In this document: one piece after another, positions 1 to 64,000 of the stretch
Layout: each line of letters opens with the position of its first letter
Numbering within the stretch: the first letter of the stretch is position 1
Assembly (NCBI GenBank): GCA_021324815.1
Contig: JAJPIJ010000013.1
Location: 1-64,000 of the forward strand
Origin: Gammaproteobacteria bacterium
Lineage (GTDB): Bacteria > Pseudomonadota > Gammaproteobacteria > JAJPIJ01
Length of the DNA: 64,000 nucleotides
Direction of reading: 5' to 3'
Notes under the pieces: generated by a model
Databases searched by the model: none
Told to the model about the DNA's origin: nothing
Seen by the model: only the letters and a program-made list of their open reading frames with translations
Position numbers and translations under genes: made by a program

Positions 1-159
1 ACGGCCGCGCCGTCGCGCTCGCACCTCCTGTGCTCGTTAGTTCTTGCTTTTCGTCGCTGACCGGGCGTCCTGCCCGGCAGCTCCACGGCATGGCCGGAGT
101 GAATCCGGCCCGCCTTCGCGACGGCCGCGCCGTCGCGCTCGCACCTCCTGTGCTCGTTA
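1..159. repeat. Direct repeat pair beside the tRNA cluster (1-39 and 121-159)
   Basis: A 39-base stretch at 1-39 recurs at 121-159, exactly 120 bases apart. Between the copies lies a short inverted repeat (GGCCGGA/TCCGGCC arms around 93-112). No protein-like reading frame is supported. The sequence resembles the palindrome-rich spacer DNA around other tRNA genes in this window (356-667 and 20247-20830). The first copy touches the window edge, so further copies may lie outside. Confidence 0.6.
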
Positions 160-206
160 CTGCACACCCCGCCCATCCCTGCTACAGGCATGGCAGCGCA
201 GGAATA

Positions 207-283
207 TGGGGTGACCGATGGGGATCGAACCCACGACAACCGGAATCACAATCCGGGGCTCTACCATCTGAGCTACGGTCACC
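207..283 (-). tRNA. tRNA-His (anticodon GTG)
   Basis: On the minus strand this folds into a full cloverleaf. The acceptor stem pairs GTGACCG with CGGTCAC, the anticodon loop carries GTG, and the T arm reads GTGGGTTCGATCCCC. CCA is encoded at 207-209. Two tRNA-His identity features are visible: an extra 5' G (position -1, base 283) opposite a C discriminator (base 210). It is the last of three minus-strand tRNA genes. Confidence 0.95.
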
Positions 284-297
284 ATGGTCATGCGTCA

Positions 298-374
298 TGG
301 CGCGCCTGGCAGGAGTCGAACCTGCGACCACCGGCTTAGAAGGCCGGTGCTCTATCCATCTGAGCTACAGGCGC
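298..374 (-). tRNA. tRNA-Arg (anticodon TCT)
   Basis: A minus-strand cloverleaf with acceptor stem GCGCCTG/CAGGCGC, anticodon loop CTTCTAA (TCT, arginine AGA/AGG codons), a standard T loop and encoded CCA at 298-300. It lies 14 bases upstream of tRNA-His, so the two are probably cotranscribed. Its first 19 bases, with 38 bases of upstream flank, are duplicated at 611-667. Confidence 0.95.
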
Positions 375-510
375 GTTCAACCGTTCCAGTGCAGCTCAAG
401 GGTTGCATCCCTCCTTGGAGCGACGTCCCGGCCTCGACTTGCTTCGCTTCGCAATCCTGCTTCGCTCGCAAGCCCAGGCCAAGCCATCCCTGGACTTGGC
501 CGTTCGGCGG

Positions 511-535
511 GATGGATGTCCACTGGACATCCATC
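511..535. repeat. Perfect palindrome, 11-bp arms (first of a covarying pair)
   Basis: Arms GATGGATGTCC (511-521) and GGACATCCATC (525-535) flank a 3-base loop. The motif GGCGG stands just before it, as it does before the second palindrome at 571-595. The two share the same architecture but differ by paired substitutions. It probably belongs to a dispersed tRNA-spacer palindrome family. Confidence 0.7.
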
Positions 536-570
536 TATTTCCGCCTCACCCCTGTCTCGGCGCTCGGCGG

Positions 571-595
571 GACGAACATCCACCGGATGTTCGTC
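571..595. repeat. Perfect palindrome, 11-bp arms (second of a covarying pair)
   Basis: Arms GACGAACATCC (571-581) and GGATGTTCGTC (585-595) flank a 3-base loop, preceded by GGCGG. Compared with the palindrome at 511-535, each arm substitution is matched by the compensating change in the other arm, so pairing is kept while sequence drifts. Confidence 0.7.
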
Positions 596-690
596 TCCAT
601 GCCGCCTCGCCCATCTGAGCTACAGGCGCGTTCAACCGTTCCAGTGCAGCTCATGGGTTGCATCCCTTTCCCCGTTGCACACACTAAAAT

Positions 691-767
691 TGGTCGGGGC
701 AGAGGGATTCGAACCCCCGACAACCTGCTCCCAAAGCAGGTGCGCTACCAGGCTGCGCCATGCCCCG
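691..767 (-). tRNA. tRNA-Pro (anticodon TGG)
   Basis: A minus-strand cloverleaf: acceptor CGGGGCA/TGCCCCG, anticodon loop TTTGGGA (TGG), T arm with GGTTCGAATCC, A discriminator at 694 and encoded CCA at 691-693. It is the first gene of the Pro-Arg-His cluster. The 316-base gap to tRNA-Arg is filled by repeats. Confidence 0.95.
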
Positions 768-835
768 TTTCCGCGACCATTGTACCCGGGGTTACGCATG
801 GAGGGCAGGCATGATACGCAGCACCTCCAGGGGCG

Positions 836-2236
836 TCAATTTCGCCGCCAGGTCGTGCCGGAAGGACCGTCTTCAAGGACAATGCCCTGTTTCGCGAGTT
901 CTTCGCGGATGCGGTCGGATTCCTTCCAGTCCCTGCGCTTGCGGGCCGCCGCGCGTTCGGCAATCCGCCGTTCGATGTCCGCCGCCGCCAATTCTCCCGC
1001 GCCCGCCTGCTGCGCCCCCGCGCCGTGCAGAAAGGCGACGGGATCTTGCGTCAGCAGGCCCAGCACGCCGGCCAGCGCCTTCAATAATCCGGCCGCCCGC
1101 GCGTCGCCGCGGTTGGCCTCCGCGGCGAGATCGAACAGCACGGCGCAGGCCTCCGGCGTGTTGAAGTCGTCGTCCATCGCCGCGCGGAAGCGCCGCGCGT
1201 GCGGCTCGTTCCAGTCGAGTGTGACGGCCGCCGGCGGCGTGTTCTTCAACGCCGTGTAGAGCCGGGTCAGCGCGTGTTTGGCGTCATCGAGATGGGCATC
1301 GGAGTAGTTCAGCGGGCTGCGGTAATGGGCGCGCAGGATGAAGAACCGCACCACCTCGGCGTCGTATTTCTTCAGCACCTCGCGGACGGTGAAAAAATTG
1401 CCGAGCGACTTCGACATCTTCTCGTCGGCCACGCGCACGAAGCCGTTGTGCATCCAGTAATTCACGAACGGCTTGCCGCTCGCTCCCTCGGATTGCGCGA
1501 TCTCGTTTTCGTGATGCGGGAACTGGAGATCGGCGCCGCCGCCGTGGATGTCGAAATGTTCCCCCAGCAGCGTCGAGGACATGGCCGAACATTCGATGTG
1601 CCAGCCCGGCCGGCCGCCGCCCCACGGCGAGTCCCACGACGGCTCGCCCGGCTTCGAGCGCTTCCACAGCACGAAGTCGAGCGGATCGCGCTTGCTGGAA
1701 TCGACCTCCACGCGCTCACCGGCGCGCAGTTCGTCCAGCGATTTGCCGGACAACTTGCCGTAGCCGGGGAAATCGCGCACCGAATAATTCACATCACCGT
1801 CGGCCGCCAAGTAGGCAAGCTTGTTCTGCTCCAGGCGCGAAATCATTTCCTGCATCTGCGGCACGTATTGGGTCGCGCGCGGCTCGTGGTCGGGCTTGAG
1901 CACGCCCAGCGCGGCGGCGTCCTCTTCCATGGCCGCAATAAAGCGCGCGGTCAGCGCCTCGATGCCCTCCCCGTTCTCGGCGGCGCGCCTGATGATCTTG
2001 TCGTCGATGTCGGTGATGTTGCGCACGTAGGTGACCTGGTAGCCGCGCGCGCGCAGCCAGCGCGTCACGACGTCGAACACCACCATCACCCGTGCGTGGC
2101 CGAGATGGCAGTAGTCGTACACGGTCATGCCGCAGACGTACATGCGCACCTGCCCGGGCGTGATCGGCTTGAACGGCTCCTTTTGGCCGGTCAGCGTATT
2201 GTAGACGTGCAGACCTTCCGCTTCCTGCTTCAGCAC
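836..2236 (-). CDS. cysS: Cysteinyl-tRNA synthetase
   Basis: Charges tRNA-Cys with cysteine in the cytoplasm. The 466-residue product has the class I signatures: a zinc-ligand Cys in CGMTVYD, HLGHA for HIGH, the HIECSAMSS and [11 protein letters not shown] blocks of CysRS, and KMSKSLGN for KMSKS. Length fits the family (about 460). The start is taken as GTG at 2236, where the protein begins just before the conserved VYNTLTG segment. It is preceded at normal spacing by GGAG, and it overlaps the last codons of gltX by 7 bases, so the two are translationally coupled. A longer in-frame reading back to 2527 only shadows gltX. Confidence 0.96.
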
Positions 2237-3651
2237 AGATGTTTCTCCAGCCGCCGGCGCAGCCGCGCCGCGCCGATCAAGGGATACAAGGCCGCGAGTT
2301 CGGGGCCGTCCAGCCGGCCGGTGAACGCGGCGCGCAGGGGCTGGAACAGCGCCTTGCCGCGCGCCGCCGCCCGCGCCTCCAACTGTGCAATAAATCCGTC
2401 GTAATCGGAAGGCGATGTTTCCAAAACTGCGCGCGCGGACCGCAACAACGCCCTGTCCGCCGCCCGGATGACGGACGCGGCTTCGGGCGTCACGGGAATC
2501 TCTTCCTTGTAAACCATCTCCGCCCAATCCGCGGCGTCCTCCGGCGACAGGATGTTGCCGCGCACGGCTTCAATGAAGACGGGCATGTCGGCGGGTTCGA
2601 CGGATTCGGCCAGGGCGGGCGCAAGCCAGGACTGCAATTCCGCCATCGGCGCGCGCAGCACCGCCTCGCGCTGCCAGTGCTCGAACTGCCGCGCGTCGAA
2701 ATGCGCCGGCGCCGCGCCGACATGCCTCAATTCAAACTTTTCCGCCAGCTCATCAAGGGTCATGAGCGCGGTGTGGGCGTAGGAATGTCCCAGTCGCGCC
2801 AGGCCGTTCAGCACCGCCGCCGGCAGACAGCCCTGCACGCGCAAATCCTCAATCGAGGCGCTGCCGTGGCGCTTGGACAGCGGCGCGCCGTCGTCGCCCA
2901 CGATGAGGCCGGCATGGCCGTACGCCGGCGCGCGCAGGTTCAGCGCCTCGAGCAGCAGCAACTGACGCGGCGTGTTGCTCAGGTGATCGTCGCCGCGCAG
3001 CACGTGGGTGACGCCCATCAGCGCATCGTCCACCGCGTTGCTGAAGAAAAACGCCGCGCTGCCGTCCGCCCGGCGGACGACGAAATCGCCGATGTCGCCG
3101 GTGGCGAACCGCTGCGGGCCGCGCACCAGATCGTCGAACTCCACGCTGCCGCCGGCGGGGACGCGGAAGCGCCAGGTGTGCGCCTCGCCGGCCCCGCGCC
3201 TTTTGCGGGATTCCGCCTCCGGCAATCCGGCGCAGGTGCCGGCGTAGCGCGGCGGTTTGCCCGCCGCGAGTTGCGTTTTGCGCTGGATGGCCAGCGTCTC
3301 CGGCGTGCAGAAGCAGGGATACACCGCGCCGGCCTCCGCCAGGCGCCGGAACTGTTCGTCGTAAATGGCACCGCGTTCGGACTGCCGGTAGGGGGCGTGC
3401 GGTCCGCCGCGCTCCGGCCCCTCGTCCCATTCGAGTCCCAGCCAGCGCAGGTCGTCGATGATGCCCTGGATCGAGGCCCCGCTGCTGCGGGTCTGATCGG
3501 TGTCCTCGATGCGCAGCAAAAAAACGCCTCGGAGCTTGCGCGCCAGCAGCCAGTTGAACAGCGCCGTGCGCGCGTTGCCGAGGTGCAAATCCCCGGTGGG
3601 GCTGGGTGCGAACCGGGTCTTGATGGAAGAGAACGCTGTCTCGCCCGACAT
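2230..3651 (-). CDS. gltX: Glutamyl-tRNA synthetase
   Basis: Attaches glutamate to tRNA-Glu. The 473-residue product has the N-terminal [15 protein letters not shown] block (HIGH variant HLGNA), [20 protein letters not shown] (KMSKS variant) and a typical anticodon-binding C-terminus. ATG at 3651 gives the family length. It runs directly into cysS with a short overlap. Some bacteria with indirect Gln-tRNA formation carry GltX paralogues of altered specificity. Nothing here decides whether this copy is the discriminating or non-discriminating type. Confidence 0.95.
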
Positions 3652-3700
3652 AGGGCGCGCATGTTACAGTAACCGTTCATTCTCCTCAAAAGAATCCATC

Positions 3701-4327
3701 ATGATGTTTTCCATGCGCAATGTCATGTTTCCCCGCTCCTGGTTGAAGCGGCTTGCGGCTTTGATCGTGGCCACCCTGGCAATGTGCGGGGCGGCCGGCG
3801 CCGTCGACGCGCCGCGCGTGCGCCTGCAGACCTCCATGGGCGACATCGTCGTCGAGCTCTACCCGGACAAGGCGCCGAAGACGGTGGCGAATTTCCTCGC
3901 CTACGTGAAGTCCGGCTTTTACGACGGCACCATTTTCCACCGCGTCATCGACGGCTTCATGATCCAGGGCGGCGGCTTCACCACCGGTTTTGAAGAAAAG
4001 CAAACCCGGGCGCCGATCGAGAACGAGGCCGGCAACGGCCTGCAAAACACGCGCGGCACCATCGCCATGGCGCGCACCAGTGATCCGCATTCGGCGACCG
4101 CGCAGTTCTTCATCAACGTGGCGGACAATGCCTTTCTGAACCACACCGCCGACACCGGACGGGGCTGGGGCTATTGCGTCTTCGGCAAAGTCGTGGAAGG
4201 CATGGACACGGTGGATCGGATCCGCAAGGTGCCGACCGGCAGCCGCGGCTCCTTCGAGGACGTGCCTCAAACGCCGGTGCTCATCAACAAGGCGGCATTG
4301 GTCGCGACGGAGGTCAAGAACCCATGA
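3701..4327 (+). CDS. ppiA: Periplasmic cyclophilin-type peptidyl-prolyl isomerase
   Basis: A cyclophilin (208 residues from ATG 3701) with an N-terminal hydrophobic signal segment ending near GAAGAVDA, so it is exported. Active-site blocks [15 protein letters not shown] and [19 protein letters not shown] match E. coli PpiA. In-frame ATGs at 3701, 3704, 3713 and 3725 all keep the signal peptide, and no clear ribosome site separates them. The stop overlaps the start of ppiB in an ATGA junction. It is divergent from gltX, with about 50 bases between them. Confidence 0.92.
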
Positions 4328-4824
4328 AGGCAAGGCTGCAAACGAGTCTTGGCGACATCGTCGTCGAACTTTATCCCGACGAGGCGCCGCTCACCGTCAA
4401 AAACTTCATCGACTATGTCAGCGCCGGCCACTATGACGGCACCATTTTTCATCGCGTCATCGACGGCTTCATGATCCAGGGCGGCGGCTATCTGCCGGGA
4501 TTGAAACAGAAGCCCACCCGCGCGCCGGTGCAGAACGAGGCCAACAACGGCCTGAGCAACAAGGCGGGCACCATCGCCATGGCGCGCACCAGCGACCCCC
4601 ACTCCGCCAGCGCGCAGTTCTTCATCAACGTCAACGACAATCCCTTTCTTGATCACAAAAACCAGACGGCGCAGGGCTGGGGTTACTGCGTCTTCGGCAG
4701 GGTGATCTCCGGCATGGACGTCGTCAATGAGATCAAGGAGGTGGACACGGGACACCGGGGCGGCATGGCCGACGTGCCGAGGGAAGACGTCATCATCAAC
4801 AAGGCGTTCATGGAAAAGGGCTGA
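4324..4824 (+). CDS. ppiB: Cytoplasmic cyclophilin-type peptidyl-prolyl isomerase
   Basis: A 166-residue cyclophilin with no signal peptide, beginning directly at the first beta strand. It keeps [15 protein letters not shown], the [17 protein letters not shown] block and QFFINV. ATG 4324 overlaps the ppiA stop (ATGA), so the pair is translationally coupled and probably arose by duplication. Expected to catalyse proline isomerisation during cytoplasmic folding. Confidence 0.95.
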
Positions 4825-4852
4825 GCCACCCTTTATTCATCGCCGTGACCCC

Positions 4853-5593
4853 ATGGCGGCGCTGTTCATCTCCGATCTGCATCTCACCGCGCGCCGGCCG
4901 GCGAAGCTGGCGCTGTTCCGCGAGCTGCTGCGGCGCGCCGCAGGCCGCGTCGAGGCGCTCTACATCCTCGGCGATCTGTTCGAGGTGTGGGTGGGCGACG
5001 ACGACGACACCCCGCCCTACACCGAGATCATCGACGCGCTGCTCGCCTTCAGCGCCGGCGGCGCGCCGCTCTATGTCATGCGCGGCAACCGCGATTTCCT
5101 GATGGGCGCGCGATTCGAGCAACTGAGCGGCGCCCGCCTGCTGCCCGATCCGCACGTCGCGGAGTTGTACGGACAGCGGGTCCTGCTCATGCACGGCGAC
5201 CTGCTCTGCACCCGGGATCGCGACTACCAGGATTTCCGCGACAAGGTGCGCAATCCACGCTGGCAGCGGCGGTTTCTGTCGCTGCCGCTGTTCCTGCGCA
5301 AGCTGCTCGGCAGGTTCGCGCGCCTGCGCAGCCGGCTGGCCCTGCGCGGCAAGCCGGCATATCTCATGGACGTGGATCCGGCGGCCGTCGAACGCAGCAT
5401 GCGCGAGCACGGCGTGCGGCTGCTCATCCACGGCCACACCCACCGCCCGGCGGTCCATGCGCTGGACATCGACGGGCAGCCGGCGCGGCGCGTGGTGCTC
5501 GGCGACTGGTACGAGCAGGATTCCGCCCTGTTGCTGGACGCGGGCGGACCGCAACTGATGCGCGTCACCGACTGCCTGCGTCGTCTGGGTTAA
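4853..5593 (+). CDS. lpxH: UDP-2,3-diacylglucosamine pyrophosphatase
   Basis: Hydrolyses UDP-2,3-diacylglucosamine to lipid X in lipid A synthesis. The 246-residue product carries the calcineurin-like metal motifs in order: SDLHL, GDLFEVWVGDDD, GNRDFL, HGD and HGHTHRP. Length matches E. coli LpxH (240). ATG 4853 puts the DxH motif at the usual N-terminal position. Downstream of ppiB on the same strand, 28 bases away, as in many gammaproteobacteria. Confidence 0.95.
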   Translation: MAALFISDLHLTARRPAKLALFRELLRRAAGRVEALYILGDLFEVWVGDDDDTPPYTEIIDALLAFSAGGAPLYVMRGNRDFLMGARFEQLSGARLLPDPHVAELYGQRVLLMHGDLLCTRDRDYQDFRDKVRNPRWQRRFLSLPLFLRKLLGRFARLRSRLALRGKPAYLMDVDPAAVERSMREHGVRLLIHGHTHRPAVHALDIDGQPARRVVLGDWYEQDSALLLDAGGPQLMRVTDCLRRLG

Positions 5594-5602
5594 AATTGGA
5601 AA

Positions 5603-5911
5603 ATGCTCGAACTCAGACCCACCTGCGAGAATTGCAACATGGCGCTGCCGCCCGAAGCCACGGATGCGATGATCTGCACGTTCGAATGCACCTTTTGCAG
5701 AACCTGCGTCGAGGAAGTGCTGCACAACGTCTGTCCGAATTGCGGCGGCGGTTTCTCGCCGCGGCCGGTGCGGCCGGGGAAAAACTGGAAGGGGGACAAT
5801 TTCCTGGGGAAATATCCGCCTTCCCGGACCGTCAGGCGCCGGCCCGTTGACCGCGACAAACACCAAGCATTCGCCACCAGCATCAAACCCATCGCCCCCG
5901 CAGACAGGTAG
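5603..5911 (+). CDS. Small cysteine-rich protein, DUF1272 type
   Basis: A 102-residue cytoplasmic protein with four CxxC-like pairs in its first 55 residues (CENC, CTFC, CRTC, CPNC), which look like zinc or iron ligands. This matches the DUF1272 pattern of short predicted metal-binding proteins with no known function. The C-terminal 45 residues are basic and lack recognisable features. ATG 5603 lies 9 bases after lpxH, so it is probably cotranscribed. Confidence 0.8.
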   Translation: MLELRPTCENCNMALPPEATDAMICTFECTFCRTCVEEVLHNVCPNCGGGFSPRPVRPGKNWKGDNFLGKYPPSRTVRRRPVDRDKHQAFATSIKPIAPADR

Positions 5912-5944
5912 CGACGCCGGGCGCGGCAGTTTAGCGACCGCCCG

Positions 5945-6805
5945 TCAGCGGATGCCGGCGAGGGTGATGAGCGCCAGCATCGTCAGCCACACCAGGAAGG
6001 TGCGGCCGATCAGCCCGCGCACCTCCTCCAGCCAGTGAGCCTCCTCTTCCGGCGACAGCGGCGCCGCGGGCGGCGTGAACAGGATCGCGCCGAGACCGGC
6101 GGCGCGGACCAGGTTGTCGTTCTCGTAGAAATTCAGCGTGCGGCGGAACTGCCACGCCTCGAGCGCGTGCGTCAGGCTGCCGCCCAGCGCGAAGCCGAGC
6201 GCGAACAGCCGCGCCGGCGCCCAGTTGAGGATGTCGTGCAGCCGTTCCGCCGCCGCCGTGTAGTCCGCGGCGCGCCCGCTGCGCGGGGCTCGCAATTCGG
6301 CGGCCAGACGGTACAGCAGGGCGCCGAGCGGGCCCAGCACCGTGAACCAGAAGAACGGCGCAAACAGGTTGTCGTTGGCCGCCACCAGCACGGCCTCCAG
6401 CACCCGCTGCGTGCGGTGCGGGGATTTCTCGGCGTCGGGGTCGTCGGTCAGCGCGGCGGTGATCCGCGCAATGCGCTCGGCGTCCTGCGCCAGCACGGCC
6501 TGGCGGTAGGCCTCCAGCTCCTGCGGGAGATCCAGCGGCCCCAGGCAGTAGAGCAACACCACCGCCGCCACGATGTCAGTCCCCACCGAGTTGGCGCCCA
6601 GCAACGCAATCAGCAGGCCCAGAAGGACCAGCGGCGGCGCCACCGTGATCAACACGCCCAGGCTGTCCGCGCCGCCCGGCAGCCGGCCCAGCCATTGCTG
6701 CAAGCCATCGACGTAACGGTGGAATCCGCCCCACCGGCGCAGATGCCCGAGGGGGCCCAGGTGCTGCTCGATGAAGATGCAGACGAGGATGATGATGAGG
6801 GTCAT
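5945..6805 (-). CDS. ampE: AmpE-like inner-membrane protein
   Basis: A 286-residue polytopic membrane protein with hydrophobic segments at the N-terminus, around residues 50-90, near 150-170 and at the C-terminus. The pattern, including the HDILNWAPARLFALGFAL stretch, resembles AmpE/CobD-like membrane proteins. It follows ampD on the same strand by 52 bases, the ampDE arrangement linked to peptidoglycan recycling and beta-lactamase signalling in enterics. AAGGGAAG precedes ATG 6805. The molecular role of AmpE is unsettled. Confidence 0.85.
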   Translation of the reverse strand: MTLIIILVCIFIEQHLGPLGHLRRWGGFHRYVDGLQQWLGRLPGGADSLGVLITVAPPLVLLGLLIALLGANSVGTDIVAAVVLLYCLGPLDLPQELEAYRQAVLAQDAERIARITAALTDDPDAEKSPHRTQRVLEAVLVAANDNLFAPFFWFTVLGPLGALLYRLAAELRAPRSGRAADYTAAAERLHDILNWAPARLFALGFALGGSLTHALEAWQFRRTLNFYENDNLVRAAGLGAILFTPPAAPLSPEEEAHWLEEVRGLIGRTFLVWLTMLALITLAGIR

Positions 6806-6857
6806 GCGCTTCCCTTTCGCTTGCCGTCGTACCTGCGGATGTCGAGATCGGCCCTGC

Positions 6858-7433
6858 TTATGTTACTCGCATCAGCAGATCGCGGAAACGCCGCCAGTCG
6901 AAACCGGGGCCGGGGTCGGTCTTGCGGCCGGGCGCGACGTCGCTGTGGCCGACGATGCGGTCCGCGCCGATCGCCGGCCACTGCCGCATCAACGCGCGGC
7001 AGACCGCCGCCAGCCGGCCGTACTGGGCACCGGTGTAGGCGTCCATGTCGGTGCCTTCCAGTTCGATGCCGATGGAATAATCGTTGCAATTCTCCCGCCC
7101 CAGGAACGCCGAGGCGCCGGCGTGCCAGGCGCGGCGGTGAAACGGCACGTACTGGGTCATGCCGCCGTCGCGGCGGATGAGCAGATGCGCCGACACCCGC
7201 AGGCCGTCGAGCGTGGCAAAATACGGATGCCCGTCCGGCCGCAGCGCATTGGTGAACAGTTGGTCGATGTACGGCCCGCCATAGCCGCCGGGCGGCAGGC
7301 TGATGCCGTGGATGACCAGCAGATCGATGGCCGCGCCCGGCGGCCGGTCATCGCAGTTGGGCGACGGCACATAACAGACCCCCGCCAGGAGGCCCGTGGC
7401 CGGATCGATGGCGGATAACGTGGAACTTGTCAC
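6858..7433 (-). CDS. ampD: 1,6-anhydro-N-acetylmuramyl-L-alanine amidase
   Basis: Cytosolic zinc amidase that removes the stem peptide from anhydromuropeptides during cell-wall recycling. It shows [13 protein letters not shown] with the first zinc His, [12 protein letters not shown], the WHAG block, [11 protein letters not shown] and [15 protein letters not shown] with the second His and Asp. GTG 7433 gives 191 residues, close to E. coli AmpD (183), and GGAA stands upstream. An in-frame ATG at 7511 would add 26 unrelated residues and overlap the divergent nadC start, so I rejected it. Confidence 0.93.
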
Positions 7434-7509
7434 GGGCGCGTGTTCCGATAGGCTAGGGCCTATACTCCGTACTGCATTACAGCTTAACTCAAAATCGGGA
7501 CGGTTTTTC

Positions 7510-8355
7510 ATGGATCACGGCACGTCACTGCCGCCCCCGCAGGTCATCGAGGCCGTGGTGCGCGCCGCGCTGACGGAGGACGTCGGCAGCGGCGACGTCA
7601 CCGCCGTGCTCATCCCGGCGGCGGGCCGGGCGCAGGCGCGGGTGATCACGCGCGAGTCCGCGGTGCTTTGCGGCGCCGCCTGGTTCGACGAGGTCTTCCG
7701 CCAGCTGGACGCGCGCGTGCACGTCGAGTGGCTGGCGCATGACGGCGACGACGTCCGTCCCGATCAGGCGCTGTGCCGGCTGCACGGGCCGGCGCGCGCG
7801 CTGCTCACCGGCGAGCGCACGGCGCTGAATTTTCTCCAGACGCTCTCCGGCACGGCCACGGTGACGCGGCGTTTCGTCCGGCTGCTGGCGGGCGGCAAAA
7901 CACAATTGCTGGACACGCGCAAGACCGTGCCCGGACTGCGCGCGGCGCAGAAGTACGCCGTGCGTTGCGGCGGCGGCCGCAATCACCGCATGGGGCTGTA
8001 CGACGGCGTGCTCATCAAGGAAAACCACATCAAGGCGGCGGGCGCGATCAGCGCCGCCGTACGGGCCGCGCGCCAGCGCCATCCGCAGCTGCCCGTCGAG
8101 GTGGAAGTGGAATCATTGACGGCGTTGAACGAGGCCGTCGAAAGCGGCGCCGACATCGCGCTGCTGGACAACTTCACGGTGGCGATGATGCGCGAGGCGG
8201 TGAAGCTCGCCGCCGGGAGGATCAAGCTGGAGGCCTCCGGCGGCATGGACGAGGGGAAATTACTGGAAGTCGCGCAGACCGGCGTGGATTACATCTCCGT
8301 CGGCAGCCTGACCAAGCACATTCAAGCCATAGATCTGTCAATGAGGTTTTTGTAA
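7510..8355 (+). CDS. nadC: Nicotinate-nucleotide pyrophosphorylase (quinolinate phosphoribosyltransferase)
   Basis: Converts quinolinate and PRPP to nicotinate mononucleotide in de novo NAD synthesis. The 281-residue product has the N-terminal EDVGSGDVT block, [17 protein letters not shown], the [22 protein letters not shown] active site, [27 protein letters not shown] and EASGG. It is divergent from ampD with 76 bases between starts, the classic nadC/ampD arrangement. Confidence 0.96.
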
Positions 8356-8509
8356 CAACCACGCATGGCGGCGGCTTGCGTTGCGTCGTGAGCGGGCGCC
8401 GGCCGGGGACTGCCGGAGCGCGGGAACCGGAGCATACACGGCGGCATGTGAGGATTCCGAGCACCGCCAGAACCCGGATCACGCCCGCGCAACGGCAACA
8501 AGGCCGCTC

Positions 8510-9133
8510 CTACAAACGGCTTTTGACGATCTGGTAGATCTCCTCGGTCAGCGTGTCGCGGCCCTTGAGTATCTCCTCCAATTGCCCGAGCCGGCTGTCG
8601 GCGAAGGCGCGATCCCTGATGTTGGGAACATTGATGTACACGTTCAGCGCCGCGCTGCGCAGCGCGGCCTGCGCCGCCAGCACCGCCACGCCGGCGTCGC
8701 TGATGACGTTCTTGTTGCCCTTCTCCGCCACCGGCTTGCAGAGATCGATCACGGCGGCGCAGGCACGCGCGCAGGACAGCGGCACGTCGGTGGCGGCCCG
8801 CAGCGCCTTTTGTATGGCCCCGGCGCGCGCGGCCTTCTGTTCGTCGCCGTCCCTGGGCATGCCGTAGGCGGCCATCACCTGGTTGAACACCTCGACGTCG
8901 GCGCGGATCATGTCGGTCAGCTGCGCGCGCAGCGCCTCGGACTCGCCGAGCGCCGCCTTCATGTCCGCCTCCACCGCCTCATGGCCCTTCTTGCCGATGG
9001 TCAGGTTGCAGACCATGCTGATCAGCGCCGCGCCCATCGCGCCCATGATGGCGGCGGCGCTGCCGCCTCCGGGCGTGGAGTTCTTGCCGGCCAGTTGATC
9101 GAGAAAGGTCTGGATGGATTGGTCTTTGATCAT
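8510..9133 (-). CDS. fchA: Methenyltetrahydrofolate cyclohydrolase / cyclodeaminase family protein
   Basis: A 207-residue all-alpha protein of the formiminotransferase-cyclodeaminase family. It shows the diagnostic FLDQLAGKNSTPGGGSAAA N-terminus, the NLTIGKKGH segment and the central cyclodeaminase helices. FchA in methylotrophs interconverts methenyl- and formyl-tetrahydrofolate, and family members may instead act on formimino-folate. It diverges from the mtdA-like gene at 9323, making a folate C1 role the better reading. ATG 9133 is preceded by GGGGAG. The 9134-9322 spacer is the likely shared promoter region. Confidence 0.85.
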   Translation of the reverse strand: MIKDQSIQTFLDQLAGKNSTPGGGSAAAIMGAMGAALISMVCNLTIGKKGHEAVEADMKAALGESEALRAQLTDMIRADVEVFNQVMAAYGMPRDGDEQKAARAGAIQKALRAATDVPLSCARACAAVIDLCKPVAEKGNKNVISDAGVAVLAAQAALRSAALNVYINVPNIRDRAFADSRLGQLEEILKGRDTLTEEIYQIVKSRL

Positions 9134-9322
9134 TGCGGTGCGCTCCCCGGGGCTTCAAAAAGAGCGGCAGTTTATATGCCGGTCCCCGCCGCTGGCAATC
9201 CGTGATTGCGTGTTGTTGTCCCGCCAGCCCGCTTGGGTTAAGGTTTGCGCCGGCATTGCCCCGCGCGGGCAAAACACGCAACGGAAAACCAAAGAGACCG
9301 CCATGATGGCGAGGAGGAAGTC

Positions 9323-10174
9323 ATGAAGAAGCTTTTGTTCCACCTGGATACCGATCCCATGCCGAGCGTATTCGACACCGTCGTCGCCCATGACGGCGGC
9401 GCCGACCACGTGCACGGCTACGGCGGCGTGACGCCGGAGAATTGCGTGCCGCTGGTGGCCGGCACCATCTTCACCCGCGGCGACAAGAAGTTCAGCGCCA
9501 TATTCGTCAGCGGCAGCAACATGCAGGCCGGCGAACGGCTGTTCGAGGCGATCAAAAAGCAGTTCTTCGGTGACTTCCGCGTCTCCATCATGCTCGACAG
9601 CAACGGCAGCAACACCACCGCCGCCGCCATGGTGGCGCAGATGGCCAAGGCCAGGCCGCTCGCCGGCAAGCGCGCCGTGGTGCTGGCCGGCACCGGCCCC
9701 GTCGGACAGCGCGCCGGCGTGATGATGGCGCGCGAGGGCGCCGAGGTCATCCTCACCTCGCGCAAACTGGACCGCGCGGAGGTCGCCTGCGAGGCGATGA
9801 ACAAGGCCTTCGGCGTCAAGCTCATGCCGATGGCGGTCAGCGACGAGGACTCCACGGCCAGGGCGCTGGCCGGCGCGCACCTCGTGCTCGCGACCGGCGC
9901 CGCCGGGGTGCAACTGCTGCCGGAAAAATTGTGGAGGGATCACCCGACGCTGGAGATGCTCTCCGACGCCAACGCCACGCCGCCGCTTGGCTTCGAGGGC
10001 ATCAAGGCCAAGGACAAGGGCGAGAACCGCCACGGCAAGCTGGTGTTCGGGGCGCTCGGCGTCGGCAACCTCAAGCTGGCGCTGCACCGCGCCTGCATCG
10101 GCAAGCTGTTCGAGGCCAGCAACCAGGTCTTCGACGCCACCGAGATTTATGCCATCGCCAAGACCATGGCATAA
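9323..10174 (+). CDS. mtdA: NAD(P)-dependent methylene-tetrahydrofolate/tetrahydromethanopterin dehydrogenase (MtdA-like)
   Basis: A 283-residue dehydrogenase whose N-terminus (KKLLFHLDTDPMPSVFD), HDGGADHVHGYGGVTPEN block and LDSNGSNTTAA motif match the MtdA family. A Rossmann fold follows (VVLAGTGPVGQRAG). MtdA oxidises methylene- to methenyl-H4F or -H4MPT. The strong GAGGAGG ribosome site fixes ATG 9323. A 7-codon reading frame at 9303-9326 overlaps it and is judged chance. No H4MPT-specific genes are visible, so the folate cofactor is the likelier partner. Confidence 0.88.
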   Translation: MKKLLFHLDTDPMPSVFDTVVAHDGGADHVHGYGGVTPENCVPLVAGTIFTRGDKKFSAIFVSGSNMQAGERLFEAIKKQFFGDFRVSIMLDSNGSNTTAAAMVAQMAKARPLAGKRAVVLAGTGPVGQRAGVMMAREGAEVILTSRKLDRAEVACEAMNKAFGVKLMPMAVSDEDSTARALAGAHLVLATGAAGVQLLPEKLWRDHPTLEMLSDANATPPLGFEGIKAKDKGENRHGKLVFGALGVGNLKLALHRACIGKLFEASNQVFDATEIYAIAKTMA

Positions 10175-10196
10175 AACAAGCGCCCAATCACAGCTT

Positions 10197-11282
10197 GTGC
10201 GCCGCTGCTTGCGATGCGGCACACTGGCCGTTGGCCTGTGGGCACTGAGTCATGCCCTGCCCGCTTGGGCGCTAGGTTCATTCGAGGATGGTCGTGCCGC
10301 CTATGCCGCCGGGGACTACGCCAGAGCCTTCAGCATCCTGAAGCCGCTGGCGGAGGCCGGCGACGCGCAGGCCGAACTGGCGCTGGCCGTCATGTACGAT
10401 CGCGGCGAGGGCGTCAGGAAAGACAACGCGGCGGCCCTCAACTGGTATAAAAAGGCCGCCGAAGCCGGCGTTCCGGTCGCGCAGCATGATCTGGGCTTGA
10501 AGTACTACAACGGTAACGGCGTGCCGAAGGATGCCGCCGAGGCGGTGAAGTGGTGGCGCATGGCCGCCGGCAACGGCGATGCGGACTCGCAGTACAACCT
10601 GGGCCTCATGTACACACGCGGCACCGGCGTGGCGCAGGATGATCAGGCCGCCATGCAGTGGTTCGAGAAGGCGGCGGCGCAGGGTCATGCGCTGGGCCAG
10701 TACAGCCTCGGCGCCGCTTATGCCCTGGGCAGGGGCACGCCGGTCGATTACCAGAAGGCCGCGGAATGGTTCCGCAAGTCCGCCGAACAGGGCACGCCGC
10801 AGGCGCAGTACAACCTGGGCGTGCTGCTGGAAGACGGCCGGGGTGTCGCGGCGGACCCGGCGGAAGCGAGGAAATGGTTCAAGCAGGCCGCGGCACACGG
10901 CCTGGAGGCCGCCAGACGGAAACTGGCGGCCGCATCCCCTGGCCGTTCCGCGGCGGGCGCGCAGGCGGCCGCTGGCCGGCCGGCGCCGCATGGCCAGGAC
11001 TGGATAGCCGCCCAGAACCCCGGGAGCTACACCATCCAGTTGATGGCGTCCGGCAGCGAGGGCAGCCTGGTCAGCCAGCTAAAGCGCGCCTCGCTGCCGG
11101 GTGAAGCGGCCTACTTCCTCAACACTCAAACCGTGCCGCCCATGTACACGGCGCTGTGCGGCGTGTACGCGAACTACGACGAGGCCGCGGCCGCGATGAG
11201 CCGCCTGCCGCCCGACCTCCAAAAGCAATCCCCCTGGGTGCGCAAGTTCGCCACCATACAGGCGCTCATCGGCAAACATTGA
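10197..11282 (+). CDS. Sel1-repeat protein with C-terminal SPOR-like domain
   Basis: Exported protein of about 361 residues. An N-terminal hydrophobic signal ends near LPAWALG. Then come about five 36-residue Sel1/TPR-like repeats (GDAQAELALAVMYDRGEGV, ADSQYNLGLMYTRGTGV and similar), and a C-terminal SPOR-like domain from SYTIQLMASGSEG to FATIQALIG. SPOR domains bind denuded septal peptidoglycan, so a cell-envelope or division role is inferred. No ATG occurs in frame before the signal. GTG 10197 is preferred over TTG 10209, and neither has a strong ribosome site. Confidence 0.75.
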   Translation: MRRCLRCGTLAVGLWALSHALPAWALGSFEDGRAAYAAGDYARAFSILKPLAEAGDAQAELALAVMYDRGEGVRKDNAAALNWYKKAAEAGVPVAQHDLGLKYYNGNGVPKDAAEAVKWWRMAAGNGDADSQYNLGLMYTRGTGVAQDDQAAMQWFEKAAAQGHALGQYSLGAAYALGRGTPVDYQKAAEWFRKSAEQGTPQAQYNLGVLLEDGRGVAADPAEARKWFKQAAAHGLEAARRKLAAASPGRSAAGAQAAAGRPAPHGQDWIAAQNPGSYTIQLMASGSEGSLVSQLKRASLPGEAAYFLNTQTVPPMYTALCGVYANYDEAAAAMSRLPPDLQKQSPWVRKFATIQALIGKH

Positions 11283-11306
11283 TGATCTTCCCGGCGCGGA
11301 ACACTC

Positions 11307-12041
11307 ATGGCCACCTTCTATGAAGTCCTGAACGCGCCGCCGGAGCGGCTGTTGAATCTGTTTTACATCGCCGCGCGGGGCCCGGAGAAGGAGGACCGCA
11401 AGCAGAAGATCAGGCGGGTGGCGGCGAAGCTCGGCCTGCGTTCGGCGCAGGTGGTCTGCGGCCTGGGCTTCAACCGGCACATCCGCAACCTGCCGGACAT
11501 CATCAACGCGCTCGGTTTCGAGAATTACGAACAACTGGCCGCCGACCGGAACTCCTATTTCATCAACGACCTCTACCAGCACCTGAGCATCGAGGACATC
11601 CTTGCCATCTACAAGGCCCTGAAGCACCAGTACGACCTGATTCCGGTCATCCAGTATCTGCTGACCGGCCGGCTGGCCAACATCGAAAAGCGCATCGACG
11701 CCACCGTCAACCCGCTGGTGATCGAGCGCTACAAGAAGGAGCTGCGCACCGTCTACGCCGAGGGCATCGCCCAGATCGACTTTGCCGAATCAAGGCTGAC
11801 CAACGTCCACAGCGGCTTCCGGGCCCTGATCAACGAGGTCGTCATCATGGTGGAGACCAAGCTCATGCCCATCGGCGACATTTTCTTCCGCGACTCCGTG
11901 CTGCCGGAGGAGAAGCGCAAGCTCATCAGCCGCGGGCTGGTGCCGGCCAATTTCGTCCATGACCGCCTCGATGACCCGGCCACCCCGGCCAAGGAGCGGG
12001 AAATGCTCCAGGACGTCCTGCCGCTGGTAGACAAGAAATGA
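11307..12041 (+). CDS. Uncharacterised protein, first of a tandem paralogous pair
   Basis: A 244-residue soluble-looking protein with no signal peptide or membrane segment. I do not recognise a family. It is mostly predicted helical and charged. It shares a colinear pattern with the next gene: N-terminal TFYEVL.AP.E.LLNLFY, VVCGLGFNRHIRNLPDI, HLSIEDILAIY, a central IEKRID..VNP segment, IDFAESRL, and IFFRDSVLPEEKRKLISRGLV. The two are therefore paralogues along their whole length. ATG 11307 follows the Sel1/SPOR gene by 24 bases. Confidence 0.8.
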   Translation: MATFYEVLNAPPERLLNLFYIAARGPEKEDRKQKIRRVAAKLGLRSAQVVCGLGFNRHIRNLPDIINALGFENYEQLAADRNSYFINDLYQHLSIEDILAIYKALKHQYDLIPVIQYLLTGRLANIEKRIDATVNPLVIERYKKELRTVYAEGIAQIDFAESRLTNVHSGFRALINEVVIMVETKLMPIGDIFFRDSVLPEEKRKLISRGLVPANFVHDRLDDPATPAKEREMLQDVLPLVDKK

Positions 12042-12124
12042 ATCAAACGGCTTCATGCCACGCGGGTTTGATAGAATGCACCAAGTCGATCACCCCCTGA
12101 ACGGGACGCCGCCTGGAGAATGCT

Positions 12125-12841
12125 GTGCCCACCTTTAAGGAAATCCTGACCGCCACGCCGGAGAAGCTGGTCAACTTCTTCTACAAGATCAAGCCGGCCC
12201 CGACCAGCGAATTTCTCGTCTGCATCGATTGGACCGCCACCCAGCTCGGGATCAACCACTGGCAGCTGGTCTGCTCGCTGGGCTTCAACCCCCACGCGCG
12301 CGATTTGACCGACATCATGGCCCTGCTCGGCATCACCTCGTTCAAGTCGCTGGCCATCCGCCGCAATGAACTGTTCGCCACCGACGCCTACGAGCACCTG
12401 CCCATCGACAACGTGCTGGACATCTACACCCACGCCACCCACGACGCCGAATTCACCAGGGCCATCCAGGAGGCCATCCCGCGCCGGCTGGAGCTCATCG
12501 AGAAATCCATCGGCAACAGCGGCAATCCGGCGCTCGAAATCAGCTACCGCATGGAGGTGCACGCCATCTACAACGGCGCGCTGGTGGGCAAGGAATTCGC
12601 CGAGAAGCGCCTCGGCAGCGCCGCGCTCGGCCCCTGCCGGCTGGTGGCCGGCGAAGTGGACGTCATCGTCGACAACAATCTGCTGCCGGCGTCCAATATT
12701 TTTTTCATGGACACCGTCCTCGGCGGGGAGAAGCGCGGCCTCGTGGAGCGCGGGCTGGTGACGAAGGACATGATCAGGAACCGCCTGGAGAACGCCGCCC
12801 TCCCGGAGGAGGAGCAGAAGGTGCTTTCCGCACTGGTCTGA
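12125..12841 (+). CDS. Uncharacterised protein, second of the tandem paralogous pair
   Basis: A 238-residue paralogue of the preceding product: TFKEILTATPEKLVNFFY, LVCSLGFNPHARDLTDI, HLPIDNVLDIY, IEKSIGNSGNP, EFAEKRL, IFFMDTVLGGEKRGLVERGLV and a helical C-terminus line up in order. The start is GTG 12125, with GGAG at normal spacing. An ATG at 12120 is out of frame. No signal peptide, membrane span or catalytic motif is visible. The 83-base gap between the paralogues contains a TAGAAT hexamer that could be a -10 element. Confidence 0.8.
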   Translation: MPTFKEILTATPEKLVNFFYKIKPAPTSEFLVCIDWTATQLGINHWQLVCSLGFNPHARDLTDIMALLGITSFKSLAIRRNELFATDAYEHLPIDNVLDIYTHATHDAEFTRAIQEAIPRRLELIEKSIGNSGNPALEISYRMEVHAIYNGALVGKEFAEKRLGSAALGPCRLVAGEVDVIVDNNLLPASNIFFMDTVLGGEKRGLVERGLVTKDMIRNRLENAALPEEEQKVLSALV

Positions 12842-12862
12842 GCGCGCGCCGGCGCGGCGGCC

Positions 12863-13246
12863 ATGGATCAACTCACCTTTCAAAAATCGTGGATCGACAG
12901 CCTGCGGCGGCTGTGGGGCGAATTCCGCGATGATCTCAAACTGGGTGAATTGCTGGCGCTGCTGGCGGTCGCCACCCATGCCGACGCCACGGTGGAGCAA
13001 CTGGCGGCGTACACCGGCATTGACGTCCGCCTGTTGAACGATTATCTGCGCGCGCTGGGTCCGCCGGGCCGCTGGTGGCAGCGCCGGCATGGTTTGATCC
13101 AGCCCCGGATTTCCGATGATCAGCCGCCGCAAACCCGCTACGGCGTGACCATGAAGGGCGCGCTCGTGGTCCGATCGATTTACATGCTCGCGCGCCTTGA
13201 CGATCAGCCGCCCGCCCCGACCGAATCCGCCCGCTGGCGCTTCTAA
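12863..13246 (+). CDS. Predicted winged-helix protein, function unknown
   Basis: A 127-residue protein that follows the paralogous pair by 21 bases on the same strand. Residues 30-110 look like a winged helix-turn-helix: LLALLAVATHADATVEQLAA, TGIDVRLLNDYLRAL as recognition region, then a wing around QPRISDDQPPQTRYGVT and a C-terminal helix. It could bind DNA or use the fold for protein contacts with the two paralogues. No family name can be assigned by eye. Context alone suggests a three-gene unit. Confidence 0.65.
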   Translation: MDQLTFQKSWIDSLRRLWGEFRDDLKLGELLALLAVATHADATVEQLAAYTGIDVRLLNDYLRALGPPGRWWQRRHGLIQPRISDDQPPQTRYGVTMKGALVVRSIYMLARLDDQPPAPTESARWRF

Positions 13247-13297
13247 CCCCCTCCGCTGCGCACAGTCCCCCCTGGAGGGGGAAGGGGTTTCACCGAC

Positions 13298-13383
13298 GCA
13301 CTCCCTCCCCCTCGTGGGAGAGGGTGGGGGCTCCATCAACGCACTCCCTCTCCCCTCGCGGGAGAGGGTGGGGGTGAGGGGGG
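13298..13383. repeat. Two copies of a GAGAGGGTGGGGG-type intergenic repeat
   Basis: Two related units, 13298-13330 and 13341-13383, both begin GCACTCCCTC and end in GGGAGAGGGTGGGGG. The second forms a clear stem of CCCTCTCCC against GGGAGAGGG. This resembles the interspersed repeats found between convergent or adjacent genes in many proteobacteria. It fills most of the spacer between the winged-helix gene and tpx. Confidence 0.7.
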
Positions 13384-13466
13384 CACCTTTAAGAGAAGTG
13401 CCGGGTTTCCACCAGCCCGCGAAGGGTGGATAATAAAATTCCAAGCAAGAAACAGGGAGCACGCAC

Positions 13467-13964
13467 ATGGCTACCGTCACGTTAAAGGGCAACCCCGTCA
13501 AAACCAACGGTAATCTTCCCAGGGTCGGCAGCACGGCGCCGGATTTCACGCTCGTGGACGGCGATCTCAACAACGTCTCGCTCAAAAACTTCGCCGGCAA
13601 GAGCAAGATCCTGAACATCGTCCCGAGCCTCGACACGCCGACCTGCCAAACCTCCACGCGCAAGTTCAACGAATCGGCCGCCAAACTGCCCAACACCGTG
13701 GTGCTCGTCATCTCCGCCGATCTGCCCTTCGCCCAGAAGCGCTTCTGCGAGACCGAGGGGTTGAAGAACGTGCATCCGCTGGCCATGATGCGCTCGCGCA
13801 ATTTCGCCAAGGATTACGGCGTGCTGATCGAGGACGGCCCGCTCGCCGGGATCACCGCGCGCGCCGTGGTGGTGCTCGACGCCAGCAACAAGGTCAAGTA
13901 CACCGAGCTGGTGCCGGAGATCGCCAACGAGCCCAACTACGCCGCCGCCCTCGCGGCGTTATAG
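13467..13964 (+). CDS. tpx: Thiol peroxidase (2-Cys peroxiredoxin Tpx)
   Basis: Reduces hydrogen and alkyl peroxides using thioredoxin. The 165-residue product has the peroxidatic cysteine C60 in [16 protein letters not shown] and the resolving cysteine C94 in KRFCETEG, the same arrangement as E. coli Tpx (C61 and C95). AGGGAG precedes ATG 13467. It lies alone between repeats and a convergent small gene. Confidence 0.95.
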
Positions 13965-14002
13965 TAATTCCGCAGGGGCGCGCCCCGATTTTTGAAATAA
14001 AA

Positions 14003-14021
14003 ACCCCGTCGGGGGCGGGGT
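14003..14021 (-). terminator. Intrinsic terminator for the minus-strand gene at 14075
   Basis: Read on the minus strand, ACCCCG pairs with CGGGGT around a 7-base C/G-rich loop. A TTTTTATTT run follows at 13995-14003. This is a standard rho-independent terminator 54 bases beyond the stop of the small secreted-protein gene. It may also serve tpx from the other side, although no T run follows in that direction. Confidence 0.7.
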
Positions 14022-14074
14022 CAAAGGTGGATTTCAACTTGACCGGTCAACGGCCAGTTAAAATTGCGGCGCAA

Positions 14075-14380
14075 TTACTTGTTGGAGCCTTTGTGGCGGC
14101 CATGATGAGCGGCCAGATCGGTCTCCTGTTGCTCCAGCGTGTCCTTGCCGGCCTGGTTGTGTTCCAGACCTTCCGCATTCATCCGATCCTCGGCCCTGTC
14201 CAATCCCTGATCACGGTCGGCGGCATTCGGGCCGTTGGTGTTGCCCAGCCCTTGCGTGCTGATGTGACCGGCGGACATCTCGCCCGCGTGTGACATGCCG
14301 CCACCACCATGGACGGCCATGACGACGGGGCTGGTCACCGCCAACTGGACACCGAGCAAATAAGCGATGTGTTTCCGCAT
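14075..14380 (-). CDS. Small secreted His/Gly-rich protein, unknown function
   Basis: A 101-residue product starting with a short signal peptide (MRKHIAYLLGVQLAVTSPV). A hydrophilic mature region follows, with AADRDQGLDRAEDRMN and a C-terminal HHGRHKG tail. The GPNAADRDQGLDRAEDR segment is reminiscent of small exported proteins in other proteobacteria, but no function is known to me. The gene is supported by a GGAGG ribosome site 8 bases before ATG 14380 and by a terminator at 14003-14021. Confidence 0.7.
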   Translation of the reverse strand: MRKHIAYLLGVQLAVTSPVVMAVHGGGGMSHAGEMSAGHISTQGLGNTNGPNAADRDQGLDRAEDRMNAEGLEHNQAGKDTLEQQETDLAAHHGRHKGSNK

Positions 14381-14855
14381 GTTCCATTCCTCCGTTCTCT
14401 ATGGGGACGACAAGTCAGCGTCCCTGCTTTTCATGGCGATCCTTCGCCGCACCTTCTCAATAAATTGGTTGCGATCGTTCCTCGATAAGTTTTTGTGCGT
14501 GCCTCGAGATTGCATGAACGGATTCGCATTTTCGCGAGGCTGAACATGTGCGATCGACCTTTCTACGCGGTCCCGCCGGAGGGCGGTTTGGCCCTTCTAT
14601 CCACTTGTCGTGACGGCCCCCTGAATAATCAGTGGTTGAAATCGTCGGCTTACCCCGCTAGATTCGGGGTTCTGACCCTGGGTGTTCGTGGCAAGCAGCC
14701 GTTAAAAACAGTCTGGAAGTGCCGTGGTCAAGGCGGTCCGGTCAGCAACAACTATTAATACAGCTCGTTTTCGGCATTGCCGGTCCACCCTGCGCTTCCG
14801 AAGGGATTGCGCGCACGTGACCCGACCCATGCGAAATTCAGAGGTATCGGCGACG
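14381..14855. other. Intergenic region without a supported gene
   Basis: About 475 bases between the small secreted-protein gene and otsB. An 87-codon open frame at 14495-14758 has no ribosome site, no recognisable motif and an atypical composition, so I do not call it a gene. The region is less GC-rich than its surroundings. It should hold the promoters for both divergent neighbours, but I could not fix a promoter with confidence. Confidence 0.5.
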
Positions 14856-15671
14856 ATGATCGAGGAATCCACCCCTGCGGGAGGGCGGAAATTCGACGCC
14901 TTCTTCGAGTCGCTGCAGGCTGCGCCCAAGCGCGTGCTCATGCTGGATTACGACGGCACGCTGGCGCCGTTCCGGCTGGAACCGCACAAGGCGGTGCCCT
15001 ATCCGGGCGTGTGCGAAATGCTCGATCGGGTTCTCGATGACGGCGGCACGCGGCTCGCGATCATCAGCGGCCGGTGGATCCGCGACTTGATCCCGTTGCT
15101 GACCCTGAAGCGCATGCCCGAATTGTGGGGCTCGCATGGGCGCGAGAGGTTGTGGCCGGACGGGCAGTATGAATTCGCGGAAATATCACCGGAGTCCACG
15201 CTCGCGCTGTTCAGGGCGGACGCCTGGGAGGGCTGGATCAGACTGTCGGGAGGACGCGTGGAGCGCAAGCCCGGCGGTCTCGCCATACATTGGCGCGGCC
15301 TCACCGGCGCGCGGATCGATCAAATCCGCGACCGCGTCCTCAGGGAATGGGGGGGGATCGAATCATGGGGCGGCCTGGACCTTCGCGATTTCGACGGCGG
15401 GATGGAATTGGTGGCGCGCGGCTGCTCCAAGGCCACGGCGGTGGATACCATACTTGCGGAGTCCGGGCCCGGCACGGTGGCGGCGTACCTGGGCGACGAT
15501 CTGACCGATGAGGACGCGCTGGCGGCGTTGCAGGGGCGCGGGCTCGGCGTGCTGGTGTCCGATGCGCCTCACCGCACCGCCGCCGACGTCTGGCTCCGTC
15601 CGCCCCAGGGGGTGCGGGATTTTCTCGCGCGGTGGCTGCGGACATTACAGGGCGGAGAAATGAATTCATGA
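14856..15671 (+). CDS. otsB: Trehalose-6-phosphate phosphatase
   Basis: Dephosphorylates trehalose-6-phosphate to trehalose. The 271-residue HAD-family product has LMLDYDGTLAPF (nucleophile and acid Asp), the IISGR motif with WIRDL, GSHGRERLWP, and YLGDDLTDEDAL. ATG 14856 has GAGG 11 bases upstream. An in-frame ATG at 14829 would add 9 residues. It is the first gene of an otsB-GH15-otsA unit on the plus strand. Confidence 0.92.
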   Translation: MIEESTPAGGRKFDAFFESLQAAPKRVLMLDYDGTLAPFRLEPHKAVPYPGVCEMLDRVLDDGGTRLAIISGRWIRDLIPLLTLKRMPELWGSHGRERLWPDGQYEFAEISPESTLALFRADAWEGWIRLSGGRVERKPGGLAIHWRGLTGARIDQIRDRVLREWGGIESWGGLDLRDFDGGMELVARGCSKATAVDTILAESGPGTVAAYLGDDLTDEDALAALQGRGLGVLVSDAPHRTAADVWLRPPQGVRDFLARWLRTLQGGEMNS

Positions 15672-15690
15672 CCGGCGCCGGCGGGGCGAC

Positions 15691-17475
15691 ATGGAACATC
15701 TGAACCTCGGATTAATCGGCAACTGCAGCATCTCCGCATTGGTCGACCCGCGGGCGCGGATTGTGTGGTCCTGCATGCCCCGTTTCGACGGCGATCCGGT
15801 GTTCTGCGCCCTGCTCCGCAAAAACACGCGGGAGCACCAGGGCGTGTTTGCCATCGATCTGCAGAATCTTGCGCGCGCCGAACAACGCTACCTGCGCAAC
15901 ACCGCCATCCTCGTCACCACGATGTACGACGACCATGGCGGCATCGTCGAGGTTACCGATTTCGCGCCGCGGTTCCGGTACCTCGGACGCATGTACTACC
16001 CCATGACGCTGGTGCGGCGGATCCGGCGGCTTGCCGGCAGGCCGATGATCACGGTGCGGCTGGCGCCGGCCTTTGATTACGGCGCGGGCAAACCCACTCT
16101 CACCTTCGGCAGTCACCACATCCGCTACATCGCGCCGGAACTGGTGCTGAGACTGACCACCGACCTCTCCATCACCGCCATCCTTGAACAATCCCCCTTT
16201 CTTGTCGACCAGGACATCACGCTCATACTCGGCCCGGACGAATCGGTGCCGGACTCGGTCGGCGAGTTGGGCCTGCGCTGGTTCGGCGAGACGCGGGGTT
16301 ACTGGCAGGAATGGGTGCGTTTTCTGGGCATCCCCTTCGAGTGGCAGCAGGCGGTGATTCGGGCCGCCATCACCCTGAAGCTCAGCGCCTTCGACGACAC
16401 CGGCGCCATCGTCGCAGCCATGACCACCTCCCTGCCCGAGGCGCCGGACAGCGGACGCAACTGGGACTACCGTTACTGCTGGCTGCGCGACAGCTATTTT
16501 GCCGTCTGCGCTCTGAACCGCCTGGGGGCCACCCGTTCGATGGAGCGCTACCTGCACTACATCATCAATATCGCCGCCAACGCCGACGGCGGCCGCCTGC
16601 AGCCGGTGTACAGGATCAGCGGCCGGCCCGACATGAATGAGACGGTGGTGCCGGCGTTGGATGGATTCCGGGGCATGGGGCCGGTGCGCACCGGCAACGC
16701 CGCCTACCGGCAGTCGCAGAACGATGTCTACGGCTCGGTCGTCCTGGCGGCGACCCACACGTTTTTCGATCACCGGCTCGATCGGCCGGGCGACGAGGCG
16801 CTGTTCACGCGCCTCGAGGCGCTGGGCGAGATGGCGAGGCGCGTCTTCGAGCAACCGGACGCGGGGATATGGGAACTGCGCAACGAGGTGCGGATACACA
16901 CCTTTTCCAGCGTCATGTGCTGGGTCGCCTGCGACCGGCTGGCGAGGATTGCGCGACATCTGCGGCTCGATGATCGCGCCGCCTACTGGCGGGGACACGC
17001 CGAGGCCATGCACGCGGTGATCTGCAACCGCGCCTGGGATAAAAATCAGAACACCTTCGTCGAGAGTTTCGGCGGACGGGAACTCGATGCCAGTCTCCTG
17101 CTCTTGTACGAATTGGGATTCCTGGCCGCGGATGATCCGCGTTTTGCATCCACCGTGAATGCCGTCGAGCGCAACCTGAAAAAGGGCGATTTCATCTTTC
17201 GTTACACGCAGAAGGATGATTTTGGACGACCGGAGACGGCGTTCATCATCTGCACCTTCTGGTACATCGACGCCCTGGCGGCGCTGGGCCGCAGGGAGGA
17301 GGCCCGAGCGCTGTTCGAGACGCTGCTCGCCATCCGCAATCCGCTCGGCCTGTTGTCGGAGGATGTCCATCCCGCAACCCGCGGGCTGTGGGGAAACTTT
17401 CCCCAAACGTACAGCATGGTCGGGCTGATCAACTCGGCAATCCGGCTCAGCCAGAGCTGGGAGGAGGCAACATGA
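15691..17475 (+). CDS. Glycoside hydrolase family 15 protein (trehalase/glucoamylase-like)
   Basis: A 594-residue protein with the N-terminal beta domain seen in GH15 trehalase-like enzymes (LGLIGNCSISALVDPRARIV). The (alpha/alpha)6 catalytic domain carries WDYRYCWLRDSYF, PVRTGNAAYRQSQNDVYGS and GLLSEDVHPATRGLWGNFPQ. Where many GH15 enzymes read LEG and DVYGE, this one reads LDG and DVYGS. The final Glu motif is kept. It sits between otsB and otsA, so a role in trehalose or related glucoside turnover is inferred. It overlaps otsA by the ATGA junction at 17472-17475. No signal peptide is seen. Confidence 0.88.
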   Translation: MEHLNLGLIGNCSISALVDPRARIVWSCMPRFDGDPVFCALLRKNTREHQGVFAIDLQNLARAEQRYLRNTAILVTTMYDDHGGIVEVTDFAPRFRYLGRMYYPMTLVRRIRRLAGRPMITVRLAPAFDYGAGKPTLTFGSHHIRYIAPELVLRLTTDLSITAILEQSPFLVDQDITLILGPDESVPDSVGELGLRWFGETRGYWQEWVRFLGIPFEWQQAVIRAAITLKLSAFDDTGAIVAAMTTSLPEAPDSGRNWDYRYCWLRDSYFAVCALNRLGATRSMERYLHYIINIAANADGGRLQPVYRISGRPDMNETVVPALDGFRGMGPVRTGNAAYRQSQNDVYGSVVLAATHTFFDHRLDRPGDEALFTRLEALGEMARRVFEQPDAGIWELRNEVRIHTFSSVMCWVACDRLARIARHLRLDDRAAYWRGHAEAMHAVICNRAWDKNQNTFVESFGGRELDASLLLLYELGFLAADDPRFASTVNAVERNLKKGDFIFRYTQKDDFGRPETAFIICTFWYIDALAALGRREEARALFETLLAIRNPLGLLSEDVHPATRGLWGNFPQTYSMVGLINSAIRLSQSWEEAT

Positions 17476-19757
17476 TGAACTCACTGCCACGTCTGTCGAA
17501 ATCGCTGCGCATCGGTGTTCTGATCGCCGGTGTCGTCTGTCTGGCGACCGGACTCCTGGCCTGGAACCAGGTGCAGCGGGAGCGGAATATCGACATCTAT
17601 GACGTCGACAAACGGGCGCATGCGCTGATCCACCAGCTCTCCTACACCATGAACTGGGCCCTGCAAAAGTCGGATCAGGAAATCGAGGGGACGCTGGGCT
17701 CGCAGCTGGAGGGATACGGCCGCCTGATCGGCTTCGCCGTGTACCGTGGTAATGGTGAACTTGTAAGCTCCGCCAAGGCCGTGTCCGAATACAGCAAGAT
17801 GGTGCAGGACATTGTGGAACGCGTTCTGGGGAGCAGGACCGAGGTGACGGAGATTTCGAGGTCCAATGGGCCCCTGCTGCACATTCTCGCTCATCCCCTG
17901 AAAAGCAAGGAAGGACAGATTGTTGGTGTCCTTGTCGCCGTGCACGACATCGGCTACATCGACGAGCGTGCTAGCGCCCGGCTGATTCAGTTTGGTTTCT
18001 GGATTCTGCTGGTCCTACTGCTGGTCGTGACAGTGGTGGTCGGCACCATGTGGATTGCCTATGAGCGGCCGCTGCACAATCTGGCGCAGTGGATGCGGCG
18101 CCTGCGGTTGGAGAACGCACAGGAGGCGCCCCCGCGCGGCCTCTCCAACGAGCTGCTCGAAAGCGAAAGCGACCGGCTGGCGGCCACGTTTCGCGCGGCG
18201 CGATCGACGGGCCGCGCGCGCTCGCGGGCGCAGGTGCGCGCTGAACGGGTATGGACCCGCGATCGCCTCCGGGCCCACGCCATTGACTGCCTCGGTGAAA
18301 ATCGTCAACTCGTGATCGTGAGCAACCGCGAGCCCTACATGCACCAGATGAACAGCGGGCGGCCGCGGATGATCATCCCGGCGGGCGGCCTGGTCACCGC
18401 CCTTGATCCGGTGTTGCGCGCCTGCGGCGGACTGTGGGTCGCGCATGGCAGCGGCGACGCGGATCGGCAGACCGCCGACAAGCATGGCCGCCTGACCGTG
18501 CCGCCGGACGACGCGCGCTATACGCTGCGGCGGGTATGGCTGTCACGCGAGGAGGAACAGGGTTACTACTACGGCTTCTCCAACGAGGGCCTGTGGCCAT
18601 TGTGTCATCTCGCTCATGAGCGGCCGGTGTTCCGCGCTTCCGACTGGAAGCATTACGTGAGGGCGAACCAGCGTTTCGCCTCGGCCGTGCTGGAGGAAAT
18701 CGGCGACGGCGGGGCGGTGGTGCTCGTCCAGGACTACCATTTGGCCCTGTTGCCGGGGATTCTCAAGAGCGCCCGCCCCGATCTGCGGGTGGGCCTGTTC
18801 TGGCACATTCCCTGGCCCAATCCGGAGGCGTTCCGCATCTGTCCGTGGCGGGCGGAGATATTGCAGGGCATGCTGGGCGCCGATTTGATTGGCTTTCATC
18901 TTCAGCAGTATTGCAACAATTTTCTCGACACAGTCGATCGCATGATCGAGGCGCGACTCGACTGGGACCACTTCGCCGTGGAGCTGCGCGGCCACGCCTC
19001 CCACGTGCGGCCGTTTCCCATCAGCGTGCAGCGGTGGACGGAACGTCACGTCCCGGCCAACGATAAACTGGCGCAACTGATTACGGATATCAAACAGCAA
19101 AACAAAATCAACGGCGAATTGATCGCGGTGGGGGTGGAGCGCATCGATTACACCAAGGGCATACCGGAGCGATTCCGCGCGGTGGAGAGGTTTCTGGAAA
19201 AGTATCCGCAATACCGCGAGCGGTTCACCTTCGTGCAGCTCGGCGCACCGAGCCGCACGCACATCCGCCGCTACCGCGAACACCTCGCCGAACTGGAGGC
19301 GCTGGCCGACGAGATCAACTGGAAGTACCAGACCGATTCATGGAAACCCATACGATTCCTGATCGGTCATCACGATGCGGCGACGGTGTACGCCTTCATG
19401 TCCATGGCCTCCCTCTGCATCGTCAGCTCGCTGCACGACGGCATGAACCTGGTGGCCAAGGAATACGTGGCCGCGAAAGGCGACAACGAGGGCGCGTTGA
19501 TTCTCTCCGAATTCGCCGGCGCCGCGCGGGAGCTGTCGGACGCCCACATCATCAACCCCTATGACATCGAACAATTCGCCGACGCCATACGCGACGCCAT
19601 CGAGATGGACCCCGCGGAACGGCGCACGCGGATGGAGCACATGCGCCGGGTCGTGGAAGAGCACAACATCTACCGCTGGGCCGCCGGATTCCTCACCGAG
19701 CTCGCCGCCACGAGAGCCACGGTGGCCGTGCCAGCAGCGGCAGCGGCGGTGTCGTGA
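17472..19757 (+). CDS. otsA: Trehalose-6-phosphate synthase with N-terminal membrane sensor-like module
   Basis: A 761-residue fusion. Residues 13-31 and 173-197 are membrane spans enclosing a predicted periplasmic region of about 135 residues. A HAMP-like helical linker follows. From about residue 279 a complete GT20 domain begins: VIVSNREPY, PAGGLVTALDP, VQDYHLALLPG, FWHIPWPNPE, GFHLQQYCNNFLDTV, VERIDYTKGIPER and SSLHDGMNLVAKE. Standard OtsA is soluble and about 470 residues, so the N-terminal 275 residues are an addition. ATG 17472 overlaps the GH15 stop. It makes trehalose-6-phosphate from UDP-glucose and glucose-6-phosphate, and membrane anchoring suggests stimulus-coupled activity. Confidence 0.9.
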   Translation: MMNSLPRLSKSLRIGVLIAGVVCLATGLLAWNQVQRERNIDIYDVDKRAHALIHQLSYTMNWALQKSDQEIEGTLGSQLEGYGRLIGFAVYRGNGELVSSAKAVSEYSKMVQDIVERVLGSRTEVTEISRSNGPLLHILAHPLKSKEGQIVGVLVAVHDIGYIDERASARLIQFGFWILLVLLLVVTVVVGTMWIAYERPLHNLAQWMRRLRLENAQEAPPRGLSNELLESESDRLAATFRAARSTGRARSRAQVRAERVWTRDRLRAHAIDCLGENRQLVIVSNREPYMHQMNSGRPRMIIPAGGLVTALDPVLRACGGLWVAHGSGDADRQTADKHGRLTVPPDDARYTLRRVWLSREEEQGYYYGFSNEGLWPLCHLAHERPVFRASDWKHYVRANQRFASAVLEEIGDGGAVVLVQDYHLALLPGILKSARPDLRVGLFWHIPWPNPEAFRICPWRAEILQGMLGADLIGFHLQQYCNNFLDTVDRMIEARLDWDHFAVELRGHASHVRPFPISVQRWTERHVPANDKLAQLITDIKQQNKINGELIAVGVERIDYTKGIPERFRAVERFLEKYPQYRERFTFVQLGAPSRTHIRRYREHLAELEALADEINWKYQTDSWKPIRFLIGHHDAATVYAFMSMASLCIVSSLHDGMNLVAKEYVAAKGDNEGALILSEFAGAARELSDAHIINPYDIEQFADAIRDAIEMDPAERRTRMEHMRRVVEEHNIYRWAAGFLTELAATRATVAVPAAAAAVS

Positions 19758-19961
19758 ATTTACGCTTCGGACCCGTCAGCCGCAAAACAATGTTGATCTG
19801 TTGAACACAGGCATTGCGTGAGCCTGCCGCCGGAATCCGAGGTGGCAGGGGGCCAAACTGCCTTCCGTTCCGATTGTGATCAATCGGACCGGCCGCCCGC
19901 TGGAAGAACCATGGTAAGGGGTGGCGTCCCCTTTATGTAGTACAGGACAACCGAGGGAAAT

Positions 19962-20038
19962 TGGCGCGCCCGGAGAGATACGAACTCCCGACCCCCTGGT
20001 TCGTAGCCAGGTACTCTATCCAACTGAGCTACGGGCGC
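19962..20038 (-). tRNA. tRNA-Arg (anticodon ACG)
   Basis: A minus-strand cloverleaf: acceptor GCGCCCG/CGGGCGC, anticodon loop CTACGAA (ACG), T arm GGGAGTTCGTATCTC and encoded CCA at 19962-19964. It stands downstream of tRNA-Ser(GCT) and csrA, the same order as csrA-serV-argV in enterics. The 204-base gap before it, after otsA, shows no gene. Confidence 0.95.
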
Positions 20039-20246
20039 GTGGTGTGATCGTTGCAATAATGCAATAAGGGCGGGCATTATCTTGAAGCCGGCGGGAGAGT
20101 GTCAAGAAATTCCCGCTATGCAAAATTCTTCGTCGCGAAGTCTGTCCTGAGTAATGCCGAAGGGCTTCTCGAAATGACAAATTGACCCAATGAACGCTCA
20201 CGAGTAAACGGTTGCCTGAATAAGGTTACGGGCTTTTTATAGACAG

Positions 20247-20268
20247 AATTGGCGGAGAGGGAGGGATT
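20247..20268 (-). repeat. Copy of the tRNA-Ser 3' end
   Basis: Twenty-two bases identical to 20416-20437, which is the 3' acceptor strand and CCA of tRNA-Ser plus two flanking bases, recur here 169 bases downstream of the intact gene. The 20039-20418 spacer has no supported protein gene. It also holds a 9-bp hairpin (CCGATTCGC at 20320-20328 with GCGAATCGG at 20334-20342) and the palindrome at 20380-20418. Confidence 0.75.
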
Positions 20269-20379
20269 ACTCCGGGCTGTCCCTGCCCTTCGCCCTGCGG
20301 GCCGCCGCTGCGCGGCGTTCCGATTCGCTCCCGGCGAATCGGGCGAACCTAGGGTTCAAATCCAAATCTCCCTCATCCG

Positions 20380-20418
20380 ATTCACGAAAATTTACGTGAC
20401 GCGTAAATTTTCGTGAAT
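20380..20418. repeat. Perfect 17-bp palindrome abutting the tRNA-Ser 3' end
   Basis: Bases 20380-20396 pair perfectly with 20402-20418 around the loop TGACG, giving an AT-rich 17-bp stem (core ACGAAAATTTACG). It starts at the last base before the tRNA CCA on the minus strand. It could act as a transcript end or processing structure, or be the remnant of an inserted element. It lacks the T run expected of a standard terminator. Confidence 0.7.
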
Positions 20419-20511
20419 TGGCGGAGAGGGAGGGATTCGAACCCTCGATAGAGTTTTTGACCCTATACTCCCTTAGCAGGGGAGTGCCTTCAGCCTCTCG
20501 GCCACCTCTCC
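20419..20511 (-). tRNA. tRNA-Ser (anticodon GCT)
   Basis: A 93-base class II tRNA on the minus strand. Acceptor GGAGAGG/CCTCTCC, D arm GGCCGAGAGGCTGAAGG, anticodon loop CTGCTAA (GCT), a long variable arm and CCA at 20419-20421 are all present. The sequence is close to E. coli serV. Downstream of csrA in conserved order. Parts of it are duplicated on both sides (20247-20268, 20642-20684). Confidence 0.95.
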
Positions 20512-20830
20512 GTAGCGCTGCGTCATTTAACCGCGTGCAACTTTCCCGGTCGTAATGATTCTAGGCTCGATCCTCCTGATCTCGCCAAGAATCCCGCGGC
20601 TCGACCTCCCGTCTCGCCCGCTCGTCCCTTCGGGACTCGCCCCTTAGCAGGGGAGTTGCCTTTAAGCCTCTCGGCCACCTCTCCGTAGCGCTGCGTCGTT
20701 TAACTGCCTGCAAGCTTCCGGTCGTAATGATTCCAGGCTCGATCCTCCTGATCTCGCCAGGAATCCCGGGGCTCGACCTCCCGTCTCGCCCGCTCATCCC
20801 TTAGAGACTCGCCTCTTAGCGGGGGGCAGT
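20471..20830. repeat. Tandem 173-bp repeat containing the tRNA-Ser 5' half
   Basis: The block of tRNA-Ser 5' half plus upstream flank at 20471-20641 is repeated at 20642-20815, an offset of 173 bases with scattered differences. A third remnant (CCTCTTAGCGGGGGGCAG) begins near 20808. In the second copy the tRNA part runs from the anticodon region to the 5' end (20642-20684), and it differs from the intact gene by a small insertion and several substitutions. This accounts for the gene-free stretch 20512-20860. Confidence 0.75.
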
Positions 20831-20867
20831 CTATCGGCCGGCTTTCCACGATCCTGCACGCCAAGGA

Positions 20868-20889
20868 TACCCGCCGTCACAGGCGGGTA
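20868..20889 (-). terminator. Hairpin downstream of csrA
   Basis: TACCCGCC (20868-20875) pairs with GGCGGGTA (20882-20889) around a 6-base loop, 20 bases past the csrA stop. Read from csrA there is no T run, so it may be a weak or processing hairpin rather than a full terminator. Confidence 0.35.
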
Positions 20890-20908
20890 AAAGAGCATTC
20901 GTTATTCG

Positions 20909-21127
20909 CTATTTGTCGTCTTCGCCCGCCTGCACCGGGCTGGCATGCGGCTTGCCTTCCGCCTTTTCCTGCTGTATCCGCTGGTAGATTTCCTCGCGGT
21001 GCACCGAAATGTCCTTGGGGGCATTCACGCCTATGCGAACCTGGTTGCCCTTGACCCCAAGCACCGTGACATTGATGCTGTCACCGATCATCAGCGATTC
21101 GCCGACCCGCCTGGTCAATATCAACAT
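20909..21127 (-). CDS. csrA: Carbon storage regulator, RNA-binding protein CsrA/RsmA
   Basis: A 72-residue post-transcriptional regulator that binds GGA motifs in mRNA leaders. The start [16 protein letters not shown] and the core [30 protein letters not shown] are diagnostic. The acidic tail is variable in the family. AGGAGGATTCGT precedes ATG 21127. It lies downstream of alaS and lysC as in pseudomonads and other gammaproteobacteria, with tRNA-Ser and tRNA-Arg after it. Confidence 0.97.
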
Positions 21128-21248
21128 ACGAATCCTCCTGCTCCTGTCCTGCGATATGCGTACCTCCCTTCCGCTTCCTTATCCTTATACCCGCTAGTTT
21201 ACACCCCTGCGGGTCTGAGGGGTTGGAGTTGATGCAATCCCGAGAGGT

Positions 21249-22472
21249 TCAATCCACGGCGCGGTCGAGGCCAAAGGCCGTATGCAGGGCGCGGGCGCCC
21301 AGCTCGATGTACTTCTCATCCACCACCACCGAAATCTTGATTTCGGAGGTGGAGATCATGCGGATGTTGATGTTCTCCGCTGCCAGCGTCTCGAACATCC
21401 TGCTGGCGATGCCGGCGTGCGAGCGCATGCCCACGCCCACCACCGACAGCTTGGCGATCTTGTTGTCGCCCTCGACCGCCCGGGCCTTCATCTCGGCGGC
21501 CGCCTTCTTGAGGATGTCGAGCGCGTGATCGTAATCCGTGCGGTTGACGGTGAAGGTGAAATCCGTGGTGCCGTCGGCGCCGACGTTCTGCACGATCATG
21601 TCCACCTCGATGTTGGCGGCGGCGATGGGCCCCAGGATGCGGCTGGCGATGCCCGGCTTGTCCGGCACGCCCAGCACGGTCAGCTTGGCCTCGTTCTTGT
21701 TGGTGGTCACACCGGAAATGAGCGGCTCTTCCATACTGTCCTCCTCGGAGGTGATGAGCGTTCCCGGGCCGTCCTTGAACGAGGACAGCACGCGCAAACG
21801 CACGTTGTACTTGCGGGCGAATTCGACGGAGCGGATTTGCAGCACCTTGGCGCCGAGGCTCGCCATTTCCAGCATCTCCTCGAAGGTGACCTTGTCGAGG
21901 CGATGGGCGGCGGGCACGACGCGCGGGTCGGAGGTGTACACCCCGTCCACGTCGGTGTAAATCTGGCACTCGTCGGCCTTGAGCGCCGCGGCCAGCGCCA
22001 CGGCGGTGGTGTCCGATCCGCCGCGGCCGAGCGTGGTGATGTTGCCGCGCTCATCCACGCCCTGGAAGCCGGCGACCACGACCACCTTGCCGGCCTTGAG
22101 GTCGCGGTGCAGAACGGCGGCGTCGATCTTCATGATGCGCGCCTTGTTGTGGGCGCTGTCGGTCAGGATGCGCACCTGCTGGCCGGTGTAGGACACCGCC
22201 GGGCAGCCGTGTTTCTCCAGCGCGATCGCGGTCAGCGCGATGGTCACCTGCTCGCCGGTGGCGAGCAGCACGTCGAGCTCGCGCGGCGCGGGTCGGTCGG
22301 CGATGGTCTTGGCGAGCGCAATCAGTCGATCCGTCTCGCCGCTCATGGCGGAGACCACCACCACCACGTCGTGGCCCTCCCGGCGCGCGCGGATGACCCG
22401 CTGCGCCACGGCGTTGATGCGCTCCACGCTGCCGACGGAGGTGCCGCCGTATTTCTGCACGATCAAAGCCAT
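21249..22472 (-). CDS. lysC: Aspartate kinase
   Basis: Phosphorylates aspartate, the first step toward lysine, threonine and methionine. The 407-residue product has IVQKYGGTSVG, the VSAMSGETDRLI segment, TLGRGGSDTTAVALAAAL, YTDVDGVYTSDPR and two C-terminal ACT domains (VLGVPDKPGIASRIL, VVGVGMRSHAGIASRMFE) for feedback by amino acids. ATG 22472 gives the usual length. It stands between alaS and csrA on the same strand. Confidence 0.96.
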   Translation of the reverse strand: MALIVQKYGGTSVGSVERINAVAQRVIRARREGHDVVVVVSAMSGETDRLIALAKTIADRPAPRELDVLLATGEQVTIALTAIALEKHGCPAVSYTGQQVRILTDSAHNKARIMKIDAAVLHRDLKAGKVVVVAGFQGVDERGNITTLGRGGSDTTAVALAAALKADECQIYTDVDGVYTSDPRVVPAAHRLDKVTFEEMLEMASLGAKVLQIRSVEFARKYNVRLRVLSSFKDGPGTLITSEEDSMEEPLISGVTTNKNEAKLTVLGVPDKPGIASRILGPIAAANIEVDMIVQNVGADGTTDFTFTVNRTDYDHALDILKKAAAEMKARAVEGDNKIAKLSVVGVGMRSHAGIASRMFETLAAENINIRMISTSEIKISVVVDEKYIELGARALHTAFGLDRAVD

Positions 22473-22539
22473 GAAATGACAATCCTGGGACTCAAAGGCG
22501 CGCCAGTCTACCGGAAATCTGAAAAAAGTTAAGTGATGT

Positions 22540-25155
<2,616 letters not shown>

Positions 25156-25159
25156 GCCC

Positions 25160-25582
25160 CTACCCTTGCTCTATATCCTCGCCTTGCAGTGCCTGCCGGA
25201 TATGATCCGCCGAAAAACCGCGATATTCCAGGAACCGCGTCTGCCTGGCCCGCTCCGCCGCCGCGCGCGGGATGGCGCGGCCGAATTTCTTATGGCGCAC
25301 GCGGACCGCGAGACCGGCCCAGTCGACGCCCTCGAACGCCGCGCGCACGGATTCGGGGGCGGTGATGCCGCGTTGCCGGAGTTCCTGCTGGATGCGCAGC
25401 GGGCCGTAGCCTTTCTCCGACCGCTGCCGGACGTATTCACTGACAAACCGATCATCACTTTGCGCGCGTTCCGCTTCCAGCCCGGACAACACCCGTTCGA
25501 TCAGCGCCGCGTCCGGATGGTGACGCTTCAGCTTGGCGGCGAGCTCCCGCCGGCTGTGCTCGCGCCGCGCCAGCAGTTCCAT
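25160..25582 (-). CDS. recX: RecA regulator RecX
   Basis: A 140-residue all-helical modulator of RecA filaments, with the RecX repeats [39 protein letters not shown] and [20 protein letters not shown] 25582 is used. An upstream in-frame CTG just inside the recA junction could add about a dozen residues that also fit the family. It follows recA by 32 bases. Confidence 0.9.
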
Positions 25583-25614
25583 CGCCCGGCGGCGCAGCTC
25601 CCGCGCCTCATCGC

Positions 25615-26649
<1,035 letters not shown>

Positions 26650-26794
26650 TGGTGTTTTCCCTGGCGGAATTCGGTTTTACCGCCCGCTGCGCGGACGCGC
26701 GGACTTTTCTGCACGCCGGTTTTCGGGCCGGCAGATTATTGCACAGGCGCGATCACTTTGGCAGGGCGACGGACCTTAAAACCCCCGAAGGAGC

Positions 26795-27454
26795 TCAGCT
26801 CAGGAGCACGGCCACCAGACCGGTGAGGAATATGCCGTCAAACGTGCCAGCCCCGCCGATGGAGGCCGCCGGCACGCCCAGCGCCGGAATGTCGCGCAGC
26901 CGCAGCAGGTCGGCGCCGATGAGCACGCCGAGCGAGCCGCTGATGTAGGCCAGCGGCGCGCGGTACTCCCCGCCCAGCAGCAGGGCGGCCAGCGCGGCGG
27001 TCACTGGCGCCACGAGCACGGGCATGGCGACGCCCAGGCCCGGCAGCGGCCGGCTCAGGCGGTAGCTCACCGCCGCCACGATGACGGTGGCGACCACCGT
27101 TTCCACGATGCCGACCGGCGTGTGTCCGAAAAGATAGAACGAAAACAACACGGGAATGAGGCCGCCGCCGACGTTGACGGTGACCAGCGTCCGTCCCGAC
27201 CAGGCCAGCCGCGGCCCGCGCAACAGCCCGTAAAACACCTTCTCCACCGGCCGCGGCGGCGCGCGCGAGCGCAGGCTGAAGAGCGGCAGATTGATGGCGC
27301 TGCCGAACAGGGATAGAAACAGCAGCAGGAAGGCGGAATCCTGCGACAGCCCCAGTTTCTCGAAGGTCATGGTCACCAGACCCAGCTGCACCAGCACCAT
27401 GAGCATGCCGAGCGCGGCGAGAAACAGCGCGAGATACAGCAGCGAGAAAGGCAT
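26795..27454 (-). CDS. DUF1614-type membrane protein
   Basis: A 219-residue polytopic inner-membrane protein with about seven hydrophobic segments. Glycine-rich turns include LFGSAINLPLFSLRSR, VNVGGGLIPVLFSFYLF and the C-terminal IGGAGTFDGIFLTGLVAVLL, which match the DUF1614 pattern. Function is unknown. AGGAG precedes ATG 27454. It is downstream of cbpA-cbpM on the same strand, 38 bases after cbpM. Confidence 0.8.
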   Translation of the reverse strand: MPFSLLYLALFLAALGMLMVLVQLGLVTMTFEKLGLSQDSAFLLLFLSLFGSAINLPLFSLRSRAPPRPVEKVFYGLLRGPRLAWSGRTLVTVNVGGGLIPVLFSFYLFGHTPVGIVETVVATVIVAAVSYRLSRPLPGLGVAMPVLVAPVTAALAALLLGGEYRAPLAYISGSLGVLIGADLLRLRDIPALGVPAASIGGAGTFDGIFLTGLVAVLLS

Positions 27455-27492
27455 GGGCGTGCTCCTGGAGGTTGGTGTGGCGGGGGATCCGC

Positions 27493-27816
27493 TCAGGATT
27501 CGTCCGGCAGCCGGGCGTGCAGATCGCGAACCTGCGCCTCCAGTTCCCGGATGCGATCGAGCAGTTCAATCATCAGGGCGACGCCGTGCGGCTCCAGTTC
27601 CAGATCCCTGCCGAGCCGGCGGGCGGTGCGGGCGATCATCAAGTGCAGGCCGCTGAAGACGGGCGTCGGCGCCGCTTCGCGGAGCGGCGCCAGCACGCCG
27701 TAGTCGATGAGTTCGCGTATCTCATGCTCGGTGCACCCGGACAGCTCGCATAATTCCCCCAGCGAAAACTCCCGGCGCTCGCCCAGCCACAGCGCTTCAA
27801 TGTCCCTGATCTTCAC
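27493..27816 (-). CDS. cbpM: Chaperone modulatory protein CbpM
   Basis: A 107-residue MerR-like HTH protein that in E. coli inhibits CbpA. N-terminal [26 protein letters not shown] is the helix-turn-helix, followed by [15 protein letters not shown] and a C-terminal coiled coil [15 protein letters not shown]. The start is GTG 27816, overlapping the cbpA stop (GTGA), so the pair is translationally coupled. Confidence 0.9.
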
Positions 27817-28754
27817 CGGCCCGGCTCCTGTTCAAAATGAACGCGGGGGTTGAAGGTGGAGATGTCGGCCAGCGACTGGAACAGCGCCTGCTCCCGTGCG
27901 CTCACCGCGCCCGGCACGACGATTTGCACATTGGCGTAGAGATCGCCGGCGCCACCGCCGGGCCTGGGCAGCCCCCGCCCGGCCAAGCGCAGGCGCTGTC
28001 CGGCGCGCGTCGCCGGCGGCACCTTGAGGCGCACCGGCCCGCCGGGCGTGGGGACCTGCACCGCGGTGCCCAGCACCGCCTCCCATGGCGCGAGCGGGAG
28101 GTCCAGATGCAGGTCATGGCCGCTGACGCGGAACAGCGCGTGGGGCTTGAGGACGATGTTGAGATACAAATCGCCGTCGCGCCCGCCGTTGTATCCCCTG
28201 CCGCCCCTGCCCGGGAGCCGCATGCGGGTGCCGTCGGTCGCCCCCTTTGGAATGCGCACCGTGAACGATCGCCGTTCGCGGTGCAGACGGCCCTGGCCGT
28301 CGTATTCCGGCACCGTGAGGTTCACCGGCACCTCGGTGCCGCGGTAGGCCTCCTCCAGCGTGATGTGCGCCGTGATCTCATAATCCTGGCCGGGCATCCC
28401 CGCGCCGCCGCCGCGTGTCCGCCGCGCCGCGCCCGTCAGCCCCGCGAACAGGTCCGCCAGATCCAGGTCGTCAAAGGCGAAATGCGCGTCGCCGAACCGC
28501 GCCCCCCAGTCCGGGGGCGGGCGGAAATCCTCGCCGGGACGATGGCGCCCCAGTTGATCGTAGGCCGCGCGTTTTTCCGGATCCTTCAAGGTTTCATAGG
28601 CCTCGGAGACCTCCTTGAATTTCTCCTCGGCGCCGGCCTCCCTGGAAACGTCCGGGTGATACTTGCGCGCGAGCTTGCGGTAGGCCTTTTTGATCTCATC
28701 GGCGCTCGCGTCCCGCGCAACGCCCATGATGGCATAGTAGTCCTTGTATTTCAT
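27813..28754 (-). CDS. cbpA: Curved DNA-binding protein / DnaJ-class co-chaperone CbpA
   Basis: A 313-residue DnaJ-type protein. It has a J domain with the HPD motif ([13 protein letters not shown]), a glycine-rich linker without zinc fingers, and the C-terminal substrate-binding repeats [13 protein letters not shown] and [21 protein letters not shown]. It co-chaperones DnaK under stress. The lack of cysteine repeats distinguishes it from DnaJ. Coupled to cbpM. Confidence 0.94.
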
Positions 28755-28889
28755 CGGAGTGGATCAGATGCCCGGTGGCCGCGTTTCCAGCATAATATAT
28801 GAATGTTCCGCGGGCCGTAGTCTCGACGAAAACACGGTGAAGTGCAAAACGGCGGCCCGTCGTCCCCTCCCCAGCACGGCGGAAAACAC

Positions 28890-29753
28890 ATGAACCCCCG
28901 TCAGAAAAAAGAGGCCGGCGGCGACATCGAAATCCGCATCGAGGATCTGCACAAGGCGTTCGGCGACAACCAGGTGCTGCGGGGGATCAGCCTCGACATC
29001 CCCCGCGGCGACATCATCGCCATCATCGGCGGATCGGGATGCGGCAAGACCGTGCTGCTCAACCACATCCTCGGGCTGCTGGTGCCGGATCGGGGCCGCA
29101 TCCTGGTGACGGACCACGACACGCCGGACGAGCCGCTGCGCGATCTTGCGAAGTTGACGCCGGAGGACATCGACCGCATCCACCGGCGCTGGGGCATGGT
29201 GTTCCAGCGCAACGCGTTGTTCTCCGGATCGGTGCTGGACAACATCGCGCTGTGGCTGCGCGAAATTCGCGAAATGCCGGAGGAGGACATCCGCCGCATC
29301 GCGCGGCGGTCGCTGAAGGCGGTGGGCCTGCCGGACGACGACGACTTCCTGGCCGGCAGCCAGGAGGCGCTCTCCGGCGGGATGGCCAAGCGCCTGGCGG
29401 TGGCGCGGGCGGTGGCGATGAGCCCGACGATCATGTTTTACGACGAACCCACCACCGGCCTCGACCCCACCAGTTCGAGCCAGATCCACGACCTCATCTA
29501 CAAGATGCACCAGGCGCGGGATGCGGACGGCAGGAACCGCACGACGGTGATCATCACCCACGACAAGGACCTGCTGAAACGCCTGCGGCCGCGCACGGTG
29601 ATGCTGCACGAGGGGAAGGTCTATTTTGACGGGCCTTTTGAACAGTTCGAGCGGCGGGCCGGTGCCGCCATCATCCGGCCTTATTTCGAAAGCATGCCGG
29701 CCCTGCATCAGCGCGACCCGGAGCAGGCCTCCCCCGTCCTCCCGGCGGCATAG
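28890..29753 (+). CDS. ABC transporter ATP-binding protein (MlaF-like), unpartnered
   Basis: A 287-residue ATPase: Walker A GGSGCGKTVLL, Q-loop MVFQRNALFS, signature ALSGGMAKRLAVARAVAMSP, Walker B IMFYDEPTTGLDP and H-loop VIITHD. The ALSGGM signature and spacing resemble MlaF, the ATPase of phospholipid/solvent import systems. No MlaE, MlaD or other permease gene is nearby. ATG 28890 with GGCGGAAAA is preferred to GTG 28842. A terminator-like hairpin follows at 29846. Confidence 0.85.
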   Translation: MNPRQKKEAGGDIEIRIEDLHKAFGDNQVLRGISLDIPRGDIIAIIGGSGCGKTVLLNHILGLLVPDRGRILVTDHDTPDEPLRDLAKLTPEDIDRIHRRWGMVFQRNALFSGSVLDNIALWLREIREMPEEDIRRIARRSLKAVGLPDDDDFLAGSQEALSGGMAKRLAVARAVAMSPTIMFYDEPTTGLDPTSSSQIHDLIYKMHQARDADGRNRTTVIITHDKDLLKRLRPRTVMLHEGKVYFDGPFEQFERRAGAAIIRPYFESMPALHQRDPEQASPVLPAA

Positions 29754-29845
29754 AACAGAACCTGTCTTAAAATGCCGTTCGCCCCGAGGCCTGTCCCGAG
29801 GTATCGAGGGGTATCGAAGGGCGAATGTTGCCTGAGTCTTTGAGT

Positions 29846-29888
29846 CGTTCGTGCTTCGCTACCTCAGCTCAGCACGAACGGTTTTCAT
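29846..29888 (+). terminator. Possible terminator after the ABC ATPase gene
   Basis: CGTTCGTGCT (29846-29855) pairs with AGCACGAACG (29871-29880) around a 15-base loop, followed by GTTTTCATG. The stem is strong and the T run is short. The rest of the 29754-29920 spacer shows no gene. Confidence 0.45.
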
Positions 29889-29920
29889 GTTCTAGCAGCA
29901 TTTGAGATGGGTTCTAAGCG

Positions 29921-30343
29921 TCAACGCCCCGCAAGCCTGGCGTTCAGAAGTTCATGGAGGGACATGCCCGCCAGCATCGCCATGACGAAGATCAGCGCCT
30001 GGCCCTGCAGCCGGCCCAGTGACACCAGCGCCGGACCGGGACAGAGGCCGGCCAGCCCCCAGCCCACGCCGAAGACGAGATTTCCGAGAATGAGGCGCCA
30101 ATCGATTTTCCCGGCGGGAGCCGGCGGCGTTTTCACGCCGATGAGACTGACGCCGCGCCGCCTCGCCAGGCGGAACGGGAGGAATGCCACGAAAATCGCA
30201 CCGCCCATCACGAACGCCAGCGACGGGTCCCAGCGGCCGGTGAGATCGAGAAAGCCAATCACCTTGGAGGGATCGGTCATGCCCGACACGATCAGCCCCA
30301 CGCCGAAAACCAGCGCCGTCAGGAACGCGGTGAGCAGACCCAT
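29921..30343 (-). CDS. YeeE/YedE-type half-transporter (DUF6691 family)
   Basis: A 140-residue membrane protein with four hydrophobic segments and the conserved cysteine in WGLAGLCPGPALVSLG. This family pairs with a second half-protein to form a YeeE/YedE (thiosulfate transporter TsuA) equivalent. GAGGAGG precedes ATG 30343. It is the last gene of the five-gene minus-strand unit that begins with the BON protein, 11 bases after its partner. Confidence 0.85.
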   Translation of the reverse strand: MGLLTAFLTALVFGVGLIVSGMTDPSKVIGFLDLTGRWDPSLAFVMGGAIFVAFLPFRLARRRGVSLIGVKTPPAPAGKIDWRLILGNLVFGVGWGLAGLCPGPALVSLGRLQGQALIFVMAMLAGMSLHELLNARLAGR

Positions 30344-30354
30344 TGTTTTCCTCC

Positions 30355-30786
30355 TCACGCCAGCAGGTGTCTGGCGACATACACCGTGATCACGCCCGCC
30401 AGCATGAAGATCGCGGTGGCGGCGAATGATCGCGGCGACAGGCGTGACAGGCCGCACACGCCGTGGACGCTGGTGCACCCGGAACCCAGACGCGTGCCGA
30501 AGCCGACCAGCGACCCGGCGATGCCCAGCGTGATCCAGCCCGCATGAATTTGTGGAGTCGCCGCCGGCAGCAGCAGGCGATGCAGCCACGGCGCCAGCAG
30601 CAATCCCGCGACGAACAGGACGCGCCAGGCGACATCACCGGGCCGCGGACGGATGAGTCCGCCGACGATGCCGCTGATGCCGGCAATCCTGCCGTTGACG
30701 AGGATGAGCGCTCCCGCCGCCAGGCCGATCAACACGCCGCCGATGAGCGACGACCCTGGAGTAAAGTGATCCCAGTCGATCGTCAT
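30355..30786 (-). CDS. YeeE/YedE-type half-transporter (thiosulfate/sulfur-compound uptake)
   Basis: A 143-residue membrane protein with four spans and two conserved cysteines in [19 protein letters not shown], the signature of YeeE/YedE transporters, where such cysteines relay thiosulfate. With the following gene it forms a split version of TsuA. ATG 30786 lies 14 bases after the reductase-rhodanese gene, suggesting that imported sulfane sulfur is handed to that enzyme. Confidence 0.88.
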
Positions 30787-30800
30787 GGAAACGCCGCCCG

Positions 30801-32531
30801 CTACGCGGCGCAGGCGGTGACCGCCTGCTCCGCCATCCGTTCCTCGGCGTGCGGCACGAACGGCACGCCGGGCCGGCCCGTGCACAGCGGCGTGCGGTGG
30901 TGGCTGCAAAACGTCTTCGAGCCGCCCGCAAGCCACTTCACCTGCTTGAAGCCGGACTGCACCAGCACGCGGTAGGCCAGATAACTGCGGAATCCAACGC
31001 GGCAGTACAGCAGGAGCGGCTGCAGGCGCGGCAGTTCATCCAGCCGGCCGCGCAGTTCGCCAAGCGGGATGTTGATGGCGTCGGGGATGTGCCAGGCGTC
31101 GTATTCGAGCGCGCTGCGCACGTCGATGATGACGGCGTCGTCGGCGATCGCGGGATAATCCTCCGCGTACCACAGTTCGATGTCGCCGCGCAACAGGTTG
31201 GCGGCCACGAACCCCGCCATGTTGACCGGGTCCCTGGCGGCGCCGTACGGCGGCGCGTAGGCGAGCTCGAGATGTTCAAGATCGTACACCGTCATGCCGG
31301 CGCGGATCGCGGTGGCCAGCACGTCGACGCGCTTGTCGACGCCGTCGTAGCCCACGACCTGCGCGCCGAGGAGACGGCCGTCCTGCGGCGTGAACAGCAG
31401 CTTCAACTGCATCGGCGCCGTCCCGGGATAGTAGCTGGCGTGGCCCGAGGGGTGGACATATATTTTTCGGAAGGGCCGGTTCAGGCGGCGCAGGGTTTTT
31501 TCATTGGCGCCGGTGCCGCCGCCGGTCATTTCGAAGACCTTGAGCACGGCGGTCCCCTGCGTCCGGCCGTACCGGCTGAGCCGTCCGAAGATATTGTCGG
31601 CGGCGACCCGTCCCTGCCGGTTGCCGGGTCCGGCCAGCGGCACCAGCGACGGCTCGCCGGTCACCGCGTCAATCACCTCCACGGCGTCGCCGGCGGCGTA
31701 GATGAGCGGGTCGGACGTCTGCATGCGGTCATTGACGGCGATGCCCCCGCGCGGGCCGAGGTTCAGGCCCGCCGCCTGCGCCAGCTGCACGTCCGGCCGC
31801 ACGCCCACGCCCAGCACGACCAGATCGGCGATCAGACGCTCGTTCGTGCCCAGGGTCACCCCCACGCGGCCGCCTTGATCGACGAATTCAATCGCCGGGG
31901 AGCCCAGATGCAGCCGCACGCCGTGGTATTCCAGGTGATACTGGAGATCGCGCGCCATCTCCGGATCGAACGGCGGCATGATCTGATCCTGCATTTCGAC
32001 GAGGCTGACCTGCAGGTCGCGCCGGCGGAGATTCTCGGCGACCTCGATGCCGATGTAGCCGCCGCCGATGACGACGGCGGTCTTCGCGCCGGCGTCCACC
32101 ACCGTCTTGATGGCATCCATGTCCTCGATGTTGCGCAGGACGAGAATCCGCGGATGACGGACACCGGGAATGTCGGGCCGGATCGGATTCGCGCCCGGGC
32201 ACAACACCAGCCGTTCGTAGGTTTCGCGATAAGACTGGCCGGTGGCCAGCTCCTTCACGTCGATGAAGCGCTCCTCGCGGTGAATCGCCGTGACCTCATG
32301 GCCGGTGCGGACGTCCAGGTTCAGGGTCTCGGCGAGCGTTTGCGGCGTATGCAACAACAAATCCCCGCGATCGCGTATCGTTCCGCCGATGTGATAGGGC
32401 AGTCCGCAGTTGGCGAAGGAAACGTACCGGCTGCGCTCCAGCACGACGATTTCGGCCTTCTCGCTCAGGCGCCGCGCCCGCGCGGCAGCGGACATGCCGG
32501 CGGCGACACCACCGACAACCACGATTTTCAT
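30801..32531 (-). CDS. FAD/NAD(P)H CoA-disulfide/persulfide reductase with C-terminal rhodanese domain
   Basis: A 576-residue flavoprotein. The N-terminal FAD motif [18 protein letters not shown] leads to the active-site C42 in [12 protein letters not shown]. An NAD motif [18 protein letters not shown] and the GDAVEV FAD site follow, then a dimerisation domain and a rhodanese domain from about residue 465 with the catalytic Cys in [11 protein letters not shown]. This layout matches CoA-disulfide reductase fusions such as NADH-dependent persulfide reductases. A short extra C-terminal tail has more Cys/His ([12 protein letters not shown]). It probably reduces persulfides or CoA-polysulfides. 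Confidence 0.9.
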
Positions 32532-32541
32532 GACGGGCGAC

Positions 32542-32733
32542 CTAGCTCTTTTCGGTCCCGCAGGTGTTCAACCCCAGCGCCTTGTACGCCGGGCACCAGC
32601 CGACGAGGCCGGTGACGAGCGGAATCAGCCCGACGGCGCCCCACCAGCTGCCGTACATGACGCCGGCGAGGATCAGCGCGGCGCCGGCGACGATGCGGAT
32701 GATTTTCTCGGTGCGTCCGACATTGCATTGCAT
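32542..32733 (-). CDS. Small DUF2892-type membrane protein
   Basis: A 63-residue protein with two short hydrophobic segments and conserved cysteines (MQCNVG, GWCPAYKALGLNTCG), typical of DUF2892 proteins that often sit beside rhodanese and sulfur-transfer genes. GGGAGG precedes ATG 32733. It is 10 bases before the persulfide reductase and 34 bases after the BON gene. Confidence 0.88.
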   Translation of the reverse strand: MQCNVGRTEKIIRIVAGAALILAGVMYGSWWGAVGLIPLVTGLVGWCPAYKALGLNTCGTEKS

Positions 32734-32767
32734 GGCTTTGTCCTCCCGGGGCCTGGCGCCCCCTCGG

Positions 32768-33421
32768 TTAGGAAACACTGATGTGATCCTCGACGGCCAC
32801 GACGCCGGGCACCGACCACGCCGCTCTTCTCGCGGCCTCGCGCTCGGGCCAGCTGTGCACCCGGCCGCGGAGGGTGACCCTGCCGTCGGTCACGTCGATG
32901 ACGACGCCGCCGGCCTCGAGATCGGCGGCGCGCTCGAAGGCGGCGCGGATTTTGGCGCGCACGTCGGTGACGGTGACGCGCGGCCGGATCTGGATGTTGT
33001 TGATCACCGCCTTCACGCCGCCGAGCCTGCGCACGTCATTCTCCGCCGCCGCGCGCTGGTATTCGTATTCTACCTCGCCCGACAGCGTGATTACGCCGTG
33101 TTCCACCTTGACGGACGGCATGGTGGTCTGGGACAGCGAAATGTCCCAGCCCAGGATCTTGACCGCGCGCGCGGCGATTTCGTCGTCCGCCGTTTTTTTA
33201 TGGGGTGGGAGGCGCACCTCGAGTTCCTGGGCCAGCGCCTTCACCCCCCTCACACGTCGCACGATTTGCTCGGCGGCGCATTTCTCGGCGAAGCTTTCGA
33301 CGTGGCCGGTCAGGGTGACGACGCCGCCGTTCGCGCTGACGCCGATGTGGGCGGCGTTCACGCTCGGGTCGAGCTCCAGTTCGTCGATGACGCGCTGCTG
33401 CAGATCCAGGTCTTCCGACAT
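32768..33421 (-). CDS. Triple BON-domain protein
   Basis: A 217-residue protein made of three consecutive BON domains (about residues 8-75, 80-147 and 150-216), each with the GVxTLxGxV strand (GVVTLTGHV, GVITLSGEV, GRVTLRGRV). There is no signal peptide, so it is likely cytoplasmic. BON domains bind membranes or ligands in OsmY-like stress proteins. GGAG precedes ATG 33421. It is the first gene of the sulfur operon, with a perfect FNR box 57 bases upstream. Confidence 0.88.
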   Translation of the reverse strand: MSEDLDLQQRVIDELELDPSVNAAHIGVSANGGVVTLTGHVESFAEKCAAEQIVRRVRGVKALAQELEVRLPPHKKTADDEIAARAVKILGWDISLSQTTMPSVKVEHGVITLSGEVEYEYQRAAAENDVRRLGGVKAVINNIQIRPRVTVTDVRAKIRAAFERAADLEAGGVVIDVTDGRVTLRGRVHSWPEREAARRAAWSVPGVVAVEDHISVS

Positions 33422-33477
33422 GCTCGTTCTCCGCGGGTTCCTTTTATAAAGCATCGCGCGAAAGCGCCGGGGACGCC

Positions 33478-33491
33478 TTGATCCAGATCAA
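33478..33491 (-). promoter_or_regulatory. FNR/ANR box upstream of the BON-sulfur operon
   Basis: TTGATCCAGATCAA is a perfect match to the FNR consensus TTGAT-N4-ATCAA. It lies in the 99-base spacer between the host-attachment gene stop and the BON start. A TATAAA hexamer (33443-33448, minus strand) follows 29 bp later. That gap is longer than the 21-22 bp of an ideal class II site, so the exact promoter geometry is uncertain. Confidence 0.8.
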
Positions 33492-33520
33492 GGAAGGCGC
33501 GGCCGCGCGCTTCGCTTGAT

Positions 33521-33970
33521 CTACTTCTTCAGAACAGGAAGATGCTCCGCCAATTCCTCCAGCGGCAGCTTGTTCAGATCCTTGGCGATTGCCGCCTTCA
33601 CCTTCTTTTCCGCCGCCGCGCTCAGGTGCCGGCGCAGTTCGCCCAGGGCATGGGGCGGCGCGAAAAGGATCAGGGCATCGTATGATTTTTGGGCGCCGGC
33701 GTCGTTGAGACGGGTCGCGACACGCCTGAGAAAGGCATCCATGTTCTTGCGATGAAGGTCTTGGCGCGGCTGTATGGCGTGGCGGGTGACGTCCCGGCTC
33801 TCCTGGACCCGGCCGGGCCGATCCGAGCCGAGTTCACGCGACGGCAGGTGGGTCTCGGGGGCTGCCAGCTGCAGGATCACCTCGAAGCCGCGATCCTCCG
33901 CCCTGCGCCTGACGATGCGCGCCCGGCTGCCGTCCGCCATGACAATCCACGTGGTTTGCTGTCGCGCCAT
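33521..33970 (-). CDS. Host attachment family protein
   Basis: A 149-residue soluble protein. It begins WIVMADGSRARIVRR and has the ALILFAPPHALGELRRHL core and a C-terminal KDLNKLPLEELAEHL, typical of the family annotated as required for attachment to host cells. In free-living bacteria the biochemical role is unknown. GGAGGGAAATTT precedes ATG 33970. A class II-type FNR promoter lies upstream, with its -10 AATAAT at 34029-34034, 21 bp from the box at 34056. Confidence 0.85.
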   Translation of the reverse strand: MARQQTTWIVMADGSRARIVRRRAEDRGFEVILQLAAPETHLPSRELGSDRPGRVQESRDVTRHAIQPRQDLHRKNMDAFLRRVATRLNDAGAQKSYDALILFAPPHALGELRRHLSAAAEKKVKAAIAKDLNKLPLEELAEHLPVLKK

Positions 33971-34055
33971 AAATTTCCCTCCATCGCTCATACGACCCGT
34001 GACGCACGCCGGCGACTCCCAGGCCGCCATTATTTATCCGGCCCGCATCCGTCAC

Positions 34056-34069
34056 TTGATCTGGATCAA
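34056..34069. promoter_or_regulatory. FNR/ANR box between host-attachment and phasin genes
   Basis: TTGATCTGGATCAA is a perfect FNR palindrome in the divergent spacer. On the minus strand a good -10 (AATAAT, 34029-34034) sits 21 bp away, near the ideal class II geometry. On the plus strand a weaker TATGAC (34097-34102) lies 27 bp away. It could therefore control both the host-attachment gene and phasin-phaC. Confidence 0.85.
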
Positions 34070-34207
34070 TGTGGAACACCCGGCGCCATGATTGACTATG
34101 ACATGACTTCCCGTGCCCAGGAAAGCCGGACGTGGCGCGCCGGGAGCGCGGGCGGCGTGCGCAATTGATGATTGATGCACCTGCATTCAATCGAGGAGCG
34201 ATGCACG

Positions 34208-34756
34208 ATGAAAGCCAACATGCCTTTTTTCAACCACTACCGCGGCGGCTTGCGGGTCATGCTCGAGACGATGAAACTCCCGCTGATGGAGGCAAAACGC
34301 CTCCACGCCCGCCAATTGAAGACCCTCACGGAGGCGCTGTCGGATTACGAGGCGGGGTTGAAACAGATCGCCGACGCCGCCACCGTGGAGGAATTGATCG
34401 GGATTCAGGCCGAGCTGGCGCGCGCCCTGGCCAGGGAAGCGCTGCTTTACTGGAGCGGGTTTTGCGAAACCTCGGAGCAGGGTCCGCTGGGCGCCCTCAT
34501 GCGATTGCAGGGCAAGATCATGCAGACGGGCGAGGGCTTCCGGGACATGATGGGAATGACGCCGGGCGCCCTGGAGCCGCTGATGTCGTTGTGGAAATCG
34601 GCGGCCGATATCTTCTGCGATGCCTGCGCCATCACCTCCAGGGCGGCGGCGGACGCCGCGCGCCTGGCGACCGACCAGGCGGAACTTGCCACCCTGGCCG
34701 TTCCGGAGGAGGGCGCAACCAGGGAAGGCAGGCGCGGCAAGGCCAGGGCGGCGTGA
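34208..34756 (+). CDS. Phasin family protein
   Basis: A 182-residue amphipathic helical protein lacking signal peptide and membrane spans, beginning FFNHYRGGLRVMLETMKLPLMEAKRLHARQL. The helix-rich pattern and its position 6 bases before phaC identify it as a granule-associated phasin-like protein. GAGGAG precedes ATG 34208. It probably coats polyhydroxyalkanoate granules and moderates PhaC activity. Confidence 0.85.
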   Translation: MKANMPFFNHYRGGLRVMLETMKLPLMEAKRLHARQLKTLTEALSDYEAGLKQIADAATVEELIGIQAELARALAREALLYWSGFCETSEQGPLGALMRLQGKIMQTGEGFRDMMGMTPGALEPLMSLWKSAADIFCDACAITSRAAADAARLATDQAELATLAVPEEGATREGRRGKARAA

Positions 34757-34762
34757 TTCCCC

Positions 34763-36616
34763 ATGCCTGAAACGCGGGAGGCAAAGGTCCGTTCCCTGGC
34801 GCGGGAGACGCCCCCCGCAGCAGGCGTTGCACCGCCTCCCGCCCCTCCGAGGGACATCATCAACCTCTTCGAGGCGCTGCCCGAACCCACCAACGAGGAG
34901 GCGCGCCAGCATGACGCGCTGCTGAACGCCGCGCTGGGGCGGCTGACGCAGGGCATCTCACCCCATGCCCTGATGCTGGCGTGGCTGGACTGGTTCGCCC
35001 ACCTGACCACGTCGCCCGGCAAGCAGATGGAGCTGGTGCAGAAGGCCGCGCGAAAAGTAACGCGCCTGGCCCTGTACATGAGTTCCGCCCTTCTCCGCCA
35101 CTGCCCGGAATGCATCGAGCCGCTGCCGCAGGATCACCGTTTTGATCATCCCGACTGGAAGAACTGGCCCTTCAACCTGATTTACCAGTCATTCCTGCTC
35201 ACCCAGCAATGGTGGTGGAACGCCACCACGGAGGTGCGCGGCGTGACCCGGCACCACGAAGACGTGGTCGCCTTCACGGCGCGCCAGTGGCTGGACATGT
35301 TTTCACCGTCCAATTTTCTGCCGACCAACCCGCAGGTGCTGCATGAAACCGCACGCACCGCCGGCATGAACCTCGTGCGCGGCGGACGGAACCTGTGGGA
35401 GGACATGCTGCGGCTGATCGCCAACCGGCCGCCCGCGGGAACCGAGGCGTTCAAGGCCGGCGTGAACCTCGCCGTCACGCCCGGGAAGGTCATCTACCGC
35501 AACCGGCTGATCGAGCTGATCCAATACGCGCCCACCACCGCGGAGGTGCATCCGGAGCCCGTGCTCATCGTGCCCTCCTGGATCATGAAGTACTACATCC
35601 TCGACCTCTCGCCGGACAATTCGCTGGTCCGCCACCTGGTGGACAACGGCCACACGGTGTTCATGATCTCCTGGAAAAACCCCGTCGCCGAGGATCGCGA
35701 TCTGGGCCTCGACAATTATCTGGCGCAGGGCATACGCGCCGCCATCGACACGGTCGCGAAGGTGATGCCCGGGCGCCGGCTCCACGCGCTCGGTTACTGC
35801 CTGGGCGGCACGCTGCTGGCGATATCCGCGGCGGTGCTGGCGCGCGAAAATGACCGCCGCCTCGCCAGCCTCACGCTGCTGGCCTCGGAACTCGATTTCA
35901 CCGAACCCGGCGAACTCGGGCTGTTCATCGATGAGAGCCAGATCGCCTTTCTCGACGACATCATGTGGACGCGCGGCTATCTCGACGGCAAGGAAATGAG
36001 CGGGGCGTTCGCGATGCTCAACTCCAAGGACCTGGTGTGGTCGAAAATGACGCATGACTACCTGATGGGGGCGCGCCGGCCGCTGACCGATCTCATGGCC
36101 TGGAACGCCGACGCGACGCGCCTGCCCTACCGCATGCATAGTGAATACCTGCGCAAGCTCTATCTCGGCAACGAGCTGGCCGAGGGACGCTATGAGGTCG
36201 AGGGCCGGCCGGTGGCGCTGACCGACATCCGCCTGCCCCTGTTCGTGGTGGCCACCGAGCGCGACCATGTGTCGCCGTGGCGCTCGGTATTCAAGGTGCA
36301 CCTGCTGACCGACACCGAGATCACGTTCGCGCTGACCACCGGCGGCCACAACGTCGGCATCGTCAATCCGCCCGTCACGCCCGTCGTCCCGGGTCGCGGT
36401 CATCGCATCGCCACCCGCGCGCACGAGGAGAAATACACCGATCCCGATCTTTGGTTCGAGCGGGCCCGCTGGTGCGAGGGGTCATGGTGGCCGGCCTGGC
36501 TGTCGTGGCTCAAGCGGCATTCCGGCGCGCCCGTGGCCCCGCCGGCGATGGGCGCGCCGGAGGCCGGCCTGCCGCCGCTATACGACGCTCCCGGCCGCTT
36601 TGTCCTCGCCCCCTAA
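34763..36616 (+). CDS. phaC: Poly(3-hydroxyalkanoate) synthase, class I
   Basis: A 617-residue synthase. It has an N-terminal domain with FNLIYQSFLLTQQWWW and PSNFLPTNP, the lipase-like box GYCLGGT with catalytic Cys, the catalytic Asp in ATERDHVSPW and the His in GGHNVGIVNPP. Length and single-gene format (no phaE or phaR) fit class I. It polymerises hydroxyacyl-CoA to PHA granules. It pairs with the phasin gene under the FNR box at 34056. Confidence 0.95.
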   Translation: MPETREAKVRSLARETPPAAGVAPPPAPPRDIINLFEALPEPTNEEARQHDALLNAALGRLTQGISPHALMLAWLDWFAHLTTSPGKQMELVQKAARKVTRLALYMSSALLRHCPECIEPLPQDHRFDHPDWKNWPFNLIYQSFLLTQQWWWNATTEVRGVTRHHEDVVAFTARQWLDMFSPSNFLPTNPQVLHETARTAGMNLVRGGRNLWEDMLRLIANRPPAGTEAFKAGVNLAVTPGKVIYRNRLIELIQYAPTTAEVHPEPVLIVPSWIMKYYILDLSPDNSLVRHLVDNGHTVFMISWKNPVAEDRDLGLDNYLAQGIRAAIDTVAKVMPGRRLHALGYCLGGTLLAISAAVLARENDRRLASLTLLASELDFTEPGELGLFIDESQIAFLDDIMWTRGYLDGKEMSGAFAMLNSKDLVWSKMTHDYLMGARRPLTDLMAWNADATRLPYRMHSEYLRKLYLGNELAEGRYEVEGRPVALTDIRLPLFVVATERDHVSPWRSVFKVHLLTDTEITFALTTGGHNVGIVNPPVTPVVPGRGHRIATRAHEEKYTDPDLWFERARWCEGSWWPAWLSWLKRHSGAPVAPPAMGAPEAGLPPLYDAPGRFVLAP

Positions 36617-36696
36617 TCGCCGACCGCCGACATGCCGGGAACCGTCAAAACATTCGGGCAAAACCCATACCGGATAAATCCAGAATGGAGGTACAC

Positions 36697-38136
36697 ATGA
36701 AATCCACTTTACAGATTATCTCGAAGGCGGGTCAATACATCTGGCTGGCGGTCATGGCCATGGTATTGCTGTGGAGCAACTCCGCAGACGCCGTGCCCAG
36801 CTTCGCCCGCCAGACGGGCATGGCCTGTGCCGCCTGCCATACCGTATTTCCCGAACTCACGCCCTTTGGCAGGCAATTCAAGCTGAATGGCTATGTCATA
36901 TCCAATCTCAAAACCATCAAGGACATTACGTTAAACAAGGAAGACATTCTGGAACTCAACGCGATGCCGCCGATCTCCTTCATGTTCCAGACGTCGGTGA
37001 CGAGCACGAACAAGGCCCTGCCTGATGCCAACATCCCCGGCCACTTGGCGCAGGATGGAACATTCGAATTTCCGCAGCAGGCGAGCATCTTCTTTGCCGG
37101 GGCGATTTCCCCGAAGATCGGAGCATTCGTACAGGCCACCTATAGTAGCGCGAGTGGAACCTTCGGCTTCGACAACACGGACCTCCGATTCGCCGACAAC
37201 CTGTCCAACGAGAACCGGGATTTCGTCTACGGAATAACGTTGAACAACAACCCGACGGTACAGGATGTCTGGAACAGCACGCCCGCATGGGGCTTCCCGT
37301 TTGAAGGTCCCGATGCGGCGCCGACGCCTGCCGCGGCCACCCGCATTGATGGCTCACTGGCCCAGAATGTCGGCGGCGCCAGCGCCTATCTGTGGTGGAA
37401 CAACGCCTTATATGCTGAAGCGGGCGTGTACCGCACCTCGCCCCAGGGATTCCAGAACGGCACTACCGGTGGCAATGGGCCGATTGACAGCAGCGCCGTA
37501 GATCCAATGAATGGCGTCGCTCCCTATTGGCGGCTCGCCTACCAAGCGCAATGGGATCGCCATTCTCTCGAGGTGGGGACTTTCGGGCTTTACGAGGAAG
37601 TGTTTCCGACACATTTGAATCCTGCTCCGCTGGTCCAGGTGGGGGCCAATGGCCCGACAGACAATTTCACCGACGTAGCCGCGGATGCGCAGTATCAGTT
37701 CATCGGTGACGAACATATTTTTACCGTCCTGACGAGCTATATCCATGAGGATCAGGACCTCCATGGCAGCGTCAACAGCGCCATCATCAACGGCCTCACA
37801 CCGCCCAATTCCCACGATACGCTGGAGACCTTCAAGATCACCGGTAATTATTATTACCATCGCAAGTACGGGCTCTCGCTCGGCTACGTCAACACCTGGG
37901 GAACAACCGATACTGCGCTTTATGCGCCGGCGCCGGTGACCGGCAGCAACAACGGCAGTCCTGACAGCGATTATTTCATCGCCCAAGCCACCTATGTGCC
38001 GTGGCTGAACACGAAGTTCGTACTGCAATATACCGCCTACAACAAATTCAACGGCGCCAGTTCGAATTATGATGGCTCGGGGCGGAGCGCGTCGGACAAC
38101 AATACCCTGTATTTCCTGGGCTGGTTCAATTTCTAG
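36697..38136 (+). CDS. Cyc2-like outer-membrane monohaem cytochrome-porin
   Basis: A 479-residue protein with a signal peptide (to about residue 32), a single haem site C44-A-A-C47-H48 inside PSFARQTGMACAACHTVFPE, then LTPFGRQFKLNGY. About 420 residues follow of alternating aromatic-rich strands typical of a beta barrel, ending GWFNF with a terminal Phe. Haem followed by porin is the layout of Cyc2, the outer-membrane iron oxidase of Acidithiobacillus and neutrophilic iron oxidisers. Related cytochromes with this N-terminus lack proven function. GGAGG precedes ATG 36697. A dihaem c4 gene follows. Confidence 0.8.
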   Translation: MKSTLQIISKAGQYIWLAVMAMVLLWSNSADAVPSFARQTGMACAACHTVFPELTPFGRQFKLNGYVISNLKTIKDITLNKEDILELNAMPPISFMFQTSVTSTNKALPDANIPGHLAQDGTFEFPQQASIFFAGAISPKIGAFVQATYSSASGTFGFDNTDLRFADNLSNENRDFVYGITLNNNPTVQDVWNSTPAWGFPFEGPDAAPTPAAATRIDGSLAQNVGGASAYLWWNNALYAEAGVYRTSPQGFQNGTTGGNGPIDSSAVDPMNGVAPYWRLAYQAQWDRHSLEVGTFGLYEEVFPTHLNPAPLVQVGANGPTDNFTDVAADAQYQFIGDEHIFTVLTSYIHEDQDLHGSVNSAIINGLTPPNSHDTLETFKITGNYYYHRKYGLSLGYVNTWGTTDTALYAPAPVTGSNNGSPDSDYFIAQATYVPWLNTKFVLQYTAYNKFNGASSNYDGSGRSASDNNTLYFLGWFNF

Positions 38137-38221
38137 CCATGTCCGGGATTCAGAGGAACGCGGCCGCGAGGGACAAAATGCCGGGGCTTTGCCCGGTCGA
38201 CAACCTTAGGGGAGTAAAACG

Positions 38222-38926
38222 ATGAACCGACTATTCTCGATGGCAGTCCTGTTCCCTCTGGTGACCACCTCCGTTCTGGCGGCGGGCCCCGAAACGCACG
38301 AAAACCAGCCAACCACGGGGGAACAGGCCGCGGCCCTCACCAAGATACAGCAGACGGCGCCCTCCGAAGAACAAATCACTCCCGAATTGAAAGACGCGGC
38401 GGCAAAGCTGGCGGCGCAGGAATGCGCCTTGTGCCATGGAAGAAGCGGACAAAGCATATCGCCCACCTTTCCCCGCCTGGCCGGCCAGCGTGCGGAGTAC
38501 ATCGAGGCGCAACTGAAGGCCTTTCGTGACGCGACCCGCAAGGATCCGGATGCGCAAGCCTACATGTGGGGGATGGCGTCGCAGTTGACCGATCCCATAA
38601 TAGAAGCCTTGGGACATTATTATGAGCAACTCAAGCCGGTGGCGCCCAATCCCGTGGATTCCAGGCAGGTGGCGGCGGGGAAGGAAATATTCGAACGGGG
38701 GATCCCGGCCCAAAACGTACCCGCATGCCAGACCTGCCACATGGCCCAGGCACAGGGCGCCGGCCTGTTTCCTCGTCTCGCCGGGCAGCACGCCGCCTAT
38801 CTCGTCAAGCAAATGAATTCATTCAAGAACGGCTTGCGCGTCAACCCGGTCATGCAACCGATCATGCAGAGTTTCACCAGTGAACAAATGGAACAGGTCG
38901 CGACCTATCTGGAATCCCTGCCTTGA
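38222..38926 (+). CDS. Dihaem c4-type cytochrome
   Basis: A 234-residue periplasmic protein with a signal peptide and two class I cytochrome domains. The haem sites are C68-A-L-C71-H72 and C169-Q-T-C172-H173. Each is followed by FPRLAGQ, the c4 signature. c4 cytochromes carry electrons to terminal oxidases. Following the Cyc2-like gene, it could be its periplasmic acceptor, as Cyc1 is in Acidithiobacillus. An extra 45-residue linker precedes the first domain. Confidence 0.92.
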   Translation: MNRLFSMAVLFPLVTTSVLAAGPETHENQPTTGEQAAALTKIQQTAPSEEQITPELKDAAAKLAAQECALCHGRSGQSISPTFPRLAGQRAEYIEAQLKAFRDATRKDPDAQAYMWGMASQLTDPIIEALGHYYEQLKPVAPNPVDSRQVAAGKEIFERGIPAQNVPACQTCHMAQAQGAGLFPRLAGQHAAYLVKQMNSFKNGLRVNPVMQPIMQSFTSEQMEQVATYLESLP

Positions 38927-38963
38927 TCCGCCGAAATAAAACGATTGCCCGGAGTCATTGCGC

Positions 38964-39566
38964 ATGAAGCCGCGACAGCACATGACCCGCCGGAAAAAAG
39001 CGGCGATTCTTGCAATGCTGGCAATCATACCGCTCGTGTGCGGGATGAGATTGGCGCTTGCCGCTCCTCCCTCCGCCGCCAGCAATCAGGAACAGCAATT
39101 GAAGACCCTGACGAAAATGGTGGAGGAACTTCTACACCGGGTCGACGCTCTGGAACAAAAATTAGGCCAGGTTGAAAAGGACCGGCAGACAGTAGAAGAC
39201 GTCGCGTCAAAGAATGCGAAAGCGCCGGCAACAGAGACAGCGGCGGTTCCGCGGCAAACCCGTCCGCCATCAGATCAGCCTCCCGGCGCCCCGCTGGCAA
39301 AGCAACCCGTCACCGCCAAGGCATCGCCGGCGGAGGGCGAGGCTGCGAAACTCACCCCCAAAGAAAGTTGGGCGCGCTTGGAGGACGGAATGACAAAGGC
39401 ACAGGTGCTGGAACTCCTCGGCCCTCCCGCCACCACGTTCAAACTCAGCGGGCAAACCGTCTGGTATTACTATTACCGGGACATCGGAACCGGCTCGGTT
39501 TTTTTCTATGACGATGGTCATGTCGCCAGCCGGCAGAAACCACCTTTTAGTGCGTGGCATTGGTAG
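38964..39566 (+). CDS. Exported coiled-coil protein with SmpA/BamE-like C-terminus
   Basis: A 200-residue product with an N-terminal signal (KKAAILAMLAIIPLVCG) and a coiled coil around residues 40-75. A proline- and alanine-rich linker follows, then a C-terminal domain SWARLEDGMTKAQVLELLGPP to FFYDDGHVA resembling the SmpA/OmlA (BamE) fold. ATG 38964 is chosen because GGAG lies 9 bases upstream. TTG 38958 is in frame. It follows the Cyc2-like and c4 genes on the same strand. Role unknown, perhaps outer-membrane assembly. Confidence 0.75.
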   Translation: MKPRQHMTRRKKAAILAMLAIIPLVCGMRLALAAPPSAASNQEQQLKTLTKMVEELLHRVDALEQKLGQVEKDRQTVEDVASKNAKAPATETAAVPRQTRPPSDQPPGAPLAKQPVTAKASPAEGEAAKLTPKESWARLEDGMTKAQVLELLGPPATTFKLSGQTVWYYYYRDIGTGSVFFYDDGHVASRQKPPFSAWHW

Positions 39567-39769
39567 GGTAGGACAGCTCCGCATTTCCAGGGCTCGTTTA
39601 CCAAACCAATCCCTCCGGGAATCCGGACAGCGACGGGGTGATTGTCGAGTTTGATTACACGCCGTTGGCAGGGCCGATTCGCCAACGCCTTTTGCGTTCT
39701 AGGAGCCGGCGGGAAGGCTTAAGTTATGCTTCAGCCGCGTCATTGCGGGTTTCGTGACGCCGTCGAACG

Positions 39770-40174
39770 TCAGCCGGTGCGGGATTCCGACAACACTTGT
39801 TCGACCCGTTTCAGCAGCGCCAGTTGGAAAAAGGGCTTCTCCAGGCAGTCGGCCGCCCCCGCCCGCATGGCCCGGACCGTCAGCGGGATGTCGCCGGCGG
39901 ACGTCAGCACGATGGACGGCAGATGCAGCCCCCGCGCCTGGACCTTCTCGAGCAGTTCCACGCCCGACATGCCCGGCAGCTCCTCTCCCACGATCAGCAG
40001 ATCGAAACGGGACAGATCCCCCGGCACTTCCTCCGCCGAGGCATAACTTGTTGCATCATAGCCGTGCGACCGTATGAGGGTCTGCAACGCGCCGCGAACC
40101 GATGCATCGGCATCCACCACGCCGATCAACGGTCGTCGTTCACGCTCCGGATTTTTCACGACCGACGACTTCAT
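39770..40174 (-). CDS. Degenerate stand-alone receiver (pseudo-response regulator)
   Basis: A 134-residue receiver-only protein of the FixJ branch. The fold is intact (VVDADASVRGALQTLI, LPGMSGVELLEKV, LTSAGD, CLEKPF). However, the phosphoacceptor position expected in IVD.xLPGMSG is Gly63 (IVGEELPGMSG), and the acidic pair reads DAD instead of DDD. It should not be phosphorylated in the usual way. It could sequester or tune FixL or FixJ. ATG 40174 overlaps the fnr stop (TGATG), so it is made together with FNR. Confidence 0.85.
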   Translation of the reverse strand: MKSSVVKNPERERRPLIGVVDADASVRGALQTLIRSHGYDATSYASAEEVPGDLSRFDLLIVGEELPGMSGVELLEKVQARGLHLPSIVLTSAGDIPLTVRAMRAGAADCLEKPFFQLALLKRVEQVLSESRTG

Positions 40175-40965
40175 CAATTGAGTCCCTGGGCATAGTGCTG
40201 TGACTTGCCGGCGGGGAGCGCGCCCGCGGGAACGCCCACGACTTCGCGCAGTTTTTCCAGCGACAGCAGGCGGATATGCCGGCGCTCGACCTTCAGCAGA
40301 CCGTTGACGTGGAATTGGGTGAAAATGCGGCTGACCGTCTCGACCGCCAGCGACAGAAAACTGGCCACGTCCTGCCGCGACATGTGCAGGTTGAACTCCC
40401 TGTCGGAATAGCCGCGCCTGCCGTATTGCTCCGACAGCTGCAGCAGGAACATGGCCATGCGCTGTTCCGCGTCACGCTGTGATATGAGCATGGCATGCTG
40501 CTCCTCGTGCGCCAGCTCCTCGCCGGCGATGCGCATGAATTGCCGGACGGCCGACGGCGCGCGGGCGCAGCCCTCGTCGATTTCCGCCAGCGCGAAGCGG
40601 CAGAAGCTGGTGGTCTCGAGGGCCTGCGCCGAGGACACGTGGCGCTGCTCGCCGAGCGCGTCGAGGCCCACCACGTCGCCCGACAGATAAAACCGGATCA
40701 CCTGCTCGGTGCCGTCCGAGGCGCTGATGGTGGCCTTGACCGTCCCGGAGCGGATGACGTAGAGGGCTTGCATCCTGTCCCCCTGCCGGAACAGGTACTC
40801 GCCGCGATCGATCACCCTGCCATTGTGTCCGCACGATTTTTGACTGAAGACACTCCGCCCCTGCGCGCCCTCCCCGCCGCACATGACATGCAGACTGCAC
40901 TTTTTGCATGCCGTGGAAGACTGCGCGAAGGAAACCACATTCGTCGTTGTTTGAGCCTTGGCCAT
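40174..40965 (-). CDS. fnr: FNR-type [4Fe-4S] oxygen-sensing transcription regulator
   Basis: A 263-residue CRP/FNR regulator. Cysteines C20, C23, C29 (ACKKCSLHVMC) and C122 (TTSFC) fall at the same positions as the four cluster ligands of E. coli FNR. The cyclic-nucleotide-like beta roll and the HTH recognition helix VETVSRIF with the E-x-x-S-R contacts are present. AGGAGGAGGGG precedes ATG 40965. It should bind TTGAT-N4-ATCAA boxes such as those at 33478, 34056, 46820 and 55178. The upstream region carries a FixJ-like site. Confidence 0.95.
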   Translation of the reverse strand: MAKAQTTTNVVSFAQSSTACKKCSLHVMCGGEGAQGRSVFSQKSCGHNGRVIDRGEYLFRQGDRMQALYVIRSGTVKATISASDGTEQVIRFYLSGDVVGLDALGEQRHVSSAQALETTSFCRFALAEIDEGCARAPSAVRQFMRIAGEELAHEEQHAMLISQRDAEQRMAMFLLQLSEQYGRRGYSDREFNLHMSRQDVASFLSLAVETVSRIFTQFHVNGLLKVERRHIRLLSLEKLREVVGVPAGALPAGKSQHYAQGLN

Positions 40966-41002
40966 AACCCCTCCTCCTGTCATTGAGGCTGCGTCGGGAT
41001 TA

Positions 41003-41071
41003 TTTATAGCCCCGGCTGGGGCGGGATGAATATTCGAAAATCCCCGCGGCCGGATTGCGGAAACTACGTAG
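41003..41071 (-). promoter_or_regulatory. fnr promoter with FixJ-like operator
   Basis: On the minus strand CTACGTAGTTTCC (41059-41071) closely resembles the class I FixJ site as I recall it (GTMAGTAGNTTCC), with 11 of 13 positions fitting. A TATAAA -10 lies at 41003-41008, giving a start near 40996 and centring the FixJ-like site near -69, where FixJ binds at fixK and nifA promoters. The -35 is poor, as expected for an activated promoter. The 5' leader would be about 30 bases. Confidence 0.65.
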
Positions 41072-41117
41072 AAGGGTGCGTACTGATCGGGAGGGGGCCG
41101 CCGCCCGCGGCGGGGAT

Positions 41118-41744
41118 TTATGGAAAGGATTCCTGGTTGTCGAACGACGCCATTTCATGGACCAGTTCCGCGAGCGACCTGGCCTGCATTTTCTCCATGA
41201 CCCGCGCGCGGTGGGCCTCCACGGTGCGCTCGCTCAAGCCGAGATCGAGGGCCATGACCTTGTTGGCCTTGCCGGCGACCATGCCATTCAACACCTCCCG
41301 CTCGCGCGCCGTGAGCAGCGCGAGCTTTTCCCTGAGCCTGCGCCGGCCTTCGAGGCGCTGGCGGCGTTCCTCATCCCTTTGCAGCGCCCGTTCGAGGCTG
41401 TCCAGCAGCGCCTGATCCTTGAACGGCTTCTGGAGGAAGTCGAAGGCCCCCGCCTTCATCGCCATCACCGCCATGTCCACGTCGCCGTGGCCGGTGATGA
41501 AAATGACGGGCAGGTCCAGTTGACGCTGGTTCATGTGCTCCTGAAGTTGCAGGCCGCTCATGCCCGGCATGCGCGCGTCGAGGATGATGCAACCCCCGGC
41601 GTCCGGCTGCAGCTTGTCGAGCAGCTCCGCCGCCGTGGCGCAGGGCACCGGGCGGTAGCCGACGGAACGCAGCAACATGCAGACCGCCTGCCGCACGGAG
41701 TGATCATCATCGACGACGTAAACGACCGCCTCAGAGGGCTGCAT
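41118..41744 (-). CDS. fixJ: FixJ-type response regulator
   Basis: A 208-residue protein. The N-terminal receiver has the acidic pair VVDDD, the phosphoacceptor Asp in IILDARMPGMSG and KPF. A C-terminal LuxR-type HTH follows (LTAREREVLNGMVAGKANKVMALDLGLSERTVEAHRARVMEKM, residues about 140-185). It overlaps the 3' end of fixL by 14 bases. Expected to be phosphorylated by FixL and to activate fnr through the site at 41059. Confidence 0.95.
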   Translation of the reverse strand: MQPSEAVVYVVDDDHSVRQAVCMLLRSVGYRPVPCATAAELLDKLQPDAGGCIILDARMPGMSGLQLQEHMNQRQLDLPVIFITGHGDVDMAVMAMKAGAFDFLQKPFKDQALLDSLERALQRDEERRQRLEGRRRLREKLALLTAREREVLNGMVAGKANKVMALDLGLSERTVEAHRARVMEKMQARSLAELVHEMASFDNQESFP

Positions 41745-43287
41745 CCGCAGCCTCCGTCGCCACCGGCAGGGTGAAGGAGAAGCACATGCCGCCGCCGGGA
41801 TTGGGGGCGTGCCAGAACTTGCCGCCGTGGGCGGTGATGATCGAGAGGCTGATGGGCAGCCCCAGCCCCATGCCGCCGGCCTTCGTGGTCACGAAGGGGG
41901 TGAACAGCACGTTGGCCACGGACGACGACAGGCCGGGCCCCCGATCCGCGACGTCCACCTGCACGCAGTCCGGCGCCGGGCGGTGCGTGCGCACCACGAT
42001 TTTGCGGTGTTCCGGCGCGACCATCTTCATGGCGTCCAGCGCGTTTAAGATCAGATTCATGACCACCTGCTGGATTTGCACGCTGTCTATGGTAACCCGC
42101 GGCAGACCGGCGTTCAGCTCCAGATGGATGTGGCCCTCGTTCTCGCGCACGTTGCTCATGGCCAGTTTCACTATCGAGCGCAGGCATTCGTTGAGATCGG
42201 TGGCTTCGTAGGCAATGGCGCGCTTGCGGACATAGCCGCGCATGCGGTGGATGATTTCGCCGGCCCGCTCCGCCTGCGTGGACATCTGCTCCAGCGCCTC
42301 GTGCATCTCCGGCGGCATGGCCGGCAGCTGTTCCATCATGCGCCTGATGGCCTGGGCGTAAGTGGCGATGGCGGTCAGCGGCTGGTTGATTTCGTGGGCA
42401 ATGCCTGAGGCCATCTCGCCCAGGGTGTTCAGCCGATCCACCTGCGCCAGCGCCTCGCGGTGGGCGCTGGCCTCCTGCTCCGCCAGCACCTGCGGCGTAC
42501 GGTTGATGACGTGGGCGGTGATCATCGGCCCGCGCAGCGGCGTGTCCACCAGCCCGCCGTGGAGCCCCACGTGCAGCAGCTCCCCGCCCGGCGGACGCAG
42601 GCGCAATTCAATGGCCGATCCCGCCCTGTGCATCAGCACCTTCTGGCGGAACTGCCGGAACAGCTCCTGGTCATCCGGGATGATCCAGGACTCGAACGAA
42701 CTCCCCTCGATGTCGTCGACCATGACGCCCAGCATCCGCAGCAGCGCCGCGTTGGCGTACTGCACGTGGCCTTCGCCGTCCAATGTGATGACGCCGATGG
42801 GCGCGTTTTCGATCATGAGACGCAGTTCCTGCTCGCTCACCCTGAGCGCGGCCTCCATGGCCTTTTCCTTCGAGATGTCGCGCAGGATGCCGATGAACTG
42901 GCGGCCGCCGCCGGTGTCGGGCAGTTCGCCGACGGCGAGGTAAAGCGGGAATTCCGTGCCGTCGCGGCGGCGGCCGTACACCTCGCGGCCGATGCCGATG
43001 ATATGGGCCTTGCCCGTCTTCAGGTATCTCTGCATGTAGGTGTCATGCTGATGCCGGTCCCTGTCGGTCATCAAACAGTTGAGGCTGGTGCCCACGACTT
43101 CATCGGCGCGGTAACCGAATATTTTTTCCGCCTCCGGATTGAAGCGCCGGATGATGCCGTGGGCGTCCGCGATGATCATGCCCTGCGCGGCGGCGGTGAA
43201 GATGCCGTTCAATTCGCCCTCCAACGCCCGCAGGCGTTGTTGCAGCCCCCCCGTCCCCGGCCGTCTTGTTTTCGTCGTTTTGGTCAT
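41731..43287 (-). CDS. fixL: Haem-PAS oxygen-sensor histidine kinase FixL
   Basis: A 518-residue kinase: PAS 1 (about 25-145), PAS 2 (about 150-265), then a HisKA domain with GEMASGIAHEINQPLTAI and HATPase (GLGLPISLSII). PAS 1 keeps the haem-pocket set of Bradyrhizobium FixL at identical spacing: proximal H81, R87, H95 and R101, with IIGIGR and RRRDGTEFP. It is therefore a genuine haem O2 sensor rather than a generic PAS kinase. There are no membrane spans, so it is cytosolic. Cotranscribed with fixJ. Confidence 0.94.
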   Translation of the reverse strand: MTKTTKTRRPGTGGLQQRLRALEGELNGIFTAAAQGMIIADAHGIIRRFNPEAEKIFGYRADEVVGTSLNCLMTDRDRHQHDTYMQRYLKTGKAHIIGIGREVYGRRRDGTEFPLYLAVGELPDTGGGRQFIGILRDISKEKAMEAALRVSEQELRLMIENAPIGVITLDGEGHVQYANAALLRMLGVMVDDIEGSSFESWIIPDDQELFRQFRQKVLMHRAGSAIELRLRPPGGELLHVGLHGGLVDTPLRGPMITAHVINRTPQVLAEQEASAHREALAQVDRLNTLGEMASGIAHEINQPLTAIATYAQAIRRMMEQLPAMPPEMHEALEQMSTQAERAGEIIHRMRGYVRKRAIAYEATDLNECLRSIVKLAMSNVRENEGHIHLELNAGLPRVTIDSVQIQQVVMNLILNALDAMKMVAPEHRKIVVRTHRPAPDCVQVDVADRGPGLSSSVANVLFTPFVTTKAGGMGLGLPISLSIITAHGGKFWHAPNPGGGMCFSFTLPVATEAADAAL

Positions 43288-43372
43288 CCTGGTTTTCCGG
43301 TTGAAATCATTTCACAGCAGCCGGCGGCTGCCCTATTCTATTTCTTGTCAATACAAACGCTTTCATCCGCTC

Positions 43373-44104
43373 ATGCCGATCCTCATCGCCGTCTCCCTGG
43401 GGCTGTTCAGCGCGGTGCATTGCGCCGGCATGTGCGGCGGCATCGCCGGCGCGCTGAACCTCGGCCTCCCGCCTTCGGTGCGTAACCGCCCCGGCGGGAC
43501 GCTGCTCTATGGGCTCATCTTCAATCTGGGCCGCATCCTGAGCTACGCCGTCGCGGGGATCCTGGCGGGATCCCTCGCCGGCCTGCATTCCCACAGCGGC
43601 GCCGGCCATGCGATTCTTGCCCTGCTGGCCGCTACGGTGCTGGCGCTGACCGGCTGGCATCACCTCGGCGGCCGCACCTGGTGGCGGCCCCTCGAGCGGG
43701 CCGCCATGCTCCCCTGGCGCAGGCTCCAGCCCGCGGCCGCGCGCTTGCTGCCCGTCCGCACCCCGGCGGCGGCGCTGGCTGTCGGCATGATCTGGGGCTG
43801 GCTGCCCTGCGGCATGGTGTACTCCGCGCTCGGCTGGTCGATCATCGCCGGCACGCCCTGGGGCGGCGCGCTGCTCATGTTCTGCTTCGGCCTCGGCACC
43901 GTGCCCGCGGTGCTGTTCTCCGCGCAGGCGTTCGTCGTTCTCTGCCGCGCGCGGGTGCGGCGGGCTTACGGGGCGATGTTGATGGCCGCGGGCCTGGCCA
44001 CCGCCGTGCTCGCCCTGCATCCGCCCGCGCATCAGCATCTCCTCATCGAAGCCGCTCCTTCGCATCCGCCGGCGGCGGCATCTCGTCCTCCTCCCGGTCC
44101 ATGA
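43373..44104 (+). CDS. TauE/SafE-like membrane protein of the cbb3 maturation locus
   Basis: A 243-residue protein with about six membrane spans. The N-terminal SAVHCAGMCGGIAGAL and the central WLPCGMVYSALGW cysteine motifs mark the sulfite exporter TauE/SafE-like group that accompanies ccoI/ccoS. A role in copper delivery to the oxidase is inferred from neighbours. It is divergent from fixL and convergent with ccoS, whose last 62 bases it overlaps. Confidence 0.85.
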   Translation: MPILIAVSLGLFSAVHCAGMCGGIAGALNLGLPPSVRNRPGGTLLYGLIFNLGRILSYAVAGILAGSLAGLHSHSGAGHAILALLAATVLALTGWHHLGGRTWWRPLERAAMLPWRRLQPAAARLLPVRTPAAALAVGMIWGWLPCGMVYSALGWSIIAGTPWGGALLMFCFGLGTVPAVLFSAQAFVVLCRARVRRAYGAMLMAAGLATAVLALHPPAHQHLLIEAAPSHPPAAASRPPPGP

Positions 44105-44228
44105 GTATGCGCGTGCCCTCCCCCTCCAGATCATCGAACTGGCCGGAGTTCACGGCCCACAGGAAGGCCGCCACGATGCCGGCCAGCAATACCAGGGACA
44201 ACGGGATGAGCAGATAAAGAATATCCAT
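44043..44228 (-). CDS. ccoS: cbb3 oxidase maturation protein CcoS
   Basis: A 61-residue single-span protein beginning MDILYLLIPLSLVLLAGIVAAFLWAV, followed by GQFDDLEGEGTRIL, the CcoS signature. It follows ccoI directly on the minus strand. Needed for cofactor insertion into cbb3 oxidase. Its 3' end overlaps the convergent TauE/SafE gene. Confidence 0.95.
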   Translation of the reverse strand: MDILYLLIPLSLVLLAGIVAAFLWAVNSGQFDDLEGEGTRILMDREEDEMPPPADAKERLR

Positions 44229-46748
44229 TCAACGCGCCTCCGCATCCGGCGTTTTCAACAGCCGCAGTGCGTTACCCACCACCAGCATGGAACTGCACGA
44301 CATGCCGAGCGCCGCGAGCCACGGCGGCACCCATCCCGCCACGGCGGCCGGCAGCGCCAACAGGTTGTAGGCCACGGCCCAGGAAAGATTCTGGCGGATG
44401 ATCCGGCGGGTGCGGACGGCCAGCGCCCGCAGGAACGCGAGCGCCTCGAGATGATCGTTCATGAGAACCACATCGGCATGCGACTGCGCCAGCGCGGAGC
44501 CGGCCGCCATGGCGATGGAGACATCGGCGGCGGCCAGCACCGGGGCGTCATTGACGCCGTCGCCCACCATGACGGTGACGGCGCGGCGCCCGGCGCGCAG
44601 CCGATCGAGGAACCGCAATTTCCCCTCCGGCGAGCACCCGGCGTGCACCTCGTCCAGCCCCAGTTCCGCGCCCATCGCCGCCGCCGCCGGCCGCCGATCG
44701 CCGCTCAACATCACCGTCCGCAGTCCCTGGCGGCGCAACGCACCGACCGCGCCGGCGGCGCCCGCGCGCGGCGCCTCGCGCAGGACAAACAGGCCGTGGA
44801 CGCGCTCCGCGTCGGCCAGATAGACGGCCATGTCCGGCCGCCCGGACTCGATTTCCCCCGTGAGCTGCCAGGGAATGATGCGGACGTGGCGGCGGATCAA
44901 TTCGAGACTGCCGATGAACCAGCGGCGGCCGGCGATGGTTCCCTCCACGCCCAGGCCCGGATGATTGATCAGATCGGCGGCGAGCTCCCGGCGATCATCT
45001 CCCGTGGCCCTGAGTATGGCGCGGGCCACGGGGTGTTCCGATCCGGTCTCAAGCCCCGCCGCCAGCCGCAGGCATTCCTGCCGCGACAGCGGCGACAGCT
45101 GGCGCAGCTCCACCACCTGCAAGGCGCCGCCGCTGAGCGTCCCGGTCTTGTCGAAAATGAAATGCGTGGCCCGCGCCAGTATCTCCAGCGCCCGCCCCCG
45201 GGCCACGAGCAGCCCGCGGCGCAGGCAGGCGTCGATGGCGCAGGCGTAGGCGGCCGGCGTCGCCAGTGACAGCGCGCAGGGGCAGCTGACCGCCAGCACC
45301 GACAGCACCACCGGGAAGGCGCGCCCTCCCGGCAGCTGCGACCAGAACAGGCCCGCCGCCAGCGCCGCAACCAGCACGGCCAGCGCGAACCACGAGGCCC
45401 AGCGATCGGCCAGCAGGGTCATCCGCGGGCGATCCGAGTGCGCCCGCTCCGCGGCGCGGATGATGTGCGCCAGCACGGTGGTGGCGCCGAGGCCCGTCAC
45501 GTTGACATGCAGCGCGCCTTCCCTGTTGACGGTGCCGGCATAAACAGGGTCGCCCGTTCTCTTGGCCACCGGCAGGGATTCCCCCGTCAGCAGGGCTTCA
45601 TCGACGCGCGAGGCGCCTTCGCACACCGTGCCATCCACCGGGAGGATCTCGCCGGGTGGCACGAGGATGCGATCGCCCCCGCGCAGGGAGGACGCGGCGA
45701 GGGTCTCGGTGCGCCATTCATCCCCCGCCGGCGTCAGGCGCGTGGCGAGCGCCGGCCGCCGCTCCTGCAGATGCTCCAGGTGCAGCGCCGCGCGCCGCCT
45801 CGCGCTGAAGTCGAAGTAGCGCGCCACCAGCAGCAGGGTCACGAACATCACCACCGAATCAAAATAAGTGTCGCCCGCGCCGCGCGCCACCGCCCAGGCG
45901 CTGCCCGCGTAGGCCAGCACGATGGCGAGCGACACGTTCACATCCATGGACAAGGCGCCCAGCGCGAGGCTGCGCCAGGCCGGGCGGTAAAAAGCCTGCG
46001 CCGAATACAGCACCACCGGCAGTGTCAACAGCAGATTGAGACCCTGCATGAGCCGCACCTGTTCGCGCTCCGGCGTGCCGCCGCTGAAATAAAATCCCCA
46101 TGCCACCATCATGACCTGCATCCCGAAGGCGGCCGCCACGCCCAGCCGGCGCAGCAGGGCGCGCCGCTCCCGCTCCATCCGCCGCCGCTCCCAGCCGGGC
46201 AGCGCCGGCTCGCCCCGGTAGCCGAGCTCATGCAGGCGCGTGAGCAGGCGGCTGGGCGTCACTGCGCGCCGGTCGTAGCGGATCCGCGCCAGGCGGCGGG
46301 TGTAGTTCACGAGCACTTCGCGCACGCCGTGCAGGCACGACAGGTATTTCTCGATGAGCCAGGCGCAGGCGGGGCACGTCATGCCCTCCACCCGCAGCGC
46401 GATTTCATCCTCATCGCCGCCCGACGTGCTCACGTATTCCCGCTGCATGTCGGGATGATCGTAGGCGCGCCAGTATTGATATTGATCCGCCCCGGCAGCC
46501 GCCGGGACGGCGCCGCGTCCCAGCCGGTAGAAATCGCCGAGGCCCGCCCCGGCGATCAGGCCGGCCGCCGCCGCGCAGCCGTGGCAGCAAAAGCTCCGCT
46601 CCTCGCCCAGCAACGCCATGCGGATCACGCCGTCCGGCCCGGACGCCCGGCCGCAATGAAAGCACGCCAGCGTGTCGCCGGCAGGCGCGCAGGCGTCGTC
46701 CTTCAATAATCGGGGATTGCCGGTTGGGGAATCTTTCTCTCGCTGCAT
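44229..46748 (-). CDS. ccoI: Copper-transporting P-type ATPase CcoI
   Basis: An 839-residue P1B ATPase for cbb3 copper supply. The N-terminal metal region has ACFHCG and FCCHGC pairs, then an HMA domain with GMTCPACAWLI. Further on are the transport motif SCPCALSLATP, the phosphorylation site DKTGT, SEHPVA and the hinge GDGVNDAP. ATG 46748 is chosen. An ATG at 46784 has its GGGAG only 2 bases away and would sit at the FNR-predicted transcript start. Same strand as ccoS, adjoining it without a gap. Confidence 0.94.
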   Translation of the reverse strand: MQREKDSPTGNPRLLKDDACAPAGDTLACFHCGRASGPDGVIRMALLGEERSFCCHGCAAAAGLIAGAGLGDFYRLGRGAVPAAAGADQYQYWRAYDHPDMQREYVSTSGGDEDEIALRVEGMTCPACAWLIEKYLSCLHGVREVLVNYTRRLARIRYDRRAVTPSRLLTRLHELGYRGEPALPGWERRRMERERRALLRRLGVAAAFGMQVMMVAWGFYFSGGTPEREQVRLMQGLNLLLTLPVVLYSAQAFYRPAWRSLALGALSMDVNVSLAIVLAYAGSAWAVARGAGDTYFDSVVMFVTLLLVARYFDFSARRRAALHLEHLQERRPALATRLTPAGDEWRTETLAASSLRGGDRILVPPGEILPVDGTVCEGASRVDEALLTGESLPVAKRTGDPVYAGTVNREGALHVNVTGLGATTVLAHIIRAAERAHSDRPRMTLLADRWASWFALAVLVAALAAGLFWSQLPGGRAFPVVLSVLAVSCPCALSLATPAAYACAIDACLRRGLLVARGRALEILARATHFIFDKTGTLSGGALQVVELRQLSPLSRQECLRLAAGLETGSEHPVARAILRATGDDRRELAADLINHPGLGVEGTIAGRRWFIGSLELIRRHVRIIPWQLTGEIESGRPDMAVYLADAERVHGLFVLREAPRAGAAGAVGALRRQGLRTVMLSGDRRPAAAAMGAELGLDEVHAGCSPEGKLRFLDRLRAGRRAVTVMVGDGVNDAPVLAAADVSIAMAAGSALAQSHADVVLMNDHLEALAFLRALAVRTRRIIRQNLSWAVAYNLLALPAAVAGWVPPWLAALGMSCSSMLVVGNALRLLKTPDAEAR

Positions 46749-46819
46749 ATTGATAAATGCGACACCCGCGGTCACACGCAACATTCTCCCATCGAACGGC
46801 CGTGGAAACTTGCCCGTTA

Positions 46820-46833
46820 TTGATCTGGATCAA
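46820..46833. promoter_or_regulatory. FNR/ANR box between ccoI and the cbb3 structural operon
   Basis: TTGATCTGGATCAA, a perfect FNR palindrome in the divergent spacer. On the plus strand a TAGAGT hexamer (46856-46861) follows after 22 bp, which is class II spacing toward the operon starting at 46894. On the minus strand no good -10 is seen at the same distance, so control of ccoI is less certain. Confidence 0.85.
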
Positions 46834-46893
46834 ATTCCATACTTTTAAAGCCCCCTAGAGTGCGGCCATTCCAGCAAGGGGGTTCAATGGCAC

Positions 46894-47268
46894 ATGGATA
46901 TTGCCGGTCTTCTGCCGTTGTTCATCGCCGGCCTGGCCGTGATCGGCCTGGCGGCGGCGTTGATCCTGACGGTGCGTGCGAACTATCTCACCGGCCGGCG
47001 TTTCCGGCGGCAGCTCGCCGAGCGCGTCAACCGGCTGCGCCTGGGGCGCATGTTGGCGCGCCGCGGCATCGACGTGCAGGAATATCTGCATCGCGTGCCC
47101 GTGGTGCGGCTGGAGCAGGAGGCGCGCGCCTGCGAGGGCTGCGATCAGACCGCCACCTGCGATCGGACGCTGGCGCGGGCGACGTCCGCCGCCGCCCTGG
47201 ATTTCTGCCCCAATGACAGGGCGTTCGGCGTCTATGCCGGGGACGAGGGGGCGCAAAAAATCCATTGA
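46894..47268 (+). CDS. Small membrane-anchored cysteine protein (DUF6455-like)
   Basis: A 124-residue protein with one N-terminal membrane span (LLPLFIAGLAVIGLAAALIL). Its cytoplasmic part holds four cysteines in ACEGCDQTATC and DFCPN, the DUF6455-type arrangement. It might bind a metal or an Fe-S cluster. AAGGGGG precedes ATG 46894. First gene after the FNR box, 64 bases before the outer-membrane protein. Function unknown. Confidence 0.75.
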   Translation: MDIAGLLPLFIAGLAVIGLAAALILTVRANYLTGRRFRRQLAERVNRLRLGRMLARRGIDVQEYLHRVPVVRLEQEARACEGCDQTATCDRTLARATSAAALDFCPNDRAFGVYAGDEGAQKIH

Positions 47269-47332
47269 CGACCGGCCGTGGAGCAACACGCACGGCGCGG
47301 CGGATCCACATTATCAAGAGGAGAACCACCCC

Positions 47333-48328
47333 ATGAACAAGAGGAAAAACGCCTGGACCGGCGGTGCCCTGATCGCGGCGGCGTTGTCGTCGATCAGCGC
47401 GAGCGCCACGGCGGCAACGGACACGTCGGCCATCGAGAAGCGCATGCAGACGCTGGAGCAGGAGCTTCAATCCCTGCGCGATGAACTGGCCGCCATCAAG
47501 GCCGCCGAGCCGGCGCAGACCCAACAGGTTCAGAAGCTCGAAACGCGCGTCGGCGCCGTCGAATCGACCACCAGGGCGCCGGTGAAACAGCTCGAGGAAC
47601 GTGTGGCGAAGATCGAACAGCAGGGATCTCCGTACTTCAAGCATCACGCCCCGGACGTGCTCGGCAACACGATCTTCTTCCGCGGCGGCCACCTCGGCCT
47701 GACCGACGACCGCGGCAACGGCGCCTTCACGGATGTCTTCGGGCTGGGAACGAAAAACAATTCCGACAGCGGCTGGTACGCCGGCGCCGGCTTCGATTTC
47801 CTGCTGACGCGCGACGTCTGGGGCCTGCTGCCCGACACCTGGGCGCTCGCGGAATTGTCGGTGGAGTACGGTCACGTCGATTCCAGCGACACCGTGCTGG
47901 TGGTGCCGACCGCGGAATGCGCGGTGGCGACCGGCAACGTGGCCGGGAAGCTTTCCTCCTGTCTCATCACCGGCGACAACAACCTGAGTCAACTGACGGT
48001 CAGCGCCTCGCCCAAGATCAGGTTCTGGGAGGGCAGCAGGCTGCGGCCCTGGATCATCCCGGCGGGCCTGGATTTCCGTGTCATCAGCCCGCCCTCCGAC
48101 AGCTCCGCGTATCTGGACGTGGGCGCGCAGTTCGCCGCCGGCGCGGATTATGAGCTGATCCCGGGCATCAAGATCGGCGCCGATTTCCGCTATCACCTGG
48201 CCGCCGGCCTCACCAACCCCGGCTACAGCGCCGCCACCCGGTCCGCCATCCAGAGCCTCGGCCTCAAGGTCAACGAGCCGGACAACGATTACTGGACGGC
48301 GGGCGGTTATCTCGGCATCGGCTTCTGA
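47333..48328 (+). CDS. Outer-membrane beta-barrel protein with N-terminal coiled coil
   Basis: A 331-residue exported protein. A signal peptide ends near ASATAA, followed by a coiled coil at about residues 30-90 (MQTLEQELQSLRDELAAIK). A barrel-like region of alternating strands then runs to the end, YLGIGF, with a terminal Phe. No haem or catalytic motif is seen. It stands in front of ccoN under the same FNR box, so a role in the oxygen-limited envelope is inferred. GAGGAG precedes ATG 47333. Confidence 0.75.
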   Translation: MNKRKNAWTGGALIAAALSSISASATAATDTSAIEKRMQTLEQELQSLRDELAAIKAAEPAQTQQVQKLETRVGAVESTTRAPVKQLEERVAKIEQQGSPYFKHHAPDVLGNTIFFRGGHLGLTDDRGNGAFTDVFGLGTKNNSDSGWYAGAGFDFLLTRDVWGLLPDTWALAELSVEYGHVDSSDTVLVVPTAECAVATGNVAGKLSSCLITGDNNLSQLTVSASPKIRFWEGSRLRPWIIPAGLDFRVISPPSDSSAYLDVGAQFAAGADYELIPGIKIGADFRYHLAAGLTNPGYSAATRSAIQSLGLKVNEPDNDYWTAGGYLGIGF

Positions 48329-48354
48329 GCATTTTCAATTAGGAGATGACATCG

Positions 48355-49785
48355 ATGACCGCCACCGCGGCCGAAACCTACAATGACAGGGTGGTCCGGC
48401 AGTTCGCCGTCATGACGATCGTGTGGGCGATCGTGGGGATGGCGGTGGGCGTCTTGATCGCGGCGCAACTGGTGTGGCCGGCGTTGAATTTCGACATCCC
48501 CTGGCTCACCTACAGCCGGCTGCGGCCGCTGCACACCAACGCGGTGATCTTCGCCTTCGGCGGCTCGGCGCTGTTCGCGACCTCGTATTACGTCGTGCAG
48601 CGCACCTCCCACGTGCGGCTGTTTTCGGACGGGCTGGCCGCCTTCACCTTCTGGGGCTGGCAGCTTGTCATCGTGCTGGCGGCGATCACGCTGCCGCTCG
48701 GCATCACCTCCTCCAAGGAATACGCCGAGCTCGAGTGGCCCATCGACATCCTCATCACCATCGTGTGGGTGGCCTACGCGATCGTTTTCTTCGGCACGCT
48801 GGCGAGGCGCCGCGTGCGGCACATTTACGTCGCCAACTGGTTTTACGCCTCCTACATCCTGACCATCGCCATCCTGCACGTCGTCAACAACATCGAAATC
48901 CCCGTCAGCCTGTGGAAATCCTACTCCGTGTACGCCGGCGTGCAGGACGCCATGGTGCAGTGGTGGTACGGCCACAACGCCGTGGGCTTTTTCCTCACCG
49001 CCGGCTTCCTCGGCATGATGTACTACTTCATCCCAAAGCAGGCCCAGCGGCCGGTGTATTCCTACCGGCTGTCGATCGTCCATTTCTGGTCGCTCATCTT
49101 CACCTACATCTGGGCCGGCCCGCATCACCTGCATTACACCGCGCTGCCCGAGTGGACGCAGTCGCTCGGCATGGTGATGTCGCTCATCCTGCTGGCCCCA
49201 AGCTGGGGCGGCATGATCAACGGCATCATGACGCTGTCCGGCGCCTGGCACAAACTGCGCACCGATCCGGTGCTGCGCTTCCTCATCGTCGCCGTGTCGT
49301 TCTACGGCATGTCGACGTTCGAGGGGCCGATGATGTCGATCAAGACCGTGAACGCGCTGTCGCACTACACCGACTGGACCATCGGCCACGTGCATTCCGG
49401 CGCGCTGGGGTGGGTGGCGATGATCTCGCTCGGCGCCATGTATTACCTGATCCCGCGGCTGTTCGGGCGCGCCATATACAGCGTCCACCTGATTGAAATC
49501 CACTTCTGGACCTCGACCATCGGCATCGTGCTGTACATCGCCTCCATGTGGGCGGCGGGGGTCATGGAGGGGTTGATGTGGCGCGCGGTCAACGACGACG
49601 GCACGCTCAGCTACAGCTTCATCGAGGTGGTCGAGGCCACGCATCCGTTCTACCTCGTGCGCCTGCTGGGCGGCCTGCTGTTTCTCGGCGGCACGCTGAT
49701 CATGGCCTGGAACCTCTGGCGCACGGTCGCGGGCGCCAAACCGGCGGAGGCGGCCGTCGTGCCGCTCCCCGCCCTGGCGCATTGA
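48355..49785 (+). CDS. ccoN: cbb3-type cytochrome c oxidase subunit I
   Basis: A 476-residue integral subunit holding low-spin haem b and the haem b3-CuB centre. [34 protein letters not shown] (CuB His) and [13 protein letters not shown] are visible, as is the [11 protein letters not shown] block. ATG 48355 is preferred because AGGAG stands 9 bases upstream. The ATG at 48346 directly abuts that site. It reduces O2 with high affinity at the end of the respiratory chain. Confidence 0.97.
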
Positions 49786-49796
49786 GGAGAACCGGC

Positions 49797-50411
49797 ATGG
49801 CGCTCACGCATGACAAGATCGAAAGAAACGCCGGCTTGCTGGTGGTGCTGATCATCCTGCTGGTCAGCGTCGGCGGGCTGGTGCAGATCGTCCCCCTGTT
49901 CTTCATGCACTCGACCACCGAGCCCGTCGCGGGATTGAAGCCCTACACGCCGCTGCAACTCGCCGGCCGCGACATTTACGTGCGCGAGGGCTGCTACGTC
50001 TGCCACTCTCAGATGATCCGGCCGTTCCGCGCGGAAACGGAGCGCTACGGCCACTATTCACTGGCGGGGGAATTCGTCTATGACCATCCCTTCCAATGGG
50101 GCTCGAAACGCACCGGACCGGACCTGGCGCGCGTGGGCGGCCGCTATTCGGATGAATGGCACCGCCTGCACTTGATGAATCCGCGCGATGTCGTGCCCAC
50201 GTCCATCATGCCGGGCTACCCGTGGCTCGCGCAAAACACCGTGGACAACAGCGACATCGAGCGCAAGCTCAGGGTGATGCGCCTGCTCGGCGTTCCCTAC
50301 GACGACAAGACCATCGCCGGGGCCCGCGACGAGTTGCGGGGCAAAACGGAGATGGACGCGTTGATCGCCTATCTGCAGGTGCTGGGCACCGCGGTCAAGA
50401 CCAGGAGATAA
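49797..50411 (+). CDS. ccoO: cbb3-type cytochrome c oxidase subunit II (monohaem)
   Basis: A 204-residue membrane-anchored cytochrome: an N-terminal span ([23 protein letters not shown]) and one haem site CYVCH in [17 protein letters not shown]. The [16 protein letters not shown] block is also present. It feeds electrons to CcoN. GAGGAG precedes ATG 49797, 11 bases after ccoN. Confidence 0.97.
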
Positions 50412-50414
50412 GAC

Positions 50415-50609
50415 ATGGACATTGCCCTGTTTCATTCCCTCTGGACCGTGCTGGTGCTGATCCTGTTCGTCGGGATTGTCGTGTGGGCGTACGGCGGATC
50501 GAGGCGCGAGGACTTTGAGGAGGCGGCGCGCATTCCGCTGGCCGACGACGAAGCGGGCATCGCCGCGGAAACCGATCGCCGGCCTGACGCGGAGAACGCG
50601 CATGGCTGA
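50415..50609 (+). CDS. ccoQ: cbb3-type oxidase subunit CcoQ
   Basis: A 64-residue single-span subunit (HSLWTVLVLILFVGIVVWAYG) with the family motif SRREDFEEAARIPL. It stabilises the CcoP interaction. It lies 3 bases after ccoO, and its last codons overlap the start of ccoP. Confidence 0.94.
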   Translation: MDIALFHSLWTVLVLILFVGIVVWAYGGSRREDFEEAARIPLADDEAGIAAETDRRPDAENAHG

Positions 50610-51516
50610 TTTCTTCAATTCATTCTGGGGCGTCGCCGTCGCGACGGTCACCATCGCCAGCATCGCCGGCCTGATTTGCTTCGCCATCGTGCAATCCCGC
50701 GGCCGCCGGCCGCCGGGCGCCGGGACCGAAACCATGGGACATACGTGGGACGGGGACCTGGAGGAATACAACAACCCGCTGCCGCGGTGGTGGCTCAATC
50801 TGTACTATCTCTCGCTGGCCTTCGGGATCGGCTATCTGCTGCTGTACCCCGGCCTCGGCGCCTACCAGGGCTACAAGCACTGGAGCCAGAACGGCCAGTA
50901 CGAGGAGGAGGTCAAAAAGGCCCGTGACACCTACGGACCGCTCTACGACCGGTTCCTGCATCAGGACATGAAGGCGCTGGCGAAGGACCCGGAGGCGCAT
51001 AAGATCGGCGCGCGCCTGTTCGCGACCTATTGCACGGTCTGCCACGGCTCCGATGCCCGCGGCGCGCGGGGATTCCCCAATCTCACCGATCATGACTGGC
51101 TGTACGGCGGCGAGCCCGAGCAGATCAAGGAGTCCATCACCAACGGGCGCCAGGGCGGCATGCCGCCCTGGGGCGAGGTGCTCAAGAAGGAGGAGATCGC
51201 GGAGGCGGCGCAATATGTGCTCAGTTTCAGCGGCCGCCAGACGGATGCCGGCATGGCGTCGAGGGGCAAGGAGATATTCGCCAAGAACTGCGCCGTCTGC
51301 CACGGACAGGACGCCAAGGGCAACCCGCAAATCGGCGCGCCGAATCTCACGGATGACATCTGGCTTTACGGCGGCTCGAAAGAGCGCATCATCGAATCCA
51401 TCACCTTTGGCCGCAGCGGCCAGATGCCCGCGCACAAGAATTTCCTGGACGAGGCGAAAATTTATCTGCTGGCGGCCTACATCTACGGGTTGTCGAATGC
51501 AGACGGCGGCAAATGA
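50602..51516 (+). CDS. ccoP: cbb3-type oxidase dihaem subunit III
   Basis: A 304-residue subunit. N-terminal span(s) are followed by HTWDGDLEEYNNPLPRWW, the CcoP signature, and two cytochrome c domains with haem sites CTVCH and CAVCH, each followed by a P.LTD segment. It accepts electrons from soluble cytochromes. ATG 50602 overlaps ccoQ. Confidence 0.97.
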   Translation: MADFFNSFWGVAVATVTIASIAGLICFAIVQSRGRRPPGAGTETMGHTWDGDLEEYNNPLPRWWLNLYYLSLAFGIGYLLLYPGLGAYQGYKHWSQNGQYEEEVKKARDTYGPLYDRFLHQDMKALAKDPEAHKIGARLFATYCTVCHGSDARGARGFPNLTDHDWLYGGEPEQIKESITNGRQGGMPPWGEVLKKEEIAEAAQYVLSFSGRQTDAGMASRGKEIFAKNCAVCHGQDAKGNPQIGAPNLTDDIWLYGGSKERIIESITFGRSGQMPAHKNFLDEAKIYLLAAYIYGLSNADGGK

Positions 51517-51567
51517 AATCCCGCCGAACGCGCGGCCGGCCACCGGCAATCCAGCGAGGTCCCGAAT

Positions 51568-51861
51568 TTGAAGCTCATCGAGGCAGGCAGATACGTCCCC
51601 GTGCCGCAACGCGTCATCGCGGTGCTGTGGATTTCATTCCTGATGGCCGGCGCGGCGACGATGGTTTTTTTCGCCGCCATCGATCCCATGCAGCTCAAAA
51701 ACTGCGTGGACTTCCCCGAGGTCGGCCGCACCGCCGCCTACAGCATCGGCTTCCTGCTGTTCTGGCTGCTGACCGCCGCCTCCAGCCTGTTCACCACGCT
51801 GCTGCTCTATCCCGGCGCTCCCGCGAACGCCCCGGACAATTCAAGCCGCCCCTCGCGCTGA
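51568..51861 (+). CDS. Small two-span membrane protein between ccoP and ccoG
   Basis: A 97-residue protein with two hydrophobic segments (VIAVLWISFLMAGAATMVFF and YSIGFLLFWLLTAASSLFTT). The start is TTG 51568, with GAGG 8 bases upstream. Its 3' end comes within 6 bases of the ccoG start. Similar small proteins occur beside cbb3 genes in other gammaproteobacteria. Function unknown. Confidence 0.75.
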   Translation: MKLIEAGRYVPVPQRVIAVLWISFLMAGAATMVFFAAIDPMQLKNCVDFPEVGRTAAYSIGFLLFWLLTAASSLFTTLLLYPGAPANAPDNSSRPSR

Positions 51862-51866
51862 TCCCC

Positions 51867-53258
51867 ATGCTCGCGCCCGCGACGCCGGCTGGCGATGAAG
51901 TCCAGCAATCGCTGTATGCGAAACGGCAGAAAATCTATCCGCGCGAGGTGCACGGCCTGTTTGCCGTGCTGCGGATCAGCGCCGTCCTGACGCTGCTCGG
52001 CATCTTCTACGGCCTGCCGTGGCTGCGCTGGAATGGTCATCAGGCCGTCCTCTTCGATCTGCCGGCCCGCAAATTCCATCTGTTCGGCCTCACCCTGTGG
52101 CCGCAGGATTTCATCCTGCTGGCGGCGCTTTTGATCATCGCGGCGCTGGGGTTGTTCTTTTTCACGGCGCTGGCCGGGCGCCTGTGGTGCGGCTACGCCT
52201 GCCCGCAGACGGTGTGGACGGAGGTGTTCCTGTGGATGGAACACGCCCTGGAGGGCGACCGCCTGCAACAGATGAAGCTCGACAAGTCGCCGATGACCTG
52301 GCGCAAGTTCCGCATCAAGGCCTCCAAGCACGCGCTGTGGCTCGCCTTCTCCGCCTTCACCGGCTTCACCTTCGTCGCCTACTTCACGCCCGTGGCGGAC
52401 CTGCTTCACCGGCTCGTCACGCTGGACCTGGGGCCGTGGGAGACCTTCTGGCTCGTGTTCTACGGCTTCGCCACCTACGGCAACGCCGGCTGGATGCGCG
52501 AGCAGGTGTGCCTGTACATGTGTCCGTACGCCCGCTTCCAGAGCGCGATGTTCGACGACAGCACGCTGATCATCTCCTACGACGACAAGCGCGGCGAGCC
52601 GCGGGGCTCGCGCAAGCGCGGCACCGACAGCCTGCGCGCGGGGCTGGGCGACTGCATCGATTGCAGCATGTGCGTCCAGGTCTGCCCCACCGGCATCGAC
52701 ATTCGCAAGGGTTTGCAATATGAGTGCATCGGCTGCGCCGCCTGCATCGACGCCTGCAACGACGTCATGGACAAAATGGGCTACGCGCCGGGGCTGATCC
52801 GCTACACCACCCACAACGCCCTGCGCGGCAGACCATCCTCCATTCTCCGCCCGCGCCTGTTCGTCTACGGCGGCCTGCTGTCCGCCGCGATCGCCGCGTT
52901 TGCGTGGATACTCCTCGCGCGCGTGCCGCTCGAGCTGGAAGTGATGCATGATCGCAACCGCCTCTACCGCGAAACCGACGCGGGCCTCATCGAGAATGTC
53001 TATACGCTCGACATCGTCAACATGGATGACAGGAGACACGCCTACACCCTGCGCGCCGAGGGCATCGAGGGACTCATCGTCGAGACCGACCCTCCGGAAA
53101 TCGAGGCCGACGCGGGCGAAATGAAGAAAATACCCATGCGCCTGCGCGCCGATGGCGCCCGCTTGTCCGGCCGCAGCAACAAGGTGAGATTGTTGCTGAC
53201 GGCGAGGGATGACCCGCGCCTGACGGCTTCCGAGGAAACGAGATTCCTGGGCCCCTGA
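51867..53258 (+). CDS. ccoG: cbb3 oxidase accessory ferredoxin-type protein CcoG (FixG/RdxA)
   Basis: A 463-residue membrane protein thought to reduce Cu(II) for oxidase assembly. It has several spans, a membrane-side CGYACPQTVW, and two [4Fe-4S] motifs: CIDCSMCVQVCPTGIDIR and CIGCAACIDACN. A C-terminal periplasmic Ig-like domain follows. ATG 51867 is used, and upstream in-frame DNA belongs to the small membrane-protein gene. Confidence 0.95.
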   Translation: MLAPATPAGDEVQQSLYAKRQKIYPREVHGLFAVLRISAVLTLLGIFYGLPWLRWNGHQAVLFDLPARKFHLFGLTLWPQDFILLAALLIIAALGLFFFTALAGRLWCGYACPQTVWTEVFLWMEHALEGDRLQQMKLDKSPMTWRKFRIKASKHALWLAFSAFTGFTFVAYFTPVADLLHRLVTLDLGPWETFWLVFYGFATYGNAGWMREQVCLYMCPYARFQSAMFDDSTLIISYDDKRGEPRGSRKRGTDSLRAGLGDCIDCSMCVQVCPTGIDIRKGLQYECIGCAACIDACNDVMDKMGYAPGLIRYTTHNALRGRPSSILRPRLFVYGGLLSAAIAAFAWILLARVPLELEVMHDRNRLYRETDAGLIENVYTLDIVNMDDRRHAYTLRAEGIEGLIVETDPPEIEADAGEMKKIPMRLRADGARLSGRSNKVRLLLTARDDPRLTASEETRFLGP

Positions 53259-53274
53259 GTCCGTGGACACGCGC

Positions 53275-53766
53275 ATGAATTCCCAAACCTCCATCGCCTG
53301 GCATCGCGAACCCCTGGTCTGGCTGGTGATTCTTCCGCCGGCGGCGGCCGTGGTGGCCGGTTTGCTCACCCTGTTCCTGGCCCTGCGCACCAGCGACGGC
53401 CTGGTGGTGGATGATTATTATCACGAGGGACTGCAAATCAACCGGCTCCTGCACCGCGATGAAGAGGCCGTCCGCCTGGGGCTCGGCGCCGACATGGCGC
53501 TCGACACGCAGTCCGGTGAAGTCAGCGTCATGTTGCGGGCGCGTGATCCCGACACCCCCCTGCCGGCCACGCTCACGCTGAGACTCATGCACGCCACGCG
53601 CGCCGGTCTCGATGAACTCGTCACGCTCCGGCGGCAGGCCGACGGCCGCTACACCGGCCGCCACCATGTGCGCGCCGCGGGGCACTGGTACGCCCAGATT
53701 GAAACCTCCCGCTGGCGGCTGCTGCAATCGATCTGGATTTCCCCGCCTGGAATCCATCCCGGATGA
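53275..53766 (+). CDS. fixH: FixH family protein
   Basis: A 163-residue protein with one N-terminal span (VILPPAAAVVAGLLTLFLAL) and a periplasmic beta domain containing VVDDYYHEGLQINR and RHHVRAAGHWYAQIE, the FixH signature. It takes part in cbb3 assembly with CcoG. ATG 53275 has GGA nearby. GTG 53263 is an in-frame alternative adding four residues. Confidence 0.9.
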   Translation: MNSQTSIAWHREPLVWLVILPPAAAVVAGLLTLFLALRTSDGLVVDDYYHEGLQINRLLHRDEEAVRLGLGADMALDTQSGEVSVMLRARDPDTPLPATLTLRLMHATRAGLDELVTLRRQADGRYTGRHHVRAAGHWYAQIETSRWRLLQSIWISPPGIHPG

Positions 53767-53831
53767 CCCCGCGGATTTCAGGGCATAAAATAACCGCCGA
53801 TTTTCCATACACCGAAGACAAAGGAGCTCCC

Positions 53832-54158
53832 ATGAAGACATCACTCACCGCGGTTGGTCGTGCCATCGGCCTGTTTGTCGTTCTGGCAGGGGCCGCAGGC
53901 GTGGCCCGGGCGAACGAGGCGCTGGCCCAGAAACACAACTGCCTCCTGTGCCATTCCGTGGACAAGAAGGTCGTGGGCCCGGCCTACAAGGACGTCGCCG
54001 CGAAATACAAGGGCGATCCCAATGCCTTCGACACCCTGGTCAAAAAGGTGAAAAACGGCGGCAGCGGCGTGTGGGGCACCGTTCCCATGCCTCCCAATTC
54101 AGCCGTGCCGGATGAAGACATCAAAACCCTGGTGAAGTGGATCCTGTCGTTGCAATAG
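53832..54158 (+). CDS. Periplasmic class I c-type cytochrome (c551-like)
   Basis: A 108-residue precursor with a signal peptide ending near GVARANEA, one haem site CLLCH in KHNCLLCHSVDKKVVGPAYKDVA and the axial Met in GTVPMPPN. This matches small c551/c8-type electron carriers. AAGGAG precedes ATG 53832. Its place just after the cbb3 cluster suggests it delivers electrons to CcoP. Confidence 0.94.
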   Translation: MKTSLTAVGRAIGLFVVLAGAAGVARANEALAQKHNCLLCHSVDKKVVGPAYKDVAAKYKGDPNAFDTLVKKVKNGGSGVWGTVPMPPNSAVPDEDIKTLVKWILSLQ

Positions 54159-54272
54159 CAACGGCACATTTCATCACGGGCGTCATCATCCTGGAGCCGC
54201 CGTGGCGATGCGGCGGGGAACGTTTCCGCCGCTGGCGGGCCCGTGAATCCAGCAACCACGCCCCCGCGCCGG

Positions 54273-55124
54273 ATGAGTTTATGGGATAAATTGATGTTTA
54301 TCGCCGGCGCGGGCGGCGTCGCCGCGCACGAAAGCGCCGCCGCGCACAAACGGGAACATTATCTGCGCTGGGCGGTGTTTGCGGCGCTGCTCGCCACGAT
54401 ACCCGCCTTCTACCTGCAACTGGGCGGGATCAACCCGTACTACCAGCGGATGGGCGCACTGCTCTATCTCACCGTCGCCGTCGTCCTGGGCGTCCACACC
54501 CTCCTCATCGCCTCGGTCAGCCACCATCCCTGGGGTTACCTGAAGCACAACTGGTCGGACGCCGCCATTGCCTTGGGCGCGTTCCTGAGCTTCAGCAGTC
54601 CGGCCGCGACCTGGTCCTCCTCGGAATGGGTATTGCGCGCGGGGTTGAACGTGTTGATCCTGCTGCGCCTGATTTTCGCCCTCCGGCATTTTTTCTCGCC
54701 CACGGGCACCCTCTACCTGCTGGGGATGGCCGTCATCGGCCTGGGTCTGGCGGGCCTGGGATTCTACTGGCTGGAGCCCAGCGTTCAATCCTACGCGGAC
54801 GGCCTGTGGCTGGCGTTCGTCAGCGGCTCCAGCGTGGGTTACGGCGACCTGATACCCACCACGCCGGCGTCGCGCATCTTCGCGGTGTTCGTGATTGTCT
54901 TTGGTTCCATGATGATGTCGCTGGTGACGGCCAGCCTGACGGCCATCTTTGTGGAAAAGGAGGAGCACCAGCTCGAACGCAAATTGCATCACGATATCAA
55001 GGAATTGCGCAGGGAGCTCGAACGACTCCGCGCGGAATTGCAAAAACAGGGCCCTGTTCCCGCCGGCCGGACGCCCGCCAATCGCGGCACCCCCTCCGGC
55101 GCCTTGGATCACGACCCGATCTGA
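54273..55124 (+). CDS. Six-span potassium channel-like protein
   Basis: A 283-residue membrane protein with hydrophobic segments from about residue 35 on. A pore helix and selectivity filter (GSSVGYGDLIPTTP) are followed by a last span FAVFVIVFGSMMMSLVTASLTAIF and a cytoplasmic coiled coil (LHHDIKELRRELERLRAELQK). ATG 54273 gives the natural start MSLWDKLMFIAGAGG. GTG 54243 is in frame. It resembles voltage-gated-type K+ channels without a clear charged S4. Confidence 0.85.
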   Translation: MSLWDKLMFIAGAGGVAAHESAAAHKREHYLRWAVFAALLATIPAFYLQLGGINPYYQRMGALLYLTVAVVLGVHTLLIASVSHHPWGYLKHNWSDAAIALGAFLSFSSPAATWSSSEWVLRAGLNVLILLRLIFALRHFFSPTGTLYLLGMAVIGLGLAGLGFYWLEPSVQSYADGLWLAFVSGSSVGYGDLIPTTPASRIFAVFVIVFGSMMMSLVTASLTAIFVEKEEHQLERKLHHDIKELRRELERLRAELQKQGPVPAGRTPANRGTPSGALDHDPI

Positions 55125-55177
55125 ACCAACCGGCTTCCCCCGAGGACACCACGCGGCAGCCGCGATTTTCGTCCGGC

Positions 55178-55218
55178 TTGATCCGGATCAAGGCACGTTT
55201 CAGGGCGCGATTCATAAT
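55178..55218 (+). promoter_or_regulatory. FNR-type class II promoter of hsp20
   Basis: The perfect FNR palindrome TTGATCCGGATCAA (55178-55191) is followed after 21 bp by a good -10, CATAAT (55213-55218). The spacing equals that at the host-attachment promoter. The predicted start near 55225 leaves a leader of about 58 bases before ATG 55283. Confidence 0.85.
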
Positions 55219-55282
55219 GTCAATTGTCAACAACGAAGCAGTTGCGGATTGGCATGATTTTCATGAACAGAGGAGATGGCTT

Positions 55283-55726
55283 ATGACCAAGTTAACCCGA
55301 TGGGATCCCTTCGATTTCGGCAGCCTGCGCATGTTCGACGACAGGGTCGAGGACTGGATGCGCCGCATGTTCCGCCCGTTGCGGCCAAGCGGCGATGAAC
55401 CGCTGGACATCGCCATTGATGTCACGGAAAAAAACAACACCTACGTGGTCAAGGCTTCCATCCCCGGCGCCAAAAAAGAGGACATCAATGTGTCCGTGGA
55501 CGGCAACCTGGTGTCGATCAGCGCCGAGGTGAAAAAGGAAAAGGAGGAAAAAGAGGGCGAGAAGGTGCTGCGGCGCGAGTGCTACTACGGCGCGATGCAG
55601 CGCAGCTTCACCCTTCCCACGGAAGTCGAGCAGGGCAAGGTGGACGCGAAATACGTGAACGGCGTCCTGGAACTGACCCTCCCCAAGAAGGCCGGCGGCG
55701 CCGCCAGGAAAATAGAAGTTCACTGA
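55283..55726 (+). CDS. Small heat-shock protein (Hsp20 / alpha-crystallin family)
   Basis: A 147-residue ATP-independent holdase. The alpha-crystallin domain covers about residues 40-147: PLDIAIDVTEKNNTYVVKAS, PGAKKEDINVSVDGNLVSISAE and the closing GVLELTLPKK. AGGAG precedes ATG 55283. It is under an apparent FNR promoter rather than an obvious heat-shock one, and ends in an intrinsic terminator. Confidence 0.95.
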   Translation: MTKLTRWDPFDFGSLRMFDDRVEDWMRRMFRPLRPSGDEPLDIAIDVTEKNNTYVVKASIPGAKKEDINVSVDGNLVSISAEVKKEKEEKEGEKVLRRECYYGAMQRSFTLPTEVEQGKVDAKYVNGVLELTLPKKAGGAARKIEVH

Positions 55727-55783
55727 AGGCCGTGTCGGCAGGATGATGTCCTCCCCCTGTCCTGCTGATGGTGGTTGAGGCCG

Positions 55784-55822
55784 GCCGGCAGGAGATCCCT
55801 CCCTCCCCTGCCGGCATTTTTT
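55784..55822 (+). terminator. Intrinsic terminator after hsp20
   Basis: GCCGGCAGG (55784-55792) pairs with CCTGCCGGC (55807-55815) around a 14-base loop, followed by ATTTTTT (55816-55822). It stands 57 bases past the hsp20 stop and just before hemN. Confidence 0.85.
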
Positions 55823-55838
55823 CAAAAATGCGGAGGCG

Positions 55839-57242
55839 ATGAACGCCATTCCCATGCCGCTCGTCTTCGATTCGGAATTGATCCGCCACTACGATCGCCC
55901 GGGGCCGCGCTACACCTCCTATCCCACGGCGGCGCAGTTCACCGCCGGATTCGGCGTTGGCGAATACCTGGACCACGTGGCGCGGGCAAACCAGGAAAGA
56001 CCCCGCGCGCCGTTGTCGCTCTACCTGCACATCCCGTTCTGCGCGACCGTGTGTTTTTACTGCGCCTGCAACAAGGTCGTCACCAAAAACCGGCGTCACG
56101 CGGAATCCTATCTCGCCGTCCTCGACCGCGAGATCGAACGACAGGGCGCGCTGTTCGGCGGGGAACGCCGGGTGGAGCAGTTGCATTGGGGCGGCGGCAC
56201 GCCCACATTCCTGTCCGGGCCGCAGATGCAGCACCTCATGGACGCCATACGCGCCCATTTCCGGCTGGCGGATGAGAACAGCGGCGAGTTTTCGATAGAA
56301 ATTGATCCGCGCACGGTGACTCCCGCCGCCATGCCGTTCCTGCGCAGCCTGGGATTCAACCGCCTCAGCCTCGGCGTCCAGGATTTCAACCCGGCGGTGC
56401 AGAAGGCCGTGAACCGCGTCCAGCCCCGTGAACAGACGCTGGCGGTTCTGGAGGCGGCGCGATCCGCCGGTTTCAGGTCCATCAACATGGACCTCATCTA
56501 CGGCCTGCCTTTGCAGACCGTGGAAAGTTTCGACCGCACGCTGGATGACGTCATCGCCGCCGCCCCGGATCGATTGTCGGTGTTCAACTATGCCCATCTG
56601 CCCGAACGCTTCAAAACCCAGCGCCGGATCAACCCGGCGGAGCTCCCGTCGCCGGCGGAAAAACTGGGAATTCTGGCGCGCGCCATCGAACGCCTGGGAG
56701 ACGCGGGCTACGTCTACATCGGCATGGATCATTTCGCCCGCCCCGGAGATGAACTGGTCCGCGCGCAGCAGGATGGCACCCTGTGCCGGAATTTTCAGGG
56801 CTACTCCACCCGCGGCGATTGCGATCTGATCGGGATGGGCGCGAGCGCGATCAGCATGGTCGGCCGCTGCTACGCGCAAAACCGGCATTCCCTCGACGCC
56901 TACCGCGACGGCGTGAAGACCTCGGGCCTTGCCGTGTCGCGCGGCGTCGCGCTGACGCCGGACGACCTCCTGCGGCGCGAGGTCATCATGAAACTGATAT
57001 GCCACTTCCGGCTCGATTACACGCCCATCGAGCAACGACACGGCATACGTTTCTGGGATTATTTCGCCGCCGAGAAGGAGGACTTGCGGAGGATGGAAAA
57101 CGACGGTCTGCTCGAAACGGAAGGCGGGGCGCTGCGCGTGCTGCCGGCGGGGAGACTGCTCATCCGCAACATCTGCCGGGCATTCGACGCCTACCAGCGC
57201 GCCGCCGGGCTGGCGCCCGCGCGTTATTCAAAAATGATATGA
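55839..57242 (+). CDS. hemN: Oxygen-independent coproporphyrinogen III dehydrogenase
   Basis: A 467-residue radical SAM enzyme that makes protoporphyrinogen IX without O2. The N-terminal YDRPGPRYTSYPTA and the cluster motif C-x3-C-x2-C (FCATVCFYCACNK) are followed by GGGTPTFL and SLGVQDFNPAVQKAVNR, all as in HemN proper rather than HemW. GGAGG precedes ATG 55839. It follows the FNR-regulated block and supplies haem for the cytochromes at low oxygen. Confidence 0.95.
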   Translation: MNAIPMPLVFDSELIRHYDRPGPRYTSYPTAAQFTAGFGVGEYLDHVARANQERPRAPLSLYLHIPFCATVCFYCACNKVVTKNRRHAESYLAVLDREIERQGALFGGERRVEQLHWGGGTPTFLSGPQMQHLMDAIRAHFRLADENSGEFSIEIDPRTVTPAAMPFLRSLGFNRLSLGVQDFNPAVQKAVNRVQPREQTLAVLEAARSAGFRSINMDLIYGLPLQTVESFDRTLDDVIAAAPDRLSVFNYAHLPERFKTQRRINPAELPSPAEKLGILARAIERLGDAGYVYIGMDHFARPGDELVRAQQDGTLCRNFQGYSTRGDCDLIGMGASAISMVGRCYAQNRHSLDAYRDGVKTSGLAVSRGVALTPDDLLRREVIMKLICHFRLDYTPIEQRHGIRFWDYFAAEKEDLRRMENDGLLETEGGALRVLPAGRLLIRNICRAFDAYQRAAGLAPARYSKMI

Positions 57243-57339
57243 ACCCATCGCGGAAATCCCGGAAATCGCGATGCGGGCGTGATCGGGATTTGTGATTCCC
57301 CCGGAGGGGGCGGTTGGGGCATAATGTGGGCGACGACGG

Positions 57340-58527
57340 ATGGTCATCAGCATGTCGACTCTGGTCATCTGGAACTTCCTGGGAAATCTTGCCATGTTGA
57401 TCGCGGCGGGGGGAATCGCCTACCTCCTGCTCGCCATCTGGCGTGTCCATGAATTTCGCGAACGCCGCGCGGCTCCCACTTCCTTCCCGCCCAAAGTGAC
57501 GGTGATGGTGCCCGTGCACGGCGCGCCGGCGCGCCTGTACGACTGCCTGCGCTCCATTTGCGATCAGGATTATCCCGATTTCCAGGTGGTCTTCGGATTG
57601 CACCATCCCGACGATCCGGGCCGCGCGGTGATCGAGCGCGTGCGCGCCGAATTCCCCCATCGGGATCACGCACTGGTCATCGATGAGCGCCGGATCGGCG
57701 CCAATCCCAAGATTTGCAACCTCGCCAACATGTATCGCGCCGCCAGACACGACGTGATCGTCACGGTGGACAGCGATGTGCTGGTCGATCCCCGGTTCCT
57801 CAGGACGATAACGGCGCCGCTGGCCGATCCGGCGGTCGGCGGGGTGACCTGCCTGTACAAGGGCGTGCCGGCGATCGCGAATTTCCCCTCGGTTCTGGGC
57901 GCCCTCTACATCAACGACTGGTTCATTCCCTCGGCGCTCGTCGATCTGGGCATGCGCGAAATGGACTTGTGCTACGGCGCCGCCTGCGCCATGACCCGGA
58001 GATCGCTCGAAGCCACGGGGGGCTTCGCCGCCCGCGCCTCAGCGGTCGCCGAGGATGATGTCCTGGGAGAGTTGCTGTGCAGGGCGGGTTTCAAGATCCG
58101 TCTCGCGTCCTGCGTCGTCGCCACCGTCGTGTCCGAACCCGGCTTCCGTTCGTTGTTCAGTCATGAGTTGCGCTGGATGAACTCCGTCAGGGCCTGCCGT
58201 CCCTGGGATCACCTGATGTCGGTGGTCATGCACGCCACTCTGCCCGCCGCCTTTCTGGCCGCCGCCCGGCCGACCGCCCTGACGTCCGGCCTGCTGGCGG
58301 CCATTATCGCCCTGCGCATCATCCTCCATTTTCTTGTGCGGGCGCGATTCCTGCCTGGAAGCCGCCCGTCTCCCTGGCTGGTTCCGCTGCGGGATTGTCT
58401 GAACTTCTGCGTTTGGGGCACGAGCTTCATGACCCGATCAATGCGCTGGGGCGATCTGCACCTACGGCCCGCGGGCGCGCGGCGCATGGTCATGGAATGC
58501 GACGCCACCGGCGGCCGCGAGGCGTGA
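57340..58527 (+). CDS. HpnI-like / ceramide-glucosyltransferase-type membrane glycosyltransferase
   Basis: A 395-residue GT2/GT21-like protein: an N-terminal membrane span, the A-type fold with VTVMVPVHGAPARLYDCLRS, the DxD-type motif VTVDSDVLVDPRF, a second acidic site AEDDVLGE and the LRW acceptor motif (SHELRWMNSVR). C-terminal spans follow. This layout matches HpnI, which adds N-acetylglucosamine to bacteriohopanetetrol. No HpnK or other hopanoid gene is in the window, so a glycolipid role with another acceptor is possible. ATG 57340 is used, and ATG 57352 is an alternative. Confidence 0.75.
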   Translation: MVISMSTLVIWNFLGNLAMLIAAGGIAYLLLAIWRVHEFRERRAAPTSFPPKVTVMVPVHGAPARLYDCLRSICDQDYPDFQVVFGLHHPDDPGRAVIERVRAEFPHRDHALVIDERRIGANPKICNLANMYRAARHDVIVTVDSDVLVDPRFLRTITAPLADPAVGGVTCLYKGVPAIANFPSVLGALYINDWFIPSALVDLGMREMDLCYGAACAMTRRSLEATGGFAARASAVAEDDVLGELLCRAGFKIRLASCVVATVVSEPGFRSLFSHELRWMNSVRACRPWDHLMSVVMHATLPAAFLAAARPTALTSGLLAAIIALRIILHFLVRARFLPGSRPSPWLVPLRDCLNFCVWGTSFMTRSMRWGDLHLRPAGARRMVMECDATGGREA

Positions 58528-58559
58528 TTCCCGCCCGCCGACCGCGGCCGGGCTGATGC

Positions 58560-60140
58560 TCAAAAATACAATTCGTACTCCAATTCGAACTTGAATGCCC
58601 CGGACGGCGCCGCGTCGGTGGCGCCCAGCAGATAGCCGACGTTGTAGAGCAGCTTGCCGGTGCCGAGCCGGAACGCGCCGCGGATGTCCGGTCCGATCTG
58701 ATGGACCTGTTCCGACAGGTTGTCGGCGGCGTCGATGCGGCCGATCTCGCCGAACGCCTCGAAACCGGGCTCCAGCTCGGGGCGCAGGCGGTAGCGCGTG
58801 GCCCAGGCATATTCGAACCGGACGCCGTGCTCGTCGCCGCCGATCGGCCGGACGAAAATCGGATTCGCGGTGAATAGCCAACGCCCCAGCGTCTTTTCGA
58901 GCAGCAGCTTGCCCTCCAGTTCATGCGCGTCCGCGGCCTTCAGGCCCTTTTCATATTCAAGATAAACCGCCGCATCGAGCCAGTACTGTCCCGGTTCGGT
59001 CAGCATCAGGATGTTCTCCCAGGCCGCGGCATCCAGCCTGAGATTGTTGTTCTTTCCCTGCTCATGTTCCTGGGACTGTTCCAGCAACGCGGCGGTGTAC
59101 CAGCGCGCGGTCGGCGTATAGCTGATTTCGTAAATGAATGTCTTGTTGCCGTCGATTTCCCTGTTTTTATCCATGCTGGTGATGCCGCGCGTCTCCAGTT
59201 CGAGTTCGCCCTGCACCACATAGGGGGAATACACCTTGAATTCCGCCCGCGCCTCGCGAACGGGGGCCAGAATCAGAACCATTGCGACGATGGCGGTGAC
59301 GGTTCCCAGTGCCGTCGCGGCGGAGTTGGATTTCCGCGAGGATCGGTTCGCCGCCCATGCCAGGCCCGCCAGCAGCGTCAATGTGACCGAATAAAACACG
59401 AGTTGCATGCCCGTCGGCGTGGCGGTGTAACCCACCAATGCATGCAACACCCGGCCGGCAATGCTGCGATCCGGGATCAGCCAGTTCGAATTCCATATGG
59501 CGTGACCGAAAGACGGCAGATAGCCGGCCTGCGACAGGAAAACCGCCGCTTGTGACGACATGCCGGCCGCCAGCAGGATGAGCAGAACATTGGTCACCCG
59601 GAAAAGATGACGCGCCGGGATGCGGCCGATGCCAAAATACAGGGCGGCGCCCATGGCCGTCCCGCCGATGAGGCCGAGTACGCCGCCGGTCCACAGATCG
59701 GCGACGCCCGCACTGCCGGCGGTGAGCAGACCGTAGATGAACAAAATGACCTCGGAACCCTCGCGCAGCACGGCGAGCATCACAATGGCCGCCAGTACAT
59801 AGGGTTCCTTCTCGCCGGCGGCGACCTCCGCGCCCACGCGCTTGATGTCGCGGGCCATCGTCCTCCCCTGCCGGCTCATCCAGATTGAATGCCATCCGAG
59901 CATGGCCGCCGCCAGGAGCAGCACGACGCTGTTGAACAACTCCTGCCCCATGCCCGCGGCCATCTGCGAAATCCGCGAGGTCAGGGCGGCGATCACGGCG
60001 GCGCCGACGACGCCGGACGCCAGCCCCCAGAACACCCAGCGATGACGACCCGCCAGGCCGCGGGCGCCGACCAGCACCAGCCCCACGACCAGCGCCGCCT
60101 CCAATACCTCGCGAAATACGATGATGGCGATGGTCAGCAT
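58560..60140 (-). CDS. FTR1-type iron permease fused to a C-terminal beta-barrel-like domain
   Basis: A 526-residue fusion. Residues 1-262 form a seven-span FTR1/EfeU permease with the iron motifs R10-E-V-L-E14 (a variant of REGLE) and R126-E-G-S-E130. Residues 266-299 look like a second signal peptide, with basic SSRKSN, a hydrophobic core and AREARA. Residues 300-526 are strand-rich and end ELEYELYF with terminal Phe, like an outer-membrane barrel. Signal-peptidase cleavage after residue 299 would release two proteins. It follows the cupredoxin gene by 34 bases, behind a Fur-type promoter. Confidence 0.85.
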   Translation of the reverse strand: MLTIAIIVFREVLEAALVVGLVLVGARGLAGRHRWVFWGLASGVVGAAVIAALTSRISQMAAGMGQELFNSVVLLLAAAMLGWHSIWMSRQGRTMARDIKRVGAEVAAGEKEPYVLAAIVMLAVLREGSEVILFIYGLLTAGSAGVADLWTGGVLGLIGGTAMGAALYFGIGRIPARHLFRVTNVLLILLAAGMSSQAAVFLSQAGYLPSFGHAIWNSNWLIPDRSIAGRVLHALVGYTATPTGMQLVFYSVTLTLLAGLAWAANRSSRKSNSAATALGTVTAIVAMVLILAPVREARAEFKVYSPYVVQGELELETRGITSMDKNREIDGNKTFIYEISYTPTARWYTAALLEQSQEHEQGKNNNLRLDAAAWENILMLTEPGQYWLDAAVYLEYEKGLKAADAHELEGKLLLEKTLGRWLFTANPIFVRPIGGDEHGVRFEYAWATRYRLRPELEPGFEAFGEIGRIDAADNLSEQVHQIGPDIRGAFRLGTGKLLYNVGYLLGATDAAPSGAFKFELEYELYF

Positions 60141-60174
60141 GGTTCGTCCCTGCGGGCCACGCGTGCGGTGGACT

Positions 60175-60543
60175 TCATTCGACTGTCAATACACCCTGCG
60201 CCGAGTCCTGATGGAAGTCGCCGAAATAAGGGTAGGACCCGGGAGGCAGTGGACCGACGAACACGACGATCTCCGAATTGGCGGGCACCACCTTCTCCCT
60301 GTTCAATTCATAGCTCTCGAATTCCTCCGGCGTCGGATCCTCGTTTCTGACGACGAGCTTCACCTTCGTGCCGCTGGGCACCCTCAGATTGGCCGGCTCG
60401 AACTTGTGCCCCCTGATGGTCAGCGCAAACGTGGAATCATCCGCAAGGGAAACAGTGGGCAGACACGGCGCCATCATTCCGCCCAATAACAATCCTGCCC
60501 ACAGGGGGGTGAAGCGCCGCCTGTTCAATGGATGTATTTCCAT
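60175..60543 (-). CDS. Periplasmic cupredoxin-domain protein of the iron-uptake operon
   Basis: A 122-residue exported protein. The N-terminal NRRRFTPLWAGLLLGG resembles a twin-arginine signal. The mature part is a cupredoxin-like beta domain: FALTIRGHKFEP, LRVPSGTKVKLVVRNEDPTPEEFESYEL and PGSYPYFGDFHQDSAQGVLTVE. Such proteins partner FTR1 permeases as periplasmic iron or copper carriers. ATG 60543 is chosen because the promoter and Fur box lie directly upstream, and longer in-frame readings would run through them. Confidence 0.85.
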   Translation of the reverse strand: MEIHPLNRRRFTPLWAGLLLGGMMAPCLPTVSLADDSTFALTIRGHKFEPANLRVPSGTKVKLVVRNEDPTPEEFESYELNREKVVPANSEIVVFVGPLPPGSYPYFGDFHQDSAQGVLTVE

Positions 60544-60581
60544 GAATTTGTGCAACTGTGACAAAGGCCGATATTTGTAAA

Positions 60582-60614
60582 TGAGAATTATATTCATTAA
60601 TATTAAACAGTCAA
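60582..60614 (-). promoter_or_regulatory. Sigma70 promoter with Fur-box overlap (iron operon)
   Basis: On the minus strand TTGACT (60609-60614) and a perfect TATAAT (60587-60592) are 16 bp apart. Overlapping the -10 is TGAGAATTATATTCA (60582-60596), which fits the 15-base Fur 7-1-7 consensus at about 12 positions. Iron-bound Fur would block RNA polymerase there. The leader to ATG 60543 would be about 37 bases. Confidence 0.8.
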
Positions 60615-60750
60615 ACAAAAAATAACTTGTTGTTTTTAAAGTGAATCATATGTTCGATGTTATATAAGTCAGGTGAACGATGCGTCATTGATGGCGCTGC
60701 ATCTGGCGCGGTCCTTCAGTCCGCCGGGCCGCCTCGCGGAAACCCTGAAA

Positions 60751-60766
60751 CGGCGGAAAACCGCCG
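60751..60766 (-). terminator. Possible terminator after the receiver-EAL gene
   Basis: Read on the minus strand, CGGCGG and CCGCCG form a 6-bp stem around TTTT, followed by TTTCAGGGTTT. It stands 34 bases past the EAL gene stop. The remaining part of the 60619-60799 spacer is AT-rich and gene-free. Confidence 0.4.
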
Positions 60767-60799
60767 GGTAAACACAACGAAGGGGTCTTCAAATCCCGG

Positions 60800-61966
60800 C
60801 TAAGCGACCACGGTGGCGCGCTTCATCCAGCCCGCTGTCCACTTGGGCACTTCCGCGGCGGGCATCGGCCGGCCGATGTAATAACCCTGGGCATGGGTGC
60901 ATCCGTGGCTGCGCAGGAGTTTCAGGGCCGCCTCCGTCTCCACGCCCTCGGCGCACACCGCCAGTTTGAGGTTGCGCGCAAGATCGATGCAGGTGCGGAT
61001 GATGACCCGCGCCTCCTCGTTGCGCTCGCATTCGAGCACGAAGGATTTGTCGATCTTGATCTCGGAGAACGGCATGCGGTAGAGCTGCACCAGCGAGGAG
61101 TAGCCGGTGCCGAAATCATCCATCCCCAGGGCAAAGCCCTTGAGCCGCAAACGCGTCAAAATGTCCATGGTGCGGGCGGCGTTCTGCATGGCCCCGCTCT
61201 CGGTGATCTCAAGCTTCAGGGCGGCAGGCTCGATGCCGCGCCGGCGGACCAGCTCGGCGTAGTGGTCGGGCAGGTCCAGGCGCTCAAGCAGGATGGGGGC
61301 GATGTTGACCGCCACGGTGAACTCCAGCCCCTGCCCGCGCCAGGCGGTGATTTCCGCCAGCACCTGCTCGAGCACGTATTCGGTGAGTACGTCGATGAGA
61401 CCGCTGCGCTCGGCCAGCGGGATGAATTCAAGGGGCGGCACGAGTCCGCCGCCCGGCCGCTGCCAGCGCACCAGGGCCTCCATGCCCACCACGGTGCCGG
61501 CGGGACTGTCCAGCGCAATCTGCGGCTGGTAGTGCACCACGAATTGCCGCTCGGCCAGCGCCGTCTCGAGGTTCTGGGCGCTGGGCAGGCTCTGGCGGGT
61601 CTGTTGCAGAACCTCCTCCAACTCCGCCAGCCGCACCGGTTTCTGCAACGTCCCCAGCATCCTGAGCCCCAGTTCCGTGCCCAGCCTGCGCGCGGCGTTG
61701 CGCACCCGCACGTCGGCCCCGGAGACAAGCAGGATGCCGGCCGTAATCCGCCGCTCGGCCAGCCAGCGCAGGAATTCGACGCCGTCCATCTCCGGCATTT
61801 GCAGATCAAGGATGATCACTTCCGGCGCATTGGCCGCCAGGCAGGCCTCACAGTCGGCGCGCCGCTGCACGGTGGTCACCGAATAGCCGGAAAGACAGGC
61901 CACCTCGGTCATGAAATCGGCCACCTGCGGATCGTCGTCGATCACCAGCAATCGCGGTGCATCCAT
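60800..61966 (-). CDS. Receiver-EAL response regulator (c-di-GMP phosphodiesterase)
   Basis: A 388-residue protein. The N-terminal receiver has LLVIDDDPQVADF, the phosphoacceptor Asp in VIILDLQMPEMDG and QKP. The EAL domain begins near residue 135, with the catalytic set EALVRW, ITESG, DDFGTGYSS, KIDKSFV and CAEGVET all present, so it should be an active c-di-GMP hydrolase. ATG 61966 has GGAG 9 bases upstream, and GTG 61969 is adjacent. It follows the hybrid sensor kinase on the same strand. Confidence 0.92.
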   Translation of the reverse strand: MDAPRLLVIDDDPQVADFMTEVACLSGYSVTTVQRRADCEACLAANAPEVIILDLQMPEMDGVEFLRWLAERRITAGILLVSGADVRVRNAARRLGTELGLRMLGTLQKPVRLAELEEVLQQTRQSLPSAQNLETALAERQFVVHYQPQIALDSPAGTVVGMEALVRWQRPGGGLVPPLEFIPLAERSGLIDVLTEYVLEQVLAEITAWRGQGLEFTVAVNIAPILLERLDLPDHYAELVRRRGIEPAALKLEITESGAMQNAARTMDILTRLRLKGFALGMDDFGTGYSSLVQLYRMPFSEIKIDKSFVLECERNEEARVIIRTCIDLARNLKLAVCAEGVETEAALKLLRSHGCTHAQGYYIGRPMPAAEVPKWTAGWMKRATVVA

Positions 61967-62074
61967 CACTTAGGTCTCCAAGGCCATACCGCCCCAAAAA
62001 TAAGTATCAGGCAACGCCAGCCTCAGGGAAATCAGGGGAAACCGAAGAGTTTCCGCCAAAAACCCTAGCAGGAT

Positions 62075-62105
62075 GCTGAAAAAGTCCGTCCAGGACTTTT
62101 TCAGC
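62075..62105. repeat. 13-bp perfect hairpin between kinase and EAL genes
   Basis: GCTGAAAAAGTCC (62075-62087) pairs perfectly with GGACTTTTTCAGC (62093-62105) around a 5-base loop. It resembles the widespread GAAAAAGTCC-type intergenic palindromes. It lies in the spacer between the kinase stop (62222) and the EAL start (61966) and may attenuate or end the kinase transcript. Confidence 0.7.
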
Positions 62106-62221
62106 CGCGCAAACGCAAACCAAAAAGCGCGGTTTTTGCTTTGCTTCATTTCTCAATCCATTGATTGATCATGAACTCGTTGGGCGGCCGTGGCCCCGGG
62201 CTGCCGCCCATTCCAGCGGGG

Positions 62222-64000
62222 TTATTGCTCATCCTCCATGCCCAGGGCCCGGCGCACCACCAATTTGAGCGCCCGTGCGCGGTAGGGTTTGGCCAGCCAG
62301 TAGTCGTTCTCGGTTGTGGAAATGTGGTTGGCGGCGGCCTGCGGGGCGTACCCGGAGGTGTAGATGACCTTGAGGTCCGGCTTTCGTTCACGCAGCTTTT
62401 GCGCCAGTTCGACGCCGGTCATGCCCCCGGGCATGACCACGTCGGTGAATAAAATGTCGATGTCGGGCTCGCGGGCGAAACATTGCAGCGCCGCCGGGCC
62501 GTTCTCCGCGGCAATGACCTGGCATTCCATGTCGATCAGGGTCTCCCGCGCGATGGCGAGCACGCCCGCGTCGTCCTCCACCACCAGGACCTTGCGGCCG
62601 GGCAGTTTGCCCAGTTTCCACGTGGCGACCGCCCCCGCCATCGAGTCTTTCTCGGCGGCCAGCTTGTGGCGCGGGAGGTAAAGCTTGACGCTGGTGCCAT
62701 GGCCCAGCTCCGAATAAAGCTCGATATGGCCGCTGGACTGCTTGACGAAGCCGTAGGCCATGGAGAGGCCCAGGCCCGTGCCCTTGCCGCGCTCCTTGGT
62801 GGTGAAGAAGGGTTCAAAGGCATGCCGCTTCACCTCCTCCGACATGCCCGCGCCGGTGTCGCTCACGGCGATGAGGACATAGTCCCCGGCCTTGGCATGG
62901 GCATGCCGGGCGACGTACTTCGCGTCCAGGACGCAGTTGCCGGTTTCGATGGTGAGCGTGCCGCCGCCGGGCATGGCGTCGCGGGCGTTGATGACGAGGT
63001 TGAGCAGGACATTCTCCAGCAGACTGCGGTCGGTGTTGATCGTCCACAGATCGGCGGCCAGCGTGGTCTCGACGCGGATGGTCTCCCCCAGGGTGCTGTG
63101 GAAGAGGTCATGCATGCCGCGCACGACGTCGTTGGCGTTGAACGCCTGGGTGTCCAGCACCTGCTTGCGTGAAAAGGACAGCAGGTTCTTGGTGAGGTCG
63201 GCGCCGCCCTCGGCGGCGGTCAGCGCCGCGCGGACGAACCGCAGGGCCGTGGGATCGCCCTCCAGCCGCCTTTCCAGCAGCTCCAGATTGCCGATGATGG
63301 CGGTCAGGCGGTTGTTGAAATCGTGCGCCACCCCGCCGGTCAGCTGCCCCACCGCCTCCATCTTCTGCGCCTGCGCCAGTTGCAGCTCCAGGAGTTTGTT
63401 ATCCGTGATGTCCCTCACGGCGCCGATCCAGCGGGGGACGCCTTCACGGCCGTAAATCACCAGCCCGTGATCCGTGAAGTAACGGTAGCCGCCTTCCTTC
63501 GTGCGCACGCGGTATTCCTCGGAAAACGGCCGGTCCGGATTTTGCAGATGGGCCTCCACCGCCAAGAGCACGCGTTCGCGATCGTCCGGATGAATGCTGT
63601 TCTCCCATCCGGCCAGGGTGCCATCGAATTCCCCGGCTCCGTAGCCCAGCAGGGCGCCAATCTCGCCATACCAGGTGAATTGATGACCATGGGGGACCCA
63701 TTCGTAGACGATGTCATTGCTGGCCGCCGCAATCGCCCGGAAGCGCTCCTCGCTTTCCTCGATTTTGCGTTCCGCCTCGCGGGAGGAGGTGACATCCGTC
63801 CATGAGCCGACGATTTCATCGTCGATCACCCGAAAGACGTCGCGGATCCAGCAATATCCCCCGTCCTTGCGCCGGAAGCGGTATTCCACCGTCCCGCCGC
63901 CGCGGCGGAGCAGCGTCTCAATCTCCGGGAGGATCGTGCGCAAATCCTCCGGATGGACGTGCTCAGGCCAGAAATTCAGGTCGTTTTGCATGATGGCCGG
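62222..64000 (-). CDS. PAS hybrid sensor histidine kinase (5' end beyond window)
   Basis: At least 592 residues, open to the window edge. The first residues ([12 protein letters not shown]) are already inside a PAS fold, so the Met at 63991 is not taken as the start. Order: partial PAS, a second PAS with PAC ([17 protein letters not shown] to [11 protein letters not shown]), HisKA with [14 protein letters not shown], HATPase ([25 protein letters not shown]), and a C-terminal receiver with VVEDD and the Asp in [11 protein letters not shown]. No membrane span is visible in this part. It probably signals to the adjacent receiver-EAL protein. Confidence 0.9.

Follow-up and report, generated by a model that had tools for sequence, protein, structure and literature searches.

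A cyc2-cyc1 gene pair with a recurring BamE-like partner, apparently acquired in place of an older cyc2, in a gammaproteobacterium

INTRODUCTION

Three adjacent genes in a gammaproteobacterial contig raise the question of whether they form a Cyc2-type iron-oxidation unit, how they came to be there, and what a BamE-like protein encoded by the third of them contributes. The genes lie within a stretch of 64,000 nucleotides (positions 1 to 64,000 of contig JAJPIJ010000013.1), referred to below as the window. A first-pass annotation had read them as a possible extracellular electron uptake unit, made up of a Cyc2-like porin-cytochrome and a c4 cytochrome, with the BamE-like protein standing outside the described pathways. 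As a whole, that interpretation is partly supported by the analysis presented here. Electron uptake with cathodes is broader than the literature allows, and the history of the site was invisible to the earlier reading because a relative is needed for the comparison.

RESULTS

A Cyc2 porin-cytochrome followed by a Cyc1-like cytochrome

The three genes share one strand and have the positions originally given to them. The unit and the features discussed with it are as follows.

36697..38136, + strand: cyc2-type porin-cytochrome gene (479 aa; ATG start, GGAGG upstream)
36790..36816, + strand: Cyc2 motif AVPSFARQT (residues 32-40), which fits AXPXFAR[Q/K][T/Y] (PMC8406198)
36826..36840, + strand: CAACH haem c site (residues 44-48), with PEL (PXL) at residues 52-54
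38222..38926, + strand: Cyc1-like dihaem c4-type cytochrome gene (234 aa, two CXXCH)
38964..39566, + strand: BamE-like gene (200 aa from ATG; an alternative TTG start is possible at 38958)
39138..39155, + strand: RVDALE (residues 59-64 of the BamE-like protein), a trimerisation motif of the R-h-x-x-h-E kind within the coiled coil
39605..39682, + strand: relic of an older cyc2 of the type found in a genus mate (78 bp, 86% identity to positions 7661-7739 of the genus-mate locus, L054)

Relatives of the first gene were found at an E value of ≤1e-5 in 61 of the 369 genomes of the class, and a spurious open reading frame was therefore ruled out. Close matches (E ≤ 7e-24) were present in 28 of those 61 genomes, while the others matched mostly over the N-terminal third. 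Position, strand, these class-wide homologues and the barrel model described below all indicate that the three-gene arrangement is real.

In the available text of PMC8406198, the Cyc2 signature is AXPXFAR[Q/K][T/Y] ahead of CXXCH, with PXL four residues behind. Membership in Cyc2 was judged by one haem site, a length of at least 365 residues, and a 16-stranded porin fused to the cytochrome; the window protein has the signature, one CXXCH, 479 residues and a predicted 16-strand porin. Its CAACH site, already recognised in the first-pass annotation, is the only one, and the surrounding sequence FARQTGMACAACHTVFPELTP is present as described but occupies residues 36-56 rather than 37-56. The product ends in Phe, as had been claimed. 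A putative signal peptide was read from the sequence as a hydrophobic helix (residues 10-25) and then SADA ahead of VPSFAR.

Searches of Pfam, NCBIfam and PDB sequences gave no meaningful match to the porin-cytochrome. An AlphaFold2 model built from an 83-row alignment (pLDDT 89, pTM 0.87) exhibited a small helical haem domain and then 16 strands of at least 9 residues, the haem-bearing barrel that had been supposed. The nearest solved folds were the OmpC/OmpF porins (Z 22.3, 300 aligned, 3.5 A), and this predicted fold, together with the C-terminal Phe, argues for an outer-membrane location. In all 83 rows, C44, C47, H48, P52 and L54 were invariant, as were R38, Q39, T40, R59 and K62 and the barrel residues D159, R279, D326, D330 and E351. 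Apart from H48, no Met or His that might serve as the second axial haem ligand was conserved at 90% in these rows, the best being M96 (68/83). With one haem site and 16 strands, a multihaem conduit of the MtrCAB, MtoAB or PioAB kind was rejected.

Phylogeny agreed with the identification. A genome-contig scan for cyc2 gave at least 595 pattern matches, 591 of them confirmed; the best 80 were kept and provided named anchors, the Cyc2 proteins of Acidithiobacillus ferrianus, A. ferriphilus and A. ferrivorans. Residues 3-479 of the window protein aligned at 35% identity (E 2e-72) with A. ferrianus Cyc2, the gene for which lies within a rus operon whose rusticyanin scored over the curated cut-off. 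In a 140-row tree the window protein was not placed outside Cyc2: it fell within a 17-row clade (99*) nested in a 130-row family (branch support 93) that includes all 8 rows labelled as rus-operon Cyc2, and it thus groups with the three Acidithiobacillus proteins, as expected of Cluster 2. The 10 rows outside this family, on long branches, were tentatively taken for other Cyc2 clusters; against plasmids, one row of this distant set (L062) gave weak partial matches only, with no named anchor for Cluster 1 or 3. Motif, length, barrel and phylogeny together bear out the Cyc2 identity. According to the available text of PMC8406198, the function of distant homologues, including much of Cluster 2, is unverified.

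The second product is indeed a dihaem c4 cytochrome, of the Cyc1 kind, with Pfam Cytochrom_C matching twice (1.7e-18) and 43% identity to A. ferrianus Cyc1 over 171 residues. Its gene lies directly 3' of cyc2, the same arrangement as in rus operons and in 31 of the best 80 loci of the scan. The genes for Cyc2, c4, CoxA and rusticyanin occurred in one row in five loci, L114, L116, L119, L130 (A. ferrianus) and L136 (A. ferrivorans), and the rusticyanins of L114 and L130 scored over the curated cut-off. In L119 the c4 is fragmented into pieces. The window row of the c4 tree lay on a fork that grouped it with no particular clade; another c4, 38% identical, is encoded elsewhere in the genome. Given the Cyc2 and c4 homology and the tree placement, the two window genes are a cyc2-cyc1 pair that does not belong to a rus operon.

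A BamE-like protein recurs beside Cyc2

The product of the third gene has a signal-like helix, a coiled coil, a Pro/Ala linker and a BamE domain, as judged by Pfam and AlphaFold2. The Pfam BamE match scored 32 bits against a cut-off of 23.2, whereas the NCBIfam BamE score, 17 bits, lay below the cut-off of 93. A canonical BamE is present elsewhere in the genome (93.8 bits), and relocation of the canonical BamE to the window was therefore rejected. By the lipobox rule, no lipobox cysteine was seen by eye, PLVC being unfit and the signal-like stretch ending in LALAA. The predicted domain superimposed on BamE (5d0o_E) with a Z score of 8.3 over 67 aligned residues (2.7 A), and the model superimposed on TpgA-N (9vnj_B), solved in complex with a trimeric barrel, with a Z score of 6.6 over 73 aligned residues (3.8 A). 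Foldseek returned no match under an E value of 0.001 for this model, with BamE and OsmE at the top of its list. Since the VIA-align score (Z of 8) is a moderate one, the assignment of the BamE fold draws on the Pfam match too.

A profile built from the window gene was searched against 9402 open reading frames from the window stretch and the fetched loci, about 1.9 million bases with some overlap. It gave 17 matches, every one of them directly 3' of cyc2 or its c4 and on the same strand, at distances of -12 to 825 bp from cyc2. The exact order cyc2-c4-bamE-like was observed in 9 of the 17 (the window, L141, L144, L148 [Rubrivivax], L155, L158, L159, L164 and L176), and in the other 8 there was no intervening c4 (L034, L036, L037, L047, L140, L161, L172 [Thiogranum] and L194 [Thiohalobacter]). 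The 8 other loci with the exact order are beta- and gammaproteobacterial, with identity reaching 58% (L176). The R-h-x-x-h-E motif preceded the BamE domain in 16 of the 17 homologues (shuffles: mean 0.29, most 4); in the available text of PMC6173795, the trimeric coil of FapF becomes less stable when this motif is mutated.

The gene is not universal. It was found in 12 of the best 80 loci of the scan, 8 of which also carry a c4, and in 3 of 30 loci of the class when each is scored by its best cyc2 (4 when the second cyc2 of L047 is counted). It was found in none of 6 plasmid loci, 13 opened loci of the rus-operon family of genome G209 and 10 distant loci, and the protein had no match among plasmids.

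Because the loci of the 17 homologues had been picked for cyc2, a search starting from the BamE-like profile was also made across the 369 genomes. It yielded 14 places in 13 genomes, with 8 strong places in 7 genomes (E ≤ 6.1e-23) and 6 weak ones. All 7 strong-match genomes contain a close cyc2, which by chance would have a probability of 7e-9 given the 28 close-cyc2 genomes. Five of the strong places were behind an intact cyc2, one (G268) was behind a C-terminal remnant of cyc2, one starts its contig, and one (G251:C69) had no cyc2 within 1.4 kb. Moreover, the Cyc2 and BamE-domain distances of the 17 pairs were correlated (r 0.77), with none of 5000 permutations as high. The BamE-like protein is apparently a hitherto undescribed partner of the Cyc2 pore. 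Setting it apart from the described pathways was incomplete, as the gene recurs in units of this kind. No description of a Cyc2 with such a partner was found among the papers listed in searches of the open-licence PMC literature.

The unit lies where an older cyc2 had been

The genus mate G001 is collinear with the window on both sides of the unit, where window positions 33002-36612 and 39781-43287 match L054 at 78 and 81%. Between these blocks G001 carries only one cyc2, which belongs to a different clade and has 36.5% identity to the window cyc2, and neither a c4 nor a BamE-like gene was found at this site. Downstream of the BamE-like gene, the window retains the 78-bp relic of a cyc2 of the genus-mate type (E 6e-20; score 111, against 39 for the best of 200 shuffles), in the same frame as the L054 gene. 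The G+C content of the cassette is 56.5-60%, compared to 64-66% in the flanks. A relic at an otherwise collinear site shows that the cassette displaced the older cyc2 and left 78 bp of it behind; from these sequence comparisons, the three-gene unit is a borrowed cassette. A comparison of 9-base words at the two ends of the cassette found no repeats in common.

The Cyc2 and c4 distances were also correlated (9 pairs, r 0.92, p 0.005). The window BamE domain was 49 and 47% identical to the partners in the c4-less Thiogranum and Thiohalobacter sets, compared to 34-45% for the c4-bearing sets. Since this domain is nearest to c4-less sets, the three genes may differ in history and the cassette may be a mosaic.

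A neighbourhood under putative low-oxygen control

The features flanking the unit are as follows.

34056..34069, + strand: perfect box TTGATCTGGATCAA of the FNR/FixK type, upstream of phasin-phaC-cyc2 unit, with a putative regulatory role
34172..34756, + strand: phasin (Pfam Phasin_2)
34763..36616, + strand: PHA synthase PhaC, ending 80 bp upstream of cyc2
39770..40177, - strand: single-domain response regulator
40174..40983, - strand: Fnr/FixK-type regulator
41118..41744, - strand: FixJ-like response regulator
41731..43287, - strand: FixL-like sensor kinase
48346..53766, + strand: cbb3 oxidase ccoN-O-P-G-H (Pfam COX1, FixO, FixP_N, FixG_C, FixH)

The window has four perfect TTGAT-N4-ATCAA boxes, and 28 boxes with two or fewer mismatches compared to 10.9 expected. 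The box at 34056 recurs in the genus mate (L054, position 3842). Promoter and terminator scans around the unit were at chance level; read-through from phasin-phaC into cyc2 across the 80-bp gap may occur. The cbb3 genes lie 8.8 kb from the cyc2 unit, past the FixL, FixJ and Fnr genes, and the genome has four genes for haem-copper oxidase subunit I. No cox genes directly follow cyc1, the BamE-like gene and then the relic being found there instead. Rusticyanin had no match in this genome (G000) at an E value of ≤0.001, and no RuBisCO was found in it. Without rusticyanin and RuBisCO, the organism is no canonical iron-oxidising autotroph.

DISCUSSION

We consider that the window most probably encodes an Acidithiobacillus-type Cyc2 iron-oxidase unit, acquired as a cassette, with a dedicated BamE-like partner, and place the probability of this reading at about 0.6. 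In the proposed mechanism, dissolved Fe(II) would reach the outer-membrane barrel from outside and donate one electron to the only haem c of the protein, held in an N-terminal plug at the periplasmic mouth. In PMC8406198, monohaem Cyc2 is predicted to oxidise dissolved Fe2+. The dihaem c4 would then ferry electrons through the periplasm and deliver them to a haem-copper oxidase. The likeliest candidate is the cbb3 enzyme, whose genes lie 8.8 kb from the unit, and FixL/FixJ/Fnr would place the unit under low-oxygen control. In what is probably a heterotroph, Fe(II) oxidation would serve as an energy supplement. Porins of the OmpC/OmpF/OprO kind are trimers, and the BamE-like protein would probably form a trimer beneath a trimeric pore, where it may aid assembly of the haem-loaded barrel or keep plug and c4 in register.

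The same genes could be accounted for otherwise. A Cyc2-like pore might serve to detoxify a metal other than iron, for example copper or silver, or act in its redox chemistry. The haem would then oxidise or reduce the metal ions at the surface while c4 drains the electrons, with no iron-derived energy. Relatives of cyc2 do occur in other settings, including NiFe hydrogenase and CusA/CzcA metal efflux (3 tested): L039, L041 and L047 each have a pump of the CusA/CzcA RND family (TIGR00914 over cut-off) next to a cyc2 homologue, as does L045 by similarity to L041, and L047 also carries the BamE-like gene. However, no RND pump lies beside the window unit or the 8 same-order loci, save an RND-type open reading frame seen by eye in L164, and the c4 pairing and rus-operon relatives point to respiration, making a metal-detoxification role unlikely. 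Electrons might instead run outwards at low oxygen, leaving the inner cytochromes by way of c4 and the pore for an acceptor outside the cell, as the FixL/FixJ/Fnr setting and the co-occurrence of cyc2, c4 and an open reading frame with 57 CXXCH motifs in L056 would allow. Against this direction, c4 proteins are commonly high-potential. Moreover, the characterised Cyc2 proteins in the available text of PMC8406198 oxidise Fe(II), the Mariprofundus protein having a potential of 208 mV, and we regard outward transfer as very unlikely.

It might also be that the Cyc2-c4 pair oxidises iron while the BamE-like gene is a bystander riding along. Many cyc2-c4 pairs lack the gene (among the best 80 loci, 31 have a c4 and 8 have both), and it is missing from all 13 rus-operon-family and all 6 plasmid loci. 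Nevertheless, adjacency in order and strand in 17 of 17 cases across distant hosts, the distance correlation of 0.77 and the 7 of 7 genomes in the BamE-first search speak for a partner, and we doubt that the gene is a mere passenger.

Our preferred reading, an iron-oxidase unit with a dedicated partner, can be set against known systems. With the Acidithiobacillus Cyc2 of the rus operon (Cluster 2), the window protein shares the motif, the single CXXCH, the predicted 16-strand barrel, its length, homology over the full length and the cyc2-c4 gene order. It differs in being only 35% identical, in the lack of rusticyanin, adjacent cox genes and RuBisCO, and in the added BamE-like gene. The c4 resembles rus-operon Cyc1 in kind, position and 43% identity, but its oxidase would be a cbb3 enzyme encoded outside the operon, and its row was not resolved in the c4 tree. 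The third protein shares with the BamE of the Bam complex a domain over the Pfam cut-off and the fold (Z 8.3 over 67 residues), but adds a coiled coil and linker and has no lipobox cysteine by eye. Its model is also similar in fold to TpgA-N, which acts with AtaA. TpgA and SadB are described as trimers in the available text of PMC6604945 and PMC13082670, and the TpgA/AtaA and SadB/SadA pairs are each a trimeric periplasmic helper and a trimeric barrel, but the partner is an adhesin rather than a haem pore. TpgA, furthermore, binds peptidoglycan, and its likeness to the window protein is one of fold.

From these comparisons a further proposal, offered tentatively, is that the BamE-like protein may be the first example of a factor dedicated to the biogenesis or docking of a pore with a haem plug, and that cassettes may be swapped whole at one low-oxygen-controlled site. 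A trimeric coiled coil would hold three BamE domains beneath the Cyc2 trimer, where the haem-loaded plug would be kept aside until barrel closure and then seated, and the assembly would provide a dock for c4.

The pairing of Cyc2 with c4 is already known, and horizontal transfer of Cyc2 has been described (PMC12442345); what is new is the BamE-like partner that recurs beside Cyc2, together with the replacement that left a relic. Cyc2 is the leading candidate marker of microbial iron oxidation, and in the literature surveyed no mechanism is described by which a haem-bearing domain is placed into an outer-membrane barrel. A partner whose gene accompanies cyc2 in different hosts offers a direct handle on this placement. 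For heterologous expression of Cyc2, the authors of PMC8406198 accepted low yield in exchange for native conditions, and the BamE-like partner may help such expression. The replacement and its relic show iron-oxidation genes changing hands at one place, and a host without RuBisCO or rusticyanin widens the range of organisms worth testing.

Genomic settings of cyc2 homologues

Homologues of cyc2 were also found on plasmids. On a megaplasmid of the soil bacterium Caballeronia sp. SBC1 (locus L079, 4945-7962), genes for a HiPIP, a cyc2 homologue and a c4 cytochrome were grouped, and a plasmid carried by A. ferrooxidans YQ-N3 (L082) had a c-type cytochrome gene adjoining a divergent cyc2 homologue. 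The same scores as for the latter homologue were obtained for that of Acidiphilium cryptum, on the Acidiphilium plasmids.

CusA/CzcA-type heavy-metal RND pumps adjoined cyc2 homologues at four loci (L039, L041, L045 and L047). All three pumps tested (L039, L041 and L047) passed TIGR00914, and that of L045 was assigned by similarity to L041. At L056 (genome G315, 7845-14179), the cyc2 homologue was followed by c4 and then by an open reading frame of 1,769 aa, which contained 57 CXXCH motifs and matched decahaem and nanowire-type models. A NiFe hydrogenase small subunit gene (8919-9869) lay close to the cyc2 homologue of L055.

In G369, the c4 gene downstream of cyc2 was fragmented in both copies (L119 and L120), with one CXXCH per piece. 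In G268, L220 (contig C47) is a second case of cyc2 decay besides the relic in the window, comprising a C-terminal remnant with a BamE-like gene behind it and, further upstream than both, an RND-pump-like open reading frame.

Among the best 80 of at least 591 confirmed matches, Cyc2 relatives at loci within L145 to L206 occurred in Bacteroidetes, Acidobacteria, Gemmatimonadetes, Myxococcales and other groups, hosts that are distant from the known iron oxidisers.

Follow-up and report, generated by a model that had tools for sequence, protein, structure and literature searches.

A probable polyprotein that joins an FTR1-type permease to an outer-membrane-like beta-barrel recurs in Pseudomonadota

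A single gene in the 64,000-nucleotide stretch of DNA that we analysed (the window) encodes an FTR1 permease, an internal signal peptide (predicted), and a 12-strand beta-barrel, in that order (58560..60140, minus strand, 526 amino acids). We propose, with a probability of roughly 0.8, that this precursor is cut by signal peptidase I to give an inner-membrane permease and an acidic-lumen channel of the outer membrane, which would act together in the uptake of ferrous iron. On this view, both proteins are probably synthesised as a single chain, which the cell then cuts in two. The proposal is built on computed features (the single frame, both folds, the signal-peptide features, the recurrence of the fusion, the operon partners, and a Fur-like site), and from these we infer the cleavage, the outer-membrane location, and iron as the channel's substrate. 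To use one chain for two different membranes is a very unusual way to build such parts.

The frame runs from ATG to stop through 526 codons. A first-pass annotation of this DNA had claimed that one uninterrupted frame joins an FTR1 permease to a strand-rich domain, and indeed no frameshift or stop separates the two. The permease domain (residues 1-262, 59355..60140, minus strand) belongs to the FTR1 family: Pfam FTR1 (PF03239) covers residues 1-278 (E = 1.2e-32, 113.8 bits against a cut-off of 25.3), and the Pfam profile search of the 526-residue protein found no further family beyond this match. Against the NCBIfam EfeU equivalog (NF041756), the protein scored 131.8 and so fell short of the cut-off (255). 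It has both RExxE motifs, REVLE (residues 10-14, 60099..60113, minus strand) and REGSE (residues 126-130, 59751..59765, minus strand), and R10, E11, E14, R126, E127, and E130 are invariant in a 20-sequence alignment of fused relatives. Our full-length model consists of a helical permease, then a helix of low confidence (274-290), and then the barrel; its permease helices lie at residues 2-25, 32-60, 66-107, 114-140, 146-171, 176-204, and 244-267. So the seven spans that the annotation had given the permease are borne out, with the refinement that the core of the signal peptide forms an eighth hydrophobic helix (the low-confidence one). (The same genome has a second, distant FTR1-family gene, C15:82280-82912, with 29% identity and without a barrel match.)

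The predicted internal signal peptide occupies residues 266-299 (59244..59345, minus strand) and has a basic n-region (RSSRK), a hydrophobic core, and REARA at its end. Residues 265-299 read NRSSRKSNS, then AATALGTVTAIVAMVLILAPV, then REARA, and EF follows. This linker has three K/R residues and no D/E, and the mean hydropathy of the core is 3.1. EfeU-type permeases are taken to be N-out/C-in with seven spans, so the next hydrophobic stretch would run from the cytoplasm to the periplasm, which is the orientation of a signal peptide. The predicted cleavage site, A299|E300 (flanking codons 59241..59246, minus strand), follows the (-3,-1) rule and is at a conserved position. In all 23 of the fused proteins that we found, [AVSTGLIC]xA occurs 2-4 residues ahead of the motif that opens the barrel (VYSP in the window and [VI]YSP in most fused proteins), as compared to a background of 22% per site in the same 23 proteins; this count is specific to the position (a search within 10 residues is uninformative, with a background of 50%), the (-3,-1) background is high in alanine-rich proteins, and the 23 sequences are related and represent about nine distinct lineages on our tree. 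The other signal-peptide features recur as well: the 23 linkers have 1-7 K/R and 0-1 D/E residues, and the hydrophobic core always starts 17-23 residues ahead of the site. The length and sequence of the linker vary. An A-x-A-type site that is actually used should survive this much divergence, whereas its survival would be unexpected for a stretch that is only an anchor. Signal-peptide features thus lie between two parts of a single frame, as in a polyprotein.

The C-terminal domain (residues 300-526, 58560..59243, minus strand) is predicted to be a beta-barrel. The AlphaFold2 model, which was built on an alignment of 11 relatives, has twelve strands and negligible helices (mean pLDDT 91.3, pTM 0.84). 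The even number of strands, their amphipathic alternation (hydrophobic residues towards the lipid and polar residues towards the lumen), and the aromatic C-terminus (LYF) are all typical of outer-membrane beta-barrels. When the model was compared to the PDB with Foldseek, the top match was FapF (TM up to 0.76), followed by OmpG, KdgM, and a COG4313 channel among others, and nearly all of the matches listed were outer-membrane barrels (the exceptions were artificial metalloproteins). By sequence, the barrel has no match in Pfam, NCBIfam, or the PDB that is both significant and consistent, so the family appears to be uncatalogued in these libraries. In particular, the Phenol_MetA_deg profile (PF13557) does not match any of 11 members of the family at E <= 1.

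The presumed lumen of the barrel has about 19 acidic and 9 basic residues, and eight acidic lumen positions are strongly conserved (312, 314, 316, 375, 389, 395, 461, and 523). (We assigned the lumen face as the more polar side, so the contrast in hydropathy is partly by construction, but the acidic excess and the conservation are not.) In the model, such a lumen is what one would expect in a cation channel. Charged lumens are common among porins, so the acidity alone is no proof of selectivity for iron.

The first-pass annotation had also described a signal-peptide-like stretch with the cleavage site AREARA|EF and an outer-membrane-like barrel that ends in phenylalanine. The first agrees with the A-x-A-type site in every fused protein and the second with the confident 12-strand model, whose sequence ends in -ELYF. 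As checks, it had named a barrel prediction, which gave the 12 strands and no sign of the soluble fold that was the alternative, and a search for homologues, which found the two parts as separate genes, with the barrel gene then having a signal peptide of its own. The computational tests that it named support its core reading (one chain that contains a permease, an internal signal peptide, and an outer-membrane-like barrel).

An alternative explanation is that the chain stays uncut: the hydrophobic stretch would be one more transmembrane helix, the eighth, and would tether the barrel-like domain to the inner membrane, where that domain would act on the periplasmic side of the permease. The helix at 274-290 would suit this explanation, albeit at low confidence, and some permeases do have C-terminal periplasmic domains. 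However, we consider an uncut chain unlikely, given the A-x-A-type site at a fixed place in 23 of 23 proteins, the hydrophobic lipid-facing residues of the strands, and the split relatives, in which this domain is a separate protein exported by a signal peptide of its own. Also, a linker of about 12 residues cannot span to the outer membrane. Only about 12-20 residues lie between the hydrophobic stretch and the first strand, too few to bridge the periplasm, so a barrel in the outer membrane would have to be cleaved from the permease.

Another possibility is that the barrel is also made alone, from an internal start, and that the fused chain is a mere by-product. An in-frame start does precede the hydrophobic core in 16 of the 23 fused genes (for example, L070, with MKAAPKKAAT...). 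This seems quite improbable because the window and six others have no such start, the positions of the candidate starts are not conserved, and no Shine-Dalgarno-like sequence was seen ahead of most of them. For the window, codons 255-286 contain no in-frame ATG, GTG, or TTG, and therefore a barrel with a signal peptide could not arise from an ordinary internal start; on this ground, we rejected internal initiation there.

The fusion is real and is not due to chance or to an error of assembly, because 22 other fused genes from our searches in Pseudomonadota have the same architecture and because split relatives keep both parts, nearly always in the same order. That an artefact of sequencing or assembly joined two genes is scarcely credible: although several relatives are metagenome-assembled and split forms with short overlaps occur (L056 and L067), the parts are joined without a stop or frameshift, and the other 22 genes include 11 members of one family. 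The aligned fused relatives are 36-52% identical to the window's protein. (Long frames alone can mislead as to fusion. A 530-codon barrel frame, L067:532-2124 in genome G263, looked fused, but FTR1 is in another frame, so the pair is split and the long frame is spurious. Similarly, L056, with a frame of 548, is split and not fused.)

In our searches of whole genomes and genome contigs, the barrel turned up in 49 of the 369 genomes sampled from the class and in 56 of the 398 from the phylum (E <= 1e-5, a threshold at which the weakest matches may be other barrels). Three layouts predominate. In the first, which accounts for most of the 24 split loci in our tree set, cupredoxin, FTR1, and barrel are three successive genes, and the barrel gene opens with its own signal peptide. 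In the second, the cupredoxin gene is followed by the FTR1-barrel fusion (23 genes, including the window's). In the third, the cupredoxin gene is followed by the barrel gene and FTR1 is not adjacent. One locus has the order cupredoxin, barrel, FTR1 (L079 in G704). Among the loci without FTR1, the cupredoxin-barrel pair lies upstream of a same-strand NRAMP transporter in G010 (L096:3434-6954) and beside a divergent FeoB gene in G641 (L099:6749-10094; the barrel there is a distant relative, with a weak match to PF13557), a sign that the module may work with more than one kind of inner-membrane permease. At L097 and L098, no metal transporter was recognised next to the pair.

We also noticed other copies of the barrel. 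Eight (L077, L081, L086-L088, L090, L091, and L094) have signal peptides and no cupredoxin or FTR1 detected in the DNA examined; they are from family f207, which is also rich in fused genes, and they could be paralogues. A search of plasmids found no full-length fusion. On the Hydrogenophaga plasmid pPBL-H3_B2-1, the barrel gene (L036:6766-7515), which follows a cupredoxin gene and FTR1, is broken into two annotated hypothetical proteins.

In a maximum-likelihood tree of FTR1 and barrel from 47 loci (24 of them split), the fused state needs three changes, and at least two of these are forced by well supported branches (gains and losses are not distinguishable). A single fused clade is rejected (p-AU = 6.7e-115, 47 loci), which means two or more changes of architecture. 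Independence is clearest for the fused gene of G150, which is sister to the split pair of G261 from the same family. The genes of G261 overlap by four bases (ATGA), and the fusion junction in G150 is clean.

The gene upstream of the fusion, and the first in the operon, encodes a periplasmic cupredoxin (60175..60543, minus strand; Cupredoxin_1, PF13473, E = 1e-27), and a cupredoxin gene precedes the FTR1 or fused gene in nearly all of the relatives. The listed open reading frame extends to a TTG at 60618, but the start is probably the ATG at 60543, because a Fur-box-like site, ATTAATGAATATAATTCTC (60583..60601, minus strand), falls inside the extension (60544-60618). This site matches the consensus at 14 of 19 positions, and none of 100 shuffles was as good. 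Sites in fused relatives match at up to 18 of 19, and several of the relatives examined have none. As a sequence motif, the site fits iron control. We found no genes for EfeO, EfeB, P19-type FtrA, or FtrD adjacent to the fusion, only the cupredoxin gene. The downstream neighbor is a convergent glycosyltransferase gene and the other neighbor is an EAL response regulator.

If our proposal is correct, then a Fur-regulated operon for ferrous-iron uptake (cupredoxin, then FTR1-barrel) would yield a single precursor for two membrane proteins. The FTR1 part would insert into the inner membrane and leave its C-terminus on the cytoplasmic side. Together, the basic linker and the hydrophobic stretch would then act as an internal signal peptide by which the remainder of the chain is exported through that membrane, and signal peptidase I would cut after AREARA (A299). 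In the outer membrane, the released domain would fold to form an acidic-lumen channel of 12 strands and would admit ferrous iron (or another cation) to the periplasm, where the cupredoxin would either oxidise the iron or pass it to the FTR1 permease. The likely route of iron would be from barrel to cupredoxin to FTR1. The first-pass annotation had gone further and suggested that iron import across the two membranes is coupled one to one, which is unsupported: co-translation alone is supported, and it implies equal synthesis rather than coupled transport.

More broadly, it is somewhat probable that polyproteins of this kind recur naturally in Gram-negative bacteria, with a single chain for the transporter of the inner membrane and its channel in the outer one, which signal peptidase I would release at the internal signal peptide, so that the two envelope components of one uptake route would be produced in equal amounts; and that the channel represents a new acidic-lumen 12-strand family that pairs with cupredoxins and, in other genomes, neighbors FeoB or NRAMP rather than FTR1. 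The usual assumption is that ferrous iron enters via general porins, and to our knowledge, FTR1-type systems have been described without a dedicated outer-membrane partner. A barrel that is encoded with the permease, and repeatedly fused to it, would be such a partner. It would also follow that outer-membrane assembly can be supplied through an internal signal peptide that follows a polytopic protein, and the fusion offers a natural, testable case of one chain split between two membranes.

How does this compare to known systems? The permease part resembles EfeU/Ftr1 (FTR1 family, PF03239) in its seven helices, both RExxE motifs, its cupredoxin partner, and its Fur-like control. The EfeU/Ftr1 members that we know of end after the permease; in contrast, the window's protein continues, and its score falls short of the EfeU model (131.8 < 255). 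The pairing of an FTR1 permease with a periplasmic cupredoxin is shared with the ferrous-iron uptake systems FtrABCD (PMC11966278) and EfeUOB, but the window's operon lacks an adjacent EfeB peroxidase, EfeO M75 domain, FtrA, or FtrD and has instead a dedicated outer-membrane-like barrel. The barrel has the fold of the COG4313/Phenol_MetA_deg (PF13557) and FapF 12-strand channels (Foldseek TM of 0.68-0.76), yet it matches no Pfam or NCBIfam model and its operon is different.

The closest parallel for the splitting is the FbcH polyprotein of Bradyrhizobium, in which cytochrome b and cytochrome c1 are parted at an internal signal peptide. There, too, a membrane protein and an exported protein share one chain with an internal signal peptide between them, but the products of FbcH share one inner-membrane complex, whereas here the second product is a barrel of the outer-membrane type. 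In the literature that we searched, there was nothing relevant on FTR1-barrel operons or on bacterial polyproteins that contain internal signal peptides. So, the FTR1 membership of the permease, the fold of the barrel, and splitting at an internal signal peptide (as in FbcH) were already known; we found no description in the literature searched of one precursor that combines an inner-membrane permease with a barrel of the outer-membrane type, an arrangement that recurs in Pseudomonadota.
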